In this document: piece after piece, positions 1-61,382 of the stretch
How positions within the stretch are numbered: the first letter of the stretch is position 1
Layout: each line of letters opens with the position of its first letter
Source: Planctomycetota bacterium
GTDB taxonomy: Bacteria > Planctomycetota > Phycisphaerae > UBA1845 > UTPLA1
Assembly: GCA_003576905.1 (NCBI GenBank)
Contig: QEVG01000031.1
Location: forward strand, 1 to 61,382
Direction: 5' to 3'
Length of the DNA stretch: 61,382 nucleotides
Made by a program: the position numbers and the translations under genes
The notes under the pieces: model-generated
What the model was told of the DNA's origin: nothing
Seen by the model: only the letters and a program-made list of their open reading frames with translations
Database searches by the model: none

Positions 1-308
1 GGTGGCTCTATGGGCCAATGACGCCCGGCATGATGCGCGGACTGCGCCCCGCCGCGTAGACGCGAGCGAGAGCCGGAACGCAACTTCTACCACGGGCTGC
101 TAGGCCGTTTCTTAATCGGTCGTCTCGTTTCCGCGGGAGAGCGGTTTGCGCGGGCGAGACGCCGGCTCTCCCAAATCACCGGTTCGTGAGAGGGAGATGC
201 CGGCACTCTCAAGACCGCGGTTCGTGCATGCGAACGGCGGCACTCCCTGGAGAATGGAACCCGCCACGACTGCGTGAAAACGGCTCCATGACCAGGTGGC
301 GGATAAGG
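1..308. other. Non-coding left edge, downstream of the serine hydrolase gene
   Basis: I see no credible gene here. The open frames that cross it are antisense shadows of the hydrolase gene that ends at 309. The stretch holds an imperfect 32-bp direct repeat at 156-187 and 194-225, described separately. No clear intrinsic terminator was found for the hydrolase. Confidence 0.5.
156..225. repeat. Imperfect 32-bp direct repeat, two copies, 38-bp period
   Basis: Copies lie at 156-187 and 194-225 and match at about 25 of 32 positions when aligned without gaps. Both begin with GAGA(C/T)GCCGGC and end with CGGTTCGT. A weaker related GGCGGCACTCC segment follows near 236. There are too few copies and no spacers for a CRISPR array. 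The function is unknown; it could be an intergenic repeat element. Confidence 0.5.
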
Positions 309-1892
309 TCAGCGCGGCAAACGGGGGGCGCGGTCTGGACGGCGAGACGCCCGGGGTTGCTGCCTGTCGAACCGGATCTCGCCGAGGTCGAACCGGAGGG
401 TGACAGCCCGGACTCTGTCGTCTTCAACGTCGAACCGGCCGTCGTGAAAATCTCCGGTGATCGCCACGGTGAAGGCGGTGCCGTCGTAGCTGGCCGGGTA
501 GATTTCCAACTCGCCGATCCGAAGCCGAAGCCCGTCCTTGTGCCTGCTGATTCGCAGCGTGCCGAAGAGCTCGTTGGCGTACTCGCCGATGCAATTCTCG
601 ACCGGCACCTTAAGCTTTGACACATCGGCGGACGCAATCCGCGCGGCGGTCTCCGCGGCGCGAGCCTTCTCCTTCGGCAGGCGCTCCGTCACTTCCTCCC
701 GGATCATCGGGAGGAGGTCCGGGATTCGCTTGTCGTTGAGGAGCTTTCTGTAGATGTCGATGGAGACGATCTGATCGGCGAAGACCGCCGCGGGCGCGCC
801 GGCGTTGGTGACAATGGCCACGCCGATCTTCTTTTCGGGCAGGAACGACACGTGCGCACCTGCGCCGATGTAGCCACCCCCGTGTGAGACATACACGGGC
901 CCGCCCGGCATGTAGGCGCCGACCTTCCAGGCCAGTCCGAATCCCTTGTTGGCGCGGACACGGCCTTCCGGGGCGTCGGCGTGCAGCTGAATCATTTCGG
1001 CGGCGCTGGAGGAGTTGAGGACTCGCCGGCCGTCGATCTCTCCGTTGTTCATGCAGAGGCGCAGCCAGCGGCCGAGGTCGGCGATTGAGATTCCGAGTCC
1101 GCCGGCCGCGTGCATGGTGTTGTCGGACTTTCGGTGTCGGGCGGGCGCCAGGCCGTCGGCGGAAAGCTCATAGGGCGTCGCGGCGCTATCGGAAGCGTAC
1201 ATTCGGTCGGCATATCCGGTGGCGGTCACCATGTTCGCGGGTTTGAAAACGGCCTCTTCGAGATAATCGCGCCAGGACTTGCCGGTGACGGCTTCGATGA
1301 CACGGCCGGCGAGGGTGAAGTGGATGTTGGAATACTGCGGGCGGCCGCTGCAACTGCCGTGCCGCCTGAGAAGTTGAAAATAGCGGTCGTCGGTGATCTC
1401 GCCTGTGTAGGCATCGAGGAAGACGACGGGCGCGCAGTTGATGCCGCGCGCATGGCACAGGAGATCGCGGACGGTGAGCTTTTCGGTCATCTCGGCGTCC
1501 GGAAGTTCGAGCCGGGGGAGGTGTTTCTTCACCGGGTCGTCCAGCCTGAGCCGGCCGGCGTCGACGAGGGTCATGATGCCCATGGCGGTGAAGGGTTTTG
1601 TCGCCGATGCAATGTAGAACTGCGTGTCGGGGGTGACGGGCCGTTTCTTCTCGATGTCGCGATAGCCGAAGGTATCGAGGTAGATCACCTCATCGTTCTG
1701 CACGACGACGACGGCCAGACCGGGGACACAGAACTCGTCCAGCGCGGCGGCCCATCGCTCGCGGAGGCCGGAAAGTTCAGCGGGAATCGGCTTGTTCCCG
1801 GCGGCGCGGGACGTCTTTTCGCCGGCGGGGAGGGAGGCGGGGGTTGCGATCATCGTGAACAGGGCGACGGCTGTTCGCAGTCTGTTTGTCAT
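309..1892 (-). CDS. Exported serine beta-lactamase-like hydrolase (class C / DD-peptidase fold)
   Basis: A 527-residue serine hydrolase of the beta-lactamase/transpeptidase-like family. The open frame extends further upstream, but I place the start at 1892: this ATG is followed by a signal peptide (MTNRLRTAVALFTMIATPAS) and preceded by GGAG at good spacing. The S-x-x-K catalytic motif is S96-A-T-K99 and the second motif is Y187-S-N. An HGGG stretch near residue 340 stands where the KTG-like third motif is expected. A C-terminal extension of about 100 residues follows. Family members act as esterases, D-aminopeptidases or carboxypeptidases in the periplasm, and the substrate cannot be told from sequence. 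It lies 98 bp downstream of, and on the same strand as, the AraC-type gene, so it may be its target. Confidence 0.85.
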   Translation of the reverse strand: MTNRLRTAVALFTMIATPASLPAGEKTSRAAGNKPIPAELSGLRERWAAALDEFCVPGLAVVVVQNDEVIYLDTFGYRDIEKKRPVTPDTQFYIASATKPFTAMGIMTLVDAGRLRLDDPVKKHLPRLELPDAEMTEKLTVRDLLCHARGINCAPVVFLDAYTGEITDDRYFQLLRRHGSCSGRPQYSNIHFTLAGRVIEAVTGKSWRDYLEEAVFKPANMVTATGYADRMYASDSAATPYELSADGLAPARHRKSDNTMHAAGGLGISIADLGRWLRLCMNNGEIDGRRVLNSSSAAEMIQLHADAPEGRVRANKGFGLAWKVGAYMPGGPVYVSHGGGYIGAGAHVSFLPEKKIGVAIVTNAGAPAAVFADQIVSIDIYRKLLNDKRIPDLLPMIREEVTERLPKEKARAAETAARIASADVSKLKVPVENCIGEYANELFGTLRISRHKDGLRLRIGELEIYPASYDGTAFTVAITGDFHDGRFDVEDDRVRAVTLRFDLGEIRFDRQQPRASRRPDRAPRLPR

Positions 1893-1990
1893 CGGAGTTC
1901 TCCGGCATTTTGACACGGTTCCGGCTCGCACCAGCCGGTGTATCTTCGGGGATGTCGCGGCATCTGTTCTTGGATGAATCATGCGCGCCA

Positions 1991-2836
1991 TCAGGAAAAG
2001 AGAATGCCGGCAGGATGCTCCCCGGCCCGGGTCAATCTGCGGTAGCGGCCGGGGGACATGCCAAGCTGCCGGCGGAATGCCCGGTTGAGGTGAGGCTGAT
2101 CGCAGAATCCGGCGGCGAGGGCGGCATCGCAAAGGGTCGATCGGCGTCGGGCGAGGGCGGCGGCGGCATGTTGGACGCGGAGGCGGCGAATGAAATCGAC
2201 GACGCCGCACCCGTGGACGCGCTGAAACGCGCGGGCCATGTGGACGGGGTGGACGCCGATGGCAGCGGCCAGATCGGCGACACGCGGCACATCTGGGAGC
2301 GCGTTCATGATTTCCCGTTCGGCGCGGGCCATCCAGAGGGGCCTTGCGGCGGACGCGCGACAGGACTCGGCAGCGGCGAGGGCGAGCGCGTCGATGATCA
2401 GGTCATTGAGCGCCGGGGGCGACGCTGACTCGTTGCCCTCGCGGATGCAGGCGAAAATACTGAAGAGGACAGGGGCCAGCTTGTCGTTGCCGCCGCAGCG
2501 GTAGTCCTGAAGGCGGAAGTCAATCGCTGACATGCCGCGCGGCGGGCCTACGGGAAACTGAAGCTGGAGCGTTGTCGTTTCCGTTTCGCCGAATCGATCC
2601 GCGTGTCGTATGCCCGGCGGCTTGATGAGGCAGTCACCGACAGCGAGGCGCGATGAGGCGTGGGGAGATTCTTCCTCGACGCCTCCCTGCACGATCAGGG
2701 TGATGCTTGCGTGATCGTGGGTGTGCGAAGCCTGGCGAAACCCGGGCGCGTAGCGGACGATGCGGGCCTGAATGTCCGGGTGTCCGGCAGGGGAGCACGG
2801 ATGAGGGATTTGCACGGGATGCGAAGCTGGCGGCAC
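1991..2836 (-). CDS. AraC-family transcriptional regulator with cupin-type sensor domain
   Basis: A 281-residue regulator. The N-terminal half looks like an AraC-type cupin (HTHDHASITLIVQGGVEE, then a KPPGIRHADRFG turn). The C-terminal ~100 residues are a double helix-turn-helix, including VADLAAAIGVHPVHMARAFQ and the usual closing LGMSPGRYRR. The frame is open back to 4441, but that part is antisense to the glycosyltransferase gene. I chose GTG at 2836 because AAGGAGG sits just upstream on the minus strand. It is divergent from the glycosyltransferase gene and followed by the serine hydrolase gene. The ligand is unknown. Confidence 0.85.
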   Translation of the reverse strand: MPPASHPVQIPHPCSPAGHPDIQARIVRYAPGFRQASHTHDHASITLIVQGGVEEESPHASSRLAVGDCLIKPPGIRHADRFGETETTTLQLQFPVGPPRGMSAIDFRLQDYRCGGNDKLAPVLFSIFACIREGNESASPPALNDLIIDALALAAAESCRASAARPLWMARAEREIMNALPDVPRVADLAAAIGVHPVHMARAFQRVHGCGVVDFIRRLRVQHAAAALARRRSTLCDAALAAGFCDQPHLNRAFRRQLGMSPGRYRRLTRAGEHPAGILFS

Positions 2837-3217
2837 GCAGGTCCTCCTTTTTCCGTTGAGGGGCGGCTCGTGGATTATTGGCGAGGCGACGGCGAATATT
2901 TTCCGATGGGAAGGTGTTTGGGAGTGCGATGGCGCTGAAGGCCGGGAGGCAGCAATCGCGCGGGCGGGCGCGATTCCGGCACTCCACGAGCGGGGCGCGG
3001 CGGTGACTGAACTCGCTGCGTCGGATCCCAGTGGCAGCGTTTTATTTCTGAATGAACCGGGTATTGTCCGGGGCCACGGTAAACTGAATCCGCCGATGTC
3101 GGCCGAGCGGTTATGCACGGGCGGCAAGGTCCGGTTAGAATTGGGGCTGGCGGCGATCGCCACGGATGGCGGATGCCGGGCCGGGTGGATTGCGGACGCG
3201 AGGGGAGTGCTTGAAAC
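2837..3217. other. Divergent intergenic region between the AraC-type and glycosyltransferase genes
   Basis: This 381-bp stretch should carry promoters for both flanking genes. The open frame across it has no convincing start and resembles no family, so I do not call it. On the plus strand TAGAAT at 3136-3141 is a possible -10 for the glycosyltransferase, but no good -35 stands at the right distance. I found no clear operator palindrome. Confidence 0.4.
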
Positions 3218-5002
3218 ATGCTGAATGTCGTACACGTGACGCACGAGGCCGTGCAGAAGATCGGGGGGATCGGTGCGGTGCTCGAGGGGCTGATCACGTG
3301 CCCGGAATATGCCGAGGCGGTGCATCGCACGATCCTGCTGTGTCCGCTGTTTTCGCGTGACGGGGATGTCGATTCGCGGCTGGGGCCGGAAGGGGAGGTG
3401 CTCTATTCGTCGCTGGACGGGCGGACGAACCACGCGCTGGGTGACCTGTTCCGGTTCGTGCAGCAGAAGTACCACGTGGAGCTTGTGTACGGCAGGCGGA
3501 TGATGCGGGACCCGCTGACGGGGACGATCGAGCGGCCGGAAGTGGTGCTGATCGACGTGAGCCGGGCCGCGCCGGAGCACGTGAACGGCCTGAAGTTCAA
3601 GCTCTATGAGCGGTTCGGGATCGTATCGACGCGTTACGAGGGGAGCTGGGAGTACGAGCAGTGGGTCCGTCTGGCGGAGCCGGGGCTGGCGGCGATCCGG
3701 GCGATCCTGGGCAGCGGCGTGGGGCACCCGGGCTGCATCATCGTGGCGCACGAGTTCATGGGTCTTCCGACGGCGCTGGCGGCGAAGCTGCACCCGGAAT
3801 GGAACATGCGGACGGTTTATCACGCGCACGAGGTTCCGACGGTGCGGAAGATCGTGGAGGAGCACGCGGGTCACGACACGATGTTTTACCGGGTGCTGGA
3901 TCGGGGGATGGCGGAGGGGAAGCATCTCCCGGACATCTTCGGGGACTACTCGGGCTATTTTCGGCACGCGCTGGCGGAGGCGAGCCGGCACCTGGACGTG
4001 ACACTTGCGGTGAGCGAGCTGGTGGCGAAGGAACTCCGGTTTCTTTCTCCGGCGATGGCGGACTCGAACATCCGTGTGGCGTACAACGGCATACCGGCAT
4101 ACGAGAACGCGGGGGAGGAGGCGGCGGAGAGCAAGGCGCGGCTGCAGGAGTACGCGGAAACACTGCTGGGGGAGCGGCCGGACTATGTCTTCACGCATGT
4201 CACGCGGATGACACCCAGCAAGGGTCTTTGGCGCGACCTTGCGGTGATGAAGTACATAGAGGATGACTTCCGGCGGAACGAGCTGACGGCGGTGCTTTTT
4301 GTGCTTTCGACGGAGATCGGCGGACCGCGGCGTGGCGAGGATGTTCGGCACATGGAGCGGTGGTGGGACTGGCCGGTGGCGCATCGGGAGGCGATGCCCG
4401 ACCTGACGGGCGGCGAAGCGCTGTATTACAGCGGGGTGCAATCGTTCAACGCGCGGTCGCGGAACTGCAAGGTGGTATTCATCAATCAGTTTGGTTTTGA
4501 CCGTGCGAGCTGCGGGGAACGGATGCCGCGGGAGATGCGGTTCTGGGATATCCGCAAGGGAAGCGACGTGGAGTTCGGACAGTCGATTTATGAGCCGTTC
4601 GGCATTGCGCAGATCGAGGCGCTGTCGTTCGGGTCGCTGTGCGTGATGAGCTCGGCGTGCGGCTGCGCGGGGTTCGTCTGCCAGGTGGCGGGTCGGGGAG
4701 GCACGCCAAACGTGATTGCGGGGGACTATGCGGCGTATCGCCCGTACCCGGACACGATTGAGAGGTATCTGAAGATCACGCGCGAGGAGCGCGAGGCATT
4801 CGAGGAGGAGACGGCGTCGCGGATCGCGGCGGAGGTGCTTCGGCGTCTGCCGCGTTCGAAGCTGGAGAAGGCGGCGTATGTCCGGCGGGGGTACGAGCTA
4901 GCGGACCAGATGAGCTGGAGCGCGGTCGCAGAGAAGTTCATCCTTCCCGCGTTTCGCGAGATCAGTGCGGGGAGCGCGGGACAGGCGGCGGGAGCGGCCT
5001 AA
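3218..5002 (+). CDS. Glycogen/starch synthase-like GT-B glycosyltransferase
   Basis: A 594-residue two-domain glycosyltransferase. The N-terminus MLNVVHVTHEAVQKIGGIGA resembles the starch-synthase opening in which a K-x-GG loop binds the sugar nucleotide. HEFMGLPTALAAK and YHAHEVPTVRK sit near residues 180-210. The C-terminal domain has the E-x7-E signature of retaining GT-B enzymes in SIYEPFGIAQIEALSFGS around residue 457. Start: ATG at 3218 with GAGGGGAG upstream. The likely role is alpha-glucan or related polysaccharide synthesis in the cytoplasm. It is longer than bacterial GlgA (about 480 residues) and divergent, so donor and acceptor are uncertain. The next gene downstream is an acyl-CoA ligase 100 bp away. 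Confidence 0.75.
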   Translation: MLNVVHVTHEAVQKIGGIGAVLEGLITCPEYAEAVHRTILLCPLFSRDGDVDSRLGPEGEVLYSSLDGRTNHALGDLFRFVQQKYHVELVYGRRMMRDPLTGTIERPEVVLIDVSRAAPEHVNGLKFKLYERFGIVSTRYEGSWEYEQWVRLAEPGLAAIRAILGSGVGHPGCIIVAHEFMGLPTALAAKLHPEWNMRTVYHAHEVPTVRKIVEEHAGHDTMFYRVLDRGMAEGKHLPDIFGDYSGYFRHALAEASRHLDVTLAVSELVAKELRFLSPAMADSNIRVAYNGIPAYENAGEEAAESKARLQEYAETLLGERPDYVFTHVTRMTPSKGLWRDLAVMKYIEDDFRRNELTAVLFVLSTEIGGPRRGEDVRHMERWWDWPVAHREAMPDLTGGEALYYSGVQSFNARSRNCKVVFINQFGFDRASCGERMPREMRFWDIRKGSDVEFGQSIYEPFGIAQIEALSFGSLCVMSSACGCAGFVCQVAGRGGTPNVIAGDYAAYRPYPDTIERYLKITREEREAFEEETASRIAAEVLRRLPRSKLEKAAYVRRGYELADQMSWSAVAEKFILPAFREISAGSAGQAAGAA

Positions 5003-5105
5003 GTCGTAACGCGGCCTGGGCGATGACACGGACGCGAGGATAGCCGCGACGGGGTCGCGGTTCGGGAGACTGGGGCAAAGGTCAAGTCATGGAGGATGTC
5101 GGGCC

Positions 5106-6581
5106 ATGCTTGTTGACACACTGTTGGCATCAGCGGAGCGGGGCGCGGGGCGGCCGGCGATGGCCGATCCCTTTGTATCGCTGGACTACGGCAACCTCGT
5201 GCGTTTCGCCGACGTGATGCGTCGGCAGGTGGAAAAGGCGACGAGCCATCCGCACGTGGGGATCCTGATGCCGGCGGGGTGCGCCTTCGCGGGGACATTT
5301 TACGGGGCGCTCTGGGCGGGTCGGACGGCGGTTCCGCTGAACTTTCTGCTTCAGCCGGCGGAGGTGGCGGCGGTGGTGAAGGACTCGGGACTGGACACGG
5401 TCTTCACGGTGAAATACTTCGCGGAGATGGCGGCGGCGCTGCCGTGCAAGGTCGTGTACATGGAGGATCTTCCGGTCAAGCGGGAGATGGTCATGGAACG
5501 GCTGCGGCGCACGCCGCCCGCGCCGTCGGTCGGGCCGGATGACACGGCGGTGCTTCTGTACACGAGCGGGACGAGCGGCGTGCCAAAGGGGGTCTGCCAG
5601 ACGTACCGGAATCTGCGGAGCGACATCGACGGGGCCATCCGAAAGGCACAGCTCAAGACGGATCATCATTTCCTGGGGATGCTGCCCCTGTTCCACAGTT
5701 TCGGCCTGACGGCGATGCTGCTGGTGCCGGTCTCGCTCGGCTCGTCGGTGTATTACCTGCCGCGATTCAACCCGACGCAGGTAATCGACACGATCCGCGA
5801 GCAGCAGAGCAGCGTGACGATGATGATTGCGAGCATGTACTCGGCGCTGCTGCGGGTGAAGAAGGGAGGGGCGGAGGACCTGAAGTCGATTCAATACGCG
5901 ATCAGCGGCGGGGAGGGGCTGCCCGACAGCGTGCACGGGGCGTTCAGGGAGCGGTTCGGCGTGGATGTGCTTCAAGGATACGGCATGACCGAGGCGAGCC
6001 CGGTGGTGAGCCTGAACGTTCCGTGGTCGAATCGTGTGGGAACGGTGGGGCAGGCGATCCCGGACGTGGAGGTTGCGGCGTTTGACGATCAGGGCCGGCG
6101 GCTCGGGGCGGATGAGATCGGCGAGCTGCGGGTGCGCGGGCCGATCGTGATGAAAGGCTATTACAAGAAGGAGGAGGAGACACGCGCGGCGATCACGCCG
6201 GACGGCTGGTACCTGACGGGGGATATGGGGAAGGTCGATGCGGAGGGTTACATCTCAATCACGGGTCGAAAGAAGGAGATGATCATCGTCGGGGGCGAGA
6301 ACGTCTATCCGCGCGAGATTGAGGCGGTTCTGGAGCAGCACGCGGCGGTGGCCGAGGTGGCGGTGGTCGGGCAGAGGGACGAATCGCGGGGCGAGGTGGT
6401 GGTCGCCTTTGTGACGCTGCGCGAGGGGGCGGCGGCAACGGAAATGGAACTGCGCGAGTTCTGCCGGGACAAGATCGCCGGCTACAAGGTGCCGAGGAAA
6501 GTAATCATCTCGCAGGACCTGCCGCGGGGGCCGACCGGTAAAATACTCAAGCGAAAGCTGGCGGAATTCATCACCTCATAG
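5106..6581 (+). CDS. AMP-dependent acyl-CoA synthetase/ligase
   Basis: A 491-residue adenylate-forming enzyme of the ANL superfamily. The ATP-binding loop LLYTSGTSGVPKG is at about residue 150. QGYGMTEASPVVS carries the adenine-binding motif. GWYLTGDMG, with the ribose-binding Asp, is near 366, and the hinge GRKKEMIIVGGENVYPREIE follows. The C-terminal catalytic lysine is Lys479 in PTGKILKRK. It probably activates a carboxylic or fatty acid to an acyl-AMP and then an acyl-CoA; substrate class is not readable by eye. Length and motif order are normal for the family. Start: ATG at 5106, with GGAGG about 13 bases upstream. Confidence 0.9.
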   Translation: MLVDTLLASAERGAGRPAMADPFVSLDYGNLVRFADVMRRQVEKATSHPHVGILMPAGCAFAGTFYGALWAGRTAVPLNFLLQPAEVAAVVKDSGLDTVFTVKYFAEMAAALPCKVVYMEDLPVKREMVMERLRRTPPAPSVGPDDTAVLLYTSGTSGVPKGVCQTYRNLRSDIDGAIRKAQLKTDHHFLGMLPLFHSFGLTAMLLVPVSLGSSVYYLPRFNPTQVIDTIREQQSSVTMMIASMYSALLRVKKGGAEDLKSIQYAISGGEGLPDSVHGAFRERFGVDVLQGYGMTEASPVVSLNVPWSNRVGTVGQAIPDVEVAAFDDQGRRLGADEIGELRVRGPIVMKGYYKKEEETRAAITPDGWYLTGDMGKVDAEGYISITGRKKEMIIVGGENVYPREIEAVLEQHAAVAEVAVVGQRDESRGEVVVAFVTLREGAAATEMELREFCRDKIAGYKVPRKVIISQDLPRGPTGKILKRKLAEFITS

Positions 6582-6810
6582 GGTGCAGGGGTGGGCAGTG
6601 ATTGCCCCGCAAGCAGGTCGGACGCCCAAACAAGGGCCATGATGTCCCCCGCGGACGCCATGCCTCATGCGGCAGGCCGATGTTGCCGAGAATAGAGGCA
6701 GGCCCGGGGCAATTCCCGGTCGGGGCGACCGCGTCGGGAGATCGGCGGTCCGGCCGAGACAGCCTCGAATTGGGTCTGGGCACGTGCCCGGGCCGGCGGC
6801 AGGCGTACTG

Positions 6811-7317
6811 ATGTCGCGAGAATTGCATGAACTTGAGGGTCCGAGGGACGCAGCCCAGACGGGGCGGCGCGGGTCCGCCGGGACGGGTACGGCCGTTGCC
6901 GTGGTCGGTGAAGAACCGACAATCGAGCCGGGCCTGGAGCAGCGAGGGGCTTTTACGAAGCGTACTCCGATGAGCCAAGGCGACAGGACCGACGAGCGAC
7001 GCCGCTATCAGCGGATGGATATCCGGCTGCCGGTGGAATGTCACCAAGATCGCGTGACCGGCACCCATGTCGTTCGGACTGTCACGCGCAACATCGGGAC
7101 CGGGGGATTCTACGTCGAGCTCGAAGCCCCGGATTTCACCGAGGGGGACGTGATCGACGTTCATCTTACACTCCCCGCGGCGGAGGGTGTGTCGTCGCAC
7201 CCGGTTCGGGCGCGCACGCGGGCGGAAGTCCTGCGCGTCCAGCGGGTGGGCAGCGACGCGTCGACGCGCTATGGAATCGCGGCCCGGTTTCTCGATCAGC
7301 TTCGAATCTCCGCCTAG
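6811..7317 (+). CDS. PilZ-domain protein (possible c-di-GMP receptor)
   Basis: PilZ domain in the C-terminal two thirds. The R-x3-R motif is seen in ERRRYQRMDIR. The second motif, normally [D/N]-x-S-x-x-G, appears as N-I-G-T-G-G, so the serine is replaced by glycine and c-di-GMP binding is plausible but not certain. GIAARF near the end is the usual last strand. The start is uncertain: the frame is open from 6667, and ATGs at 6811 and 6970 are alternatives. The 6970 start would leave mainly the bare domain (115 residues). No good ribosome binding site decides. It follows the acyl-CoA ligase by about 230 bp and converges on the metallopeptidase gene. Confidence 0.75.
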   Translation: MSRELHELEGPRDAAQTGRRGSAGTGTAVAVVGEEPTIEPGLEQRGAFTKRTPMSQGDRTDERRRYQRMDIRLPVECHQDRVTGTHVVRTVTRNIGTGGFYVELEAPDFTEGDVIDVHLTLPAAEGVSSHPVRARTRAEVLRVQRVGSDASTRYGIAARFLDQLRISA

Positions 7318-7359
7318 CACGCATTTGTCCACGAATCCTCCGCGCGGCGTCGTTGCAAC

Positions 7360-8694
7360 CTATTGAGCGTCGCCGTCGTGTCCGTGGTCCTGCGCGCATC
7401 GGCCGCACATCGATGCAATGTCGATGTCACCCAGGGCCGGGTCGATCGGCGCGATGACCGCCGGGAGCGTGTCTTCGATCCTTGTCCGCGAAGCGGCGCC
7501 GGCGGGATTGGGGCCGACGTTCAGCATGAGCAGGGCGTAGCCGGCCTGCCAGCCGACCGGGAAGATGGTCCGCTCGAGCTGGCTTCGGCGGTAGTCCGCG
7601 TCGATTTCGTAGAGCTGTCGGGCGGTGGCGGCGGTCGCCATCACGTCCAGGGGGTCGCGTGAGTGCTCAAGTCCCAGCAGGTGGCCCAGTTCATGAGCGG
7701 CCACGTTGGCGATGGCCAGAGCCGTGGCGTCTGGGCCGGCCTGGAGCGACTCAAACATGCGGAAATCCTCCGTGTAGATGATGGCCTCCTGGTCGGGGAA
7801 CTGGTTGCCGGTGTCGACGCTGTCCGCAAGCCCTAGGAAGGCGGGGTTGTAGTTTCCGAAGTAGAGCTTGCTGTACGAGCCGAACGGCCTTGCTTCGTTT
7901 CGTCCGTCGATAAGGACCACGTTGAATGGGGCCAGGTCGTGGCGAAGCCGTGCGACGATCTGGTCGGCCATGGCGCTGGTCTGTCCGGCGAATCGCGAGG
8001 AGATGGCCTCGGCACTGAAGGGGCGCATGTCTTCAAACGGCTCAAGGGCGATCTGCACGCGATCGCCGCCGGCGAAGTTGAGGTAGACAAGCTGCCGTGT
8101 CGCCGCGCGCACGGGCATGCCGGGCCGGCGAGTCAGCTTGATGGTGTAGGTTCCGGAATCGTAGGTGCCGGCGCTGGAGGCGAAATGCGTGGCGCTGGAG
8201 ACGGCAATCGCCACGAAGAGATTGTCCGTGTCGCGGCGTATCACCTGCGAGATGTAGGGGTTGAGATTACCCGCATAATACGAGCGGTCGTTGTTGGCGT
8301 CGATGATGTCGGCGGCGGCGTCGAAAAGGCCGGCGACGGTGTTGAGGCCGTTGTGGCCGATCACGTCGATAAGAATCTGGTCGCCGGCGATGGCGGGTCC
8401 GAGCGCGTAGATGTCCACGTCGCCGGGGCCGTCGATCGCGCCGCTGATCTCGAAAGAGCCGTCAACCGGAAGGGTGGCCGGCTGGGCGTCTTCAAAGGCG
8501 TCGTTGTACCAGGCTTCTTCACGGACAAGGATCTGGACCGGCGGCAAGTCGCGCGAGCTCGGGTCCGGCCGGCGGGCGGCCTGGTCGAGGCTCGTCAGCG
8601 AGAGCGTGTCGCAGCCAATCAGGAGGATGAGATACCAGGCACAGCAGAAAAGAGGGAGCCAGCAGGCTGCTCCGGAGTTCCGGCGGGTGCACAT
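7360..8694 (-). CDS. Metzincin-type zinc metallopeptidase lipoprotein
   Basis: A 444-residue exported protein. The N-terminus has a hydrophobic segment and a lipobox (LILLIGC), so it is probably a lipoprotein. A PPC-like beta domain follows, recognisable by GDVDIYALGPAIAGDQI. The catalytic zinc motif is HELGHLLGLEH (H-E-x2-H-x2-G-x2-H), and LDVMATA just after it fits the metzincin Met-turn. Both features place it with metzincin peptidases. It probably acts on proteins at the cell surface or in the periplasm. Start: ATG at 8694 with GGAG 8 bases upstream. It is divergent from the methyltransferase homologue at 8888, and a 15-bp palindrome lies between them. Confidence 0.85.
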   Translation of the reverse strand: MCTRRNSGAACWLPLFCCAWYLILLIGCDTLSLTSLDQAARRPDPSSRDLPPVQILVREEAWYNDAFEDAQPATLPVDGSFEISGAIDGPGDVDIYALGPAIAGDQILIDVIGHNGLNTVAGLFDAAADIIDANNDRSYYAGNLNPYISQVIRRDTDNLFVAIAVSSATHFASSAGTYDSGTYTIKLTRRPGMPVRAATRQLVYLNFAGGDRVQIALEPFEDMRPFSAEAISSRFAGQTSAMADQIVARLRHDLAPFNVVLIDGRNEARPFGSYSKLYFGNYNPAFLGLADSVDTGNQFPDQEAIIYTEDFRMFESLQAGPDATALAIANVAAHELGHLLGLEHSRDPLDVMATAATARQLYEIDADYRRSQLERTIFPVGWQAGYALLMLNVGPNPAGAASRTRIEDTLPAVIAPIDPALGDIDIASMCGRCAQDHGHDGDAQ

Positions 8695-8784
8695 GGGGAT
8701 TGCTCCAGGTGCGCTACCACCGGCTTGCCTCCCTGGGGCCAGCCGTCACTCCCCTCATCGGCGCGGGAGCGGGAGAAATGTACT

Positions 8785-8799
8785 ATTTCGCGGCGAAAT
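8785..8799. promoter_or_regulatory. 15-bp palindrome ATTTCGC-G-GCGAAAT, candidate operator
   Basis: A perfect 7+1+7 inverted repeat in the 193-bp region between two divergent genes (metallopeptidase starting at 8694 and methyltransferase homologue at 8888). Its placement and symmetry suit a dimeric repressor or activator site, but the protein is unknown and no matching second copy was noticed in the window. Confidence 0.4.
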
Positions 8800-8887
8800 C
8801 CGCGCGGCTGATAACATGGGCGGAAACGGGGCGTTGCGCTGCGAGGGGCGCTCGGGGCGGCCGGTCCGCCGGAGGGGTGTCGATAAT

Positions 8888-9805
8888 ATGACATTGGAAT
8901 CGGTTTCAATGCGCGGGCGGGCGGTCGTTGCCGATGGCGACACGATCGCGGCGCTCTGGAACCGGGGTTGGAATCGCGCGCGGCCGATCGCGTGGGCCGG
9001 GGTGGAACGTCCGGAATGGCTGCGCAGCGTCATGGATGCGTTCCTTGACGCGGGATCCGAGATCATCGTGACGCCGACGGGGTGGGCCAACCGGCTCGCG
9101 TGGACCGATGCATCGGGCGCGGCGGCGCCGCCGGAAGGGCGGCTTCGGGAGATCAACCGGACGGCGGCGGAAATCTGCACAGGGGCGGTTCGAGAGTTTC
9201 CGACGGGGAATCGAATCGCCCTGGGAGCGCTTGGGGCGTGTGCGCAGCTTCTCATGCTGGGGGAGACGACGGAAGAGGAACTCGCGAGCGTGTATCGGGA
9301 ACACGCGCTGGCCCTTGCAGAGGGGGGCGTCGCGGGCTTCGTTTGCACCGGCTTTGCGGAACTTGACGCTCTGGTCGCGGCGGTATCGGCCGCGCGGAAC
9401 GCGAGCGGATTGCCTGTTATCGGGTGCATGCGCCTTGACGCCGGCGCGGAGATGACGGAGACGGCTCTTGGAGTTACGGCTCCGCAGGCCGCAGCAGCGC
9501 TGAGCGCCGCGGGCGCCTGGGGCGTGGGATTGGAGCTGGGCGACAATATTGATTCCGCACAGGCGATACTGGACTTGTATCGGGCGGCCTGTGATTTACC
9601 GGTGTTCATGCGCATTCCGGCGGGCGAAGGCGAGATGATCGAAGGGAGGCTGGCGTACCGCGGGTCCCCTGACGAATTCGCGGAACGGTGTCGCGGATTG
9701 CTGAATGTGCCGGGGTGCATTATCGGTGGCGGCGGGGGCGTGGGACCGGAGCACATTGCGGCCCTGGCGGCGCGCCGAGAGAAAACGGCGGGAAAACGGA
9801 CGTGA
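8888..9805 (+). CDS. Homocysteine S-methyltransferase-like protein lacking the zinc cysteines
   Basis: A 305-residue TIM-barrel protein resembling the homocysteine S-methyltransferase family (MetH N-terminal domain, BhmT, MmuM). The family layout is clear: an N-terminal barrel start, LPVIGCMRL, LPVFMRIPAGEGEMIEGRL, and a C-terminal GGxxG..PEHIAAL. The three zinc ligands are absent. The GINC-type motif reads G-V-G-L at 212-215, with Leu215 in place of Cys. The GGCCG motif reads G-G-G-G-G, with Gly282 and Gly283 in place of the Cys pair. It is therefore unlikely to be a conventional zinc-dependent methyltransferase. Start: ATG at 8888, with GGAGG about 11 bases upstream. A terminator follows at 9831. 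Confidence 0.8.
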   Translation: MTLESVSMRGRAVVADGDTIAALWNRGWNRARPIAWAGVERPEWLRSVMDAFLDAGSEIIVTPTGWANRLAWTDASGAAAPPEGRLREINRTAAEICTGAVREFPTGNRIALGALGACAQLLMLGETTEEELASVYREHALALAEGGVAGFVCTGFAELDALVAAVSAARNASGLPVIGCMRLDAGAEMTETALGVTAPQAAAALSAAGAWGVGLELGDNIDSAQAILDLYRAACDLPVFMRIPAGEGEMIEGRLAYRGSPDEFAERCRGLLNVPGCIIGGGGGVGPEHIAALAARREKTAGKRT

Positions 9806-9830
9806 TGCGTGGGAGCAGCCGCCGCGCTGG

Positions 9831-9862
9831 AATCCGGCCGCCGGAAAAGGGCCGGATTTCTT
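9831..9862 (+). terminator. Intrinsic terminator after the methyltransferase homologue
   Basis: A perfect 9-bp stem, AATCCGGCC (9831-9839) and GGCCGGATT (9850-9858), has a 10-base loop and runs into TTCTT. It is 25 bp after the stop codon. The next promoter begins at its 3' end. Confidence 0.7.
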
Positions 9863-9889
9863 GACGCTGCGGGTAAGTTCCGCAATAAT
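9861..9889 (+). promoter_or_regulatory. Sigma-70-type promoter upstream of the HEAT/receiver-like gene
   Basis: TTGACG at 9861-9866 and AATAAT at 9884-9889 are separated by exactly 17 bp. This is near consensus and sits directly after a terminator. It would give a leader of roughly 210 bases before the ATG at 10105. I see no gene inside that leader. Confidence 0.6.
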
Positions 9890-10104
9890 AAAGTGCTTCG
9901 AAAATGTGCCTGCCGGAGCCATTGTGAGGGGGCTTATCGGCGGGCCGACGCGGCGCCGGCGGGGGCCGCGTGACAACAGCCTGCCAGAACGATCGACAGC
10001 ACGGCCGGTGCGGCTGAAAGGCCGGATAAACGTGCAAGGAGCCCGCGCCTGTACGGCAGTCGCCTGTCGATCCGTCCGAAGTAGACCTGCGGAGGTTCAC
10101 ACAG

Positions 10105-12576
10105 ATGACCGCTGGGAAACGCTTTCAAATCCATATGTATGTTCCGTGCGCGCTGGCGTGCCTGTTGCTGGGGGCGGCCCCGGCCGGAGCGTGGCAGATT
10201 ACCGACGACATGGTGGGCCAGAGCGAAGAGGCGTGGACGGCCTGGCAGGCGGCGACGACGGCGCTGGATCGCGACGAGAAGGAAGAGGCCGCCAGGCAGT
10301 TCGACACGGTCGGCGCGATGAACCTCTCGGACCTGCGTCTTGCGCTGATGGCCGATCGGACAGGCTCGCTTCGGCTGGAGCAGTGGGCGCGGACGGAGGA
10401 CGCCCCGGCATCGGTGCGGGCGCTCGTCGAGAAAATCCTGGCGGGCCGCAAGCAGAAGGCCCTTGCCGAGGACGGCTGGCATTTCGCGGCGATCGGGCGG
10501 TTCAAGTACGCGGATGCCAACTTCAAGGCACTAGCCGAATCGAACCCGGACCCGGTGGGGCTTCTGGAGCTGGCCCGGGCCAATCCGAACCGGCACACGA
10601 TCCTGATCAAGCTGATTACGAACGCCGACGTGGGCCCCTCCGCCAAACGGTTTCTCGAGCTGCTCAACCGGGGTGAAGAGCTGCTCCGGATGGATCCGTA
10701 CGAGATCGCCACGAACATCCGCAAGCTCGGAGGGCCGCAGCGGATGGCCTACAACGCGGCGAAGCGGTTGAAGGAGTCGGGCGAATTCGCCATCCCGCAC
10801 CTGATTCAGTTTTTGCAGGATCCCGAGCAGCGGCAGCTCCATCCGGCGATCATCCAGGTGATTCCGCAGATCGGCCGCGGCGGGCTGAATCCGCTGTGCA
10901 TCGCCCTGGAAACGTCGGACAACGTAACCAAGAAGGTGCTGATCGATTCGCTGGGGCGGATCGGCTACAAGCAGGCCGCGCCGTATCTCGCGAAGGTGGC
11001 GGCGGATGCCGAGGCCTCACCGGAGTGTCGCGCGGCGGCCAACCAGGCCCTGTCGACGCTTGGCGTGGGCGGCGGAAACGTCGGCGGACTGTTTTTTGAG
11101 CTGGCCGACGCCTATTACGGCAATGCGGAATCGGTGAAGGCCGACACGCGGCGCGACGTGGCGAACGTATGGTACCTGCGCGACGGGGAGCTTCGGCTGG
11201 TCGAGGTACCCACTCCCATCTTCAACGACATCATGGCCATGCGGTGCGCCGAGGAGGCGCTGATCGCCAATGCCGACCAGGAGCGCGCGACGGCGCTTTG
11301 GGTGGCGGCGAACTTCCGCCGCGAGGCGAAGCTCGGCATGAACGTGGAAAGCGACAAGCCGGACGTCCTGGCGGCGAAGGACGGGACGCGGCCGGACGAT
11401 TATCCGCGTTCGATCTACTTCGCACGCGCGGCGGGGGCGAAGTACAACCACATGGTTCTGGCGCGGGCGTTTAACGACAAGGACGCGGGCGTCGCCCTGG
11501 GCGCGATCGCGGCGCTGTCCGAGACGGCGGGCGCGGCCGGCCTTGTGGGGCGCGAAGACATCAAGCAGCCGCTGGTGCAGACGCTGGCCTTTCCGAACCG
11601 TCAGGTTCGGATCAAGGCGGCGCTGGCGCTGGGCCGGGCACTTCCGACGACGAGCTTTTCGGGTTCGGAGAATGTCATTCCGGTTCTGGCCGAGGCGCTG
11701 GCCCAGTCCGGCAAGTCGGCGGCGCTGATCGCCGATCCGGACATGGAGCAGGCGAACACGATGCAGGCCGTCCTGCGAGCGGCGGGGTATGACTGCGCGA
11801 TCGGCGCGAGCCTGAACGCGGCGCGGGAGAGTGCCCGGCGCGTCGGCATCACGACGTACGACCTCGTGCTGCTGGCAGCGGACATCAGGCAGCCGGACGT
11901 GATGGGCGCGGTCGCGGAGCTTCGCAAGGACCTGCCGACGGCGGCGACGCCGATTCTGGTGGTCGTCAAGGAAGACCAGATGTCGGCCGGGCGGAGCGCG
12001 ACGCGAGCGGCGGCCGGCGTTGAGATGGTGCCTGCGGATATCGCGGACCTCGGCGACCCGGCGAAGATCAACGAGCAGATGATGAACCGTGTGCTTCGCG
12101 CGTCGCAGGCGCTTGGCATGACCACGCTGGCGCGGGACCTGTCGATGGACCTGGCCCTCCAGAGCTGCGACGTTCTTCGGCTGATCGGCGAAAGCAACCT
12201 GAAGGTGTTCGATTTTTCGCGGGCGATTCCGGCCCTGGTCGGCGCGCTGGCAAGCACCTATGAACCGCTGCGGGTTCGCGCGGCCCACGCGCTGGCCCTT
12301 GGGGCGAGCGGCGAAGCGCAGCAGGCGCTGGCATCCGCGGCCATGAATGCCGAACGCGGGCCGGAGGAGCGCGTGGCGTTCTTCGGCTCGCTGGCCGAGT
12401 CCGCCCGGCGCAACGGGAACCTGCTGGGCAACTCGGACGCGGTGGCCCGGCTGATCGAGTTCACGATGAACGAGGCCGATCTCGTTCTTCGGGCGGCGGC
12501 ATCGAAGGCGCTGGGAGCGCTCGACCTTCCGAGCAACAAGGCAAGCGAGATCATTCGGGCTCAGTACAAGGGTTGA
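10105..12576 (+). CDS. Exported HEAT-repeat protein with an embedded receiver-like domain
   Basis: An 823-residue protein with a clear signal peptide (YVPCALACLLLGAAPAGA, cleavage probably before Trp). Alpha-helical HEAT-like repeats fill most of the chain, for example around residues 230-320, 450-530 and 710-820. Between about 538 and 650 is a sequence with the order of a response-regulator receiver domain: acidic start ALIADPDMEQANTMQAVLR, then YDLVLLAADIRQPD with Asp593 at the phospho-acceptor position, then TPILVVVKEDQ with the conserved-type lysine. Receiver domains normally work in the cytoplasm, so their presence in an apparently exported protein is odd. The function is unknown. It has its own promoter (9861) and terminator (12637) and so appears monocistronic. 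Confidence 0.8.
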   Translation: MTAGKRFQIHMYVPCALACLLLGAAPAGAWQITDDMVGQSEEAWTAWQAATTALDRDEKEEAARQFDTVGAMNLSDLRLALMADRTGSLRLEQWARTEDAPASVRALVEKILAGRKQKALAEDGWHFAAIGRFKYADANFKALAESNPDPVGLLELARANPNRHTILIKLITNADVGPSAKRFLELLNRGEELLRMDPYEIATNIRKLGGPQRMAYNAAKRLKESGEFAIPHLIQFLQDPEQRQLHPAIIQVIPQIGRGGLNPLCIALETSDNVTKKVLIDSLGRIGYKQAAPYLAKVAADAEASPECRAAANQALSTLGVGGGNVGGLFFELADAYYGNAESVKADTRRDVANVWYLRDGELRLVEVPTPIFNDIMAMRCAEEALIANADQERATALWVAANFRREAKLGMNVESDKPDVLAAKDGTRPDDYPRSIYFARAAGAKYNHMVLARAFNDKDAGVALGAIAALSETAGAAGLVGREDIKQPLVQTLAFPNRQVRIKAALALGRALPTTSFSGSENVIPVLAEALAQSGKSAALIADPDMEQANTMQAVLRAAGYDCAIGASLNAARESARRVGITTYDLVLLAADIRQPDVMGAVAELRKDLPTAATPILVVVKEDQMSAGRSATRAAAGVEMVPADIADLGDPAKINEQMMNRVLRASQALGMTTLARDLSMDLALQSCDVLRLIGESNLKVFDFSRAIPALVGALASTYEPLRVRAAHALALGASGEAQQALASAAMNAERGPEERVAFFGSLAESARRNGNLLGNSDAVARLIEFTMNEADLVLRAAASKALGALDLPSNKASEIIRAQYKG

Positions 12577-12636
12577 TGCACCGGCGGCCGGCCGGCGCAC
12601 GTGTCCTGCCAGCCTGACATATCGCATGAATGAAGA

Positions 12637-12672
12637 CAGCCCTCGGCGACCGCGCCGCGGGCTGCTTTATTA
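12637..12672 (+). terminator. Intrinsic terminator after the HEAT gene
   Basis: CAGCCC (12637-12642) and CGGCG (12644-12648) pair with CGCCG (12653-12657) and GGGCTG (12659-12664). There is one mismatched pair and an ACCG loop, followed by CTTTATTA. It lies 60 bp after the stop codon, in the gap before the convergent DUF4846 gene. Confidence 0.75.
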
Positions 12673-12697
12673 TGGAGCGATTTTTTCGGCCGGGCGG

Positions 12698-13693
12698 CTA
12701 TTTCCATCGCCGCAGGTCGGCGAGCCTGAGTGCCCGGCCGTCGGCCAGGACGAGGTCGCGGCTCTGCGAAACGGCCAACCAGGGGCCACCGTCGCTGCCG
12801 CGCGGGATGTACAGCGTTTGTGCCGGCATGCCGGCATCGGCCAAGAGGATGTGCAGTTCGCCGTTGGGTCCGGTGCAGGCGTCGAGCACCATGAGGGCGT
12901 AGGAGCCTTTGCGCGCGTTGCGGAGTAAGATGTCGCCGGGGGCGACCGATCCATCCGTGACGGGCGTCGTGTCGAGGCTGACGCTGTGGCCGGAGGCGTA
13001 CTGGAAGATCGTTTCGAGGTAGCTGCAAAAGCTCTCGCGGCCGGCGTCGGCGTCGAAAGCCGGCTCGAAGGACACATCGCGGCCCTTGACGCGCGGCCGC
13101 TCACCTTTCGCCCAACTCTCCCAGGTGGCGAGGTGGCCGCTGGTGAAGTGAAAGCCGATCCCGTCGAGTTTTTCACCGGACCAGAGGAACTCCGCCCGCA
13201 GGCGCAGGAGCATGTTCGCGCCCGCCAGGAGCCGGTCGTTTGTCGGTTGAAGCAGGAGAACGGCGGCGAGCCGGGGGTCGCCGGGTTTCATCACGACCTT
13301 TCGGCGGCCGGTCGTGACGGGTGTATCTGCGGGGGCGGCGGGCAGATGCCGGAGCCAGTTTGCAAAGCCGCGTGCGGCAAGCTTGACGCGGGCACAGCCG
13401 TCGGGAGGGGGGATTCGGGCGGCGAGGGGTTCGTACCGGGCGCGCTGGCGCCGGTTGAGCCATGCGTAGTGTTCGCCCGAAGGGGTGAAGGCGGCCTCGC
13501 GGGCGGCGGGGCCGGCCACGGGCCGTTCGCCGGTGAGCGGGGTCGGTGGTGACACCCTGGTGGCAGTTGCGAGGATGATGACGACGAAGAGGGTCAGCGC
13601 GACACCGCGCACCCAGGGATCGCGAAGCTTGTCCATGGCGAAGATGGTATCGAGCTTTGAATCAGGCTGGAAAGGAGCGATGGGGTGGGACAT
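12698..13693 (-). CDS. DUF4846 family protein, membrane-anchored
   Basis: A 331-residue protein matching my memory of DUF4846. After a single N-terminal hydrophobic segment (GVALTLFVVIILATA) come YAWLNRRQRARYEPLAARI, FANWLRHLPA, LLLQPTNDRLLAGANMLLRLRAEFLW, FHFTSGHLATWESWAKGERP, SFCSYLETIFQYASGHS, and GDILLRNARKGSYALMVLD. The biochemical role of this family is unknown to me. It is the last gene of a minus-strand cluster (lipoprotein, TPR lipoprotein, DUF4846), 77 bp after the TPR gene. An internal Met at 13636 is an alternative start; neither has a strong ribosome binding site. Confidence 0.75.
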   Translation of the reverse strand: MSHPIAPFQPDSKLDTIFAMDKLRDPWVRGVALTLFVVIILATATRVSPPTPLTGERPVAGPAAREAAFTPSGEHYAWLNRRQRARYEPLAARIPPPDGCARVKLAARGFANWLRHLPAAPADTPVTTGRRKVVMKPGDPRLAAVLLLQPTNDRLLAGANMLLRLRAEFLWSGEKLDGIGFHFTSGHLATWESWAKGERPRVKGRDVSFEPAFDADAGRESFCSYLETIFQYASGHSVSLDTTPVTDGSVAPGDILLRNARKGSYALMVLDACTGPNGELHILLADAGMPAQTLYIPRGSDGGPWLAVSQSRDLVLADGRALRLADLRRWK

Positions 13694-13770
13694 GGCAGTC
13701 GTCGGTTACATCCGGAGGTGAAAGTTCGGCCGAGAATCGAATGGCTGCCCGCGGCGATTTCTCAGGCCGG

Positions 13771-14568
13771 TCAGGGATCACCGCCGGTGATCTCCTCGTT
13801 CGGCGTTCCGGCGAGGGTGGATTGCGGGCCGGGTCCGGGCGGCGCGAGGGAGGCGCCCTGTCCCGACGCAAGCGCGACTGCGCGCTGAAGCTGTTCGCGG
13901 GCGCCGGGGCACGCCGGATTTTCATCGAGGGCCGCTTCCAGCGAGGCGCGGGCCTGTGAATACTCACCGCGGTTCATCTGGAGCATGGCGACGTTGTAAT
14001 GGGCGATGTCGGGCGTGACGACAGTCTTGAATTCCTCGGTGGCCTCGGCGTAACGCCCGAGCGATCCGATGGCGATCGCGAGGTTCATGCGGGCGCGTTT
14101 GAACTCGGGCTCGATCCGCAGGGCCTCGCGAAACTGTGATTCGGCGTCGGCGGGTCGGCTCTGAAGGAGATAGCCGTAGCCGAGGTTGTTTCGGAGCATG
14201 GCGGAGCCGGGATCGGCCTGAATGCCGCGTTTGAAAATCTGCTCCGCGTCCTCAAACCGGCCGAGCTTCTGGTAAACGATCCCGAGCCGGCTGTAGGCGG
14301 TCGGGCTGCGGGGGTCGAGCGTGATCGCGCGTTCGTACTGGCCGATGGCGGAGGCCAAGTCGCCCTGCCTTTCGAGCATTCGGCCGGCTGCCAGGTGTGT
14401 GTCGGCGGAGAGGCTGGGTGGCGGGGCGGGCTCGGCCTGTTCGGCGAGCGTCGCTTTTTTCTCCTCGATTCCCACGGATTCCTGGATGCCCTCATCGCGA
14501 TCAAACAGGCACCCGGCATGCAGGAGGCATGCGAGAGCGACAAGCGGGATGCAGGCGCGCGTGGGCAT
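13771..14568 (-). CDS. TPR-repeat lipoprotein
   Basis: A 265-residue protein with a lipoprotein signal (LVALACLLHAGC). From about residue 55 to 225 there are five or so tetratricopeptide repeats (for example AIGQYERAITLDPRSPTAYSRLG without gaps in register). The C-terminus is Pro/Gly-rich. It is probably a membrane-anchored protein-interaction module. Its ATG shares a base with the stop codon of the upstream lipoprotein gene (TAATG), which indicates translational coupling. The partner and role are unknown. Confidence 0.85.
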   Translation of the reverse strand: MPTRACIPLVALACLLHAGCLFDRDEGIQESVGIEEKKATLAEQAEPAPPPSLSADTHLAAGRMLERQGDLASAIGQYERAITLDPRSPTAYSRLGIVYQKLGRFEDAEQIFKRGIQADPGSAMLRNNLGYGYLLQSRPADAESQFREALRIEPEFKRARMNLAIAIGSLGRYAEATEEFKTVVTPDIAHYNVAMLQMNRGEYSQARASLEAALDENPACPGAREQLQRAVALASGQGASLAPPGPGPQSTLAGTPNEEITGGDP

Positions 14569-15089
14569 TACTTGTCTTCGGCTCCGGCGTATCCGCGCAG
14601 GAAGTAGGCGTTCTGTCTGGGTTCGGGCTGCTTGGCCACCGCCTGTCCGGCGAGGGCCTCGCGGTGGTCCATTCCGCGGCCGCCGGCGGGCCCAACAGCC
14701 ACTTCGATCGATTTCTGGCTGGGCATGGCCTGTGCGAGAAATCGCTTGGCCGTCGCGAGTCGATCGGCGACAAGGGTTTCGTCGGTACTGGCGGTGTCGT
14801 AGTTGATCGTTCCGCCGCGGCCGGCGAGCAGTTCGGCGTAGCGCTCGAGCCGGGCCTCGCCGACGCCCGACAGGTCGGCGGTATGGGGCACGAAATGCAT
14901 GTCGGCGATGGACATGTCGGCCATCATGCCCTGATCATCGTGATAGGCGTACATGTCGGCCCAGTCGGGGCGTTCTTCGCCTGGTCCCTGTGGCGGGGCA
15001 TTGAGGCGGGTGTAGGGCTCCGGCCCGCAGCCGCCCAGGCCCGTTGCCAAGAGTACCAGCCAGATTACGGCGCAGCGCCGTGGTGCCAT
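14568..15089 (-). CDS. Small lipoprotein, function unknown
   Basis: A 173-residue protein starting at ATG 15089, preceded by GGGAGG at 7 bases. The frame is open to 15149, but that start has no such site. The signal peptide ends in a lipobox (LLATGLGGC). The mature part has a Met/Asp-rich segment (DWADMYAYHDDQGMMADMSI) and then a region that looks like a loosely folded OmpA-type or phosphatase-like fragment. I do not recognise a family. The stop overlaps the TPR lipoprotein start by one base, so the two are probably made together. Confidence 0.75.
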   Translation of the reverse strand: MAPRRCAVIWLVLLATGLGGCGPEPYTRLNAPPQGPGEERPDWADMYAYHDDQGMMADMSIADMHFVPHTADLSGVGEARLERYAELLAGRGGTINYDTASTDETLVADRLATAKRFLAQAMPSQKSIEVAVGPAGGRGMDHREALAGQAVAKQPEPRQNAYFLRGYAGAEDK

Positions 15090-15337
15090 GAAAAAGCCTC
15101 CCGGACAGGTTGCCGGCGGGGGTGGTGTACGGTCGGGTCGGCGGTCCACCCCAGACCAACACCTCTTTATCGGCAGACGGCGCGTTCTTGGGGCAGACTT
15201 CGCTGGAGGAAGCTATTCTTTTGGATATAGGGAGCCGGTGTGAGAAAGGAACGGGGCGTGAGACTGGGCGGGTCGGGGGAGCGGCTGGCGAAAGGCAGGC
15301 CATGGTCCTAGGCTCTCCAAGGCGAGGGAGATGAATC

Positions 15338-15823
15338 ATGAAAGAACATCGAAAAACGGGATTGTGCATCGCGGCGTGCGCGGGAATCGCCATTTCCATT
15401 CTGGGCTGCGACCCCGAGGATGCCGAGCGGGCCAAGCGGGAGGCGGCTTCCAAGGCCGCCGAGGTCAAGATTGCGACGACCCAAAAGGTGGACGAGATCG
15501 GCGACGCATTGAAGCCGCTGATCGACAAGAGCGTCGACAAGGCATTCCAGGTGATGGACGCGGGGAAGACGAAAGCGCTCGAGGTCAAAGATGATGCGGT
15601 TCGCGCGGCGGGCGAGATCAAGGTGGCCGCGACGCAGGCTGCGGAGGATATCAAGAACCGCGCGAAGCAGACCGCGGGCGAGCTGAAGGTCGCGGCCACG
15701 CAGAAAGCGGAAGAGCTTCGACAAAAGGCCGAGCCTTATGTCGACAAGGCAAGGGATGCGACGACACAGGCAATTGAGAAGGCGAAGACCGCAACGACAC
15801 AGGCGGTCGGCGGCGGCGAGTAA
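15338..15823 (+). CDS. Helical repeat lipoprotein (apolipoprotein/LEA-like)
   Basis: A 161-residue protein with a lipoprotein signal (GIAISILGC). The mature chain is a run of charged amphipathic helix, rich in Ala, Lys, Glu, Asp and Thr, with no Pro until late. It has recurring AATQ/ATTQ segments (KIATTQKVDEIG, KVAATQAAEDIK, KVAATQKAEELR, DATTQAIEKA) about 11 or 22 residues apart. Such 11-mer periodicity suits apolipoprotein-like or LEA-like helices lying on a membrane. The ribosome binding site GGGAG is close to the ATG. The function is unknown; a role in envelope stabilisation is only a guess. Confidence 0.75.
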   Translation: MKEHRKTGLCIAACAGIAISILGCDPEDAERAKREAASKAAEVKIATTQKVDEIGDALKPLIDKSVDKAFQVMDAGKTKALEVKDDAVRAAGEIKVAATQAAEDIKNRAKQTAGELKVAATQKAEELRQKAEPYVDKARDATTQAIEKAKTATTQAVGGGE

Positions 15824-15865
15824 CCGGGACGCCGGGCGCACCGCGAATTCAAAGGGAAAACTGAA

Positions 15866-15899
15866 CGGCCTGCGATGCCCAGATGAGCACCGCAGGCCG
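15866..15899. terminator. Hairpin between convergent genes, probable bidirectional terminator
   Basis: CGGCCTGCG (15866-15874) and CGCAGGCCG (15891-15899) form a 9-bp stem between two convergent genes ending at 15823 (plus) and 15958 (minus). On the minus strand it runs into a T-containing tract (TTCAGTTTTCCC). The plus-strand tail is weaker. Confidence 0.55.
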
Positions 15900-15957
15900 A
15901 TGTGTTTGCGATGCCGAGCGCGGCATCCGCGGTTCGTGCGGAAGGGAAAGCCGCCGC

Positions 15958-16794
15958 TTACGGATTCGAAGGCGGCGGGACGTTGTCGTCGGGGGTTTCC
16001 GACTTTGATCCCTTTCGGCTGCGCTCGCGGATGAGCTTCTGCGCTTCGCGCCCCTGTTCCTCGTCGAGGACGCTGAAGACATCCTCGGAAAGCCGGCGCG
16101 TCTGGGCGGCCTTGACGGCCTTGTCGACATCTTCGCCGCGCGTGTTCTCGAAGTAGGTCTTGAACGCGGCCTCAATTTTCTCCTTCTGTTGACCGCTCAG
16201 TCCCTTCATGTCGTCGATGACGGACTTGAGGACCTTCGGGTCCGCCACCGGGACGCGGGCGCGGCGCTTGCCGCCGAACTCTTCCTCCCAGATTCGTTCG
16301 AAGCCGGGCTTCTGATTTTCGGCAAGGAGGGCGAGCATGCCGTCCTTGAGGTTTTTCTGCGCGCCCTCCACCTGCTGGCGCACCGGAGCGAGCCGGGCGT
16401 CCTGTTCGGTGCGTGCGGCGCGCATGCGTTCGAGAATCTCGCGCACCTTTTCCTGGTCGCCGGCGGCGCGGGCGGCCTGCATCTCCTCGCGGAAGCCCTT
16501 CCACTTTTCGGCGTCCTCGTTGGCGCCGCGGTACTCTTCACGGAGTGCCTTAACGGTGGCCTCGTAGGTGTCGAACAATTCCTTCGCCTTCGGCGTCTGG
16601 TCGGACTTCAGGGGAAGCTCGTTCTCTATTCGGGTGAGAATCTGCGCAGGCCTGGGCGGGCCGAACGGATTGGCCCTTCTTTCGCGATCCCGCGGGCCGC
16701 CGCGGCCGCGCGGGCCGCCATCGGACTGTGCCTGGCAGAAGGCGGCGACGAAAAGTACCAGCAAGATCGATCTGAGCACGCTTGAGACTTTCAT
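15958..16794 (-). CDS. Exported Arg/Glu-rich coiled-coil protein
   Basis: A 278-residue protein starting at ATG 16794. AGGAGT lies 7 bases upstream, and the signal peptide is KVSSVLRSILLVLFVAAFCQA. The frame is open to 17013, but the extension is Pro-rich and unsupported. The mature chain begins with a Gly/Arg-rich stretch (GGPRGRGGPRDRERR), then long charged helices. Alternating helix/turn blocks with LxxxQ-like segments recall periplasmic Spy/CpxP-like or heavy-metal-resistance helical proteins, but I cannot confirm the family. The tail is Pro-rich. It is convergent with the helical lipoprotein gene. Confidence 0.75.
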   Translation of the reverse strand: MKVSSVLRSILLVLFVAAFCQAQSDGGPRGRGGPRDRERRANPFGPPRPAQILTRIENELPLKSDQTPKAKELFDTYEATVKALREEYRGANEDAEKWKGFREEMQAARAAGDQEKVREILERMRAARTEQDARLAPVRQQVEGAQKNLKDGMLALLAENQKPGFERIWEEEFGGKRRARVPVADPKVLKSVIDDMKGLSGQQKEKIEAAFKTYFENTRGEDVDKAVKAAQTRRLSEDVFSVLDEEQGREAQKLIRERSRKGSKSETPDDNVPPPSNP

Positions 16795-17427
16795 GGCAAT
16801 GACTCCTGAGTAGGTCGCACGAGGTTGTTCGATGCCGGAGACGCAGGCGGCGTCCCTGGCAACCGGCAACATCTTATACACGAATCCCGAAACAACGTTG
16901 GCGGGCGTGTCGGGGGGGGGCGGCCCGGCTCCGGCGGTCCGGGTTCGCCCGGACGAGTCTGCGGGTAATGCCGCAGGGTCGCCAAAAACGGGTTCGGCGG
17001 GGGTGGGGCACACCGAAAGCGGCGGATTTCAAGGTGCACGGCACTTTTCCTGTGAATCACAGGGCCGCCGGCCATTCATGCGTTTTCGAGGGGGCGGCCT
17101 GAAATAAGGGGTTGTTGGCCCCTTGATGCCGCCGCATGAGCCGATATAGTTTTCCTGTCGTCAGGCGTATGGAGCACAAAGCCGCCGGTCGTCATGCGGT
17201 CCTGGTTGTCGGCGGATACGGCAATCGGGTGCGTCACGGAGGGAGCCGTGAGCCAAGTGGCAGGGAAGTGGTGTTCGCGCCAATCCTGATGACCTCACCT
17301 CGCAAAAAGCCGTCTGTCTCTGCGGCGCGAAGCATCACACGACTACCGATGGCAGAATGTGGATTCGGGTTCGGGCTCATCAGTAATGGTTGGCGGCGAT
17401 GAGAATCGCCGGAAAGGAACGAAGATC
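16795..17427. other. Long intergenic region with a promoter and a structured leader for the beta-helix gene
   Basis: This 633-bp stretch has no credible gene; the 88-codon frame from 17136 is unremarkable. It holds a promoter at 17123-17150, an inverted repeat AAGGGG-N7-CCCCTT (17106-17124) touching its -35, and a perfect 6-bp hairpin TCACGG-AGGGAG-CCGTGA at 17234-17251 within the predicted leader. The leader is about 270 bases, long enough for a regulatory RNA. I could not match it to a known riboswitch. Confidence 0.45.
17123..17150 (+). promoter_or_regulatory. Candidate sigma-70 promoter of the beta-helix gene
   Basis: TTGATG (17123-17128) and TATAGT (17145-17150) are 16 bp apart. AAGGGG-N7-CCCCTT overlaps the -35 by two bases and could be an operator. 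Transcription from here leaves about 270 untranslated bases before the ATG at 17428. Confidence 0.5.
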
Positions 17428-20400
17428 ATGACACGAGAGTATGCGAAGTTCGGAAAGGGCATCCTCGCCCTGGCAGTCGCCTTTACGGCGGTCTCCATGG
17501 CGCAGGCGGCGACCATCAACGTTCCGGCGGATCACGCGACGATCCAGGCGGCGATTGATGCAGCGGCGGCGGGTGACACGATTCTGGTTGCGCCTGGCGT
17601 TTACGATCAGGGCGTAGCTTCGCTGAACATCAACAAGGCGAACCTGATCGTTCAGTCAACGGGCGGGGCGGGTGCCACCCGGATCGAGTTGAACGACATG
17701 ACAATGCCGGTAGTAAAGATCACGGAACCCGGCTGCACGCTGGACGGATTCTGGATTCGCCAGTTGGGCAGTGGGGTCCAGGCGGGTCACTCGGGCGGCT
17801 GTGTTCGGCTTGAGCCGGATGGGGTCAGCCCGCCCCTGGGTACGGGTCCGACTACTTTGCCGACTCGCCCGATCACGACGGTTCAGAACTGCATCATCAG
17901 CGGCGATGAGACGGGTGAGGGCATTGTGACGTATTCGCCGGGGAACAGCGCGCTGGTGTACGCGCATATCCGGATTCTGAACAACCAGTTCGTACGGCAC
18001 GGGGCGGGGACCTATTCTTTCATGGATGCAATTCACTTTCACCATCAGGATCCCGATGCCGGCGGAGATTTCAACGATATCAGCGCGGGGGACTGCCTTA
18101 TCGAGATATTCAATAACGAGATGCAGGAAATCGATCGAGGCGGGGTCTATTTCCACGACGACATCGTCCGAACGAAAGTGGACATGGGCGGCAATTCGTC
18201 GACCCATGTGAACAGCGGGACAACCGACTATGGATATTATTTCAATGACGACATCGAGAGCTTCAGTTCAGTCAATGTCGTCGAATGCGAGGTTCTGGAT
18301 GCCGAGTACGGCTTTTATGCTTCTGGCGGGGTTTATTACCGGTCGCACCTGAAGGTTGAGAACTGCAATTTTTCGAACATTCGCGATTACGTGATCTATG
18401 CGAACTATTTTGAGGACGGCAGTTCGGCGACTGTCACCGGAAACACGATGTCCGGCGATGGGACGGCGTACTACGGCATATACATGGATGTCGAGTATGC
18501 AAGCTGGGCAACCGTGGATGGAAACGAGATAACCGGCGTCGACGAGTATGGGATGTATATCTACAGTTATTACGGCTCGAGCGTGATGGTGACGAACAAC
18601 GTCGTCATCGGCGCGGCCGGTTGCAGCTACGGCATTTACACCGACACCGAGTACGGCTCGGATATGACGGTGAACAACAACGACATCGCCGAGTTCGAGT
18701 ACGCGGGTCTTTACGAGGACTACCCGTACGGGGGTTCGACCTACACGGCGCGGGACAACACGATGCACGCCGACCCGGCGGGGGCGGACTACGGCATCTA
18801 CATGTATGGTCCCGAGTACGGCTCGATCGCGACACTGGCGAACAACGTTGCGACCGAGTTCGATACGTACGGCATCTACGTCGATTACGTGTATGACGGC
18901 GGCGACTGCACGATCGTCGGCAATACGTTGGCGGGCCTGGACGGCGACTACGGCATTTACGTTTACTACGTCTATGAGGGTTCGCAGTGCCTCGTGGAAG
19001 GCAATACATGCAGCAGCCTCGACTATGCCGGCTTCTACAATGACTACGTCTATTACGGCTCGCAGCTTACGGTGCAGAACAACAACTTCACCGGATCGGC
19101 CGCGGGCATGAGTTACGGCATGTATTTCGATGAGGTGTACAACAACTCGCATGTCTTTGTCCGGAACAACACCTGCTCAAACTTTGACGACACGGGCCTC
19201 TATTTCTACTGGAACTACGAGACGTCCATCGTCGAGATTGCGAACAACGTGTTGAACGGGCTGTCCACGGGGGCCACATACGGCATTTACTTTGATTACC
19301 CCGGCTACGAGGGCGGGGCGGTCAGCATTACGGGCAATACCGCGACCAATTTCGACGACACCGGACTCTATATCTACGACATGGAGTACGGCGCCATCTG
19401 CAACGTGGACAACAACACGTTCACGTCACACCCGGACGGCTGCTATTACGGGTTCTACCTTGACTACGTGTACTACGGTTCATCGCTGTTCATGAACAAC
19501 AACACATTCACCGGGCACGGCAACCAGGGTGGTGGTGAGTACGGTGTTTACCACGGCGACGAGATCTACGAAGGGTCGATCTGGACGATGACGAACAGCA
19601 CGTTCACGTCGCACGAAGCGGGCTGTGATTACGGCCTCTACTCGGACGACGGGTTCGACTACGGCTGCATCGGCATATTCGACAACAATACCTTCACGGG
19701 CTACACCGATACGGGGTTCTACACTTACTACACCGAGGACGGCTCAGATGTGGCGATAACGAACAACGTGTTCACGGCGCTGCCCGGCGGTTCCGATTAT
19801 GGAATCTACTTCGACGACGGCGCGGCGTACGGGAGTAACATCACCTGCAGCAACAACCAGGTCAGCCGGTTTACGGATACGGGCATCTGGTGTTACGAGC
19901 TTTATGAAGGCTCCACCGGCATCTTCAACAACAACCAGTTGATCGGTGAAGGGGCCGGGGCAACCTATGGCTTCTACATGGATGATTATGTTGACTACGG
20001 CTCGTACTGCGAGGTCAGCGGCAACAACATCCAGAACATCAAGGACGACGCGACAGAAGCGGCCGCCATCTATTTCGCAGATTACATTGATGACGGCAGC
20101 GAATGCCTCATCTCCAACAACGTCTGCCGTGGGCTGCCGGATACGGACACCAATGACTCCGGCATTTACATGTACTACACAGCGGAGTACGGGGCCACGC
20201 TGACGATCTCGGGGAATGACGTCGAGGACTTCAGCGAGACCTGCATCAAGCTGTATGACACGTTCTACTATGGCGCCGAGTGCCTGATTACCGGCAACCG
20301 GATGGCCGGCGGCATGTACGGCATCTGGACCGACGGCTACGGCGCCGAAGACGGCTGCGTGGTGACGATCAGCCGCAACGACATCAACGGCTTCACCGAG

Positions 20401-20991
20401 CACGGCATCCTCTGGTACGACGTGATTACGTCGAATCTCAACATCCTTGAGAACTCGATCGTGGGCGGCGGTACCGAGGCTGGAATCGAGATTGAGGATG
20501 ACATCTCGGCAGCCGCGAGGGTTGAAATCGCCGGCAACTGCTTCCAGAACGTGCCAACCGGCATCATCCTGGAACAGATCTTCGATTCATCGGTGGCCAA
20601 GATCTACGACAACGACTTCTCGGGCGTGACCACGCTGGGTGTCCGCGGCGAATTCGCCTCGGCGATCAACCCGGTCGACGCCCGGAACAACTTCTTCGGG
20701 GCCCTGGCTCAGAAGGCATTCGGCGAAGTCCTGACGACGCCGACCCTCGGGGCCGCGCCGGACAGTGACGGCGACGGCGTGTCGAATTGCGCCGACGCGT
20801 GTTCCGACACGGCGGCCGGTCAGAATGTGGACGCCAACGGATGCCCGGCAGCGGAGCCTGAGGAGCCGGAAGAGCCGGTAACTCCTTCGCCGTGCGGTGT
20901 CTGCGGCGCGGGCGCGGTCGGCTTCATGCCGCTTTCGATCCTGGGTCTGGCGATGATGCGCCGGCGAACGAGCGGTCGTCGGAGCCGCTGA
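17428..20991 (+). CDS. Giant Tyr/Asp/Asn-rich parallel beta-helix surface protein with a CGxCG/TM/Arg tail
   Basis: A 1187-residue exported protein. I chose ATG 17428 because AAAGGAA precedes it and a signal peptide follows (GILALAVAFTAVSMAQA). Residues about 30-130 resemble the start of a pectate-lyase-like right-handed beta-helix (INVPADHATIQAAIDAAAAGDTILVAPGVY). From about 265 to 1070 there are some 28 coils of 26-30 residues with the pattern YGIY-x-DYVYYGS-x-x-x-VxNNTFTG. Two coil types alternate (see findings). Then come a calcium-binding thrombospondin type 3-like segment (DSDGDGVSNCADAC), an acidic Pro-rich linker, and a tail CGVCGAGAVGFMPLSILGL ending MMRRRTSGRRSR. No catalytic site is obvious. 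It is probably a surface or envelope structural, adhesive or glycan-binding protein. Confidence 0.85.
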   Translation: MTREYAKFGKGILALAVAFTAVSMAQAATINVPADHATIQAAIDAAAAGDTILVAPGVYDQGVASLNINKANLIVQSTGGAGATRIELNDMTMPVVKITEPGCTLDGFWIRQLGSGVQAGHSGGCVRLEPDGVSPPLGTGPTTLPTRPITTVQNCIISGDETGEGIVTYSPGNSALVYAHIRILNNQFVRHGAGTYSFMDAIHFHHQDPDAGGDFNDISAGDCLIEIFNNEMQEIDRGGVYFHDDIVRTKVDMGGNSSTHVNSGTTDYGYYFNDDIESFSSVNVVECEVLDAEYGFYASGGVYYRSHLKVENCNFSNIRDYVIYANYFEDGSSATVTGNTMSGDGTAYYGIYMDVEYASWATVDGNEITGVDEYGMYIYSYYGSSVMVTNNVVIGAAGCSYGIYTDTEYGSDMTVNNNDIAEFEYAGLYEDYPYGGSTYTARDNTMHADPAGADYGIYMYGPEYGSIATLANNVATEFDTYGIYVDYVYDGGDCTIVGNTLAGLDGDYGIYVYYVYEGSQCLVEGNTCSSLDYAGFYNDYVYYGSQLTVQNNNFTGSAAGMSYGMYFDEVYNNSHVFVRNNTCSNFDDTGLYFYWNYETSIVEIANNVLNGLSTGATYGIYFDYPGYEGGAVSITGNTATNFDDTGLYIYDMEYGAICNVDNNTFTSHPDGCYYGFYLDYVYYGSSLFMNNNTFTGHGNQGGGEYGVYHGDEIYEGSIWTMTNSTFTSHEAGCDYGLYSDDGFDYGCIGIFDNNTFTGYTDTGFYTYYTEDGSDVAITNNVFTALPGGSDYGIYFDDGAAYGSNITCSNNQVSRFTDTGIWCYELYEGSTGIFNNNQLIGEGAGATYGFYMDDYVDYGSYCEVSGNNIQNIKDDATEAAAIYFADYIDDGSECLISNNVCRGLPDTDTNDSGIYMYYTAEYGATLTISGNDVEDFSETCIKLYDTFYYGAECLITGNRMAGGMYGIWTDGYGAEDGCVVTISRNDINGFTEHGILWYDVITSNLNILENSIVGGGTEAGIEIEDDISAAARVEIAGNCFQNVPTGIILEQIFDSSVAKIYDNDFSGVTTLGVRGEFASAINPVDARNNFFGALAQKAFGEVLTTPTLGAAPDSDGDGVSNCADACSDTAAGQNVDANGCPAAEPEEPEEPVTPSPCGVCGAGAVGFMPLSILGLAMMRRRTSGRRSR
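18220..20640 (+). repeat. About 28 beta-helix coils encoded in tandem
   Basis: Protein-level tandem repeats of roughly 26-30 codons inside the beta-helix gene. The conserved core is [YT]G[ILF]Y, an acidic/Tyr loop, YGS or EGS, then a hydrophobic strand and an N-N-x turn. DNA identity between copies is moderate, so the array is old rather than freshly expanded. Confidence 0.8.
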
Positions 20992-21358
20992 TCGCGGGAT
21001 TGACATCCTGGCTTGAATAAAGAGGGCCCACGGCGCGACATGCGTCGTGGGCCCTTTTCTTGTTGGATTCCGCCGCCGTTGAATTTTGGGCGCGTGCAAA
21101 GATGCCGTACTGCGACTCCGAGGAGACGGCGGGGGTCGCGGCAGGTCCGATAGCGCCGTGAGGTCTGCAGAATCCGGGCTGTTGTGCGCCCGGTGTGTTT
21201 CCGACAGTGGGCGTGCTGGGACCGCTGTATCTTGCGGGCTGGAAGGTTCATCGCCGGAGGAGGGCACGGCCACTATAATTCGGGGTTTGAGCGTGGGGTG
21301 CGCAGCGATGCCGCGGGCACGACGCCCACAGGCCCCCGGCTCAACGGCGGGAGACCCC
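20992..21358. other. Intergenic region: terminator, then a TATAAT element before the DUF362 gene
   Basis: After the terminator I see no gene. A perfect TATAAT at 21274-21279 could be the -10 for the DUF362 gene at 21359, although no good -35 stands 16-18 bp upstream. The frame upstream of 21359 is low-complexity and is not part of the protein. Confidence 0.4.
21019..21059 (+). terminator. Strong intrinsic terminator after the beta-helix gene
   Basis: AGGGCCCACG (21023-21032) and CGTGGGCCCT (21046-21055) form a perfect 10-bp stem with a 13-base loop. The stem is followed by TTTTCTTG and lies about 30 bp after the stop codon. Confidence 0.9.
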
Positions 21359-22633
21359 ATGCAACGCTCGAAAGTGGCGATTCTTCGCACGCGGCCGGCG
21401 ACGGTGTTTGACGACTATCACCGCTTGATGAATCTCGCGGGCTACCAGTCCGTGATCGCGAAGGACGCCGATACGGCGCTGAAGATCAACATCAGCTGGC
21501 ACTTTTTCTTTCCGGGCAGCTCGACGGTTCCGTGGCAGCTCGACGGCGTGATCCGGGCCATGAAACGGGACGGTTACAAGCCGGAGCTGATTCACGGCTG
21601 CCATAATCGGACGGTGGTGATCGACGCGCACCTCGGCGAGCGGGAGAACAAGCAGCTCAACGTGACCGAGGCCCACGGGCTTCGGAATATTCACCTGTAT
21701 GAGGGTGAGCCGTGGATAAACGTCCGGGACGCGGTGGGGGAGGTCGGCGACAAGTTCCTGGTGCTCAACAAGGTGTACCCGGACGGGTTCGCGGTACCGA
21801 GGCGGTTTGTCGGCGAGAACATCATTCATCTGCCGACGGTCAAGACGCACGTTTTCACGACGACGACGGGGGCGATGAAAAACGCCTTCGGCGGTCTGCT
21901 TAATGAGCATCGGCACTGGACGCACGAGGTGATCCATGAGACGCTCGTGGACCTGCTGATGATCCAGAAGAAGATTCATCGCGGCGTATTCGCGGTGATG
22001 GATGGCACGTTCGCGGGGGACGGGCCGGGCCCGCGGTGCATGATTCCGCACGTGAAGAACGTGATCCTGGCGAGCAGCGACCAGGTGGCGATCGACGCGG
22101 TGGCGGCGAAACTGATGGGAATGGACCCGCTGGCGATCAAGTACATCCGGCTTGCGCACGACATGGGGCTGGGTTGCGGCGATCCGCGGGAGATCGAGAT
22201 CGTCGGCGATGCCGACGCGGCGGCGGAAAACTGGCACTTCGACGGACCGTTCAAGAAGATGACCTTCGCGTCGAAGATGCAGCACAAGATTTACTGGGGT
22301 CGGCTCAAGACGGCGCTGGAGTGGTCGCTCAAGACGTGGCTTGCGCCGTGGGCGTACATCGCGAGCGTGCTGTATCACGACAGCTTCTGGTACCCCGCGC
22401 GGGCGAAACGGCACATGCGCGAGGTCCTGGAGAGCGACTGGGGCCGTCTGTTCGGGAACTGGGAGACGCTGACGCCGGACGAGCGCGGATTTCCGAGTGT
22501 TGGGGACAAACCAGCGGAGATGAAGCTTGTCGGCGCGGCGGCGCTTCGCAAATCGGTGAATATCCTCGGGACGTGCATTCGGGAGGCGCCGGAGTTCCGG
22601 CCTTTCAAGAAGCATTCGCACGGGCTGGGCTAA
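21359..22633 (+). CDS. DUF362 family protein
   Basis: A 424-residue protein starting at ATG 21359, with GGGAG upstream. The N-terminal two thirds carry the pattern I associate with DUF362. LKINISWHFFFPGSSTVPW comes near the start and NIIHLPTVKTHVFTTTTGAMKN in the middle, then GVFAVMDGTFAGDGPGPR and a later DQVAIDAVAAKLMGMDPLAIKYI. The C-terminal ~130 residues are Trp/Lys-rich with an amphipathic or weakly membrane-associated part (LKTWLAPWAYIASVLYH). I see no ferredoxin-type Cys cluster. The reaction is unknown; DUF362 has been linked in general to iron-sulfur or metal-related redox roles. SixA follows 121 bp downstream. Confidence 0.75.
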   Translation: MQRSKVAILRTRPATVFDDYHRLMNLAGYQSVIAKDADTALKINISWHFFFPGSSTVPWQLDGVIRAMKRDGYKPELIHGCHNRTVVIDAHLGERENKQLNVTEAHGLRNIHLYEGEPWINVRDAVGEVGDKFLVLNKVYPDGFAVPRRFVGENIIHLPTVKTHVFTTTTGAMKNAFGGLLNEHRHWTHEVIHETLVDLLMIQKKIHRGVFAVMDGTFAGDGPGPRCMIPHVKNVILASSDQVAIDAVAAKLMGMDPLAIKYIRLAHDMGLGCGDPREIEIVGDADAAAENWHFDGPFKKMTFASKMQHKIYWGRLKTALEWSLKTWLAPWAYIASVLYHDSFWYPARAKRHMREVLESDWGRLFGNWETLTPDERGFPSVGDKPAEMKLVGAAALRKSVNILGTCIREAPEFRPFKKHSHGLG

Positions 22634-22754
22634 ACCTGTGACAGGGCATTCGGGCATCGGCGCGGCGCGCATCCCGCATGGCGAGGCCGACGGGCTCGCC
22701 ACGCCGGTTCCGAGGCTGCACGGTCACGTATCGACACGATGGCAGGGAGCAATC

Positions 22755-23258
22755 ATGCAGGTATACCTGGTGCGACATGCGATTGCAGCGCCGCGAGAGG
22801 CAGGTTTCGTGGATGATGCGGCGCGCGAGCTGACGCCGATCGGGATGAAGAAGATGAGGCGCAATGCCGAGGCGCTTCGCCGCCTGGGCGTGGCGCTGGA
22901 CGAAGTGTGGACCAGTCCGTTGGTCCGCGCCCGGCAAACGGCGGAGATATTGGCGCAGGGGCTGGGAGGAAAATCGCCGGTGAAGGTGGTTGCCGCCCTC
23001 GAACCGGGCGGGACCTTCGAGGACCTTCGGGCGCGGCTGGCCGGTCACGCGCGGCTTTCGGCGGTGGCCCTTGTAGGCCATGAGCCTGGCATGAGTGAAC
23101 TCGCAGGCTTCCTGACGGGGGCGGGTCGGTCACTCATGTTTCGCTTCAAGAAGGGAGCGGTCGCGCTGATGGAGATCGACGATTTTTCGTCGCCGGTGCG
23201 TGGAGAGCTTTGCTGGTTTCTGACGCCGAAGATGATGGGGCTGATGGCCGGGCGGTGA
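22755..23258 (+). CDS. sixA: SixA-type phosphohistidine phosphatase (histidine phosphatase superfamily)
   Basis: A 167-residue protein starting at ATG 22755 with GGGAGC just upstream. The open frame begins at 22638, but this start gives the usual SixA N-terminus MQVYLVRHAIAAP. The catalytic R-H is at residues 7-8, the second arginine is in WTSPLVRARQTAEI, and the late histidine is in LVGHEPGMSEL. Length and motif order fit SixA, which removes phosphate from histidine phosphotransfer proteins such as ArcB, or from NPr. It could also act on small phosphate esters. It is upstream of, and collinear with, the CHAD-Ppx run. Confidence 0.8.
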   Translation: MQVYLVRHAIAAPREAGFVDDAARELTPIGMKKMRRNAEALRRLGVALDEVWTSPLVRARQTAEILAQGLGGKSPVKVVAALEPGGTFEDLRARLAGHARLSAVALVGHEPGMSELAGFLTGAGRSLMFRFKKGAVALMEIDDFSSPVRGELCWFLTPKMMGLMAGR

Positions 23259-23656
23259 TCGTCTTTCGTGCGGGCTGTCACAACCGACCGGCCCGGCCCG
23301 GTGCGTGTGAAATGCAGGGGCATGGTCCGATGGAACACAGCGCGGGGCGGGGCGATTACTGAGGATCGAGCAATGCGGCCTCGGACGCCTGTCTAAAGCG
23401 ACTGGGTACAAATCACATGTGGACGGCCACCATGCCTGCGGACATAACCCCTTGTAAAATCGAACGGTCGGAGGGTCATGCACTTGTTAATACTCGCGAG
23501 CGATTGAACGAATCCGGATTACTTGCGGTGGTTTCGGAGCGGCCAACACGATCTTAACGTGACCACTGCCGGAGTTTGTGATATCTTAGAGATTCGGCGT
23601 TTTAGGGATGAGATACAGACGTTCCCGTTCAGGATTGGGCAAGGAGGGGTGCGACG
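23259..23656. other. Intergenic region between sixA and the CHAD gene
   Basis: A 398-bp stretch with no credible gene. It is more AT-rich in its second half (23440-23620), which suits a promoter for the CHAD operon, but I could not pick a clean -35/-10 pair. No terminator after sixA was found. Confidence 0.35.
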
Positions 23657-24601
23657 ATGGACGGCACTCACGATCCAGAACTGGTCTCGCGATTTGCGTC
23701 ATACATTGAAAGGCAGGGAAAGCGATACCTTTCAAAACTCGAATCGGTGCTTTCCGCAGGGGAAACAGATGCGGTGCATGATGTTCGAGTTGCCTCTCGC
23801 CGGCTTGCGGAGCCGCTGCGCATCGCGGCCGGTGTGGGGGGGGGAAAGCGAGCCGAACGGGCCGCCGAACTCCTGGGCTGTACACGTCGGGGCCTGCGAA
23901 GGGTGCGTGAACTCGACGTACTTCTAGAGTCTCTGTGCGACGGTTCGCAAGCGGCGGGCCTGGACACCCAGGACTTGGCCAGGCTGGAGGGGGAGCTGAC
24001 CCGTCAGCGCGATCGCGCCATGGCCAAGGCGCGTCAAGCCTGCAAGCGGCAGAAATCCCCGGTGGCCGCCCGGATGGTTCGCGAAACTGCTCGAAAGCTA
24101 GGCTGCAAGGCCGGCAAGAAGGTGGCCGGGCGCATCGGCAGCAGGCTTGATGGCCGTTATGTGAAATCGCTCGATCGCCTGATCGAGCGGGATCCGCGTG
24201 AGGGCGCGACGGCGGACCTGCACGCGACGCGCATCTACCTCAAGAGGTTGCGTTACGTTGTGGAACTTTCGCGTGATGTGAGCGGGATCGATCGGCCTGA
24301 ACTGTTGAAGGCGCTAGTCGGAATGCAGGACCTTCTGGGATTCTGGAACGACCAGCTGGGGGCGGTTACGACGATCAGCAAGATCGCACGGTCGCCGCGC
24401 AACCTTTCCGAAGATGCGGGCTGGTCCGCCCGGCTGCTTGCGCACTGTGCCGGTCGGTTACGCGACGCCGAGCGGGCGCGGGAAAAGGCGATGCTGCAAT
24501 GGGAGGAGTTCGCGGCCTGCCTTGTACGCCATAGGTCCGGCCGAGGCGCGACCGACGCCGTTTCGAAATCGAGTGAGTCCGTGATCCAGCCGGCGTCGTA
24601 G
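23657..24601 (+). CDS. CHAD-domain protein (polyphosphate-binding family)
   Basis: A 314-residue protein, nearly all CHAD domain. The diagnostic VHDVRVASRRLAEPLR is at about residues 40-55. GLRRVRELDVLLESL follows and a second H-x-x-R-x-x-x-K-R type motif, LHATRIYLKRLRYVVEL, lies in the second half. The family is an alpha-helical bundle with a basic surface, known to bind inorganic polyphosphate and often encoded near polyphosphate enzymes. AAGGAGG lies 10 bases before the ATG, among the best ribosome binding sites in the window. The Ppx/GppA gene begins 23 bp downstream. Confidence 0.9.
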   Translation: MDGTHDPELVSRFASYIERQGKRYLSKLESVLSAGETDAVHDVRVASRRLAEPLRIAAGVGGGKRAERAAELLGCTRRGLRRVRELDVLLESLCDGSQAAGLDTQDLARLEGELTRQRDRAMAKARQACKRQKSPVAARMVRETARKLGCKAGKKVAGRIGSRLDGRYVKSLDRLIERDPREGATADLHATRIYLKRLRYVVELSRDVSGIDRPELLKALVGMQDLLGFWNDQLGAVTTISKIARSPRNLSEDAGWSARLLAHCAGRLRDAERAREKAMLQWEEFAACLVRHRSGRGATDAVSKSSESVIQPAS

Positions 24602-24624
24602 TCAGCAGCAAAGGTGGCCGATCC

Positions 24625-26337
24625 TTGATCAACGCCGGTGATCCCATCGAATCGGACACGAACCCGCCATCGGACTTCGCGCCGGACGCCAGCCGTGGGG
24701 AGCCGGCGCTCGAAGCCGATTTCGACGAGAGCTTTCTTCAGCGCCGCAGCGGTGTGATCCGCCGCCCGCCGCCCACGAAATTCGGCGCGATCGACATCGG
24801 CACGAACAGCATCCACATGATCATGGTTGAGATTACGCCCGAGGGGGATTTTCGGATTCTCGGGCGCGACAAGGAGATGGTGCAGCTCGGCAAGGGCGGC
24901 TTTCAGAAGCATCTGCTGACGCCGCCGGCGATGGATGCGGGCATTGCGGCCCTGACGCGTTTTCAGAAGATGGCGCGGCTCAAGGGGATTGCCAGCCTGC
25001 GGGCCGTGGCGACCAGCGCGGTGCGGGAGGCGCACAACGGCGGGGATTTCGTCGAGCGGGCGCGGGGCGAGCTGGGTCTGGACGTGCACGTGCTCTCGGT
25101 TGAGGACGAGGCCCGGCTCATTTATCTCGCGGTGCGGCATGCGGTGAAGCTCGGCGAGGAGGATGACCTGATCTGCGACATTGGCGGCGGCAGCGTGGAG
25201 GTCATTGTAGGCAACGCCCGGCGGCCGCTTGTTCTCTTCTCTTCAAAACTTGGCGGGCTTCGGCTGGCGGAGCTGTTTCTCCAGACCGATCCGCCGCCGC
25301 TGGGGGAAATCAAGTCGATGCGCCGGCAGATTCAAAAGAGCCTCTCGCCGCTGGAGCAGCGTGTAGGTCGCCGGCGCTTCGGGCGGTGCATCTGTACGTC
25401 GGGCAGCTTTGAGTGCATCGCCCGAATCTGTCAAGGCCGGCGCGGCATGCAGGTATCCGACGGCCAGGTGCAGATGCGCGTCAGCCGTGCGGAGCTCAAG
25501 GCGCTCCTGTCCGACCTTTCGGGGACTTCGCGGGAGCAGCGGCTAAAAATCCCGGGGATGGATGCCAAGCGTGTTGACACGCTGATTCCGGCGGCCACGA
25601 CGCTAATGACGATCGGGCGGATGTTCGAGGTGCAGATCTTCGAGTTCTGCGACATGGCGCTACGCGAGGGCCTGATCATCGATCATATCGCGCAGAGCCG
25701 GGCGCACCTTCTGGCCCGGGCGACGTGGCCGGACCCGCGGATCCGGAGCGTCATTCAGCTCGCCGAGCGCTGCGGCTATCACCGTGCCCACGCGGAACAG
25801 GTGCAACGGCTTGCCCTGTCGCTGTTCGATCAGCTCAATCCGCTGCACGGACTCGACCGTCGGTACCGCGAGCTGCTGGGATTCGCATGCCTGCTGCACG
25901 ACGTCGGCTACCTGATCGGGCACTCGGGGCACCACAAGCACTCGTACTACCTAATTCGCAACGGCGGGCTCCAGGGCTTCGGGGACATGGAGATCGAACT
26001 GATCGCCAACCTGGCGCGTTATCATCGGAAGGGGAAACCGCGGAAATCGGACTACAGTTACTGTCACCTGGATCGGCAGAGCCGCCGAGCCTTCAAGAAG
26101 CTGATCCCGGTGCTCCGGCTGGCCAACGCTCTGGACCGCACGCATTACTCAGTGGTTCAGTCGGTCGTTTGTCGGCTGCTCGGGGACCGGGTAGACCTTC
26201 AGGTGAATTCGGAACGCGACTGCGAGCTGGAAGTGTGGACGGCCCGGCGGGAGAAGGAGCACTTCGAGCGGGAATACGGGATTGCGATGAAGATATGCCC
26301 GCCGGGGGAGGAGTCAGTCAAGAATGGCGCAGAGTAG
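24625..26337 (+). CDS. Ppx/GppA-family exopolyphosphatase / pppGpp phosphatase with C-terminal HD domain
   Basis: A 570-residue protein starting at TTG 24625 with AAGGTGG upstream. After a variable 48-residue leader the Ppx/GppA fold begins with FGAIDIGTNSIHMIMVEI, the phosphate-1 loop. It continues with ATSAVREAHNGGDFVERA, VEDEARLIYLAVRHAV, and the second phosphate loop DLICDIGGGSVEVIVG. From about residue 385 is an HD-type domain containing CLLHDVGYLIGHSGHHKHS. This is the domain order of long Ppx enzymes. It likely degrades polyphosphate from the end or hydrolyses pppGpp. Its last 14 bases overlap the next gene, so it is translationally coupled with the first kinase-like gene. Confidence 0.85.
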   Translation: MINAGDPIESDTNPPSDFAPDASRGEPALEADFDESFLQRRSGVIRRPPPTKFGAIDIGTNSIHMIMVEITPEGDFRILGRDKEMVQLGKGGFQKHLLTPPAMDAGIAALTRFQKMARLKGIASLRAVATSAVREAHNGGDFVERARGELGLDVHVLSVEDEARLIYLAVRHAVKLGEEDDLICDIGGGSVEVIVGNARRPLVLFSSKLGGLRLAELFLQTDPPPLGEIKSMRRQIQKSLSPLEQRVGRRRFGRCICTSGSFECIARICQGRRGMQVSDGQVQMRVSRAELKALLSDLSGTSREQRLKIPGMDAKRVDTLIPAATTLMTIGRMFEVQIFEFCDMALREGLIIDHIAQSRAHLLARATWPDPRIRSVIQLAERCGYHRAHAEQVQRLALSLFDQLNPLHGLDRRYRELLGFACLLHDVGYLIGHSGHHKHSYYLIRNGGLQGFGDMEIELIANLARYHRKGKPRKSDYSYCHLDRQSRRAFKKLIPVLRLANALDRTHYSVVQSVVCRLLGDRVDLQVNSERDCELEVWTARREKEHFEREYGIAMKICPPGEESVKNGAE

Positions 26338-27025
26338 CGGCGAGCTGTTGTTACAGCCGCATACCTATCCGGGCCGGCTGATCATCGTGGAGGGAATCGA
26401 CGGGTCGGGCAAAAGCACGCAGATCCGCCTGGTTCAGCGGTGGCTGACCAGCCTGGGTTACAACGTGTTTTTTACGGAGTGGAACTCCGCCGAACTGGTC
26501 AAGAAGACGACCAAGAAGGGCAAGAAGAACCGGAGCCTGACGCCGACGACCTTCAGCCTGCTGCATGCCACCGATTTCGCCCATCGGCTGGTGAGCAACA
26601 TCCTTCCACCGCTTAAGGCGGGAATGATCGTGCTGGCCGACCGGTACGTGTACACGGCGTATGCCCGCGACCATGTTCGCGGCTGCGACCGCGACTGGGT
26701 TCGGAAGGTGTATCGGTATGCTCCGAAGCCGGACATCGCGTTTTATTTCAAGGTGCCGATCGAGGTATCGCTGAAACGAATCACCATGACGCGGCAAATC
26801 CTGAAGGATTTTGAGGCGGGAATGGACCTGAACCTGCACCCGGACCCGATCGAGAGCTTCCGGCTCTTTCAGGGGATGATCCTGGAGGAATACGACCGCA
26901 TGACGGCGGAGAGCGGATTCGTGGTGATCGACGCGGCGCGAAACATCGCCGACCAGCAGAAACAGGTGCGTGCCGTGATCGAGACTAGCCTGGGCACCTA
27001 CAGCAGAAAGCCGAGGATCGCATGA
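26324..27025 (+). CDS. Thymidylate-kinase-like P-loop kinase, paralogue 1
   Basis: A 233-residue P-loop kinase of the thymidylate kinase fold. The Walker A motif IIVEGIDGSGKSTQ is complete, with Lys30. DRYVYTAYARDHVRG aligns with the DRY/H nucleotide-binding segment, but the expected Ser and AYQ-type residues that recognise thymine are replaced by TA-ARD. A conserved FEAGMDLNLHPDPIESFRLFQ occupies the lid region. It starts within the end of the Ppx/GppA gene (14-bp overlap), and its stop overlaps the next ATG as ATGA. It may not be the housekeeping dTMP kinase; the phosphate acceptor is unclear. Confidence 0.8.
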   Translation: MAQSSGELLLQPHTYPGRLIIVEGIDGSGKSTQIRLVQRWLTSLGYNVFFTEWNSAELVKKTTKKGKKNRSLTPTTFSLLHATDFAHRLVSNILPPLKAGMIVLADRYVYTAYARDHVRGCDRDWVRKVYRYAPKPDIAFYFKVPIEVSLKRITMTRQILKDFEAGMDLNLHPDPIESFRLFQGMILEEYDRMTAESGFVVIDAARNIADQQKQVRAVIETSLGTYSRKPRIA

Positions 27026-27795
27026 CTCCGCTTCAGTTCTTCGGGGAGGGGCTTCCGTACATCGAGCCCTTTGACTGCCCCGGGCTTCTGATCACGATCG
27101 AGGGCACCGACGGCGTCGGACGAACGACGCAGGTGGCGTTGTTGCGCGAATGGCTCGAAGTTCAGGGCTTCGGGGTCATTGAGACCGGATGGACGCGCAG
27201 CCAGCTCATCGGGCGGACGATCTCGCAGGCGAAGGAGGGACGTCTGCTCAATCCGCTGACCTATTCCCTGCTCTACGCGGCGGATTTCGCCGATCGCCTG
27301 GAGAAAGAGATCATCCCGGCGCTTCGCAGCGGGTTCGTCGTGCTGGCGGACCGGTACGTATTCACGGCGATCGCGCGCGACGTGGCGCGGGGGCTCGATC
27401 GGCAGTGGGTGCGCGACCTGTTCGGCTTCGCGCCGGTGCCGCACCTGGTGCTTTACCTGAAGATCGACATCGTGGAGCTGATTCGCCGGGTGATTCCGCG
27501 GGGGGTGATTGACTATTTCGAGTCGGGCATGGACCTGGGCCTCGGGGCCGATCCGTACGACAGCTTCAAGAAGTACCAAACGATGCTCCTGCGCGAATAC
27601 CAGAAGATGGCGGACGAGTTCGGGTTTCACGTGGTGAACGCGCGGTGGAAGCCCGAGCGTATTCACATGCGCCTGCGGGAGATCGTCACCGAGTTCATCC
27701 GGCAGCGGAAGTTTTCAGAGTGGGGGAGGGTCGCGCCGTCGGGGCCGGATGAGCCGAAGTCTCCGGGCGGCCTGTTCACGCGGTCGGCGGGGTAG
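27022..27795 (+). CDS. Thymidylate-kinase-like protein, paralogue 2, with Walker A Lys replaced by Arg
   Basis: A 257-residue homologue of the preceding protein. Shared elements are the P-loop region LLITIEGTDGVGRTTQ, RYVFTAIARDVARG, and FESGMDLGLGADPYDSFKKYQ. The Walker A lysine, normally essential for ATP phosphate binding, is Arg34, and the second glycine position differs. It starts with the ATGA overlap of the preceding gene. The simplest view is a regulatory, pseudoenzyme or heterodimer partner of paralogue 1. An active enzyme using Arg is also possible. The C-terminal extension (SEWGRVAPSGPDEPKSPGG) looks disordered. Confidence 0.75.
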   Translation: MTPLQFFGEGLPYIEPFDCPGLLITIEGTDGVGRTTQVALLREWLEVQGFGVIETGWTRSQLIGRTISQAKEGRLLNPLTYSLLYAADFADRLEKEIIPALRSGFVVLADRYVFTAIARDVARGLDRQWVRDLFGFAPVPHLVLYLKIDIVELIRRVIPRGVIDYFESGMDLGLGADPYDSFKKYQTMLLREYQKMADEFGFHVVNARWKPERIHMRLREIVTEFIRQRKFSEWGRVAPSGPDEPKSPGGLFTRSAG

Positions 27796-27818
27796 CCCCG
27801 TGCCTGTCCTTACGCGGG

Positions 27819-28607
27819 TCACTTGGTCCTGAGGATGGGCGGGGTGAGCACGGTGTTTGGCCTGCTCGGGAGCCCGCGGACAAGCGAAATGTTGGACGGG
27901 GCGGACGCGCCGCCGGATAGCACCATGGAAAGAGCCGCTTCCATGGTAAGGTCTGTCATGGTGATGCGCTCGATGGGCACCAATTCCATGTAGCCGCTGG
28001 TGGGGTTCGGCGTTGTGGGGACAAATACGGTGGCGTACCTCTGCCCGGTGTTCTTATCAGTGATGACGTTGGTCATGAAGGCCAGGGCCTTCATCGTGTC
28101 GGTCGGGAAGTCGATGAGTACGACGGTCTGATCCTCGCCACCGGGCTTATTGGCGCCGGAAAGGGCCTGTACGATGCGCTTTACGGCGACGTAGAGCGTC
28201 TCCACCATGGGGATGCGCTCGACCAGCCCCTCGAAGAATTCAATGACCCGCTTGCCGACGGCGTTCGTGCCGAGCCAGCCGAGGACATACAGAACCACCA
28301 GCGTCATGACGACGGCAATGAGGCTCTCGTACCAGGTGGCGTTGTTGGGGTCGAATCTCCGGTCGGCAAGTTTCAGGTCGAATGCCCAGTTGAGGGCCGC
28401 CGTTGAAATGTTCAATAGACGGGCGCCGGCGGACAGGGCGATTCCGTAGATATACCTGACGATGACCGCCGTCACCATGATGGGGATGAGCAGCAGCAGG
28501 CCGGCGACGACACGGCCGCGGATGGTGCGCGGGGCGACGCTGCGGCGCGGCTTCGCGGACTCGGCATCTTGAATCGTCGGGGCGTGTTCGTGGGTCCGTT
28601 CGCTCAT
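27819..28607 (-). CDS. DUF502 family membrane protein
   Basis: A 262-residue membrane protein starting at ATG 28607 with AAAGG upstream. The frame is open to 28856, but that part overlaps the divergent gene. A cytoplasmic N-terminus of about 35 residues precedes TM1 (VVAGLLLLIPIMVTAVIVRYI), and TM2 (LIAVVMTLVVLYVLGWL) follows a loop. The C-terminal part has the family pattern ERIPMVETLYVAVKRIVQAL, VLIDFPTDTMKALAFMT, and TVFVPTTPNPTSGYMELVP. The family's role is unknown. It is convergent with the kinase-like gene (23-bp gap). Confidence 0.85.
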   Translation of the reverse strand: MSERTHEHAPTIQDAESAKPRRSVAPRTIRGRVVAGLLLLIPIMVTAVIVRYIYGIALSAGARLLNISTAALNWAFDLKLADRRFDPNNATWYESLIAVVMTLVVLYVLGWLGTNAVGKRVIEFFEGLVERIPMVETLYVAVKRIVQALSGANKPGGEDQTVVLIDFPTDTMKALAFMTNVITDKNTGQRYATVFVPTTPNPTSGYMELVPIERITMTDLTMEAALSMVLSGGASAPSNISLVRGLPSRPNTVLTPPILRTK

Positions 28608-28764
28608 GGCACCTTTTCCTGGACGGCGGAGTATATCCGCTTTTGTGGGCGGTTGGGGTTCCGATTCATATACGGCCCACACCGGGAATGGATTGCAACC
28701 GATATGGAGCTTCGAGACGGCCGGAGGTCTGCGCGCGGCGGGCTGTCGAGCAGGCAAATGCGTA

Positions 28765-28770
28765 TATAAT
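28765..28770 (+). promoter_or_regulatory. TATAAT -10 element before the zinc-knuckle coiled-coil gene
   Basis: A perfect TATAAT lies 66 bp before the ATG at 28836 in the 228-bp divergent region. No convincing -35 is visible at 16-18 bp, so it is only a candidate. Confidence 0.4.
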
Positions 28771-28835
28771 GATGAAAGCCGGGTCCGAGGGCCCGGCACG
28801 CATCGGCTGTTGGAACGGCGGCAAATGGGTGCGGC

Positions 28836-30701
28836 ATGAGCATTCTCGAAAAGCAAGTGCGGCAGGCCCGGCGGCGTCTCTGGCTGAATCGCTGGCTTCG
28901 AATCTGGGGCTGGTGCCTATTTGGATCGGGCTGTATATGGACGGCCCTGCTGCTGGTCGATCGGCTGCTGGGGATTGACTTTCCGCTCGAATGGCTCGCG
29001 CTGGGGGGCGCGTGCATCAGCCTCGTCGTCTCGGTCGTCTGGCTGGCGTGCACGCAGGATCCGGAACTTGCCGCGGCGATCGAACTGGACCGCGCGGCGG
29101 GTCTTCGCGAGCGCGTCTCGACGTGCCTCGAGGTACCCTCGGCCGATGACCCGTTCGCAGCGGCGGTCCATGCCGACGCGGAACGGAGCGTGGCGGGTCT
29201 TTCGGCGCGAAGGCTGATCCCGGTGCAGTGGTCGGGTTCGCTGTCGTACGGTTCGGCGATGCTGATTGTTGCGGCGTTGCTGCTTCTGCTGCCCGAGTTC
29301 GACCTCCTGAAAAAGAAGGAAGCCCAGGCCGGACTTCAGTCGCAAATCGCGGCGGCGTCGCGCATGCGCGAGGTGGTCGCGCAGCCGGTGTCCGCACTGT
29401 CGCAGCTTGCCGAGAAGCAGGGCGACGAGGAGCTCAACAAGCAGATCAAGGAGCTCGAGAACGCACTCAAGCCCGACGTGCAGAAGGATCCCGACGTGCT
29501 CCGGCGGGAGACGGTGAAGCAACTCGACAAGTTACAGGACGCGCTTAAGAACAAGGCGAACGAAGACCGGTTCAAGGCGCTGGACGAGACCAAGAAGCGT
29601 CTGCGCCAGATGGCCGCACCGGAAGACGCAAAGGGAGAGGCGGCAAAGCTGATCGAATCGATGGCGGCGGGCGACTTCCAGGAGGCGCAGAAGGAGTTGA
29701 AAAAGCTTCAGGAGAACCTGGCGAAGCGCTCGCGCGACGGGAAGCTCGATCCGAAGCAGGCCGAGGAGATGCGCAAGCAACTCAACGAGCTGGCCCAGAA
29801 GCTTGAAAAAGCGGCCCAGGATAAGCAGAGCCAGCGCGAGATGGAAAACATGGGCATGTCCAAACAGGACATCCAGCGGGTCCTCGACGCGCTCGCCAAG
29901 AAGGACCCTCAGCAACTTGAGAAGCTCGCCAAGGAACTGGCGGAGCGAATGAAGGACCAGGGCGTTTCGAAGGAACAACTCGAGAAGATGATAGAGAAGC
30001 TGGCCCAGCGGCAGGAAGCCTGCAAGTCGCTCAAGGAAATGGGCGAGAAGATGGCGAACGCGGGCAAACAGCTCGAGCAGAGCAATACCGAGTCGGCCCA
30101 GGAGGAACTCAGCGAGGCCGGCGAACAGTTGAGCGAGATGGAACAGCTTGAGCAGCAGTTAAACGAGATGGAAGCGCAGATGTCGATGCTGGACGAGGCG
30201 CGTGATCAGCTTGGCGATGGGGAGGGCGAAGGCGAGGGACAGAACGAAGGGAAGTGCAGCCACTGTCAGGGCAAGGGCTTTCGCAAAGACGGGGCACCGT
30301 GTCCGAACTGCAACGGGACGGGCGACGGAATGGGCGGCCAGGGCCGCGGTTCCGGGAAGCGCGATCGCGCGGAGACGAGCGACGTGGACTTCAAGAATCA
30401 AAAGGTGAAGGGAAAGAACACGAAGAGCGGTCGGGTCATTTCGCAGCAGTACGTCAAGGGCGAGCACCTGAAGGGAAAGAGCCAGGTGGAGTTTCAGGAC
30501 GCGGCGACGGCCGCGGAGATAGACGCGACCGACGCGCTGAATCGCGAGCGCATTCCCCGCCCGTATCGGAAGGGCGTGCGGAACTACTTCGACCGGCTGG
30601 GAGAGTCGTTCAAGTCCTCCGACGGGCCTTCAACGAAAAAGACAGAAGGGGCGGCGGAGCCTTCGACGGAAGAAAAGGGCGGAGAGCAGGGGAAGCAATA
30701 G
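28836..30701 (+). CDS. Membrane-anchored coiled-coil protein with a DnaJ-type zinc knuckle
   Basis: A 621-residue protein. The N-terminus has three hydrophobic segments: WCLFGSGCIWTALLLV near 25-42, WLALGGACISLVVSVVWLA near 55-72, and YGSAMLIVAALLLLLPEF near 135-152. Charged coiled coil fills about 155-460 and is rich in Lys, Glu and Gln. At about 472-492 is C-x-x-C-Q-G-K-G...C-x-x-C-N-G-T-G, the CxxCxGxG zinc motif of DnaJ, present twice, which is enough for one zinc site. A Lys/Gly-rich tail follows. There is no J domain. It may be a scaffold or chaperone-like protein; overall layout resembles DUF4175-like proteins, but I am not sure. Confidence 0.75.
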   Translation: MSILEKQVRQARRRLWLNRWLRIWGWCLFGSGCIWTALLLVDRLLGIDFPLEWLALGGACISLVVSVVWLACTQDPELAAAIELDRAAGLRERVSTCLEVPSADDPFAAAVHADAERSVAGLSARRLIPVQWSGSLSYGSAMLIVAALLLLLPEFDLLKKKEAQAGLQSQIAAASRMREVVAQPVSALSQLAEKQGDEELNKQIKELENALKPDVQKDPDVLRRETVKQLDKLQDALKNKANEDRFKALDETKKRLRQMAAPEDAKGEAAKLIESMAAGDFQEAQKELKKLQENLAKRSRDGKLDPKQAEEMRKQLNELAQKLEKAAQDKQSQREMENMGMSKQDIQRVLDALAKKDPQQLEKLAKELAERMKDQGVSKEQLEKMIEKLAQRQEACKSLKEMGEKMANAGKQLEQSNTESAQEELSEAGEQLSEMEQLEQQLNEMEAQMSMLDEARDQLGDGEGEGEGQNEGKCSHCQGKGFRKDGAPCPNCNGTGDGMGGQGRGSGKRDRAETSDVDFKNQKVKGKNTKSGRVISQQYVKGEHLKGKSQVEFQDAATAAEIDATDALNRERIPRPYRKGVRNYFDRLGESFKSSDGPSTKKTEGAAEPSTEEKGGEQGKQ

Positions 30702-30830
30702 AGGCGCTGCCCCCCGTGCGCCCCCGCCACCGTGTCTGAAGCCGGGTCGTTTTCACCCACTCGATTCCCACGATTCGCACGCAAAGACAGGTATTCCGCA
30801 ATCGGGAATGCGTTCATTCCGCGCGCTGCA

Positions 30831-30860
30831 TTGAGTTGCAACGTCCTGACTGCGTAAGAT
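30831..30860 (+). promoter_or_regulatory. Candidate promoter of the Tat flavoprotein gene
   Basis: TTGAGT (30831-30836) and TAAGAT (30855-30860) are separated by 18 bp, about 48 bp before the ATG at 30909. Confidence 0.45.
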
Positions 30861-30908
30861 GGACCTCGGTGAAGCGGCAGGTCGTTCGGGGGGGCTGGAG
30901 GTTCCGTC

Positions 30909-32654
30909 ATGAGCAATGGGCCCCGAGGGAGAATCTCGCGGCGGCGGTTCATCGGCTCGGGGCTGACAGCCGCAGCCATGGGACTCATGGCCCGGCGCGG
31001 TGTCGCCGTTGAGGCACTACTTTCATCCGCGCTGAAGGCCGATTCGGCATTCGGGCCGACAAGCCCGCTTCGCAAGCTGCCTGGTCAACTGGACAGCGCG
31101 TGGTTTCTTGGCCTCCCGTTCGCGCGCTGGTTTACGGGCGACGACTTCACCCAGCAGTCCGGATATCCCTTTCACAGCACGCCGCCGTGCTGTCCGGGCA
31201 GCCCTCCGCCGCCGAACGAGCGGGCAGACGTCGTGGTGGTGGGCGGGGGCATATCGGGGCTGGCAACGGCGGTGATGCTCGAACACCATCATCCGATCGT
31301 CCTGGAGCTGCACGAACAGTTTGGCGGAAACGCGGCCGGCGAAGTGTGGGAGAATCAGCCCTACTCGATCGGCAGTGCCTATGTAATTACACCCGACAAG
31401 GGCAGTTTCCTGGAACAGTTTTACCGCGACCTGGGGCTGGATCGTGTGCATCGCTTCGCCGGGCCGCAGGACCCGATCGAGCTGGGCGGGCGCATCCTGT
31501 TTGACTTCTGGACCGGGCAGAACCGCCCGCCGGAGGAGCAGAAGGCGTTTGCCCGATATGCGGAGGTCGTGCGATACATGGCGGAGGAGAGCTATCCGGA
31601 GATTCCGCTTCCGGAGGGAAAGGACAACCAGTGGATCATTGACCTCGATCGCAAGACGCTTTGGCAGGACATCGAGGACCAGATGGGAATGCCGATGCCG
31701 CCGCTGCTGGCCGCGGCCGTGCAGGGGTATTGCTATTCGTCGTTCGGGGCGGGCATGCAGGATATATCGGCGGCGGCGGGATGGAACTTTCTGGCGGCGG
31801 AGGAGTTCGGGCGCTGGGTGTTTCCGGGCGGAAACGCATACATGAGCTGGGCGATGTGGCAGCGGCTTCGCCAACTCGATGATTGCATGCCCCCGGGTCA
31901 GCGGCCATATCACGTTCGATCCCAGTGCATGGTCGTCGATGTCCGGCTGGTTGGCGACGGCGTGCAGGTGACGTATCTTGATCCGCAGCGGAAGTTGCAG
32001 TCGATCGCGGCGCGGTACGCGGTGGTGGCGTGCCCGAAACACGTCGCGCGATACCTGATTCACGGCATGGAGGAACTCGACGCCGAGAAGAGCCGGGCCA
32101 TACCGGGTGTGAGCGCGTGCGCGTACGTCGTGGCCAACGTTCTTCTCGACGCGCCAGTGCATCTCGATTTCTATGATATCTTCCTTCTCGGCGACGAGAG
32201 TTTCCCGGTGGATCCGGTGGGGCTCGAGGGGGACCCCCGCGTGATTGACTTGCTCGCGGGACATTATGCGAAGCGCGTTCCGGGGCCGCGCAGCGTCCTG
32301 ACGCTCTACATGCCGTTTCCATATGGAATAAACATGCGTCCGCCGCTGATCGTGGGGGATCCGTGGGAACGGCTCGCGGGGGCCCTCGCCCCGCAGATTG
32401 AACGTATCCTGCACTTGCTCGCACTGCCCAAGTCCGCCGTGCGGCAGATTCGCATGACGCGCTGGGGCCATGCCTTTCCGATCGCCCGGCCGGAGTTCAT
32501 CGCGGACGGGAGCGCCGAGTACTTCCAGCGTCCGATCGGGGATCGGATCTTCTTCGCCAACCAGGACAACTGGGCATTGCCGGCGGTCGAAAACAGCCTG
32601 CTGGACGCGGATCGCGTGGCGAGGCAGATTTCGGCGGGACTAGGGGGACGGTAG
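30909..32654 (+). CDS. Tat-exported FAD-dependent oxidoreductase (amine oxidase/PPOX-like)
   Basis: A 581-residue flavoprotein. The N-terminus carries a twin-arginine signal (SRRRFIGSGLTAAAMGLMA), so it is probably exported folded. The dinucleotide-binding fold ADVVVVGGGISGLATAVML is at about residue 105, ending in the acidic residue of VLELHEQFGGNA. The C-terminus has the second FAD contact in a GDRIFFANQDNWALPAVENSL-like region. That order suits the amine-oxidase/protoporphyrinogen-oxidase superfamily. A Pro/Cys-rich linker joins signal and domain. The substrate is unknown. Start: ATG at 30909 after GGAGG. Confidence 0.85.
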   Translation: MSNGPRGRISRRRFIGSGLTAAAMGLMARRGVAVEALLSSALKADSAFGPTSPLRKLPGQLDSAWFLGLPFARWFTGDDFTQQSGYPFHSTPPCCPGSPPPPNERADVVVVGGGISGLATAVMLEHHHPIVLELHEQFGGNAAGEVWENQPYSIGSAYVITPDKGSFLEQFYRDLGLDRVHRFAGPQDPIELGGRILFDFWTGQNRPPEEQKAFARYAEVVRYMAEESYPEIPLPEGKDNQWIIDLDRKTLWQDIEDQMGMPMPPLLAAAVQGYCYSSFGAGMQDISAAAGWNFLAAEEFGRWVFPGGNAYMSWAMWQRLRQLDDCMPPGQRPYHVRSQCMVVDVRLVGDGVQVTYLDPQRKLQSIAARYAVVACPKHVARYLIHGMEELDAEKSRAIPGVSACAYVVANVLLDAPVHLDFYDIFLLGDESFPVDPVGLEGDPRVIDLLAGHYAKRVPGPRSVLTLYMPFPYGINMRPPLIVGDPWERLAGALAPQIERILHLLALPKSAVRQIRMTRWGHAFPIARPEFIADGSAEYFQRPIGDRIFFANQDNWALPAVENSLLDADRVARQISAGLGGR

Positions 32655-32715
32655 GAGCCGTCCGTCCGGTCGATCGGGCGAAAGCCTTTATCAGGGCGAG
32701 GGTTGGGGTCGGCTA

Positions 32716-32744
32716 TTGACGTCGGGGCCGGTTCGGCTTATTTA
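32716..32744 (+). promoter_or_regulatory. Promoter of the tRNA-Gly gene
   Basis: TTGACG (32716-32721) and TATTTA (32739-32744) are separated by exactly 17 bp. The -10 ends 39 bp before the first base of the tRNA, as expected for a short leader. Confidence 0.7.
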
Positions 32745-32783
32745 GTTTGGCTCGCCGACGGTCGATCGATGCCTCGGCGCAAC

Positions 32784-32855
32784 GCGGGTGTAGCTCAGTG
32801 GTAGAGCGTCACGTTGCCAACGTGAATGTCGTGGGTTCGAATCCCATCACCCGCT
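32784..32855 (+). tRNA. tRNA-Gly (anticodon GCC)
   Basis: A complete cloverleaf. The acceptor stem is GCGGGTG with CACCCGC. The D stem is GCTC/GAGC. The anticodon stem TCACG/CGTGA holds the loop TTGCCAA, anticodon GCC. The T arm is GTGGG-TTCGAAT-CCCAT. The discriminator base is T at 32855, and CCA is not encoded. Confidence 0.95.
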
Positions 32856-33213
32856 ATCCGGGCGGGTCCTCATTGCAGGGGGCCTGACCGCCAGGCACGG
32901 CCATGGAGGCCGGCCGCCGACATATCGAACTGCCCGCAGGATACCGACCGGAACGGTCAGGCGTTGGCTGCGGGACAGGGGCGCCGGTTTGATCGACAAT
33001 GGTCGGTCGGGACGTCATAAACGCCTGACCGGCCTTTTTTATTTGTCGCGCGCGGGGAGGTCTAGCGAGGGCGCGAGACCCACCGCCGGACGCGCCCACG
33101 GCCGGGGAGGCCGGGTCGCGGACAGCCGCGGCGCGAGGACCGAGAGAGCCGAAACCCGCTTCGCGGCGCCCGCATGACGGAGGCGCGCGGAGAACAACTG
33201 GAGGAGACCCACC
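32856..33213. other. Intergenic region between tRNA-Gly and tig
   Basis: 358 bp without a credible gene. The first 190 bp hold the long-stem structure; the remainder (33041-33213) is GC-rich leader ahead of trigger factor. I could not identify a promoter here with confidence. Confidence 0.4.
32954..33040 (+). terminator. Long-stem terminator-like structure between tRNA-Gly and tig
   Basis: CGGTCAGGCGTT (32954-32965) and AACGCCTGACCG (33020-33031) form a perfect 12-bp stem with a 54-base loop, followed by GCC and TTTTTT at 33035-33040. A competing small hairpin, GACCG-GAA-CGGTC (32946-32958), uses part of the 5' arm. It could end the tRNA transcript, or be a small RNA or an attenuator ahead of tig. 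Confidence 0.55.
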
Positions 33214-34863
33214 TTGGCCAGAAACACGATTCCCGGCAGCATGCGAGACGACGGCGCGCTGGCGACGGCGGACAACGAGTCCAACACGCCGGAGATGATT
33301 CAGGAACGGCTCAAGAGTGTCATCAAGGTGGCTGTGGCCGACGCAGGAGTGCTGCGGAAGCGCGTAACAGTGACCGTCCCGCGCTCGGACGTCGATGCCG
33401 AACTCGAGAAGGAATACAAGGAACTCGTGACCGAGGCGATCATTCCGGGCTTTCGGCGCGGACGAGCGCCGCGGCGGCTGGTCGAGAAGCGTTTCGGAAC
33501 CGAAGTCGGCCAACAGGTCCAGACGCGGATCGTATCGAATGCCTACCTCGCGGCGATCGACAAGGAAGGGCTGAAGGTACTCGGGGACCCGCTGCTCTGG
33601 GTCAAACTCAAGGACAAGGCGGAGTCGGACTCGGAACAGCTCGTCGACATGCCGACGGCCATCGGCCATCTGAAGCTGCCCGAGGAAGGGGACTTTGAGT
33701 TCAAGTGCGAGGTGGAGGTCAAGCCTGAGTTTGAACTGCCCTCCCTTGACGGTGTGCCGGTCGAGCGACCGGTCCTTGAGATCACGGATGAGGACGTCGA
33801 CGTGCAGATCAAGCGTGCACGGGCCAACCGGGGGCATTGGGCTCCGGTGCTCGACGGCTCGGTCGAGCGCGACGACATGCTGATCTGCGACATGGTGATG
33901 ACGGCGGACGGCAAGGAGATCAAGAAAGCCGAGAACATCCAGCTCGCGGCGCGGCCACAGCGGATCGAAGGGGTGACCTTTGAGGATTTCGGCGACAGGT
34001 TCAATGGCGCGCGGGTCGGAGCGACAAAGACTCTTGAGGGCGAACTGCCGGACGACTACGAAGTGGAAGATCTGCGCGGCAAGAAGGCGCGGATTGAGCT
34101 GAAGCTCAACGACATCAAGCGGCTGGAGCTGCCGCCGATGGACAAGGAGTATCTCGAATCCCAGGGCTTTGAAAGCGAAAAGGAGCTGCGTGAGTACGTC
34201 CGGGACGAGATGAAGAACCGGCTGGACAGCGAGATCAAACGCGGCATGCGCAACCAGGTGCGCAAGTACCTTCTTGACCATACCAAGCTCGATCTTCCGG
34301 AAGGGCTGTCGTCGCGTCAGACCGAACGGGCCGTGCTCCGCAAGGCGATCGACCTTCAGCGGCAGGGCGTGCCGATCTCCGAGATCGCGAAGCATGCCGA
34401 TGAGCTGCGGACCATTGCCCAGGAAGAGACCACGACGGAACTAAAGCTGCATTTCGTGCTCGAAGAGATCGCGGAGAAGCTTGAGATCGAAGTGAGCGAA
34501 GAGGAGATCAACGCTGCGATCATGATGATGGCACAGGCCTATAATCGCCGCTTTGACCGGATGCGGGACGACCTGGCTCGAAATAACGGGCTGGAAATGC
34601 TTTATTTGCAGATTCGCGACGAGAAGTGCATCGACAAGATACTGGAGAAGGCCAAAGTGACCGATGCAGAAATGCCTCGGAAGCCCGCGGCAAAGGGCGA
34701 GAAGGCTGCGTCTGCCGGCGAGGCGCAGAAGCCTTCGGCGAAGGCGGTCGCCGCGGAAAAGCCGGCCAAGGCGCAGGAGCCGAAGGCCGAAAAGAAGCCG
34801 GCGGAGAAAAAAGAGTCCAAGCCCGCCGCGCCCAAGGGAGGGGCCGGGAAGAAGTCCAAGTAA
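33214..34863 (+). CDS. tig: Trigger factor, ribosome-associated chaperone and prolyl isomerase
   Basis: A 549-residue trigger factor. The ribosome-binding signature IPGFRRGRAPRRLVEKRFG is at about residues 75-95. The PPIase domain is around 220-310 (VERDDMLICDMVMTADGKE). The helical C-terminal domain follows. The tail after about 490 is a 60-residue Lys/Ala/Pro/Glu run (KPAAKGEKAASAGEAQKPSA and more) not found in E. coli TF. TTG at 33214 is the start I prefer, since GGAGGAG lies 8 bases upstream; ATG at 33241 is the alternative. It binds nascent chains at the tunnel exit. The clpP pair follows, a common arrangement. It is about 115 residues longer than E. coli TF. Confidence 0.92.
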   Translation: MARNTIPGSMRDDGALATADNESNTPEMIQERLKSVIKVAVADAGVLRKRVTVTVPRSDVDAELEKEYKELVTEAIIPGFRRGRAPRRLVEKRFGTEVGQQVQTRIVSNAYLAAIDKEGLKVLGDPLLWVKLKDKAESDSEQLVDMPTAIGHLKLPEEGDFEFKCEVEVKPEFELPSLDGVPVERPVLEITDEDVDVQIKRARANRGHWAPVLDGSVERDDMLICDMVMTADGKEIKKAENIQLAARPQRIEGVTFEDFGDRFNGARVGATKTLEGELPDDYEVEDLRGKKARIELKLNDIKRLELPPMDKEYLESQGFESEKELREYVRDEMKNRLDSEIKRGMRNQVRKYLLDHTKLDLPEGLSSRQTERAVLRKAIDLQRQGVPISEIAKHADELRTIAQEETTTELKLHFVLEEIAEKLEIEVSEEEINAAIMMMAQAYNRRFDRMRDDLARNNGLEMLYLQIRDEKCIDKILEKAKVTDAEMPRKPAAKGEKAASAGEAQKPSAKAVAAEKPAKAQEPKAEKKPAEKKESKPAAPKGGAGKKSK

Positions 34864-35038
34864 GATCGGAGCGCGGCGCTCGCCGACGGAGAACGCCGGG
34901 CGGGCCGGCCAGGATTGATCGCACGCGAGCCTTTGGTCGGCGCGGGAAACACGGCGGGGGCTTGCCGCAAGACGGGCCGCGTCGCGCAGAAGGCGACGCG
35001 TGCCGGCCGGGCGGGACGTAATAGAAAAGGAAAACGTC

Positions 35039-35680
35039 ATGGATGGTCGCATGAATCCGTACGCGGGGATAATGATGCCGCAGGTGCTTGACACGATGGT
35101 GCAGGGGGGCGCGCCGTATCAGCGCATTCGGGAGATGTCGATCGAGGACATGCTCCTCGAGAACCGCATCATCTTTCTGGCGGGTCCGATCAACGACCGC
35201 ACGGCCAGCCTGGTGATCATGCGGCTGCTCTATCTTCAGAGCATCAAGAAGGACCAGGACATTCACCTATACATCAACTGTCCGGGCGGGATGGTGGATC
35301 AGACGCTGGCAATCTACGACACCATGCGCTTCCTGACCTGCGACATCGCGACCTATTCCATCGGCCAGGCGGCCAGCGGCGGGGCGATCATCCTGACCGC
35401 GGGGACCAAGGGCAAGCGCTATGCACTGCCCAACAGCAAGATCATGCTGCACCAGCCGTGGGGAGGCATAACCGGGCAGGCGGAGGACATCCGGATTCAG
35501 GCGGAGGAAATCCTCAAGGACAAGAAAAAGCTGCTCGAGATCCTCGCGCTGCACACGGGCTCGTCGATCGAGAAGATCGAGCAGGAGACCGAACGCGACA
35601 AGTACATCAGCCCTCAGGAAGCGGTCGAGTGGGGCCTGGTCGATGAGATTCTCGACGGCGGCAAAATGAAGCAGAAATGA
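35039..35680 (+). CDS. clpP: ATP-dependent Clp protease proteolytic subunit, paralogue 1
   Basis: A 213-residue serine protease subunit. The triad is Ser113 (GQAASGGA), His138 (MLHQPWGG) and Asp187 (TERDKYIS). The spacing of 25 and 49 residues equals that of E. coli ClpP. The Ser context is SGGA where the usual motif is SMGA. I chose ATG 35039 because GGAAAA precedes it; the open frame begins at a GTG at 35000. The subunits assemble into barrel-shaped heptamers that work with ClpX or ClpA/C. The second clpP gene starts 93 bp downstream. No clpX is present in the window. Confidence 0.92.
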   Translation: MDGRMNPYAGIMMPQVLDTMVQGGAPYQRIREMSIEDMLLENRIIFLAGPINDRTASLVIMRLLYLQSIKKDQDIHLYINCPGGMVDQTLAIYDTMRFLTCDIATYSIGQAASGGAIILTAGTKGKRYALPNSKIMLHQPWGGITGQAEDIRIQAEEILKDKKKLLEILALHTGSSIEKIEQETERDKYISPQEAVEWGLVDEILDGGKMKQK

Positions 35681-35773
35681 GAGGCGCGCCGGCTAGTCGG
35701 ATGGCGCGTCGGGCCGATGGCGAAGCGCCGCGGCTCGCACAGGCAGGAAGCGGCAGTGGCCAAGGAGTGCCCG

Positions 35774-36409
35774 ATGGCAGTGAATCAATCGCTCATCCCA
35801 TTCGTCATTGAACGCAGCGGCCGCGGCGAGCGGTCGTACGACATTTATTCCCGGCTTCTCAAGGATCGGATCGTATTCCTCGGCGGAGGGATCGACGACG
35901 AGGTGGCAAACGTCATTATCGCCCAGATGCTGTTTCTGGCGAACGAGGACCCGCACGCCGACATTCACTTTTACATCAACTCGCCGGGCGGCAGCGTGTC
36001 GGCGGGGCTGGCGATCTATGACACGATGCAGTTCGTGCGGTGCGACGTGGCGACCTACTGCCTGGGCGTGTCGGCGAGCATGGGAGCGATCCTGTTGTGC
36101 GGCGGGGCGAAGAACAAGCGGTTCGCGCTTTCCAACTCGCGGGTGCTGCTCCATCAGCCGCTGATCGGCGGCGTGTTGCAGGGTGCGGCGACGGACCTTT
36201 CAATCGAAGCCGCAGAGATCCTCCGCCTGCGCGAGATTCTTTACGGAATTATCGCAAAGCATTCCAAGACGGACCTCAAAAAGATCGAAAAGGACTGTGA
36301 CCGCAACCTGTGGCTCGATCCCGTGGAGGCGATGGAATACGGCCTTGTCGATCGAATCCTGGAGCGCCAGCCCGAAATGCCGAAGCGGCCCGTCTCGGAC
36401 GACGACTAA
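35774..36409 (+). CDS. clpP: ATP-dependent Clp protease proteolytic subunit, paralogue 2
   Basis: A 211-residue ClpP. The triad is Ser102 (SASMGA), His127 (LLHQPLIGG) and Asp176 (DCDRNLWLD), with the same 25/49 spacing as paralogue 1. Both subunits should therefore be catalytically active. I chose ATG 35774 because AAGGAG lies 8 bases upstream; the frame is open from 35717. The two ClpPs differ considerably, which suggests a mixed-ring complex as in mycobacteria or cyanobacteria. The C-terminus has a short acidic tail (PVSDDD). The stop TAA shares a base with the next ATG. Confidence 0.92.
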
Positions 36410-37053
36410 TGGCTTCAAACGGCCGGACAGTTCCGCGGCGCTCCGCCGCAGCGGCGTCGCTCGCGGCGATCCTTGCGGGGGCGATCGCATGCAACGGGCC
36501 TTCGGCCGCTGATCCGCGCCTTACGCGCATTGCCGAGCTTGAAGACAAGGTCCAGCAGCAGGCCGCGGCGCTTACCCGAAAGGACGAGGAGATCGCCGCC
36601 CAGGCGCGGACGATCCAGGAGCTGCGCGGGTTTTCGGGGGCGCGGAGCATCGATCAGTTTGTCCATGTCTCCCGCGTCGAGATCGAGCGCCTGTCCGGGG
36701 GCTACGACGACGATCGGGACGGTATCGACGACGGCGTCGTCGCCTATCTCCGGCTCTTTGATTCGGAAGGCGATGTCATCAAGGCGTCGGGCTCCGCGGT
36801 CCTGGAGGCGTACGATCTCGCCGCCCCCGAGGGCCGTCAGCTTGTCGCGAAGCTCGAAGCGGACGTCGCCATGATGCGCTCGGTCTGGTTCGGCAAGCTC
36901 ATGACATCTCACTACACGCTGAAGGCTCCCTGGCTTCCGGACCGCAGGCCGCGGAACTCCAGGATCACACTGGTTGTGCGCTTCACCGACCTGCTCTCGG
37001 GAAACGTGTTCGAAGCCCAGCATGTCGCGGACGTCAAGGGCGCAACCCCATAG
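36409..37053 (+). CDS. Lipoprotein translationally coupled to clpP
   Basis: A 214-residue lipoprotein (signal RRSAAAASLAAILAGAIAC). A coiled coil follows (LEDKVQQQAAALTRKDEEIAAQARTIQELRG), then a region with an acidic YDDDRDGIDDGVV loop that may bind calcium, and a beta-type C-terminus (LRLFDSEGDVIKASGSAVLEAY, RITLVVRFTDLLSG). I do not recognise the family. The start codon overlaps the clpP stop (TAATG), so it is made along with ClpP. The frame opening at 36310 runs inside clpP in another frame and is not used. The link to protein quality control is a guess from position. Confidence 0.8.
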   Translation: MASNGRTVPRRSAAAASLAAILAGAIACNGPSAADPRLTRIAELEDKVQQQAAALTRKDEEIAAQARTIQELRGFSGARSIDQFVHVSRVEIERLSGGYDDDRDGIDDGVVAYLRLFDSEGDVIKASGSAVLEAYDLAAPEGRQLVAKLEADVAMMRSVWFGKLMTSHYTLKAPWLPDRRPRNSRITLVVRFTDLLSGNVFEAQHVADVKGATP

Positions 37054-37616
37054 CACCGGGCCGCCGTGCCGGCAGCGGGCATCGTCTTTTCTCCCATCCA
37101 ATTCCACGATTCCGGTGCGTCGGGTGTCCGCGAGGCGACACCATTTCCTGCGGACGGGTCCTCCGCGCACTGTCCTGACCGCCCGCTGTTCGTGCCGCCG
37201 CGTGTGCACGCTCCGGCTTCCGCCCGGCAAAAAATGCGCGGCTGTGCGGTGGGGCGGGGCGCAAAACCTGCGTATTGGAAGATTAATCGGGTGATTTCAC
37301 CGAGGGCCGGCGGACGGATCGGCGGGAACGCCGATATACGAAAAAGCCCGTCCGATAAGGCCGCCCCGCCCGATAAACAGCCGCGAGGGCAATCGCAGTT
37401 ATCGGCATTGGAGTAACGCCCGAAGGCGGAATCGGCCGCTAAATAGCAGGGCCTATCGGCCCGGTTCACAGGCAGGGCAGCCGGACTTCCGGGGGGAGAT
37501 GGCCGGTTTCTTCGGGCGTGTTCGAGTCAGCCGTCGGCCCGGGGCATGAAAGGAAGATCGCGTCGGCCTTTGCGGGAGGCGTCTTCGCGGAGGCATCCGC
37601 CGAGAGGTGTTGATCA
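37054..37616. other. Intergenic region upstream of the FHA/coiled-coil operon, with clustered CCGATA motifs
   Basis: 563 bp without a credible gene. Five copies of CCGATA lie within about 130 bp: forward at 37331, 37352 and 37370, reverse (TATCGG) at 37400 and 37454. A short inverted repeat GGTGA-TT-TCACC is at 37290-37301. I could not pick a clear promoter. Confidence 0.5.
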
Positions 37617-40319
37617 GTGAATGCGAAAGTGAAGCCGATGGTAAGCAGCGACCCCGGCATCCGCCTTTCCTATCGAGAGGGGGATGTCGATCCGGGCGTT
37701 CAGGATATCAACCGTGTGCTCACGGTACTGGGCAGCGGCACCGGCTGTGACATCGTTCTCGATTCAGACCGCGTGGATCACGTGCATGCGGCGATCGTGC
37801 GGCTGGGCGAAGTCGCGTACGTCTGTGATCTCGGCGGCGCTGGCGGGACGCGCATCAATCAGCGTTTTGTACGGTGGGAGCGCCTTAACGACGGCGACGA
37901 ACTCGGATTGGGGCCGTTTGTTTTCGACGTGGAAATCGAAGCGCCGCGGCACGCGATCGTCGCGACGACCCGGCCCTTCAGTCTGCGCGAGGACCAGGCG
38001 TTCGGCGTGGTTCGCAGCGAGGATCCCGTCCTCCTGATCGGCAGCGACGCGACGTGCGACATCGTCCTGGGCGGAAGCATGGTTGCCCCGCGCCACGCGA
38101 TCGTGGTGTGGGGCAACGACGGTCCGATCGTGCGCGATCTGACCGGTGAACGGACAACCCGCGTCAATGGCAAGTGGGTCCGCGAGGCGGCGCTTCGGCA
38201 CGGCGATTCGATCGGCGTCGGGTCTTATGAGCTGATCTTCGAAGTCGGCAGCGCGCCAGCGACGGAGCATGCGCCGCGGCCCCGGGCGGAAGGTGCCTCA
38301 AACGCGACGCAATCGGGACCGGGCCGGATGGTCGCCGGAAAGGTCCCGGCCCGGCCAGCAGAGATCCCTCTCAAGTCGCTCGAGGACGAATCAATCGAGA
38401 TCGCGGAGCCGGCTTCGAGGACATTTGATCATCTGAACGAAGAGCAGGCCTCCATCGAGATGGTCCGGGCCATGGACGCGCTCTCTCGGGACCGCTCGTC
38501 GGAGGCCCCGGTAGATCTGTCGGAGGAGAGTTACGAGGGCGCCGAGCCGCTGAATGACTCCGAGGTGCTCGAACTTCTTGAAGACGTAGAAGAAGTGGAG
38601 GAAGCGACGATGGCATCCACGAACGCGGCGCCGCACCGACAGGCCGGAGCCGCGGGCCGTAACGGAAACGTAAAGACGCCGGGCGGAAACAGGACGGAAG
38701 CGGTCGACCTGATCGCCGCCGAACGGCTGGTGACTGAGTACGGCGACAACCTGTCCAAGTGTCCTCCGGACCTCAAGGCGCGGGTCGTCGCGGCGCAGAA
38801 CGCGCTTGATGAAAGGGCCCGTAAGCTGCGCAGCGAACTCGATTCGGAACGTGCCCGGCTCAGGGCCTGCCAGGACCAACTGCAGGAGCAGGCAAGAAAA
38901 CTGCTCGCGGCCGCGCGGAGCAAGGGCGCGCCGGCCGAAGGGGCGTTTCAGTCGCTCGATTCGGAAGCCGGACAGGCAATCGACGCTCCGGGCGGGCAGT
39001 CCGCCTACGCGGGCGCGGCATCCGAGGACAACGGAGACGGCTGGAAGGCGGACGTAACGACGCTGGAGCGGCTGTTCTCGGGAGCGGTCGATCTTGACGC
39101 GGCCACGCGGAAAAACGCGGGCGAAACGCTTCGCGCCGCATCCGGCCGACCGACCGACGGCAACGGGACGCGTTCCGAGGTACACAGTCTTCAGTGCCAG
39201 GTGGCCGAGCTGGCGAAGATGGTCCGCGAGGAGCGCGACGAGACGCGCACGGCGGAGGCGCGGCTCGAATCGCTCAAGTTTGAAATCGAGCGGCTTCGCG
39301 TGGACATCGTCCGCTCGCGCGAGAAGCACCGCGTCCAGCAGACGGAACACGAGGCGCGATATCAAGCGCTTCAGCGCAGCCTTGCGGCGGTTAAACACGA
39401 GCGCGAGTCGCTCATGGCGAGACTCCGGCGTCTCGATGCCAAGGAGTCGGCCCTGAACAGTCGGGCGACGGAGGCTGATTGCGTTCGAAAGGACCTGGAG
39501 CACGAAGCAGAGCGGATCTCGCGCAATCAGGAGCTGCACGATGAGCGGGTGCGCGAGTTGCGCGTCGGACTGGAGAGCGAACGCCACCGCCTCCGGGTCC
39601 GGCAGGCCGAGATGCAGCGGAAGGCGAGCGAACTGGCCAAGCTGGCGAAGGCACGTCGAAAGGCCATCGAGGAAATCGTGAACCAGCAACAGGCGGCGCT
39701 CAAGGAACAGGAAACCGAGCTCAAGTCGAAGCGCTCGGCGCTGATCGAGGCAGGCCGCGCCGAGCTGGAACGCACTGCGACTGAACTGGAGCAGCTTTTG
39801 AGCGTCCGGCTCGCGGACGTGGAGAGCGAACTCCTTTCGCGCCAGGAGAATCTTGAAGGCTGGATTCACGCGATTTATGACGCCAACCGGCCTGCATCCC
39901 TTACCGAGGCGCCGTCCCGGGAGAATGTCACCCGACTGCCCAAAGCCTCGGCTGGAATCGGCGCCGAACCGGCAACGGTGGATCGCATCGGCATCAGCGG
40001 CGAAAGCCGGCACCTCGCGACGCTGGAGAGCGAGTTGGAAGGACTGCATCGCGCCGTGCTGCGGCTCGAGGAAGACAGCGACCGGAAGACCGTGCCCCTG
40101 ACACAAACGCCGGCATACAGCAACTACTCGGAAGGTCCGCCGGCCTGGTCGCGACCGACGCGGTGGAGCGGCGGCCTGACGAGCCGTCTGAGCGAGAAGC
40201 TGTCCTCCCTGCGGACCGGCATAGAGGACATCGCGCGGTCAGTCTCATCAAGCAAATTGTCAACCGAAGCGGGCGGAATCGACGAGAAGCTGGACGCCGC
40301 CGCGAGCGGGAGTATCTGA
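37617..40319 (+). CDS. Double-FHA-domain coiled-coil protein
   Basis: A 900-residue protein starting at GTG 37617 with GAGAGG upstream. FHA-like domain 1 is about residues 18-105 (LGSGTGCDIVLDSDRVDHVHA, then DLGGAGGTRINQ). FHA-like domain 2 is about 125-210 (LIGSDATCDIVLGG, VAPRHAIVV, DLTGERTTRVNGKWV). The phospho-threonine contacts are altered in both: the GR arginine is Ser, and the SRxH motif is DHVH or APRH. A Ser/Thr/Pro-rich linker with a Glu-rich patch (EVLELLEDVEEVEEA) follows. Long Arg/Glu-rich coiled coil runs from about 375 to 770. It lies 175 bp upstream of the giant coiled-coil gene and is probably its partner. Confidence 0.75.
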   Translation: MNAKVKPMVSSDPGIRLSYREGDVDPGVQDINRVLTVLGSGTGCDIVLDSDRVDHVHAAIVRLGEVAYVCDLGGAGGTRINQRFVRWERLNDGDELGLGPFVFDVEIEAPRHAIVATTRPFSLREDQAFGVVRSEDPVLLIGSDATCDIVLGGSMVAPRHAIVVWGNDGPIVRDLTGERTTRVNGKWVREAALRHGDSIGVGSYELIFEVGSAPATEHAPRPRAEGASNATQSGPGRMVAGKVPARPAEIPLKSLEDESIEIAEPASRTFDHLNEEQASIEMVRAMDALSRDRSSEAPVDLSEESYEGAEPLNDSEVLELLEDVEEVEEATMASTNAAPHRQAGAAGRNGNVKTPGGNRTEAVDLIAAERLVTEYGDNLSKCPPDLKARVVAAQNALDERARKLRSELDSERARLRACQDQLQEQARKLLAAARSKGAPAEGAFQSLDSEAGQAIDAPGGQSAYAGAASEDNGDGWKADVTTLERLFSGAVDLDAATRKNAGETLRAASGRPTDGNGTRSEVHSLQCQVAELAKMVREERDETRTAEARLESLKFEIERLRVDIVRSREKHRVQQTEHEARYQALQRSLAAVKHERESLMARLRRLDAKESALNSRATEADCVRKDLEHEAERISRNQELHDERVRELRVGLESERHRLRVRQAEMQRKASELAKLAKARRKAIEEIVNQQQAALKEQETELKSKRSALIEAGRAELERTATELEQLLSVRLADVESELLSRQENLEGWIHAIYDANRPASLTEAPSRENVTRLPKASAGIGAEPATVDRIGISGESRHLATLESELEGLHRAVLRLEEDSDRKTVPLTQTPAYSNYSEGPPAWSRPTRWSGGLTSRLSEKLSSLRTGIEDIARSVSSSKLSTEAGGIDEKLDAAASGSI

Positions 40320-40494
40320 TCGGAGCACCCATAGGGGTATCCGTTCGAGTGAGTGAAGTCATGCGGTCGGGTTTAGACGGGACATGCAGGGCAGAGGCGA
40401 TTGCCACGGGGCTGTTCTCCGCGCCGCTCCGCCCTTGGGCCGATGGGCAATGTCTCCGGAATCCAACCTCCTTGAATGTGATGAAGGCACGCTC

Positions 40495-43400
40495 ATGAAC
40501 CAATCGCCGACCGGTTCGACCGGGTCACCTTCGCCGAATGAAGAGAATCCCAACCTGGCATCGAGCCTCGAATCGTTCGCGGCCGGTCTGCCGTCGCTGT
40601 CTCCCGCACAGGCTGACTTGAGCAGCCAGATGGCCCGGGACCTCGATCGGCTCAAGCGCGTTTCCGAGCACCTATCCGTCTCGCAATCGTGGGCCGAGCA
40701 GTATTCCGATGAGGCCAGCGCTCTATCTGCGATGGCTCATGGGCCCATCCTGTCTCCCACGGGGACCGGGCCTGGGTTCGGGGGCTTCGGAGGGATTCGG
40801 CGCGGGCTGTCGCGTACGCCCGACCTGTTGAGCCTCCACAGCGGCGTGTGGCAGTTTGGTCAGCCGGGCACACCGGTGGCGGGGCAATCGCTTCCGGCAC
40901 CGGAGCCGCTACACTATTCACATGGGGGCAGGGGCGGGTCGCACGAGTCGCCCGTGATACCCGGGGACGTCCGCGCCGGTGGAGTTCGATCGTCGGCTAT
41001 TCCCTTCGGCAGCGCGGCGAGGGCGACGATTCCCTTCCCCGGCGACACCGCGCATGGCGGCGGGGGCGCCGGCGGCCAACCAGGCGGATCAACAACCGGA
41101 AACGGGGCCAGGCAGAAATTGAATCGCACCGGCGGACCGCCCAGGGCGGTCGACAAGGCGGAAGAGCTGCGACAGCGCGTCGCACGGGCCCAGCAGGCGC
41201 TGGACGAGCGCGCCGAAAAGATCAAGGCGGCGCTGGCGAGGGAGCGCGAACAACTCAAGGCCTTTCAGGCCGAGCTTGAGGCCAAGGCAGTCGAACTTCA
41301 GAAGGTTGTCGCGCAGCGGCAGGAGGCCCTGGAGCGCGACTATGCGGCACGGCGCGCCTCGCTCGAATCGCAGCAGAAGGAATTGCAGCGGCGCTGGGCC
41401 GAGGTGGAGGGCCGGCAGGCAGCCATCGAAGAGGCCAACCGGGCATTCCTCGATCAGCAGAAGAGCGAGCTTCAAAAGGCCGCGGGAGCGCGGCTGGAAC
41501 AGATCGAGCGCGGCGCGCTGAACCTTCAGCAGCAGCTCGAGCAGAAGTCCCGCGAGTTGACCGAGCGCGAGGCGCAGCTCGAGCGGACTGTCGCCGCCCG
41601 GCGGGCGGAGCTCGAGCGCCAGTTTTCCGATCTTCAGGTCAAGCTGGAGTCAAAGCAGAAGGCGCTGAGCGAGCGCGAGGCGGAGATCGAGCGTGTCGCG
41701 GCGGAGCGGTTGGGCCAGGTGAAGCGCGACGCGGCGGCGCTCCAGGCGCAGCTTGAGGCGAGGCAGCAGGAAATCTCGCGGCGCGAGGCGAATCTTGATC
41801 TGAACACGCGCGGCCGGCTTGAGAGCGTCGAGCGCGAGATCGTGCAGAAACAGAGCCAGATAGAGGCACGGGAGCGGGCCCTGGTTCAGCGCGAGGCGGA
41901 GGTCGAACAAAAGACGCTCGCGCGGATCGCCGAGGCGGACCAGAAAGCGCAGGCCCGAATCGCCGAGGCCGAGCAGAGGGCCCAGGCCCGAACGGCGGAA
42001 GCGGAACAGAAGGCCCAGGCGCGGACGGCCGAGGCGGAACAAAGGGCTCAGCAAAAAGTCTCCGAGGCCGAGCACGCGGCCCGCGCGAAGCTCGCGGAGA
42101 TCGAACGCGACGTCGCGGCGCGGCAGGCGGACCTGGATGCCCGTGAGAAGGCCTGGGCCAAGCGGCAGGCGGAGCTTGAGCGGGCCGCCGCCGCCCGGCT
42201 GGAACAGATCGAACGGAACGCGACCGCTATTCAGGGCAAGGCGGAGACGAAAGAACGGGAGTTGAGCGAGCGCGAGTCGGCGCTGCGTCAGGCGGAGCTG
42301 GCGTACCAGGCCGAGCGCGAGCGCGAGTCGGCTGCGCGCAAACAGGAACAGGATCGACAGCAGCAGATTCTCGCCGAGCGGGAGCGCGAGCAGGAACAGA
42401 AGCTCAAGGCGCGACAAGCTGAGATCGAACGCAAACTTGAAGAGCGCGAGGCGGAGCTGGATCGCAAGCGGCGCGAGTTTGCGCAGAAACAGGCCGAGCA
42501 GGAGGAAGCCGCGCAGGACCGTATCCGGGAGATCGAGCGGGAAGCCGTCGAACGACGGGCGGAACTTGAGAAGAAGATCGGAGCGCTTTCCCGCCGCGTC
42601 GCGGACCTGGACCGGGCGGCGGCGTCCCGAATGGCCGAGGTTGAGGAAGAAATCGCGGCGCGACGGACGGAGTTGGAGGAACGGTACAAGGAACTCTCGG
42701 CGCGGGATGTCGAACTGCGCACCCAGCGCGAGCACTTCGAGCGGGAGCGAGAGGCCAAGGCGTCCGAGCTTAAGGCGCGGGCGAAGGAGCTGGCCGACCT
42801 GGCGAAGGTCGAGCGCGATCGCCTGACGGAAGAGGCCCGCGCGGCGCGGGCGCAGCTTGATGAACTCACGCGTTCGCGGCAGGCCGAGCTTGAATCGGTT
42901 CGGGCGTCCGTCGAAGAGCGCGAGATCGCCCTGGTGCGGCGTGAAAACGACTTCAAGGTCTTCATCACGAACCTTGAGCAGCGTGAATCCGCGATCGCCC
43001 GGAAGGCCGAGGAGCTTGAGCAGCGCGCGTCCGCTCTGGAAAAGTCCGCCGCGGAGATCAAGGAGCGCGAGACCCGGTATCAGGCATGGCAGGAGCGGAC
43101 GGCGGAGACGGAGCGGCAGATTACGGCCGCCCGCGAGCAGCTCGAGAAGGAGCAGGCGGAGCTGCGGAAGGGTCAGGAGAAGCTCGCGGAGATGCGCGCG
43201 AGCCTTGAGGCGCGTGCAAAGGAATACGAGGAGGAGTCGGAACGGCTTGCCGAGCAGCGGCAGAAGCTCGAGGAACGGTACGCGGAAATCCGCAAGGACC
43301 ATGCCGGCCTCGAGTCGAAGCTGGAGGACCTGCGCAAGATCAAGACCGAGATCGAGATTCAGGCGAAGGACGTCTCCGAGAAGCGCGCCCGGCTGGACGA

Positions 43401-46400
43401 CATCGACGAGAAGTCGCGACATTACGAGAAGGTGCGGGCGGATGCCGAGGCACGGGCCGCGGACATCGGCCGGCAGGAAGACGTGTTGCGTCAGCGCATG
43501 ATGATCGTCGAGCGCGAGGCGAGCGAGAACGAACAGGCGCGCAAGTATCTCGAGGATCTTCGCGACCGTCTGGCCGTCCAGGACCGCGAGCTCAAGGAGC
43601 GCGAGGACCGGCTTCACAAGCGGATCAGTGAGAGCCGTGAGCTCGAGGAGCGCCTGCGTCGCGTCGCAGCGGAGCAGGACAGCGAGAAGAAGCGCCTGGG
43701 CGCGATGCAACAGGCGCAGACGCAACAGGCGGAGGAACTCGAGACGCTCCGTCGGGAAGTGACCGAGCAGAAGAGCCGTCTCCAGGAGGCGCAGGCCGAA
43801 CTGCGCGGCGATCGCGAGGCACTGACACGCCAGGAGCAGGCGTACCGGGCGCAGGAAAGCGAGCTGCGCCGCGAACAGCATCGCTGGGCGGCGGAGCGGG
43901 AGAGCTGCGAGCGCATCAAGCAGGATCTATCCGCGGAGGCCGAGCGGCTCAGCCGGCAGCGCGACGAACTGGCGACACGTGAGTCGGAGCTCAGCGAGCA
44001 GCGGACGCAGCTCGAGCGGGTCGCGGAAAAGGTCAAATCACAGGAGCGAGCCCTTGCCGAGGAGCGGTCGTGCGTCACGGCCGCGCGAGGCGAGGCCGAG
44101 GAGACGCGCAAGGAACTGGCCCGCCGGATCACCGAAACGGAAGAGCTTCGGCGCCAGCTTCTCGAAAAGGCCGAGCGGCTGCGCGACCGGAAGGCCAAGC
44201 TGGCCACAGACGCGGCAACGGTAGATGCCAGACTAAAGGCACTAAATGTCGAGCTCGAATCCGCCAAACGGGAGCGGTCGGGCATCGCGCAGGAACGCGA
44301 GAAGCTGGAGCGCGACCGTCGGGAACTGGCTGCCGAGCGCGAGGAGTTTCATCGGCAGCGGGCGGATTTCAAGCCGGGGGCGGCGTGGTCGAAGGAAGTC
44401 GGGGCGTCGCTTGATGACGAGGCCCGGCGGCTGGTCGCGAAGGAAGAGCAGATCGAGGAACAGGGCCGCCAGCTCGACGGGCTTCGCGGAAGGCTGGAGC
44501 GGGAGCAGATCGAGCTTCAGCAGCGCCGCTCGGAGATCGAGGCCGCGCAGCGCGATCACCGCGACGCCGTGGAGCAACTCGAGATCATGATGAAGCGGGC
44601 GCGCGAGATGGCCGCCGAAGTGCACTCGCGCGAGGCCGCGTTCAAGGATCGCGAGCGATCACTGGCCGCGCGGGCGGTGGAGCTCGAGGAGACGCAGCGG
44701 CGCATTCAGCGGCAAGCCGAGGAATTCGAGTATCGCCGGCGCGAAGTGGAACGGCAGGGTGAGGAACTCGGCCGGCTCCGCGCGGAGTTGGAGTCCCAGG
44801 TCGATTCGCGCAAGGCCGAGGAGATCCGCGAGAAGTCGGAGCTTACGCGGCGGGAGGAGGAAGTGGAGCGCCGCTGCCGCCAGCGGCTTGAGGAGGCCGA
44901 GAAGTTCGTCGAGCGGCGCCTGGCCGAAGGCGAGGAGGCCATTGCCCGGCGGCAGGAAGCGCTTGAAGAGGAAATGAACCGCCGCCGGCAGAGCGCGGAG
45001 GGTGAGATTGAATCGATGCGCTGCCGCCTCGAGTCGGAGCTGGAGGATCTTCGCAACCGGCAGGCGGCCATCCGCGAAGAACAGGATGCGATTCGCAAAG
45101 AGCGCGAGTACATCTCCGCCCGGGCACGGCAAGTCAAGGAAGACAAGGCGATCGACGCCGTTCGTGCGGGGACGGCCGAAGAACGCGAGGGTTCGCAGGT
45201 CGGCGTGGTCGCGGGCGACCGCGCGGACTACGAGAGTTTCGACGAAGACGCGCTCGAGCCGCTGCTCGACGAGCACGATAAGGACGTTTCGGATAGTTGG
45301 ATCGGCACGGCGTCGCGGCGGCGGCCGATCGCCGGAACGGCAGGCACCGGTCCCTCGCGAAGCGGGCGGCGGTTCAGTCCGGCGCTAAGCGGGATAGTGT
45401 CCCTGGTCATTGGCGCGATCGTGACGGTCGGATACATCTGGTCGCCGCAGCGCACGGTGGAAGTAAACGGCGAAATCCGGCTCCAGGACAAGGGCGTCGC
45501 GGCCGCCGACCAGCTGAATCAACTGCTGCGCGACCCGACGGTCATTCGTCAGGCTTCGGCGCTGGCGGGCGTGAATCTGGACGAGATGCGACGCGACGGA
45601 ACAATTGAGTTTCGAACTTCCGACGCCGGAGACGCCATCCATATGACGGCACGGGTGGACGCCGGCCAGCAGGCTTCGGCGCAGCGCTGGCTTGCGCTGA
45701 TCGGCAGCGCCTATGAGCAGTCGGTCGGCCGGAAAGCAGGCACACTTGACGATTCCCAGTACCGGCTCGGAAAGCTGCAACTGGAGCGACAGGAGAAGCT
45801 GGACGCGCTCGTGGCGGCGCGGCGGGAAGTCGAGCAGATGCAGGCGGAAATCGATTCGGCCGAAGGGGCGATCGACGTGGAGGCGGCCCGGCGCAACAAG
45901 GAACGACTGAAGCGGGAGATCGGCGTCGCCCTTGACGAGATGAATCGTGCCCGGGCGGCGTTGGCGGATTTCGAGTCCACGCCCCCGCCGACCGGTCCGA
46001 TCGTGCCGACGGATACGCAACTGGACGATGCGTACCAAAGCGACGTTGAGCTCTCCCAGGCGATCGCGGAGCGCGAAACGAAGGCGCGGGAGTGCTGGCA
46101 GGAGTTGAGCCGGGTGGTCCGCGATTCTCGGGCGCCGTTCGGGCGGCTCGAGCAGACTGTGACGGCGATGGCGGCCGAGGTGCAGAAGCTGCTGGGCGAG
46201 GAAACCAACGCGGAGATTCGAAAGGAACTGGAGTCGATGGCGACGGACCTCGCAGCGTACCAGTCCGAGACGCAGCGGTTCGCGAAACAGTGGGGGGACG
46301 TCGCGCCGAAGATCGAGGGCTGGGAGATCGGGGACGACCCGGCGACGCTGCTTGAGTATCAGAATAAGGCCGAGACACTGGTTCGAGACTACTACGGCAA

Positions 46401-47115
46401 GTCGCGTCTGTCGTTCAGTTCGGCCGCGGAAAAGGCGGACGCGATCGGGCGGCAGGGGGCGGAGATGACCAAGCGCCGGGTGATTCAGAACGCGCTGACG
46501 TCGCTAGCGCACGACAGCCTGGAGGCGCGGAACAACTGGATCGTGGTCGCGCGGCTGACAGTTCCGCGGTACAACGTGGCTCTGAAGGCACTGTGCGACT
46601 CAATCACGGACCTCGCGCCTCGGATCGAAAAACGGAAGGAATACCATAAGGAGCGGCTGACGAAGGAACTGATGGCGGCGCGGGACACGGAGATGGCCCG
46701 CCAACGCGAGTCGCTGCGGGAAGCGGTGGATAAGGCAGCCCGGCGGCACCAGGAGCTTTCGGATCGGTTTGTGAAAATCGACACGACCGCGACGGTGAAC
46801 GAGAAGGCGCTGGCAGATCTTAATGGGCTTCGGGATCAGATTCGCACCCGGCAGGAACAGATCGCGGTAATGGAGCGCGACGTGCAGGCACTTGACGAGG
46901 AGATCAAGCAGGCGGCGACGGCCGCACCGGCGGCTGTTCCGTCCTCGGTCAAGTACCATGCCACGGCGTCGATCGTTCCGCCGGTGTTCGATCCGGCAAA
47001 GCGCGGGACGGGCATCGGCCTTGGCGCGGCGGCGGCGGTGCTTGTCTTCATCATTACGTGGTCCCTGCGATCCGGACGGCGCGGCGCTGCATACTCGCCT
47101 TCGGTCGCGCGGTGA
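40495..47115 (+). CDS. Giant membrane-anchored coiled-coil protein (PCP/Wzz-like topology)
   Basis: A 2206-residue protein. The start is ATG 40495; the frame opens at 40384 and other Mets are possible. Residues 1-215 are Gly/Ser/Pro-rich. Residues about 217-1580 are almost uninterrupted charged coiled coil with hendecad repeats. An acidic linker (YESFDEDALEPLLDEHDKDV) follows. Then comes a transmembrane segment (ALSGIVSLVIGAIVTVGYIW, about 1629-1649), a roughly 500-residue domain that is itself partly coiled coil, and a second transmembrane segment (GLGAAAAVLVFIITWSL) near the C-terminus. Cytoplasm, membrane, outside, membrane, cytoplasm is the polysaccharide co-polymerase layout, but the cytoplasmic rod is extreme. 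It may be a cytoskeletal or envelope scaffold. Confidence 0.75.
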   Translation: MNQSPTGSTGSPSPNEENPNLASSLESFAAGLPSLSPAQADLSSQMARDLDRLKRVSEHLSVSQSWAEQYSDEASALSAMAHGPILSPTGTGPGFGGFGGIRRGLSRTPDLLSLHSGVWQFGQPGTPVAGQSLPAPEPLHYSHGGRGGSHESPVIPGDVRAGGVRSSAIPFGSAARATIPFPGDTAHGGGGAGGQPGGSTTGNGARQKLNRTGGPPRAVDKAEELRQRVARAQQALDERAEKIKAALAREREQLKAFQAELEAKAVELQKVVAQRQEALERDYAARRASLESQQKELQRRWAEVEGRQAAIEEANRAFLDQQKSELQKAAGARLEQIERGALNLQQQLEQKSRELTEREAQLERTVAARRAELERQFSDLQVKLESKQKALSEREAEIERVAAERLGQVKRDAAALQAQLEARQQEISRREANLDLNTRGRLESVEREIVQKQSQIEARERALVQREAEVEQKTLARIAEADQKAQARIAEAEQRAQARTAEAEQKAQARTAEAEQRAQQKVSEAEHAARAKLAEIERDVAARQADLDAREKAWAKRQAELERAAAARLEQIERNATAIQGKAETKERELSERESALRQAELAYQAERERESAARKQEQDRQQQILAEREREQEQKLKARQAEIERKLEEREAELDRKRREFAQKQAEQEEAAQDRIREIEREAVERRAELEKKIGALSRRVADLDRAAASRMAEVEEEIAARRTELEERYKELSARDVELRTQREHFEREREAKASELKARAKELADLAKVERDRLTEEARAARAQLDELTRSRQAELESVRASVEEREIALVRRENDFKVFITNLEQRESAIARKAEELEQRASALEKSAAEIKERETRYQAWQERTAETERQITAAREQLEKEQAELRKGQEKLAEMRASLEARAKEYEEESERLAEQRQKLEERYAEIRKDHAGLESKLEDLRKIKTEIEIQAKDVSEKRARLDDIDEKSRHYEKVRADAEARAADIGRQEDVLRQRMMIVEREASENEQARKYLEDLRDRLAVQDRELKEREDRLHKRISESRELEERLRRVAAEQDSEKKRLGAMQQAQTQQAEELETLRREVTEQKSRLQEAQAELRGDREALTRQEQAYRAQESELRREQHRWAAERESCERIKQDLSAEAERLSRQRDELATRESELSEQRTQLERVAEKVKSQERALAEERSCVTAARGEAEETRKELARRITETEELRRQLLEKAERLRDRKAKLATDAATVDARLKALNVELESAKRERSGIAQEREKLERDRRELAAEREEFHRQRADFKPGAAWSKEVGASLDDEARRLVAKEEQIEEQGRQLDGLRGRLEREQIELQQRRSEIEAAQRDHRDAVEQLEIMMKRAREMAAEVHSREAAFKDRERSLAARAVELEETQRRIQRQAEEFEYRRREVERQGEELGRLRAELESQVDSRKAEEIREKSELTRREEEVERRCRQRLEEAEKFVERRLAEGEEAIARRQEALEEEMNRRRQSAEGEIESMRCRLESELEDLRNRQAAIREEQDAIRKEREYISARARQVKEDKAIDAVRAGTAEEREGSQVGVVAGDRADYESFDEDALEPLLDEHDKDVSDSWIGTASRRRPIAGTAGTGPSRSGRRFSPALSGIVSLVIGAIVTVGYIWSPQRTVEVNGEIRLQDKGVAAADQLNQLLRDPTVIRQASALAGVNLDEMRRDGTIEFRTSDAGDAIHMTARVDAGQQASAQRWLALIGSAYEQSVGRKAGTLDDSQYRLGKLQLERQEKLDALVAARREVEQMQAEIDSAEGAIDVEAARRNKERLKREIGVALDEMNRARAALADFESTPPPTGPIVPTDTQLDDAYQSDVELSQAIAERETKARECWQELSRVVRDSRAPFGRLEQTVTAMAAEVQKLLGEETNAEIRKELESMATDLAAYQSETQRFAKQWGDVAPKIEGWEIGDDPATLLEYQNKAETLVRDYYGKSRLSFSSAAEKADAIGRQGAEMTKRRVIQNALTSLAHDSLEARNNWIVVARLTVPRYNVALKALCDSITDLAPRIEKRKEYHKERLTKELMAARDTEMARQRESLREAVDKAARRHQELSDRFVKIDTTATVNEKALADLNGLRDQIRTRQEQIAVMERDVQALDEEIKQAATAAPAAVPSSVKYHATASIVPPVFDPAKRGTGIGLGAAAAVLVFIITWSLRSGRRGAAYSPSVAR
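41941..42072 (+). repeat. Four 33-bp (11-residue) tandem repeats in the giant coiled coil
   Basis: Units start at 41941, 41974, 42007 and 42040. They encode QKAQARIAEAE-like hendecads. DNA similarity between units is high, especially units 1-3, which points to recent slippage or unequal crossing-over within the rod. Confidence 0.8.
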
Positions 47116-47139
47116 CCGTTCCGGCGTGAACCACTTGCC

Positions 47140-48228
47140 ATGCCGCGCGTGCTCATGCTATCGACCGACCTCGAGCGCGGCGGGCTGCCGCTGAGGCTGG
47201 TGCGCCTGGCCGAGCGACTGCGCGGGACCGGCATCGAGCCGGTGGTGGTGTGTCTGACCCGCGAGGGTCCGCTTTCCAAAGAGCTTCGGCAGGGCGGAAT
47301 AGAGACGTTCGCGTGCGACGCAGGGGGGCGTTTTGACCTGTCGTGCCTTTGGCGACTGGCGCGGGTCGTGCGGCGGTATGCGCCAGACGTGATCCACGCC
47401 TCCTTATTTCATGCCAACATCGCGGCGCGGCTTACCGGGCGGGTGGATCGCCCGCGGCCGATCATCACGTCCTCCGTGACCATTGAGATTGAGAGAGCGT
47501 GGCATCGCTGGGGCGAGGCGGCGACCATTGGTGCGTCGGACCTGCATGTCGCAAATTCGCGGGCCGTGGCGCGGCATCTTGTCGATGAGCTGGGGTTTCC
47601 GGAGCACAAGGTGGTGGTCGTACCGAACGGGATCGACCTTGGGGCGATCGAGCGGACGGCGGCGATCGGGCGCGCGGAGCTCGGGATCGATGCGGATACT
47701 TTTCTCATCGTGTGGGCCGGGCGGATGGACCCGGTGAAGGACCTTGCGACGCTGGTGGCTGCGGTGGAGCGGTTCGCGCGGACGCACAAGGCGACGGCAC
47801 TGTTGCTCGGAGACGGGCCGGAGCGCGGGCGCGTCGTTGCGATGATTCGCGCGCGCGGGCTCGGTGGTGTCATACGCATGGCAGGATGGGTGGAATGCCC
47901 GGCCGCGTACGTGAAGGCGGCGAACTGCCTGCTCTTTCCATCGCGGACGGAGGGAAGCCCGAATGCGGTCCTGGAGGCAATGGCGTGCGGATGCCCGGTT
48001 GTGACGTCGGACATCCCGGCGTGCGCCGAGCTGGTGCGCGACGGGGAGAGCGGGCTCTTGTGCCGAGCTGGTGACGCGGACGGCTTTGCAGACGCGCTGT
48101 TGCAGACGGCGGCGCGGCCGGTACGTGCCAAGGTGATGGCACAGGCGGCCCGGGCGGCGGCGGCGGGGCACGATCTTGGCAGGGTCGTGCGGCAGTGGGT
48201 GGACCTGTACGAGCGCGTCCTGGGCTGA
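47140..48228 (+). CDS. GT4-family glycosyltransferase
   Basis: A 362-residue GT-B transferase. The N-terminal domain starts MPRVLMLSTDLERGGLPLRLVRL and contains DVIHASLFHANIAARLTG. The link VVPNGIDLGAIER is typical of GT4 enzymes. The C-terminal nucleotide-sugar domain has AGRMDPVKDLATLV, LLLGDGPERGRV, then E-x7-E in RTEGSPNAVLEAMACGCPVV. It transfers a sugar to a lipid, polysaccharide or protein; donor and acceptor are unknown. It starts 25 bp after the giant coiled-coil gene, so it may belong to the same transcript, which supports a surface-polysaccharide connection. Confidence 0.88.
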   Translation: MPRVLMLSTDLERGGLPLRLVRLAERLRGTGIEPVVVCLTREGPLSKELRQGGIETFACDAGGRFDLSCLWRLARVVRRYAPDVIHASLFHANIAARLTGRVDRPRPIITSSVTIEIERAWHRWGEAATIGASDLHVANSRAVARHLVDELGFPEHKVVVVPNGIDLGAIERTAAIGRAELGIDADTFLIVWAGRMDPVKDLATLVAAVERFARTHKATALLLGDGPERGRVVAMIRARGLGGVIRMAGWVECPAAYVKAANCLLFPSRTEGSPNAVLEAMACGCPVVTSDIPACAELVRDGESGLLCRAGDADGFADALLQTAARPVRAKVMAQAARAAAAGHDLGRVVRQWVDLYERVLG

Positions 48229-48419
48229 TTCCCGGCGACGGGGTGTGGGGGGTACGGGGGCGCAGGGGATGAGCCACCGGCCGGGGGAAAGTGTGAGTGC
48301 ATTACTTCGCCTTTCTGTGAAAACTCGGGTGGGTCATTCGCAAGTTATTAATTGATCGAAGCTTGGTCTATTTCTGGCAGCGTGGACTCGTCGCGCGCAG
48401 AAAAATCTGCATTTCTCGC

Positions 48420-48476
48420 TTGCATGTGATATGGGGTATCGTGTAGAGTTATTCCACGAAGTGGGGAGTAGTGTGG
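48420..48476 (+). promoter_or_regulatory. mraZ promoter and MraZ operator boxes
   Basis: TTGCAT (48420-48425) and TAGAGT (48444-48449) are 18 bp apart. Four TG-rich pentamers share a 10-bp phase: TGGGG at 48432, TGTAG at 48442, TGGGG at 48462 and TGTGG at 48472. That makes two TGGGG-N5-TGTRG pairs 30 bp apart. MraZ is known to bind repeated TGGGN-N5-TGGGN boxes ahead of its own gene, so autoregulation is likely. Confidence 0.6.
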
Positions 48477-48496
48477 AGCGTGCTTAAGGCCAATAA

Positions 48497-48988
48497 ATGG
48501 TCTTTACCGGGTACTACGAGCATGGCATCGATGACAAAAACCGCCTGGCGATCCCCGCGAAGTTCCGAGCGATATGGGACCCGGATCGCCATGGCAAAGG
48601 GTTCATCATCGTGCCGGGCCGCAGGCCCCGGACGCTCTGGCTCTACCCCGACAAGTTGTTTTCCGAGCTGTCGGCCTGCTTTCGGTCCTCCCTTCTGCCG
48701 GATGAACAGCAGCACGATTTTGAGGAGATGTATTACACGTTCTCCGACCATTTGGAAATGGACTCGCAGGGCCGAGTGGTGTTGCCGGAGCGAATGCTGC
48801 GGCGAGCAGGGCTCGGCAAGGATGTCGTGATCTGCGGCGTAAAGGATCATCTTGAGATACACCGGAAGGACGACTTCGCGCAACGGTTCGGCGACGATCG
48901 ATGGAACAGTTTCGGAGAGGTCCTGGCAAAGGCCAGCGACGTTGTACGACGAGAAGAGCGGCAACCCGGCCCCGAAGGGGGCCGGTAA
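48497..48988 (+). CDS. mraZ: MraZ, transcriptional regulator of the division/cell-wall cluster
   Basis: A 163-residue protein of the AbrB/MraZ superfamily. The N-terminus MVFTGYYEHGIDDKNRLAIPAKFR carries the first family motif DxKGRxxxP as D-D-K-N-R (Gly to Asn). The second half has MDSQGRVVLPERML. MraZ forms a ring-shaped DNA-binding oligomer that represses or activates its operon. Operator boxes are visible upstream. Normally rsmH (mraW) and ftsL follow mraZ, but here the next called gene is a TMTC-like protein 530 bp away, so this copy stands alone. Confidence 0.88.
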   Translation: MVFTGYYEHGIDDKNRLAIPAKFRAIWDPDRHGKGFIIVPGRRPRTLWLYPDKLFSELSACFRSSLLPDEQQHDFEEMYYTFSDHLEMDSQGRVVLPERMLRRAGLGKDVVICGVKDHLEIHRKDDFAQRFGDDRWNSFGEVLAKASDVVRREERQPGPEGGR

Positions 48989-49520
48989 ACCTGACCGGCG
49001 GGCGGCGCGGTGTCCGCCCGGGTGAGGTGGTTTTGAGTGAGGTGGCGCGGAAGGAGACTCGGATGAGGGCCTCCTTCCGCAAGCCATCCTCGGGTAGCAA
49101 CGAAATCCAGAGAAAGCCGGCGGCAACACAGGGAAGGCCATGTCGCCGGGATTACGCGTTAGATTCAGCGGGCAGACGGCCGCCCTTGTGCGTGGCGCGA
49201 GTGAGCGGTTCCGTGTGAAGCGAGGGTCGGGAGGGGGCCTTCGGTCGCATCGTATCCATCGGTCCGGCTGAGACGGGGACATGCCCGTTCGGTCCGCCGG
49301 CGCTCCTCCCGGCGCCGGCCCCATCCAACGCGTTGAGGCAGCCCGTATCCTCAGGGATGAGGAGCGGGCCGCCGCTGTTTTTGGGGATTAACGACTTTCG
49401 ATCTGAAACCCGTATGCGTTTTACGGGCTGGAGTGTTTGTTTCCTTTGAGGAGCTTGTTGAAAGGCGCCTTTGTCGCTCTCCGCGCTCGCGGCGGAGTGA
49501 GGGTATAACGCCCGGCAGAG
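48989..49520. other. Intergenic region after mraZ
   Basis: 532 bp without a credible gene; the frame across 48901-49218 is out of frame with mraZ and unconvincing. Two GTGAGGTGG copies at 49022 and 49037 contain GTGRG-like pentamers that might be extra MraZ sites. I found no rsmH or ftsL remnants and no terminator. Confidence 0.4.
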
Positions 49521-51632
49521 GTGGGCATGGGTCGATCAACCGGGCGAAGCGGAAGAGGAGGCGGCCGGAAGAACGGCCGAGCGCCAGGCGGCCGGGGGGC
49601 TGCGGCAGGCCCGACGATTGCGGAGCCCCGGGGGCGTCATGGGCTTTCGGCAGCCTGGCTTCACGAGCCGGCCTGTGTCGCAGTAATCGTCTTGGCGGGA
49701 GTCGCGGCCTATGCCAACAGCTTCGCGGGGCAGTTCGTCCTCGATGATCAGATAACGATCATCCACAATCCTCTGATCCGGCAGGCATTGCCGCTCCGGC
49801 GATTTTTCGATGTATCTCAGCCGCTGACGGATTTGTCGCTGGCCATCAATTACGCCTTCGGGGCGCTCGATCCGTGGGGCTATCACCTCTTTAACCTGGG
49901 TGTGCACGTCGTCGCCGGATTGGCGCTGTTTGGTGTCATAAGAAGGACACTCCGTTCACCACGCATGGGTTCACGAGCGTATGGGGCGACGGGCTTTGCC
50001 CTCGCGGCGGCGCTGCTTTGGCTGGTGCACCCGTTACAGACGGAGAGCGTGACGTACGTTATTCAGCGGTGCGAGTCGATGGCGGGGATGTTCTACCTGC
50101 TGACGCTCTACTTTTTCTTGCGCTACTCCGGCGCGACGTCGCACGAGCCGGACGGTGTTGGCGACGCGTCCGGCGGAAGGGGACGGCGGCTATGGGGGAT
50201 TGCCGCCGTGGCGGCGTGTGCCTGCGGCATGGCGACAAAGCCGATCGTCGTGACCGTGCCGGTGGTGGTGCTGCTTTACGACCGGACGTTTCTGGCCGGG
50301 GGGTTCGGCGAGGCGATCCGCCGGCGGTGGCCGGTGTACCTGGGGCTGGCCGCGGGTTGGCTGGTGCTCTGGGGGCTTGGGACCATTGACGGTCTGCTGA
50401 ATGAGTCTTCGGAAACGGCGACGGTGGGCTTCGGCTATCAGGGTGTGACGCCGCTTGCGTATCTGCGGACGCAGCCGGAGATCCTGCTGCACTATCTCCG
50501 TCTCGCGGTCTGGCCGGTCGGGCAATGTCTGGACTATGGGTGGCGGGTGTGTCCGACGTGGCGCGAGGCGGCGCTGCCAGCGGCCGTCGTTGCCGCGCTT
50601 GTGGCCGGAACGGCCTGGGCCACGTGGCTGCGAAGGCCGGCAGGTTTTCTCGGCTGCTGGTTCTTTTTGATTCTGTCGCCGACTTCGAGCTTTGTGCCGA
50701 TCAAGGACCTCGCGTTTGAACATCGAATGTATTTGCCGCTGGCCTCGGTCGTCGTGCTGATCGTGTCGGGGGTCCAGGCGGTGGTCGGCAGGCTTGGTTC
50801 GGCGCGGGCGAAGCTGGCGCGCTGGGTCCTCGTGGGGACGGCTACGGCGCTCCTTGCAGTGCTTACGATTCGTCGCAATGCGCTCTACGCGGATGCGACG
50901 GCGCTCTGGTCGGACAACGTCGCGAAGGCGCCGCATCATGCGCGGGCGTGGAACGGACTGGGATACGCGCTTCTGGCGGCTGGGGAGACAACACGGGCAA
51001 TTGAGAATTTCCGCAAGGCGGTGCAGCTGGAGCCGGATTTCGCGGAGGCGTACGCCAACCTGGGCAAGGCGTACTTCAGCATGGGGCGGATGGAAAACGC
51101 GGTGCGAGAGTTTCGCATCGCGTGGTCGCTGAAACCGGGGGCGTTCTGGGCAGATACGCACTTTTATTTCGGCGCGGCCCTTCTGGAGACGGAGCGGTAC
51201 TCGGAAGCGGTGGATCAGTTGCAACTGGCGATTGGGAAGAATTCACAGTATCGCGCCGCGTATTACAACCTCGCAAATGCGCTTTGGGCGATGGGCGACC
51301 GGGACCGGGCGGCAGCCGTCTTCCAGCAGGCGCTGGCCGTCGATCCGGGCTATACCGAGGCGGCCGTGAATCTTGGTTTGGTCAAGGCGGAACAGGGAAA
51401 GCTTAACGAGGCGGTGGCGAGCTATCGAAGCGCGATAGGGGGTTTTCGTCCGGGTGGAAACCCAGACGCACTGACCAAGGCACACTATAACCTCGGGCTG
51501 GCATTCAAGGCGATGGGCCGAGTGAATGAGGCGATGCGGGCGTTTGAGCAGGCGCTCCGTGTGAATCCCTCGCACGAGGCTTCGCGGCGGGCGTTGGAGG
51601 AGTCTCGCAGGGGTGCGGAGTCGGAGCGTTAG
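49521..51632 (+). CDS. TMTC-like multi-pass membrane protein with C-terminal TPR repeats
   Basis: A 703-residue protein. After a basic Gly-rich N-terminus of about 45 residues there are about eight to ten transmembrane segments. The first loop has FVLDDQITIIHNPLIRQ, and TESVTYVIQRCESMAGMFYLL follows, both reminiscent of TMTC/GT-C O-mannosyltransferase-like proteins. From about residue 460 to 700 are six or so TPRs (AWNGLGYALLAAGETTRAIE, AYANLGKAYFSMGRMENAV and others). It may glycosylate exported proteins or handle polyprenol sugars; this is inferred from layout. GTG at 49521 and ATG at 49527 are both possible starts, with AGAGG upstream. Confidence 0.8.
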   Translation: MGMGRSTGRSGRGGGRKNGRAPGGRGAAAGPTIAEPRGRHGLSAAWLHEPACVAVIVLAGVAAYANSFAGQFVLDDQITIIHNPLIRQALPLRRFFDVSQPLTDLSLAINYAFGALDPWGYHLFNLGVHVVAGLALFGVIRRTLRSPRMGSRAYGATGFALAAALLWLVHPLQTESVTYVIQRCESMAGMFYLLTLYFFLRYSGATSHEPDGVGDASGGRGRRLWGIAAVAACACGMATKPIVVTVPVVVLLYDRTFLAGGFGEAIRRRWPVYLGLAAGWLVLWGLGTIDGLLNESSETATVGFGYQGVTPLAYLRTQPEILLHYLRLAVWPVGQCLDYGWRVCPTWREAALPAAVVAALVAGTAWATWLRRPAGFLGCWFFLILSPTSSFVPIKDLAFEHRMYLPLASVVVLIVSGVQAVVGRLGSARAKLARWVLVGTATALLAVLTIRRNALYADATALWSDNVAKAPHHARAWNGLGYALLAAGETTRAIENFRKAVQLEPDFAEAYANLGKAYFSMGRMENAVREFRIAWSLKPGAFWADTHFYFGAALLETERYSEAVDQLQLAIGKNSQYRAAYYNLANALWAMGDRDRAAAVFQQALAVDPGYTEAAVNLGLVKAEQGKLNEAVASYRSAIGGFRPGGNPDALTKAHYNLGLAFKAMGRVNEAMRAFEQALRVNPSHEASRRALEESRRGAESER

Positions 51633-51712
51633 GTATCAACCACAAACGGGATATCCGCAGCGGGGAGTCGAAAAAGGGCCGGAATATTCTTTTGTTTTCG
51701 TTAACAGTCTTT

Positions 51713-51742
51713 TACAATTAAGGGCATCCTGACGGCGTCAGG
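51713..51742 (+). promoter_or_regulatory. Candidate -10 and 15-bp palindrome before the subtilase gene
   Basis: TACAAT (51713-51718) lies in an AT-rich stretch unusual for this genome. Ten bases later, CCTGACG-G-CGTCAGG (51728-51742) is a perfect 7+1+7 palindrome, positioned where an operator would overlap the transcription start. The nearest -35-like TTGTTT (51692) is 15 bp away, which is short. Confidence 0.4.
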
Positions 51743-51853
51743 GCAGGGGCCAGCCAAGAATCGACGCATGTTCCGGACTGTGGAAATGCTCTAGGGTTTT
51801 TTGTTTCTGAGGGGCGGCGAGTGATTCCATTCGCCGGCCGTGAAAGGAATCTC

Positions 51854-54800
51854 ATGTCGAAAGTGCTCCTGCCCCGTCTGCGCGCCGCGCTTGCCATTGC
51901 TGTTTCGATTATCGGATTCACGGTGGAAGGTCTTCACGCAGACCTTCGATTGCAGTCGGGAACCGTGACACTTGAGAAGAGTGACTCGTCCCAGGCGGCG
52001 GAGAAAGTCTCCCAGCTCGCACAGGGGCGCGCCGCCGGTTCGCACATCGTTGTTCAGTTTGACGCCCCGGTGTCGATCGAGGATCGAACCAAGCTGGAGG
52101 CAAACGGCTTGCGGCTCCTGGACTACCTCGCGGACAACGCCTATTTCGCGGCAACGGATGCGAGCCGATTGAATGCGGCTGAAATCGGACAGGTGCGGAG
52201 CCTGCGGTCCGTGGCACAGATTGAAGTGGAATGGAAGCTCCATCCGCTGATCAACCAGGGCGTGGTGCCGACGTGGGCGGCGGTGACACCGATACCGACT
52301 CCGGAGGAGGGCCGCAAGGAAGCGCCGAGCGCCAAGGAACTGGAGGCCGCACGGAACCCGGTCGTCGGCGCGTACGTCCGGTTCCACTCGGACGTGGATT
52401 TGTACACCCAGGGAGTGCACCTGGCGCGGCAGTACGGGGCAAATGTGCGCGACTACCTGCGGACGGTGAACGGGCTGGTGATCGAACTGCCGTTCGAGAC
52501 GATTTCGGCGCTGGCGGCGGAGGACTCGGTTCAGTGGATCGAGCCGGCGCTTCCGAAGCTGAGCGAGTGCAACGCGGAGAACCGGACCATCACGGGGGCC
52601 GACATCGTCCAGGCTGCGCCCTACAACCTGAGCGGCTCCGGCGTGGCGGTGCTGGTGTATGATGGAGGGACGGGCTTTTCGACGCACCAGGACTTCGGCG
52701 GGCGGCATACGAATGGAGATACCGACTCTGTCTCGGACCACGCGACGCACGTGGCGGGCACGGTCGGCGGCAGCGGCGTCGCGTCCGGCGGCGTGGAAAA
52801 GGGCATGGCTCCCGGCGTGACCATCTGGGGTTATGGGTTTGAGTACGACGGGTCGGGGACGTTTCTGTACACGAATCCCGGTGATATCGAGGCGGACTAC
52901 GGCGAGGCGATTAACGTCCACGGCTGCGATATATCGAACAACTCGATCGGCACGAACACGGAGCCAAACGGATTCCCGTGCAGCTACCAGGGCGACTATG
53001 GCCTGACATCGATGGTGATCGATTCGATCGTGCGGGGCTCGCTCGGCGCGCCGTTCCGCGTGGTCTGGGCGAACGGCAACGAGCGGCAGGGCAGCCGGTG
53101 CGATGTCGAGGGCTACGGCGACTATTACAGCACGGCACCGCCCGCCGGATCGAAGAACCATATCGCCGTCGGCGCGCTAAACGCGAACGACGATTCGATG
53201 ACGAGCTTCTCGAGCTGGGGGCCGGTGGATGACGGACGAATCAAACCGGACGTCTCGGGGCCCGGGTGTGAAAACGGCGGTGACGGCGGCGTTCGCTCCT
53301 GCGCGAGCAGTGGGACGACGGCCTACTCGGTGAAGTGCGGAACGTCGATGTCCTCGCCCACGGTGTGTGGACTCAGCGCGCTTCTGCTTCAGGACTATCG
53401 GGCGCAATACCCGGGCAATCCTGATTTCCACAATGCGACGCTCAAGATGTTTCTGGCACATACGGCGGTGGACCTTGGCAACCCGGGGCCGGATTACCAG
53501 TTTGGTTATGGCTCGGTGCGCATCCAGCCGGCGATCGACTTCATGCGGTCGGGCAACTTTCTCGAGGGATCGCTCTCGCAGGGCGAATCGCTCAACGTGC
53601 TTGTGGCGGTGAACCCCGGCGACTCCGGGCTGAGAGTAACCCTGGCCTGGGATGACTTTCCGGCGACCCCGAACGCGAACCCGGTGCTGGTGAACGACCT
53701 GGACCTGGTGGTTTTCGATCCGTCGAACAACCAGCGGTTCCCCTGGACGCTGAATCCTCTGAGTCCTTCCTCGCCTGCCGTGCAGACGCAGGTGGATCGC
53801 GTCAACAACGTCGAGCAGGTCTTTGTGGCGAATCCGCCGCCGGGCGTGTACCGCGTCGAAGTGCGCGGCTTCAACGTGCCGCAGGGCCCGCAGACCTTTT
53901 CCCTGGGCGCCTCGCCGATCCTGCTGAATTGTTCGAGCCAGGGCGTCATCGCGATGGATCGCAACAAGTACGCGTGCGCGGCGACAGTGACGCTGCGGGT
54001 GATCGACTGTGATCTGAACACGGACGACAACGTGGTCGAGACGGTTTCGGTAAACGTCGCATCAAGCTCCGAGCCGGGCGGGGAGACGGTTCTCCTGACA
54101 GAATCGGGCGCGGAGACGGCGACTTTCCTCGGCACAATTGACATTGCGACGGCAGACGCGGCGGGCGTATTGCTCGTGGCCAACGGCGATACCGTGACGG
54201 CCGCATATCTTGACGCCGACGACGGGATTGGCGGCATAAACGTTCTCGTGACGGACACGGCGACGGTGGATTGCGCCCCGCCGGTGATTTCAAACGTTCA
54301 GACGACGGCGATCGCAGCGCGAAACGCGACGATTACCTTTACGACGAATGAACCGGCCACGGGGACCATCCGCTACGGCCTGACGTGCGGGGCGCTGGGG
54401 AGCACGCAGTCTTCGGGCGGGAGTAATCTGAGCCACTCGATCACGCTCAATGGTCTTCAGGACAACACGACGTACCATTTTGCCGTTGACGCAGTCGACG
54501 AGGCGGGTAACGCGGCGACGGATGACAACGGCGGGCCGTGCTATTCGTTTACGACGCCGGAGGTGCCTGAGCAGTTCACCGAACTCTTCGACGGAGGGGA
54601 CAACGACCTCGACAACGTATCGCTGACGTTCATTCCGAACGGCTCGAATGACTTTTACGCGGCGTGCGCTACGCCGATCATTGCGTTTCCGACGGATCCG
54701 ACGGGCGGCACGGTGCTGAGCCTTTCGGACGACGGCAACGCGAATGTCTCGCTGACCGGCGGGGCGCAGGTCTGGATCTACGGAACGGCTTACAGCAACT

Positions 54801-56986
54801 TCTACGTCAACTCGAACGGCAACATCACCTTCGGGTCGAGCGACGGCGACTATACCGAGAGCCTTGCCGAGCACTTCGGCAAGCCGCGGGTGGCGGCGCT
54901 CTGGGACGACCTGAACCCCAGCGTGGGCGGACAGGTGAGCTGGAGACAGCTCGGCGACCGCGTGGCCGTGACCTGGCTGAACGTCCCCGAGCACAGCACC
55001 AGCAACCAGAACAGCTTCCAGATCGAGTTGTACTTCGACGGGACGATCCATATCAGCTACCTGAGCATCGCGGCCGCAGACGGCCTTGCAGGGCTTTCGG
55101 CGGGTACGGGACTCTCGCCGGACTTCTTCGAGTCCGACCTGTCCGCGCTGGGCGACTGCGGTCCGCGACCGCCTTCGGTTTCGGGCAGTTCGGTCACGTG
55201 CCCCGAGGACACCGAAATCACCATTACGCTGAACGCGACGGATGACGGCACGCCGAATCCGCTGTCGTTCATCATCGTTTCGCTGCCGACATATGAGCTG
55301 CGCGACGCGGCGAATGATCATGTGATTGCGCCGGGGGACTTGCCCTATACGCTTGGGGCCAATGGAAACCAGGTGAAATATCTGCCGTCGGGCGGTTATT
55401 TCGGCCCCGATTCGTTCCAGTTCAAGGCGAATGACGGCGGAACGCCCCCGGACGGCGGGGTTTCCATCGTTGCGACGGTCTCAATCACGGTCGAGCCGAC
55501 GTTGTCGCTTCCCTTTTTGGACGATTTCCCGACGACGACCTTCGACAGTCTGAAGTGGTCGCTGGTTGATAACGCCACGATTGACTCCGGCGGAATCAAC
55601 CCGCCAAGCGCACCGTACGCGGCGCGCTTCAACGGCAACCCGGACGGCTCGGATGAGATCCGCACCCACCTGATCAACCTGCAAGGCGCCGGAGCGGTCC
55701 GGCTCCGCTATGGCTGGCAGATCAAGGGGTCGGGAGAAAGCCCCGACGCCGGCGATGACCTGTTTGTCGAGTATCTCGACGGCAACGGAACATGGCAGGT
55801 ACTCCGGCAACACCTGGGCTCCGGTCCGGACATGACCACGTTCACCATTGAGGAACTCTTCCTGCCGCCGCCAGCGCTGCATGCGGGCTTCCGACTGCGG
55901 TTCCGAAATACGGCGACTTCGGGAGCGTTTGACGACTGGTTCGTGGATAACGTCACATTGGAGTCGGCCAACGCGCCCACTGCGCAGGACGATTCGGTGT
56001 ACACAGCCGAGAATCACCTCACGTATGTGACGTTTTCGGCCAGCGATCCCAATATGGACCCGCTGACTTATCGCATTATGACATTGCCCGCGAACGGTAC
56101 CCTCCGAGATCCGAACGGGGCCAACATTCTGAGCGCGCCTTATGAGCTCCTGGGCGGCGGAAATATCGTTCGATACACGCCGGACATGGGATACGCGGGG
56201 CCGGACAGCTTTGAATTCCTGGCTTCCGACGGAGTTCATGATTCGAACATCGCGTCGATTTCCGTCACGGTGGGCGGGGCGCAGCCGGTCCATGTGTTCA
56301 ATTTCGACACCGATCCGGGCTGGACGACGATGGGTCAGTGGGCGTTCGGGCAGCCGACCGGCGGCGGTACGCACAATTTCGATCCATCGAGCGGGTTCAC
56401 CGGTCAGAACGTTTATGGATACAACCTGAACGGCGATTACCCGAACAGCCTCAGCCCGGTGCAGTACCTGACGACGACGCCGCTGGACTGCTCGACGCTG
56501 TCGGGCGGGACGCTTCGGTTCCGCCGCTGGCTGGGCATCGAGTCATCGACGTATGACCATGCGAACCTCCAGATCTCCACGAACGGTGTCAACTGGACGA
56601 CACTGTGGGATCACAGCGGCGCGTCGATCAGTGAATCGGCGTGGTCGCTCCAGACGTTTGACATTTCAGCAATCGCCGACGGCAAGCCGACGGTGTACCT
56701 GCGATGGGGCATGGGAACGACGGACGGCTCCGTAACCTATCCGGGGTGGAACATCGACGATGTAGAGATTCTCGGCATGGTGCCGGGGATCTGTGCCGGC
56801 GGTATCTATGGTGATGTTGACGGCGACGGAACCGTTAACTCGCTCGACATGGGACGATTTAACATGGTTCTGTTGAATCCGGGCGGCGTGACGGCGCAGG
56901 AGAGGTGCGCGGCGGACGTACATGCCGATGGCATCATCGACTTTGTTGATATGGGCGAGTTTACGGAACTGCTCCTGCAGAACTGA
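51854..56986 (+). CDS. Secreted multidomain subtilisin-like (S8) protease with dockerin-like C-terminus
   Basis: A 1710-residue protein; ATG 51854 (AAAGGAAT upstream) gives a signal peptide. A propeptide-like region of about 230 residues precedes the S8 domain. The triad is Asp270 (VLVYDGGTGF), His296 (DHATHVAGTVGG) and Ser498 (CGTSMSSPTVCG). HATHV replaces the usual HGTHV. A P-domain-like region (SLSQGESLNVLVAVNPGDSG) and several beta-sandwich modules follow: a fibronectin-like one, an EGNTKY-type nidogen-like one near 1000, and two Ig/cadherin-like modules. The C-terminus (GDVDGDGTVNSLDMGRFN and DVHADGIIDFVDMGEF) is a pair of EF-hand-like calcium loops of the dockerin I kind. It probably degrades extracellular proteins. 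A strong terminator follows. Confidence 0.85.
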   Translation: MSKVLLPRLRAALAIAVSIIGFTVEGLHADLRLQSGTVTLEKSDSSQAAEKVSQLAQGRAAGSHIVVQFDAPVSIEDRTKLEANGLRLLDYLADNAYFAATDASRLNAAEIGQVRSLRSVAQIEVEWKLHPLINQGVVPTWAAVTPIPTPEEGRKEAPSAKELEAARNPVVGAYVRFHSDVDLYTQGVHLARQYGANVRDYLRTVNGLVIELPFETISALAAEDSVQWIEPALPKLSECNAENRTITGADIVQAAPYNLSGSGVAVLVYDGGTGFSTHQDFGGRHTNGDTDSVSDHATHVAGTVGGSGVASGGVEKGMAPGVTIWGYGFEYDGSGTFLYTNPGDIEADYGEAINVHGCDISNNSIGTNTEPNGFPCSYQGDYGLTSMVIDSIVRGSLGAPFRVVWANGNERQGSRCDVEGYGDYYSTAPPAGSKNHIAVGALNANDDSMTSFSSWGPVDDGRIKPDVSGPGCENGGDGGVRSCASSGTTAYSVKCGTSMSSPTVCGLSALLLQDYRAQYPGNPDFHNATLKMFLAHTAVDLGNPGPDYQFGYGSVRIQPAIDFMRSGNFLEGSLSQGESLNVLVAVNPGDSGLRVTLAWDDFPATPNANPVLVNDLDLVVFDPSNNQRFPWTLNPLSPSSPAVQTQVDRVNNVEQVFVANPPPGVYRVEVRGFNVPQGPQTFSLGASPILLNCSSQGVIAMDRNKYACAATVTLRVIDCDLNTDDNVVETVSVNVASSSEPGGETVLLTESGAETATFLGTIDIATADAAGVLLVANGDTVTAAYLDADDGIGGINVLVTDTATVDCAPPVISNVQTTAIAARNATITFTTNEPATGTIRYGLTCGALGSTQSSGGSNLSHSITLNGLQDNTTYHFAVDAVDEAGNAATDDNGGPCYSFTTPEVPEQFTELFDGGDNDLDNVSLTFIPNGSNDFYAACATPIIAFPTDPTGGTVLSLSDDGNANVSLTGGAQVWIYGTAYSNFYVNSNGNITFGSSDGDYTESLAEHFGKPRVAALWDDLNPSVGGQVSWRQLGDRVAVTWLNVPEHSTSNQNSFQIELYFDGTIHISYLSIAAADGLAGLSAGTGLSPDFFESDLSALGDCGPRPPSVSGSSVTCPEDTEITITLNATDDGTPNPLSFIIVSLPTYELRDAANDHVIAPGDLPYTLGANGNQVKYLPSGGYFGPDSFQFKANDGGTPPDGGVSIVATVSITVEPTLSLPFLDDFPTTTFDSLKWSLVDNATIDSGGINPPSAPYAARFNGNPDGSDEIRTHLINLQGAGAVRLRYGWQIKGSGESPDAGDDLFVEYLDGNGTWQVLRQHLGSGPDMTTFTIEELFLPPPALHAGFRLRFRNTATSGAFDDWFVDNVTLESANAPTAQDDSVYTAENHLTYVTFSASDPNMDPLTYRIMTLPANGTLRDPNGANILSAPYELLGGGNIVRYTPDMGYAGPDSFEFLASDGVHDSNIASISVTVGGAQPVHVFNFDTDPGWTTMGQWAFGQPTGGGTHNFDPSSGFTGQNVYGYNLNGDYPNSLSPVQYLTTTPLDCSTLSGGTLRFRRWLGIESSTYDHANLQISTNGVNWTTLWDHSGASISESAWSLQTFDISAIADGKPTVYLRWGMGTTDGSVTYPGWNIDDVEILGMVPGICAGGIYGDVDGDGTVNSLDMGRFNMVLLNPGGVTAQERCAADVHADGIIDFVDMGEFTELLLQN

Positions 56987-57046
56987 GTCCGCTCGCGGAT
57001 GTGAGCGTGTTCGGCGGCAGTCGGCGTGTACAGACCGGGGAAACAC

Positions 57047-57084
57047 GTGCGCCGCGGCGGGTATTGCCTCCGCGGCGCACTTTT
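57047..57084 (+). terminator. Strong intrinsic terminator after the subtilase gene
   Basis: GTGCGCCGCGG (57047-57057) and CCGCGGCGCAC (57070-57080) form a perfect 11-bp stem followed by TTTT. It lies 60 bp after the stop codon. Confidence 0.9.
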
Positions 57085-57169
57085 CTGGCCGGGCGAGAGA
57101 CACCTGTCCACGCTGCAATCATCAGGCGAAGCCGTTGATTCTCGGATCGGGGCGGCGAACCACGGCGGC

Positions 57170-57199
57170 TTGACCTCGGCGGAAGCACCGCAGTATACT
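57170..57199 (+). promoter_or_regulatory. Promoter of the PEP-CTERM gene
   Basis: TTGACC (57170-57175) and TATACT (57194-57199) are separated by 18 bp, giving a leader of about 45 bases before ATG 57251. Confidence 0.7.
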
Positions 57200-57250
57200 T
57201 CTGCCGCAGGAGGGCAATGGGTGGGAGCTTGCGAGGGGAGTGAAAGAATC

Positions 57251-57919
57251 ATGCGTACGAAATCCCAAATCATGCGATCCTTTTTTCTCGGGCTTGTGCT
57301 GATGTTCGGCGTGACCACCGGGGCGCGGGCCAGCATTGTTCTCGGACAGGTGGACGATTTCGAGGACGGCACGATCATGAGCTGGTTCGGGGGGGCGACG
57401 CAGGTCAATGTCGCCGACGGCGGGCCACTCGGACTCGGTGACAATTACATGAGCGTGACTTCCAACGGTCTCAACGGGCCGGGAAGCCGCCTCGCGACCT
57501 ACAACGAGGTTCAATGGTCGGGCGATTACACTGCCGCCGGCGTGACGGGCATCACGGTTGACCTCAAGAACTTCGGGACGGAAGACCTCAGCATGCGGCT
57601 CTTCCTGCTGAACGGCGACGGCGGAAACTTCACGACAAACGTGGCGGTTTCGCTGCCGGCGGACGGGCAATGGCACACCCTTTATTTTGGAATGACCGCG
57701 GCTGACCTGATTACCGTCGATGGCGGCTGGGATTTGGACCTGACGTTGTCCAACCTGCCCCGGCTGATGATTCGCCACCAGCCGGGGGAGCCGGCGGGGA
57801 TCGGCGCGCCGCCCCCCATTGCGACCACGGTGGGATTCGACAATATCACAGCCGTGCCCGAGCCGGGCACACTGGCGCTTCTGGCGATCGGGCTGGCCAC
57901 GCTTCGACGTCGGCGCTGA
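57251..57919 (+). CDS. PEP-CTERM sorted exported protein
   Basis: A 222-residue protein with a signal peptide (RSFFLGLVLMFGVTTGARA) and a C-terminal PEP-CTERM signal: VPEPGTLALLAIGLATLRRRR, that is, PEP, a short hydrophobic helix and an Arg tail. An exosortase would cut there and attach the protein to the envelope; no exosortase gene is in this window. The middle is a beta-rich, carbohydrate-binding-module-like sequence (DDFEDGTIMSWFGGATQVNV). The open frame from 57026 is longer, but ATG 57251 has the promoter and ribosome binding site. Function beyond surface display is unknown. Confidence 0.85.
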   Translation: MRTKSQIMRSFFLGLVLMFGVTTGARASIVLGQVDDFEDGTIMSWFGGATQVNVADGGPLGLGDNYMSVTSNGLNGPGSRLATYNEVQWSGDYTAAGVTGITVDLKNFGTEDLSMRLFLLNGDGGNFTTNVAVSLPADGQWHTLYFGMTAADLITVDGGWDLDLTLSNLPRLMIRHQPGEPAGIGAPPPIATTVGFDNITAVPEPGTLALLAIGLATLRRRR

Positions 57920-57952
57920 TCACGTTTCAAGAATTTCTGGGGCGGAATGACG

Positions 57953-57976
57953 AGGCCGCCGCTGGCGGCCTTTATT
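57953..57976 (+). terminator. Intrinsic terminator after the PEP-CTERM gene
   Basis: AGGCCGCC (57953-57960) and GGCGGCCT (57964-57971) form an 8-bp stem with a GCT loop, followed by TTATTCTAG. It lies 33 bp after the stop codon. The convergent ferredoxin gene ends nearby at 58008. Confidence 0.8.
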
Positions 57977-58007
57977 CTAGATGTTGCTCTCACCGCGGCA
58001 CCTGCGA

Positions 58008-58334
58008 TCAGAAAGTATTCTTCCTATCCGATTTCAAGTAGTCCCCGCGCGCGGCGGCGTACTCCTCGGCGGTGGCCGGGAGGCCCTCGATCGGGGCCGG
58101 AGGCGGGGGTGCGCCAGATTCGTTGAGGTCGTGAAATGCCGTCGGGGTGTCTGTTTCCGCGGCGACCCTTTCGTGGATGCGCTTGAGGATCGGGATACAC
58201 CATCCGCACCCGGTCCCGGCGCCGAGGCAATTTGACATCTGCGAGGCCTTGCGCGGGCGTTCCCTGCGTACGTAATTGACGAGTTTCCGCAGGGAAACGT
58301 GGTAGCAATAGCAGATCTTGTCATCGAGATTCAT
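58008..58334 (-). CDS. Bfd-like [2Fe-2S] protein (bacterioferritin-associated ferredoxin family)
   Basis: A 108-residue protein with Bfd-type iron-sulfur ligands: Cys8 and Cys10 (ICYCYHVS), Cys43 and Cys46 (GTGCGWC). The extra Cys36 lies in SNCLGAG. The C-terminal half is a variable Pro/Ala tail. I chose the ATG at 58334 because family members begin just before the CxC pair; the Met at 58346 is the alternative. Bfd reduces bacterioferritin to release iron; related domains occur in nitrite reductase and NifU. It is divergent from aconitase, an iron-sulfur enzyme, but no shared operator was recognised. Confidence 0.75.
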   Translation of the reverse strand: MNLDDKICYCYHVSLRKLVNYVRRERPRKASQMSNCLGAGTGCGWCIPILKRIHERVAAETDTPTAFHDLNESGAPPPPAPIEGLPATAEEYAAARGDYLKSDRKNTF

Positions 58335-58371
58335 GCCGAAGGCCATTGTAGCGTGGCGGGCCCGATGCAGC

Positions 58372-58399
58372 TTAACCTCGGGGCCGGGACGGATATAAT
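58372..58399 (+). promoter_or_regulatory. Promoter of the aconitase gene
   Basis: TTAACC (58372-58377) and a perfect TATAAT (58394-58399) are 16 bp apart. The leader would be about 78 bases to ATG 58484. Confidence 0.6.
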
Positions 58400-58483
58400 C
58401 AGTCCGGCCGCCAGGCCGGCGGAGCGAAGCGAAATCGCGGCGCCGGGGGCGGTCTGCCAACGAACGAAGGGCGTAAGGGAAAC

Positions 58484-61195
<2,712 letters not shown>

Positions 61196-61382
61196 TCGCG
61201 TCGCGTGCCCCGGCGCGTCTGGTGAATAGGGATGCTGTTCGCGGGGGGGCCTTGGTGGCAGTTCGAATCAGCTTCCGGGCGAACGGAGAGGGAGGGATTC
61301 GCTCTGCCTCGTTTGGCCAACCTCTTCCGAATCCTGACTTTATCGCCGAACCTCCGGAGCGACAACGACTTCGCTCGTCTCG

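Follow-up and report, generated by a model that had tools for sequence, protein, structure and literature searches.

Polysaccharide co-polymerases (PCPs) are described in PMC12220298 as having a periplasmic domain with extended helices between two transmembrane segments (TM1 and TM2); the same paper describes E. coli KpsE, a PCP-3 protein, with TM1 only. FHA domains are found in a different membrane assembly, the type III secretion ring, as parts of YscD/PrgH-type proteins; their phosphothreonine residues are not conserved, and PrgH, with poorly conserved FHA residues, is judged an unlikely phosphothreonine binder in PMC3635987. Our literature searches found nothing on planctomycete FHA domains with coiled coils and polysaccharide, nothing joining polysaccharide co-polymerases, coiled coils and FHA domains, nothing on exopolysaccharide and Wzc in Phycisphaerae, and, among the papers listed, none judged relevant on giant coiled-coil proteins in planctomycete genomes. 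For FHA domains with Wzz the one paper found concerns lipocone domains. The cytoplasmic reach of known PCPs is limited to short tails or a tyrosine kinase (partly PMC12220298).

The locus described here lies in a window (the whole stretch of DNA analysed) of 61,382 nucleotides from a planctomycete genome, and encodes a double-FHA protein and a giant coiled-coil protein, hereafter the rod protein. Like Wzc (PCP-2a), the rod protein has two predicted TM segments around a periplasmic alpha/beta base and long helices. Unlike Wzc it has no C-terminal tyrosine kinase, since its tail past TM2 is ∼15 residues and holds no BY-kinase, and it has instead an N-terminal cytoplasmic coil of ∼1380 residues and an FHA partner. 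KpsE partners an ABC exporter, whereas none was seen among the ORFs scanned at the rod locus, and the rod protein is predicted with two TM segments. The Pfam model Yop-YscD_cpl matches the FHA pair (62 bits), a likeness to YscD/PrgH, but here the FHA domains are in tandem, a coil follows them, the FHA protein has no TM segment, and no secretion-ring genes were seen among the ORFs scanned. The gliding-motility protein GltG gives a weak NCBIfam match through the FHA domains, at 38.8 bits far under the 650-bit cut-off. Our preferred reading, in which our confidence is evenly divided, is a single machine encoded in two halves by the FHA gene and the rod gene, with a PCP-type membrane end, a ∼200 nm coil and a degenerate FHA cap.

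The FHA, rod and GT4 glycosyltransferase ORFs are consecutive genes in that order (Table 1). An earlier note on this DNA had placed a 900-residue double-FHA protein 175 bp before a giant rod gene, with a GT4 gene right behind, and had given the rod about 1360 residues of near-continuous coiled coil and two TM segments flanking a domain of about 500 residues. All of this is borne out: the ORFs and two Pfam FHA domains agree, the FHA-to-rod distance is 175 bp, 24 bases intervene before GT4, a charged, G/P-poor stretch from residue ∼206 to 1585 has a measured heptad period, and the two hydrophobic peaks above 1.4 (residues 1626–1652 and 2169–2194) lie 543 residues from each other, each with positive charge flanking it on its predicted cytoplasmic side. 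An alternative in-frame ATG at 40384 would give a 2243-aa rod; the start at 40495 has, by eye, the best-looking ribosome-binding sequence among the in-frame ATGs shown (AAGG, 7 nt upstream). The giant frame is not a chance one, since, counting the own genome, 15 of 17 genomes of the family have frames of at least 1973 aa that encode the same C-terminal domain.

Table 1. Features of the FHA-rod locus, in window coordinates
Feature	Position	Strand	Basis
Small conserved gene between clpP2 and FHA gene, lipoprotein-like (by eye)	36310..37053	+	ORF list, gene order
Double-FHA protein with C-terminal coiled coil, 900 aa	37617..40319	+	ORF, Pfam, domain scan, relatives' loci
FHA domain 1; GR motif = GS, canonical Ser = Asp	37722..37913	+	domain scan, residue comparison
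FHA domain 2; GR motif = GS, canonical Ser = Ala	38034..38222	+	domain scan, residue comparison
Coiled-coil motif common with rod start, copy 1, FHA-protein residues 378–429	38748..38903	+	sequence comparison
Coiled-coil segment similar to rod start, copy 2, FHA-protein residues 632–747	39510..39857	+	sequence comparison
Giant rod protein, 2206 aa	40495..47115	+	ORF, hydrophobicity, relatives' loci
Low-complexity N-terminal linker of rod	40495..41109	+	sequence composition, comparison with fused G005
Heptad coiled-coil rod, ∼residues 206–1585	41110..45249	+	composition, heptad periodicity
Coiled-coil motif common with FHA protein, rod residues 210–268	41122..41298	+	sequence comparison
TM segment 1 (predicted), ∼residues 1627–1648	45373..45438	+	hydrophobicity, flank charge
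Predicted periplasmic domain, PCP (co-polymerase) topology	45439..47001	+	AF2 model, structure and profile comparison
Alpha/beta base of PCP-like domain	45454..45735	+	model, profile comparison, base model neighbours
Last beta strand before TM2	46948..46974	+	model
TM segment 2 (predicted), ∼residues 2170–2192	47002..47070	+	hydrophobicity, flank charge
GT4 glycosyltransferase, next gene in 15/16 assessable same-family genomes	47140..48228	+	Pfam, NCBIfam, gene order
mraZ, after GT4 in 15/16 assessable same-family genomes	48497..48988	+	gene order

Elsewhere in the window, two thymidylate-kinase-family ORFs lie side by side (26324–27795), and a Ppx/GppA gene adjoins a CHAD-domain gene (23657–26337), suggesting polyphosphate metabolism. 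A 1721-aa subtilase (51821–56986) has matches to Big_9, NIDO-like and dockerin, and a 1210-aa ORF (17359–20991) has no Pfam match at 1e-5. At 49521–51632 a TPR-repeat protein with several TM segments matches a PMT glycosyltransferase weakly; relatives of it lie downstream of mraZ in five of the same-family loci read.

Searched with the last 604 residues of the rod, 42 of 120 genomes (own included) have a match, among them 17 of 17 of the same family; the FHA protein matches 16 of those 17, the miss being G004. Those relatives that carry a name are planctomycete and Phycisphaerae genomes, and two or more were assembled from metagenomes. Conserved pairing of the two genes, whose absence the earlier note had named among the results that would speak against its proposal, was found: separate adjacent FHA and rod genes occur in the same order in 13 of 17 same-family genomes, 12 to 175 nt apart in the 12 split genomes with both on one contig, and three more, from three genera, have one frame with FHA pair, coil and membrane module (G005, 2253 aa and cut by the contig end; G011, 2094 aa; G013, 2074 aa). 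The pair of G007 sits at a contig end, so its rod is cut, with the membrane part on another contig. G004 has an 802-aa two-TM form without FHA domains at the corresponding locus. Outside the family 25 genomes match, and the 20 loci read encode two-TM homologs of ∼610–1350 aa with a shorter coil or none; the second TM segment of some is visible only at a lower threshold, and the 513-aa frame of one (L097) contains unread bases. No match to the membrane domain at E 1e-10 was obtained among the five candidates scored per genome in 245 further genomes sampled across the phylum; as far as this sampling goes, the domain thus looks restricted to the source genome's order. As side observations, a short homolog of family f4 has genes for a diadenylate cyclase (DAC) and a pseudouridine synthase upstream of it (L095, 2951–6147), and an aldo/keto reductase precedes the short form in G004 and likewise in two f8 loci tested.

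The GT4 gene is a less telling neighbour. The earlier note's FHA-rod-GT4 order holds as gene order: the sole exception among the 16 assessable genomes is G012, where GT4 lies 5.6 kb from the rod (G005 stops at the contig end). Two of the gaps are negative, from ORF calls starting too early, the GT4 ORF of G015 was called short, and positions for G004 come from a separate locus reading and GT4 search. The mraZ gene after GT4 is cut by the contig end in G012 and was not found in the 2 kb left after GT4 in G016. As a witness to a pathway shared with the rod, however, GT4 is weak evidence, since GT4-mraZ occurs also without the rod. GT4 relatives are found at 1e-60 in 92 of 120 genomes, and GT4-mraZ-mraW stands without a rod at three of eight out-of-family GT4 loci read (G022, G065 and G075), followed in G065 by a LysM protein, a transpeptidase and a Mur ligase; in G039 mraZ and mraW are at least 3.6 kb downstream of GT4, and neither was found at the other four loci. 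From these rod-free loci, the older partner of GT4 may be the cell-wall cluster. On the other side of the locus, the order clpP1-clpP2-small gene precedes the FHA or fused gene in nine of 17 genomes, in G004 the short form is preceded by a single clpP and the small gene, and the full order was not seen in the stretch read from the other seven same-family genomes.

In three relatives (G004, G011 and G013) the locus heads the cell-wall/division cluster GT4-mraZ-mraW-ftsI, and the rod makes up most of its protein. Both facts would suit a cytoskeletal or division scaffold whose rod organises the cell, for instance at the division site, and whose PCP-like part is only a membrane anchor that handles no polysaccharide. 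No export partner genes were seen beside the rod among the ORFs scanned, neither flippase nor polymerase nor outer-membrane exporter, and the own genome has other Wzz-type proteins (two over the Pfam cut-off and two weaker). We nevertheless regard such a scaffold as possible but doubtful. The inter-TM spacing is nearly constant (502–581 residues in 30 of 37 homologs measured) and the periplasmic domain has conserved positions, so that a working domain is expected and not a bare anchor; in the own genome, moreover, mraW is on another contig.

Evidence on the membrane module comes from models and profiles. The AF2 model (pLDDT 80.7, pTM 0.44; structure models were built from four sequences) gives the order strand-helices-strand-strand-long helices-strand between the TM segments. 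With the topology predicted from the sequence, this places two TM segments around a periplasmic domain with extended helices, as in PCPs. A profile of 32 homologs, built on the C-terminal 593 residues of the rod protein (1614–2206), was aligned by hhalign with 15 Wzz/Wzc-type proteins: 13 with usable frames, picked among 30 Wzz-profile loci listed in relatives, and two from the own genome, one of which falls just under the Pfam cut-off. The match reaches 98.2% (E 3.2e-14) with the register kept from TM1, and the reversed full profile only 9.3%. The alpha/beta base alone gives 93.4% and scores 44.9, where the highest score among 100 column permutations is 11.5, and the base without TM1 gives 73.6%; permuted controls, 100 each with and without TM1, reach 0.27% at most. 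The helical part alone gives 89.1%. A Pro-rich stretch with the TM2 region is a PCP feature; the C-terminal slice at the TM2 end has 4–5% probability and scores of 16–17, over permuted maxima of 10–13 (up to 60 permutations each).

A sensor-like helical bundle, unrelated to PCPs and alike only by its long helices, would also fit part of the structural comparison. Against the PDB the full model scores generic helical bundles on top (up to Z 16.1), outranking four Wzc entries (Z 9.9–11.1, rmsd 8.6–15.1), and the sensors TorS and PilJ are about level with Wzc; yet, among the best 50 rows, only the four Wzc chains begin before residue 130 and reach across both end strands. Because helical bundles dominate the PDB matches of the full-length model, the base was also folded by itself. 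The base model (pLDDT 70.2) has KpsE as best solved neighbour, a borderline match (Z 7.4, 3.8 A over 112 residues) in a range where unrelated folds score too; KpsE entries take ranks 1, 3, 5, 6 and 9 in the VIA list. Plain Foldseek gives the base model no match at E 0.001. PDB sequence matches of the periplasmic domain are mostly generic coiled coils, with Wzc at E 0.0012–0.0033 only, and Pfam, NCBIfam and PDB sequence searches gave it no clear family. What makes the sensor-like bundle quite unlikely is that the base slice still matches the Wzz base without the long helices, where controls stay below 1%, that KpsE leads its fold neighbours, and that coiled-coil control profiles reach just 24.5% and 8.4% against the Wzz/Wzc profile.

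Pfam Wzz (PF02706) was not matched at its cut-off by the rod or among the families listed for its homologs, and a Wzz-profile search of the own genome and relatives placed none of the matches listed at the rod locus. With a profile match, borderline structural support and Pfam Wzz unmatched, we restrict the label PCP-like to profile and predicted topology and leave the module outside Pfam Wzz. The Wzz-type layout proposed in the earlier note thus stands as profile similarity; the comparison of residues ∼1650–2170 with Wzz that the note had called for is borderline, with KpsE leading for the base and Wzc spanning the ends, but helical bundles ranked higher. Another family of the same class includes a 2625-aa protein (L145 in G118, 5470–13344) that starts with an FHA pair, continues for ∼1700 acidic, Pro/Ala-rich residues and has two TM segments 624 apart around helices. 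Its layout is that of the rod family, but the arm looks disordered and not coiled; hhalign gives 88.7% to the rod membrane-domain profile and 12.5% to the Wzz profile, and kinship is uncertain.

Both FHA domains of the FHA protein are clear members of Pfam PF00498 (8.7e-23, 81 bits against a cut-off of 20.7). Clear folds, a GT4 gene next door and an Arg in FHA1 kept by two of the three fused proteins might point to a classical phospho-signalling scaffold, in which the domains read phosphothreonine and control glycan synthesis. We compared them with the five conserved FHA residues, including Arg41 and Ser55, given in PMC4238996. Among the 13 split proteins, the Gly equivalent is kept in both domains of all, His in 13 (FHA1) and 12 (FHA2), and Asn in 12 of each; the Arg41 equivalent is missing from FHA1 in 13 and FHA2 in 12, and the Ser55 equivalent from FHA1 in 12 and FHA2 in 11. 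No fused protein keeps the Ser. Of the other FHA loci in the own genome, five of six read by eye have both Arg and Ser (two further FHA places were left out). Without the phosphothreonine-reading residues, and with PrgH as a precedent, a signalling role is very unlikely and was put low; docking is the likelier function of these domains. The scaffold of the earlier note, coupling cytoplasmic signalling or organisation to envelope polysaccharide, keeps its FHA-rod pairing, but its signalling is unlikely to run through the FHA domains. Eleven further loci of families f2 and f8 (L146-L152, L155, L156, L158, L159) have an FHA pair and long coil in proteins of ∼1040–1540 aa without the TM pair, and a TPR protein gene adjoins this gene in four of the f8 loci.

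The coil has a hydrophobic period of 3.495 residues and a windowed heptad power of 0.96, against 0.51±0.06 in shuffles. Across 15 giant forms (G007 and G004 were left out), the main coil is 1125–1685 residues long and heptad power exceeds the shuffle mean in all 15; the best single period is 3.49–3.54 in 13, and the maximum of the other two is at the edge of the scanned range. At 0.1485 nm per residue, and supposing one straight coil, this makes 167–250 nm; the predicted rod would be ∼200 nm long, if straight, and would point into the cell. Coiled coils match SMC proteins generically, and a membrane-anchored, SMC-like tether of the chromosome or DNA was put low as extremely improbable: the rod's best NCBIfam matches are SMC models, but at 39 bits against curated cut-offs of 567 and 729 and inside the coil, and no Pfam domain was found in the rod, so that it does not count among SMC proteins, which are marked by ATPase heads and a full-length model score.

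Sequence similarity also links the two halves of the preferred FHA-rod machine. A coil motif is shared by FHA protein and rod (in the window at E 2e-11 and 9e-6; of the 12 genomes compared, 11 reach 4.5e-6 or better and G002 0.001), although coil and low-complexity composition inflates all such match values. A profile of the rod's N-terminus that includes the first coil segment matches the coil of the FHA protein (1e-19) and fused G005 at residues 239–545 (3.3e-31), directly behind the FHA pair, but not fused G011 or G013; the FHA-coil profile matches G005 at residues 430–565 and 922–1076. The shared motif and the G005 match fit a tandem duplication of a fused gene with complementary loss. A fused gene that split later is the likelier order, although the trees conflict, and the strongest argument is that in G005 the FHA pair and the rod start lie too close together to leave space for the long coil that the FHA gene itself has. 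The midpoint-rooted tree of the membrane domain is in favour, with fused G011 and G013, then fused G005, below the 13 split genomes (split clade 95/96). The FHA tree is neutral, placing the three fused forms together (98/92) with the family root unresolved. The two-marker tree (aconitase and trigger factor) is partly against: in it G005, represented by trigger factor alone, falls within the split genomes (93.1/87), and the family as a whole does not form a single clade, the forks concerned having weak support.

That fused and split forms both occur naturally suggests that the two genes make up a single machine. Its C-terminal end would be an inner-membrane PCP-type module of TM1, alpha/beta base, long periplasmic helices and TM2, which would oligomerise in the inner membrane, as PCPs do, with the rods reaching into the cytoplasm as a bundle. 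Near the rod N-terminus the FHA protein would dock through the coiled-coil motif common to the two proteins, and the N-terminal FHA caps, without phosphothreonine-reading residues, would dock another cytoplasmic partner. The docked caps might then fix the distance or position of a step of envelope-glycan or cell-wall assembly. What has been computed is the architecture, the split and fused states, the order of the genes, the degeneracy of the FHA residues, the PCP-like profile and the predicted topology; the oligomer, the direction and length of the rod in the cell, the docking of the halves and the glycan role are what we infer. A bolder form, which we think rather unlikely, is a new kind of cell-organising element: inner-membrane PCP-type rings with ∼200 nm coil bundles and phospho-independent FHA caps, acting as ruler or tether that links a cytoplasmic partner with the cell-wall/division cluster or with a glycan machine, and with an origin in an FHA-rod protein that joined a short PCP and later split into two genes.

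The idea of one machine is directly testable. A PCP-like module with a coil arm about as long as a good part of the cell radius would be a new link between envelope assembly and cell organisation, and the setting of such an arm is a phylum with unusual cell plans.
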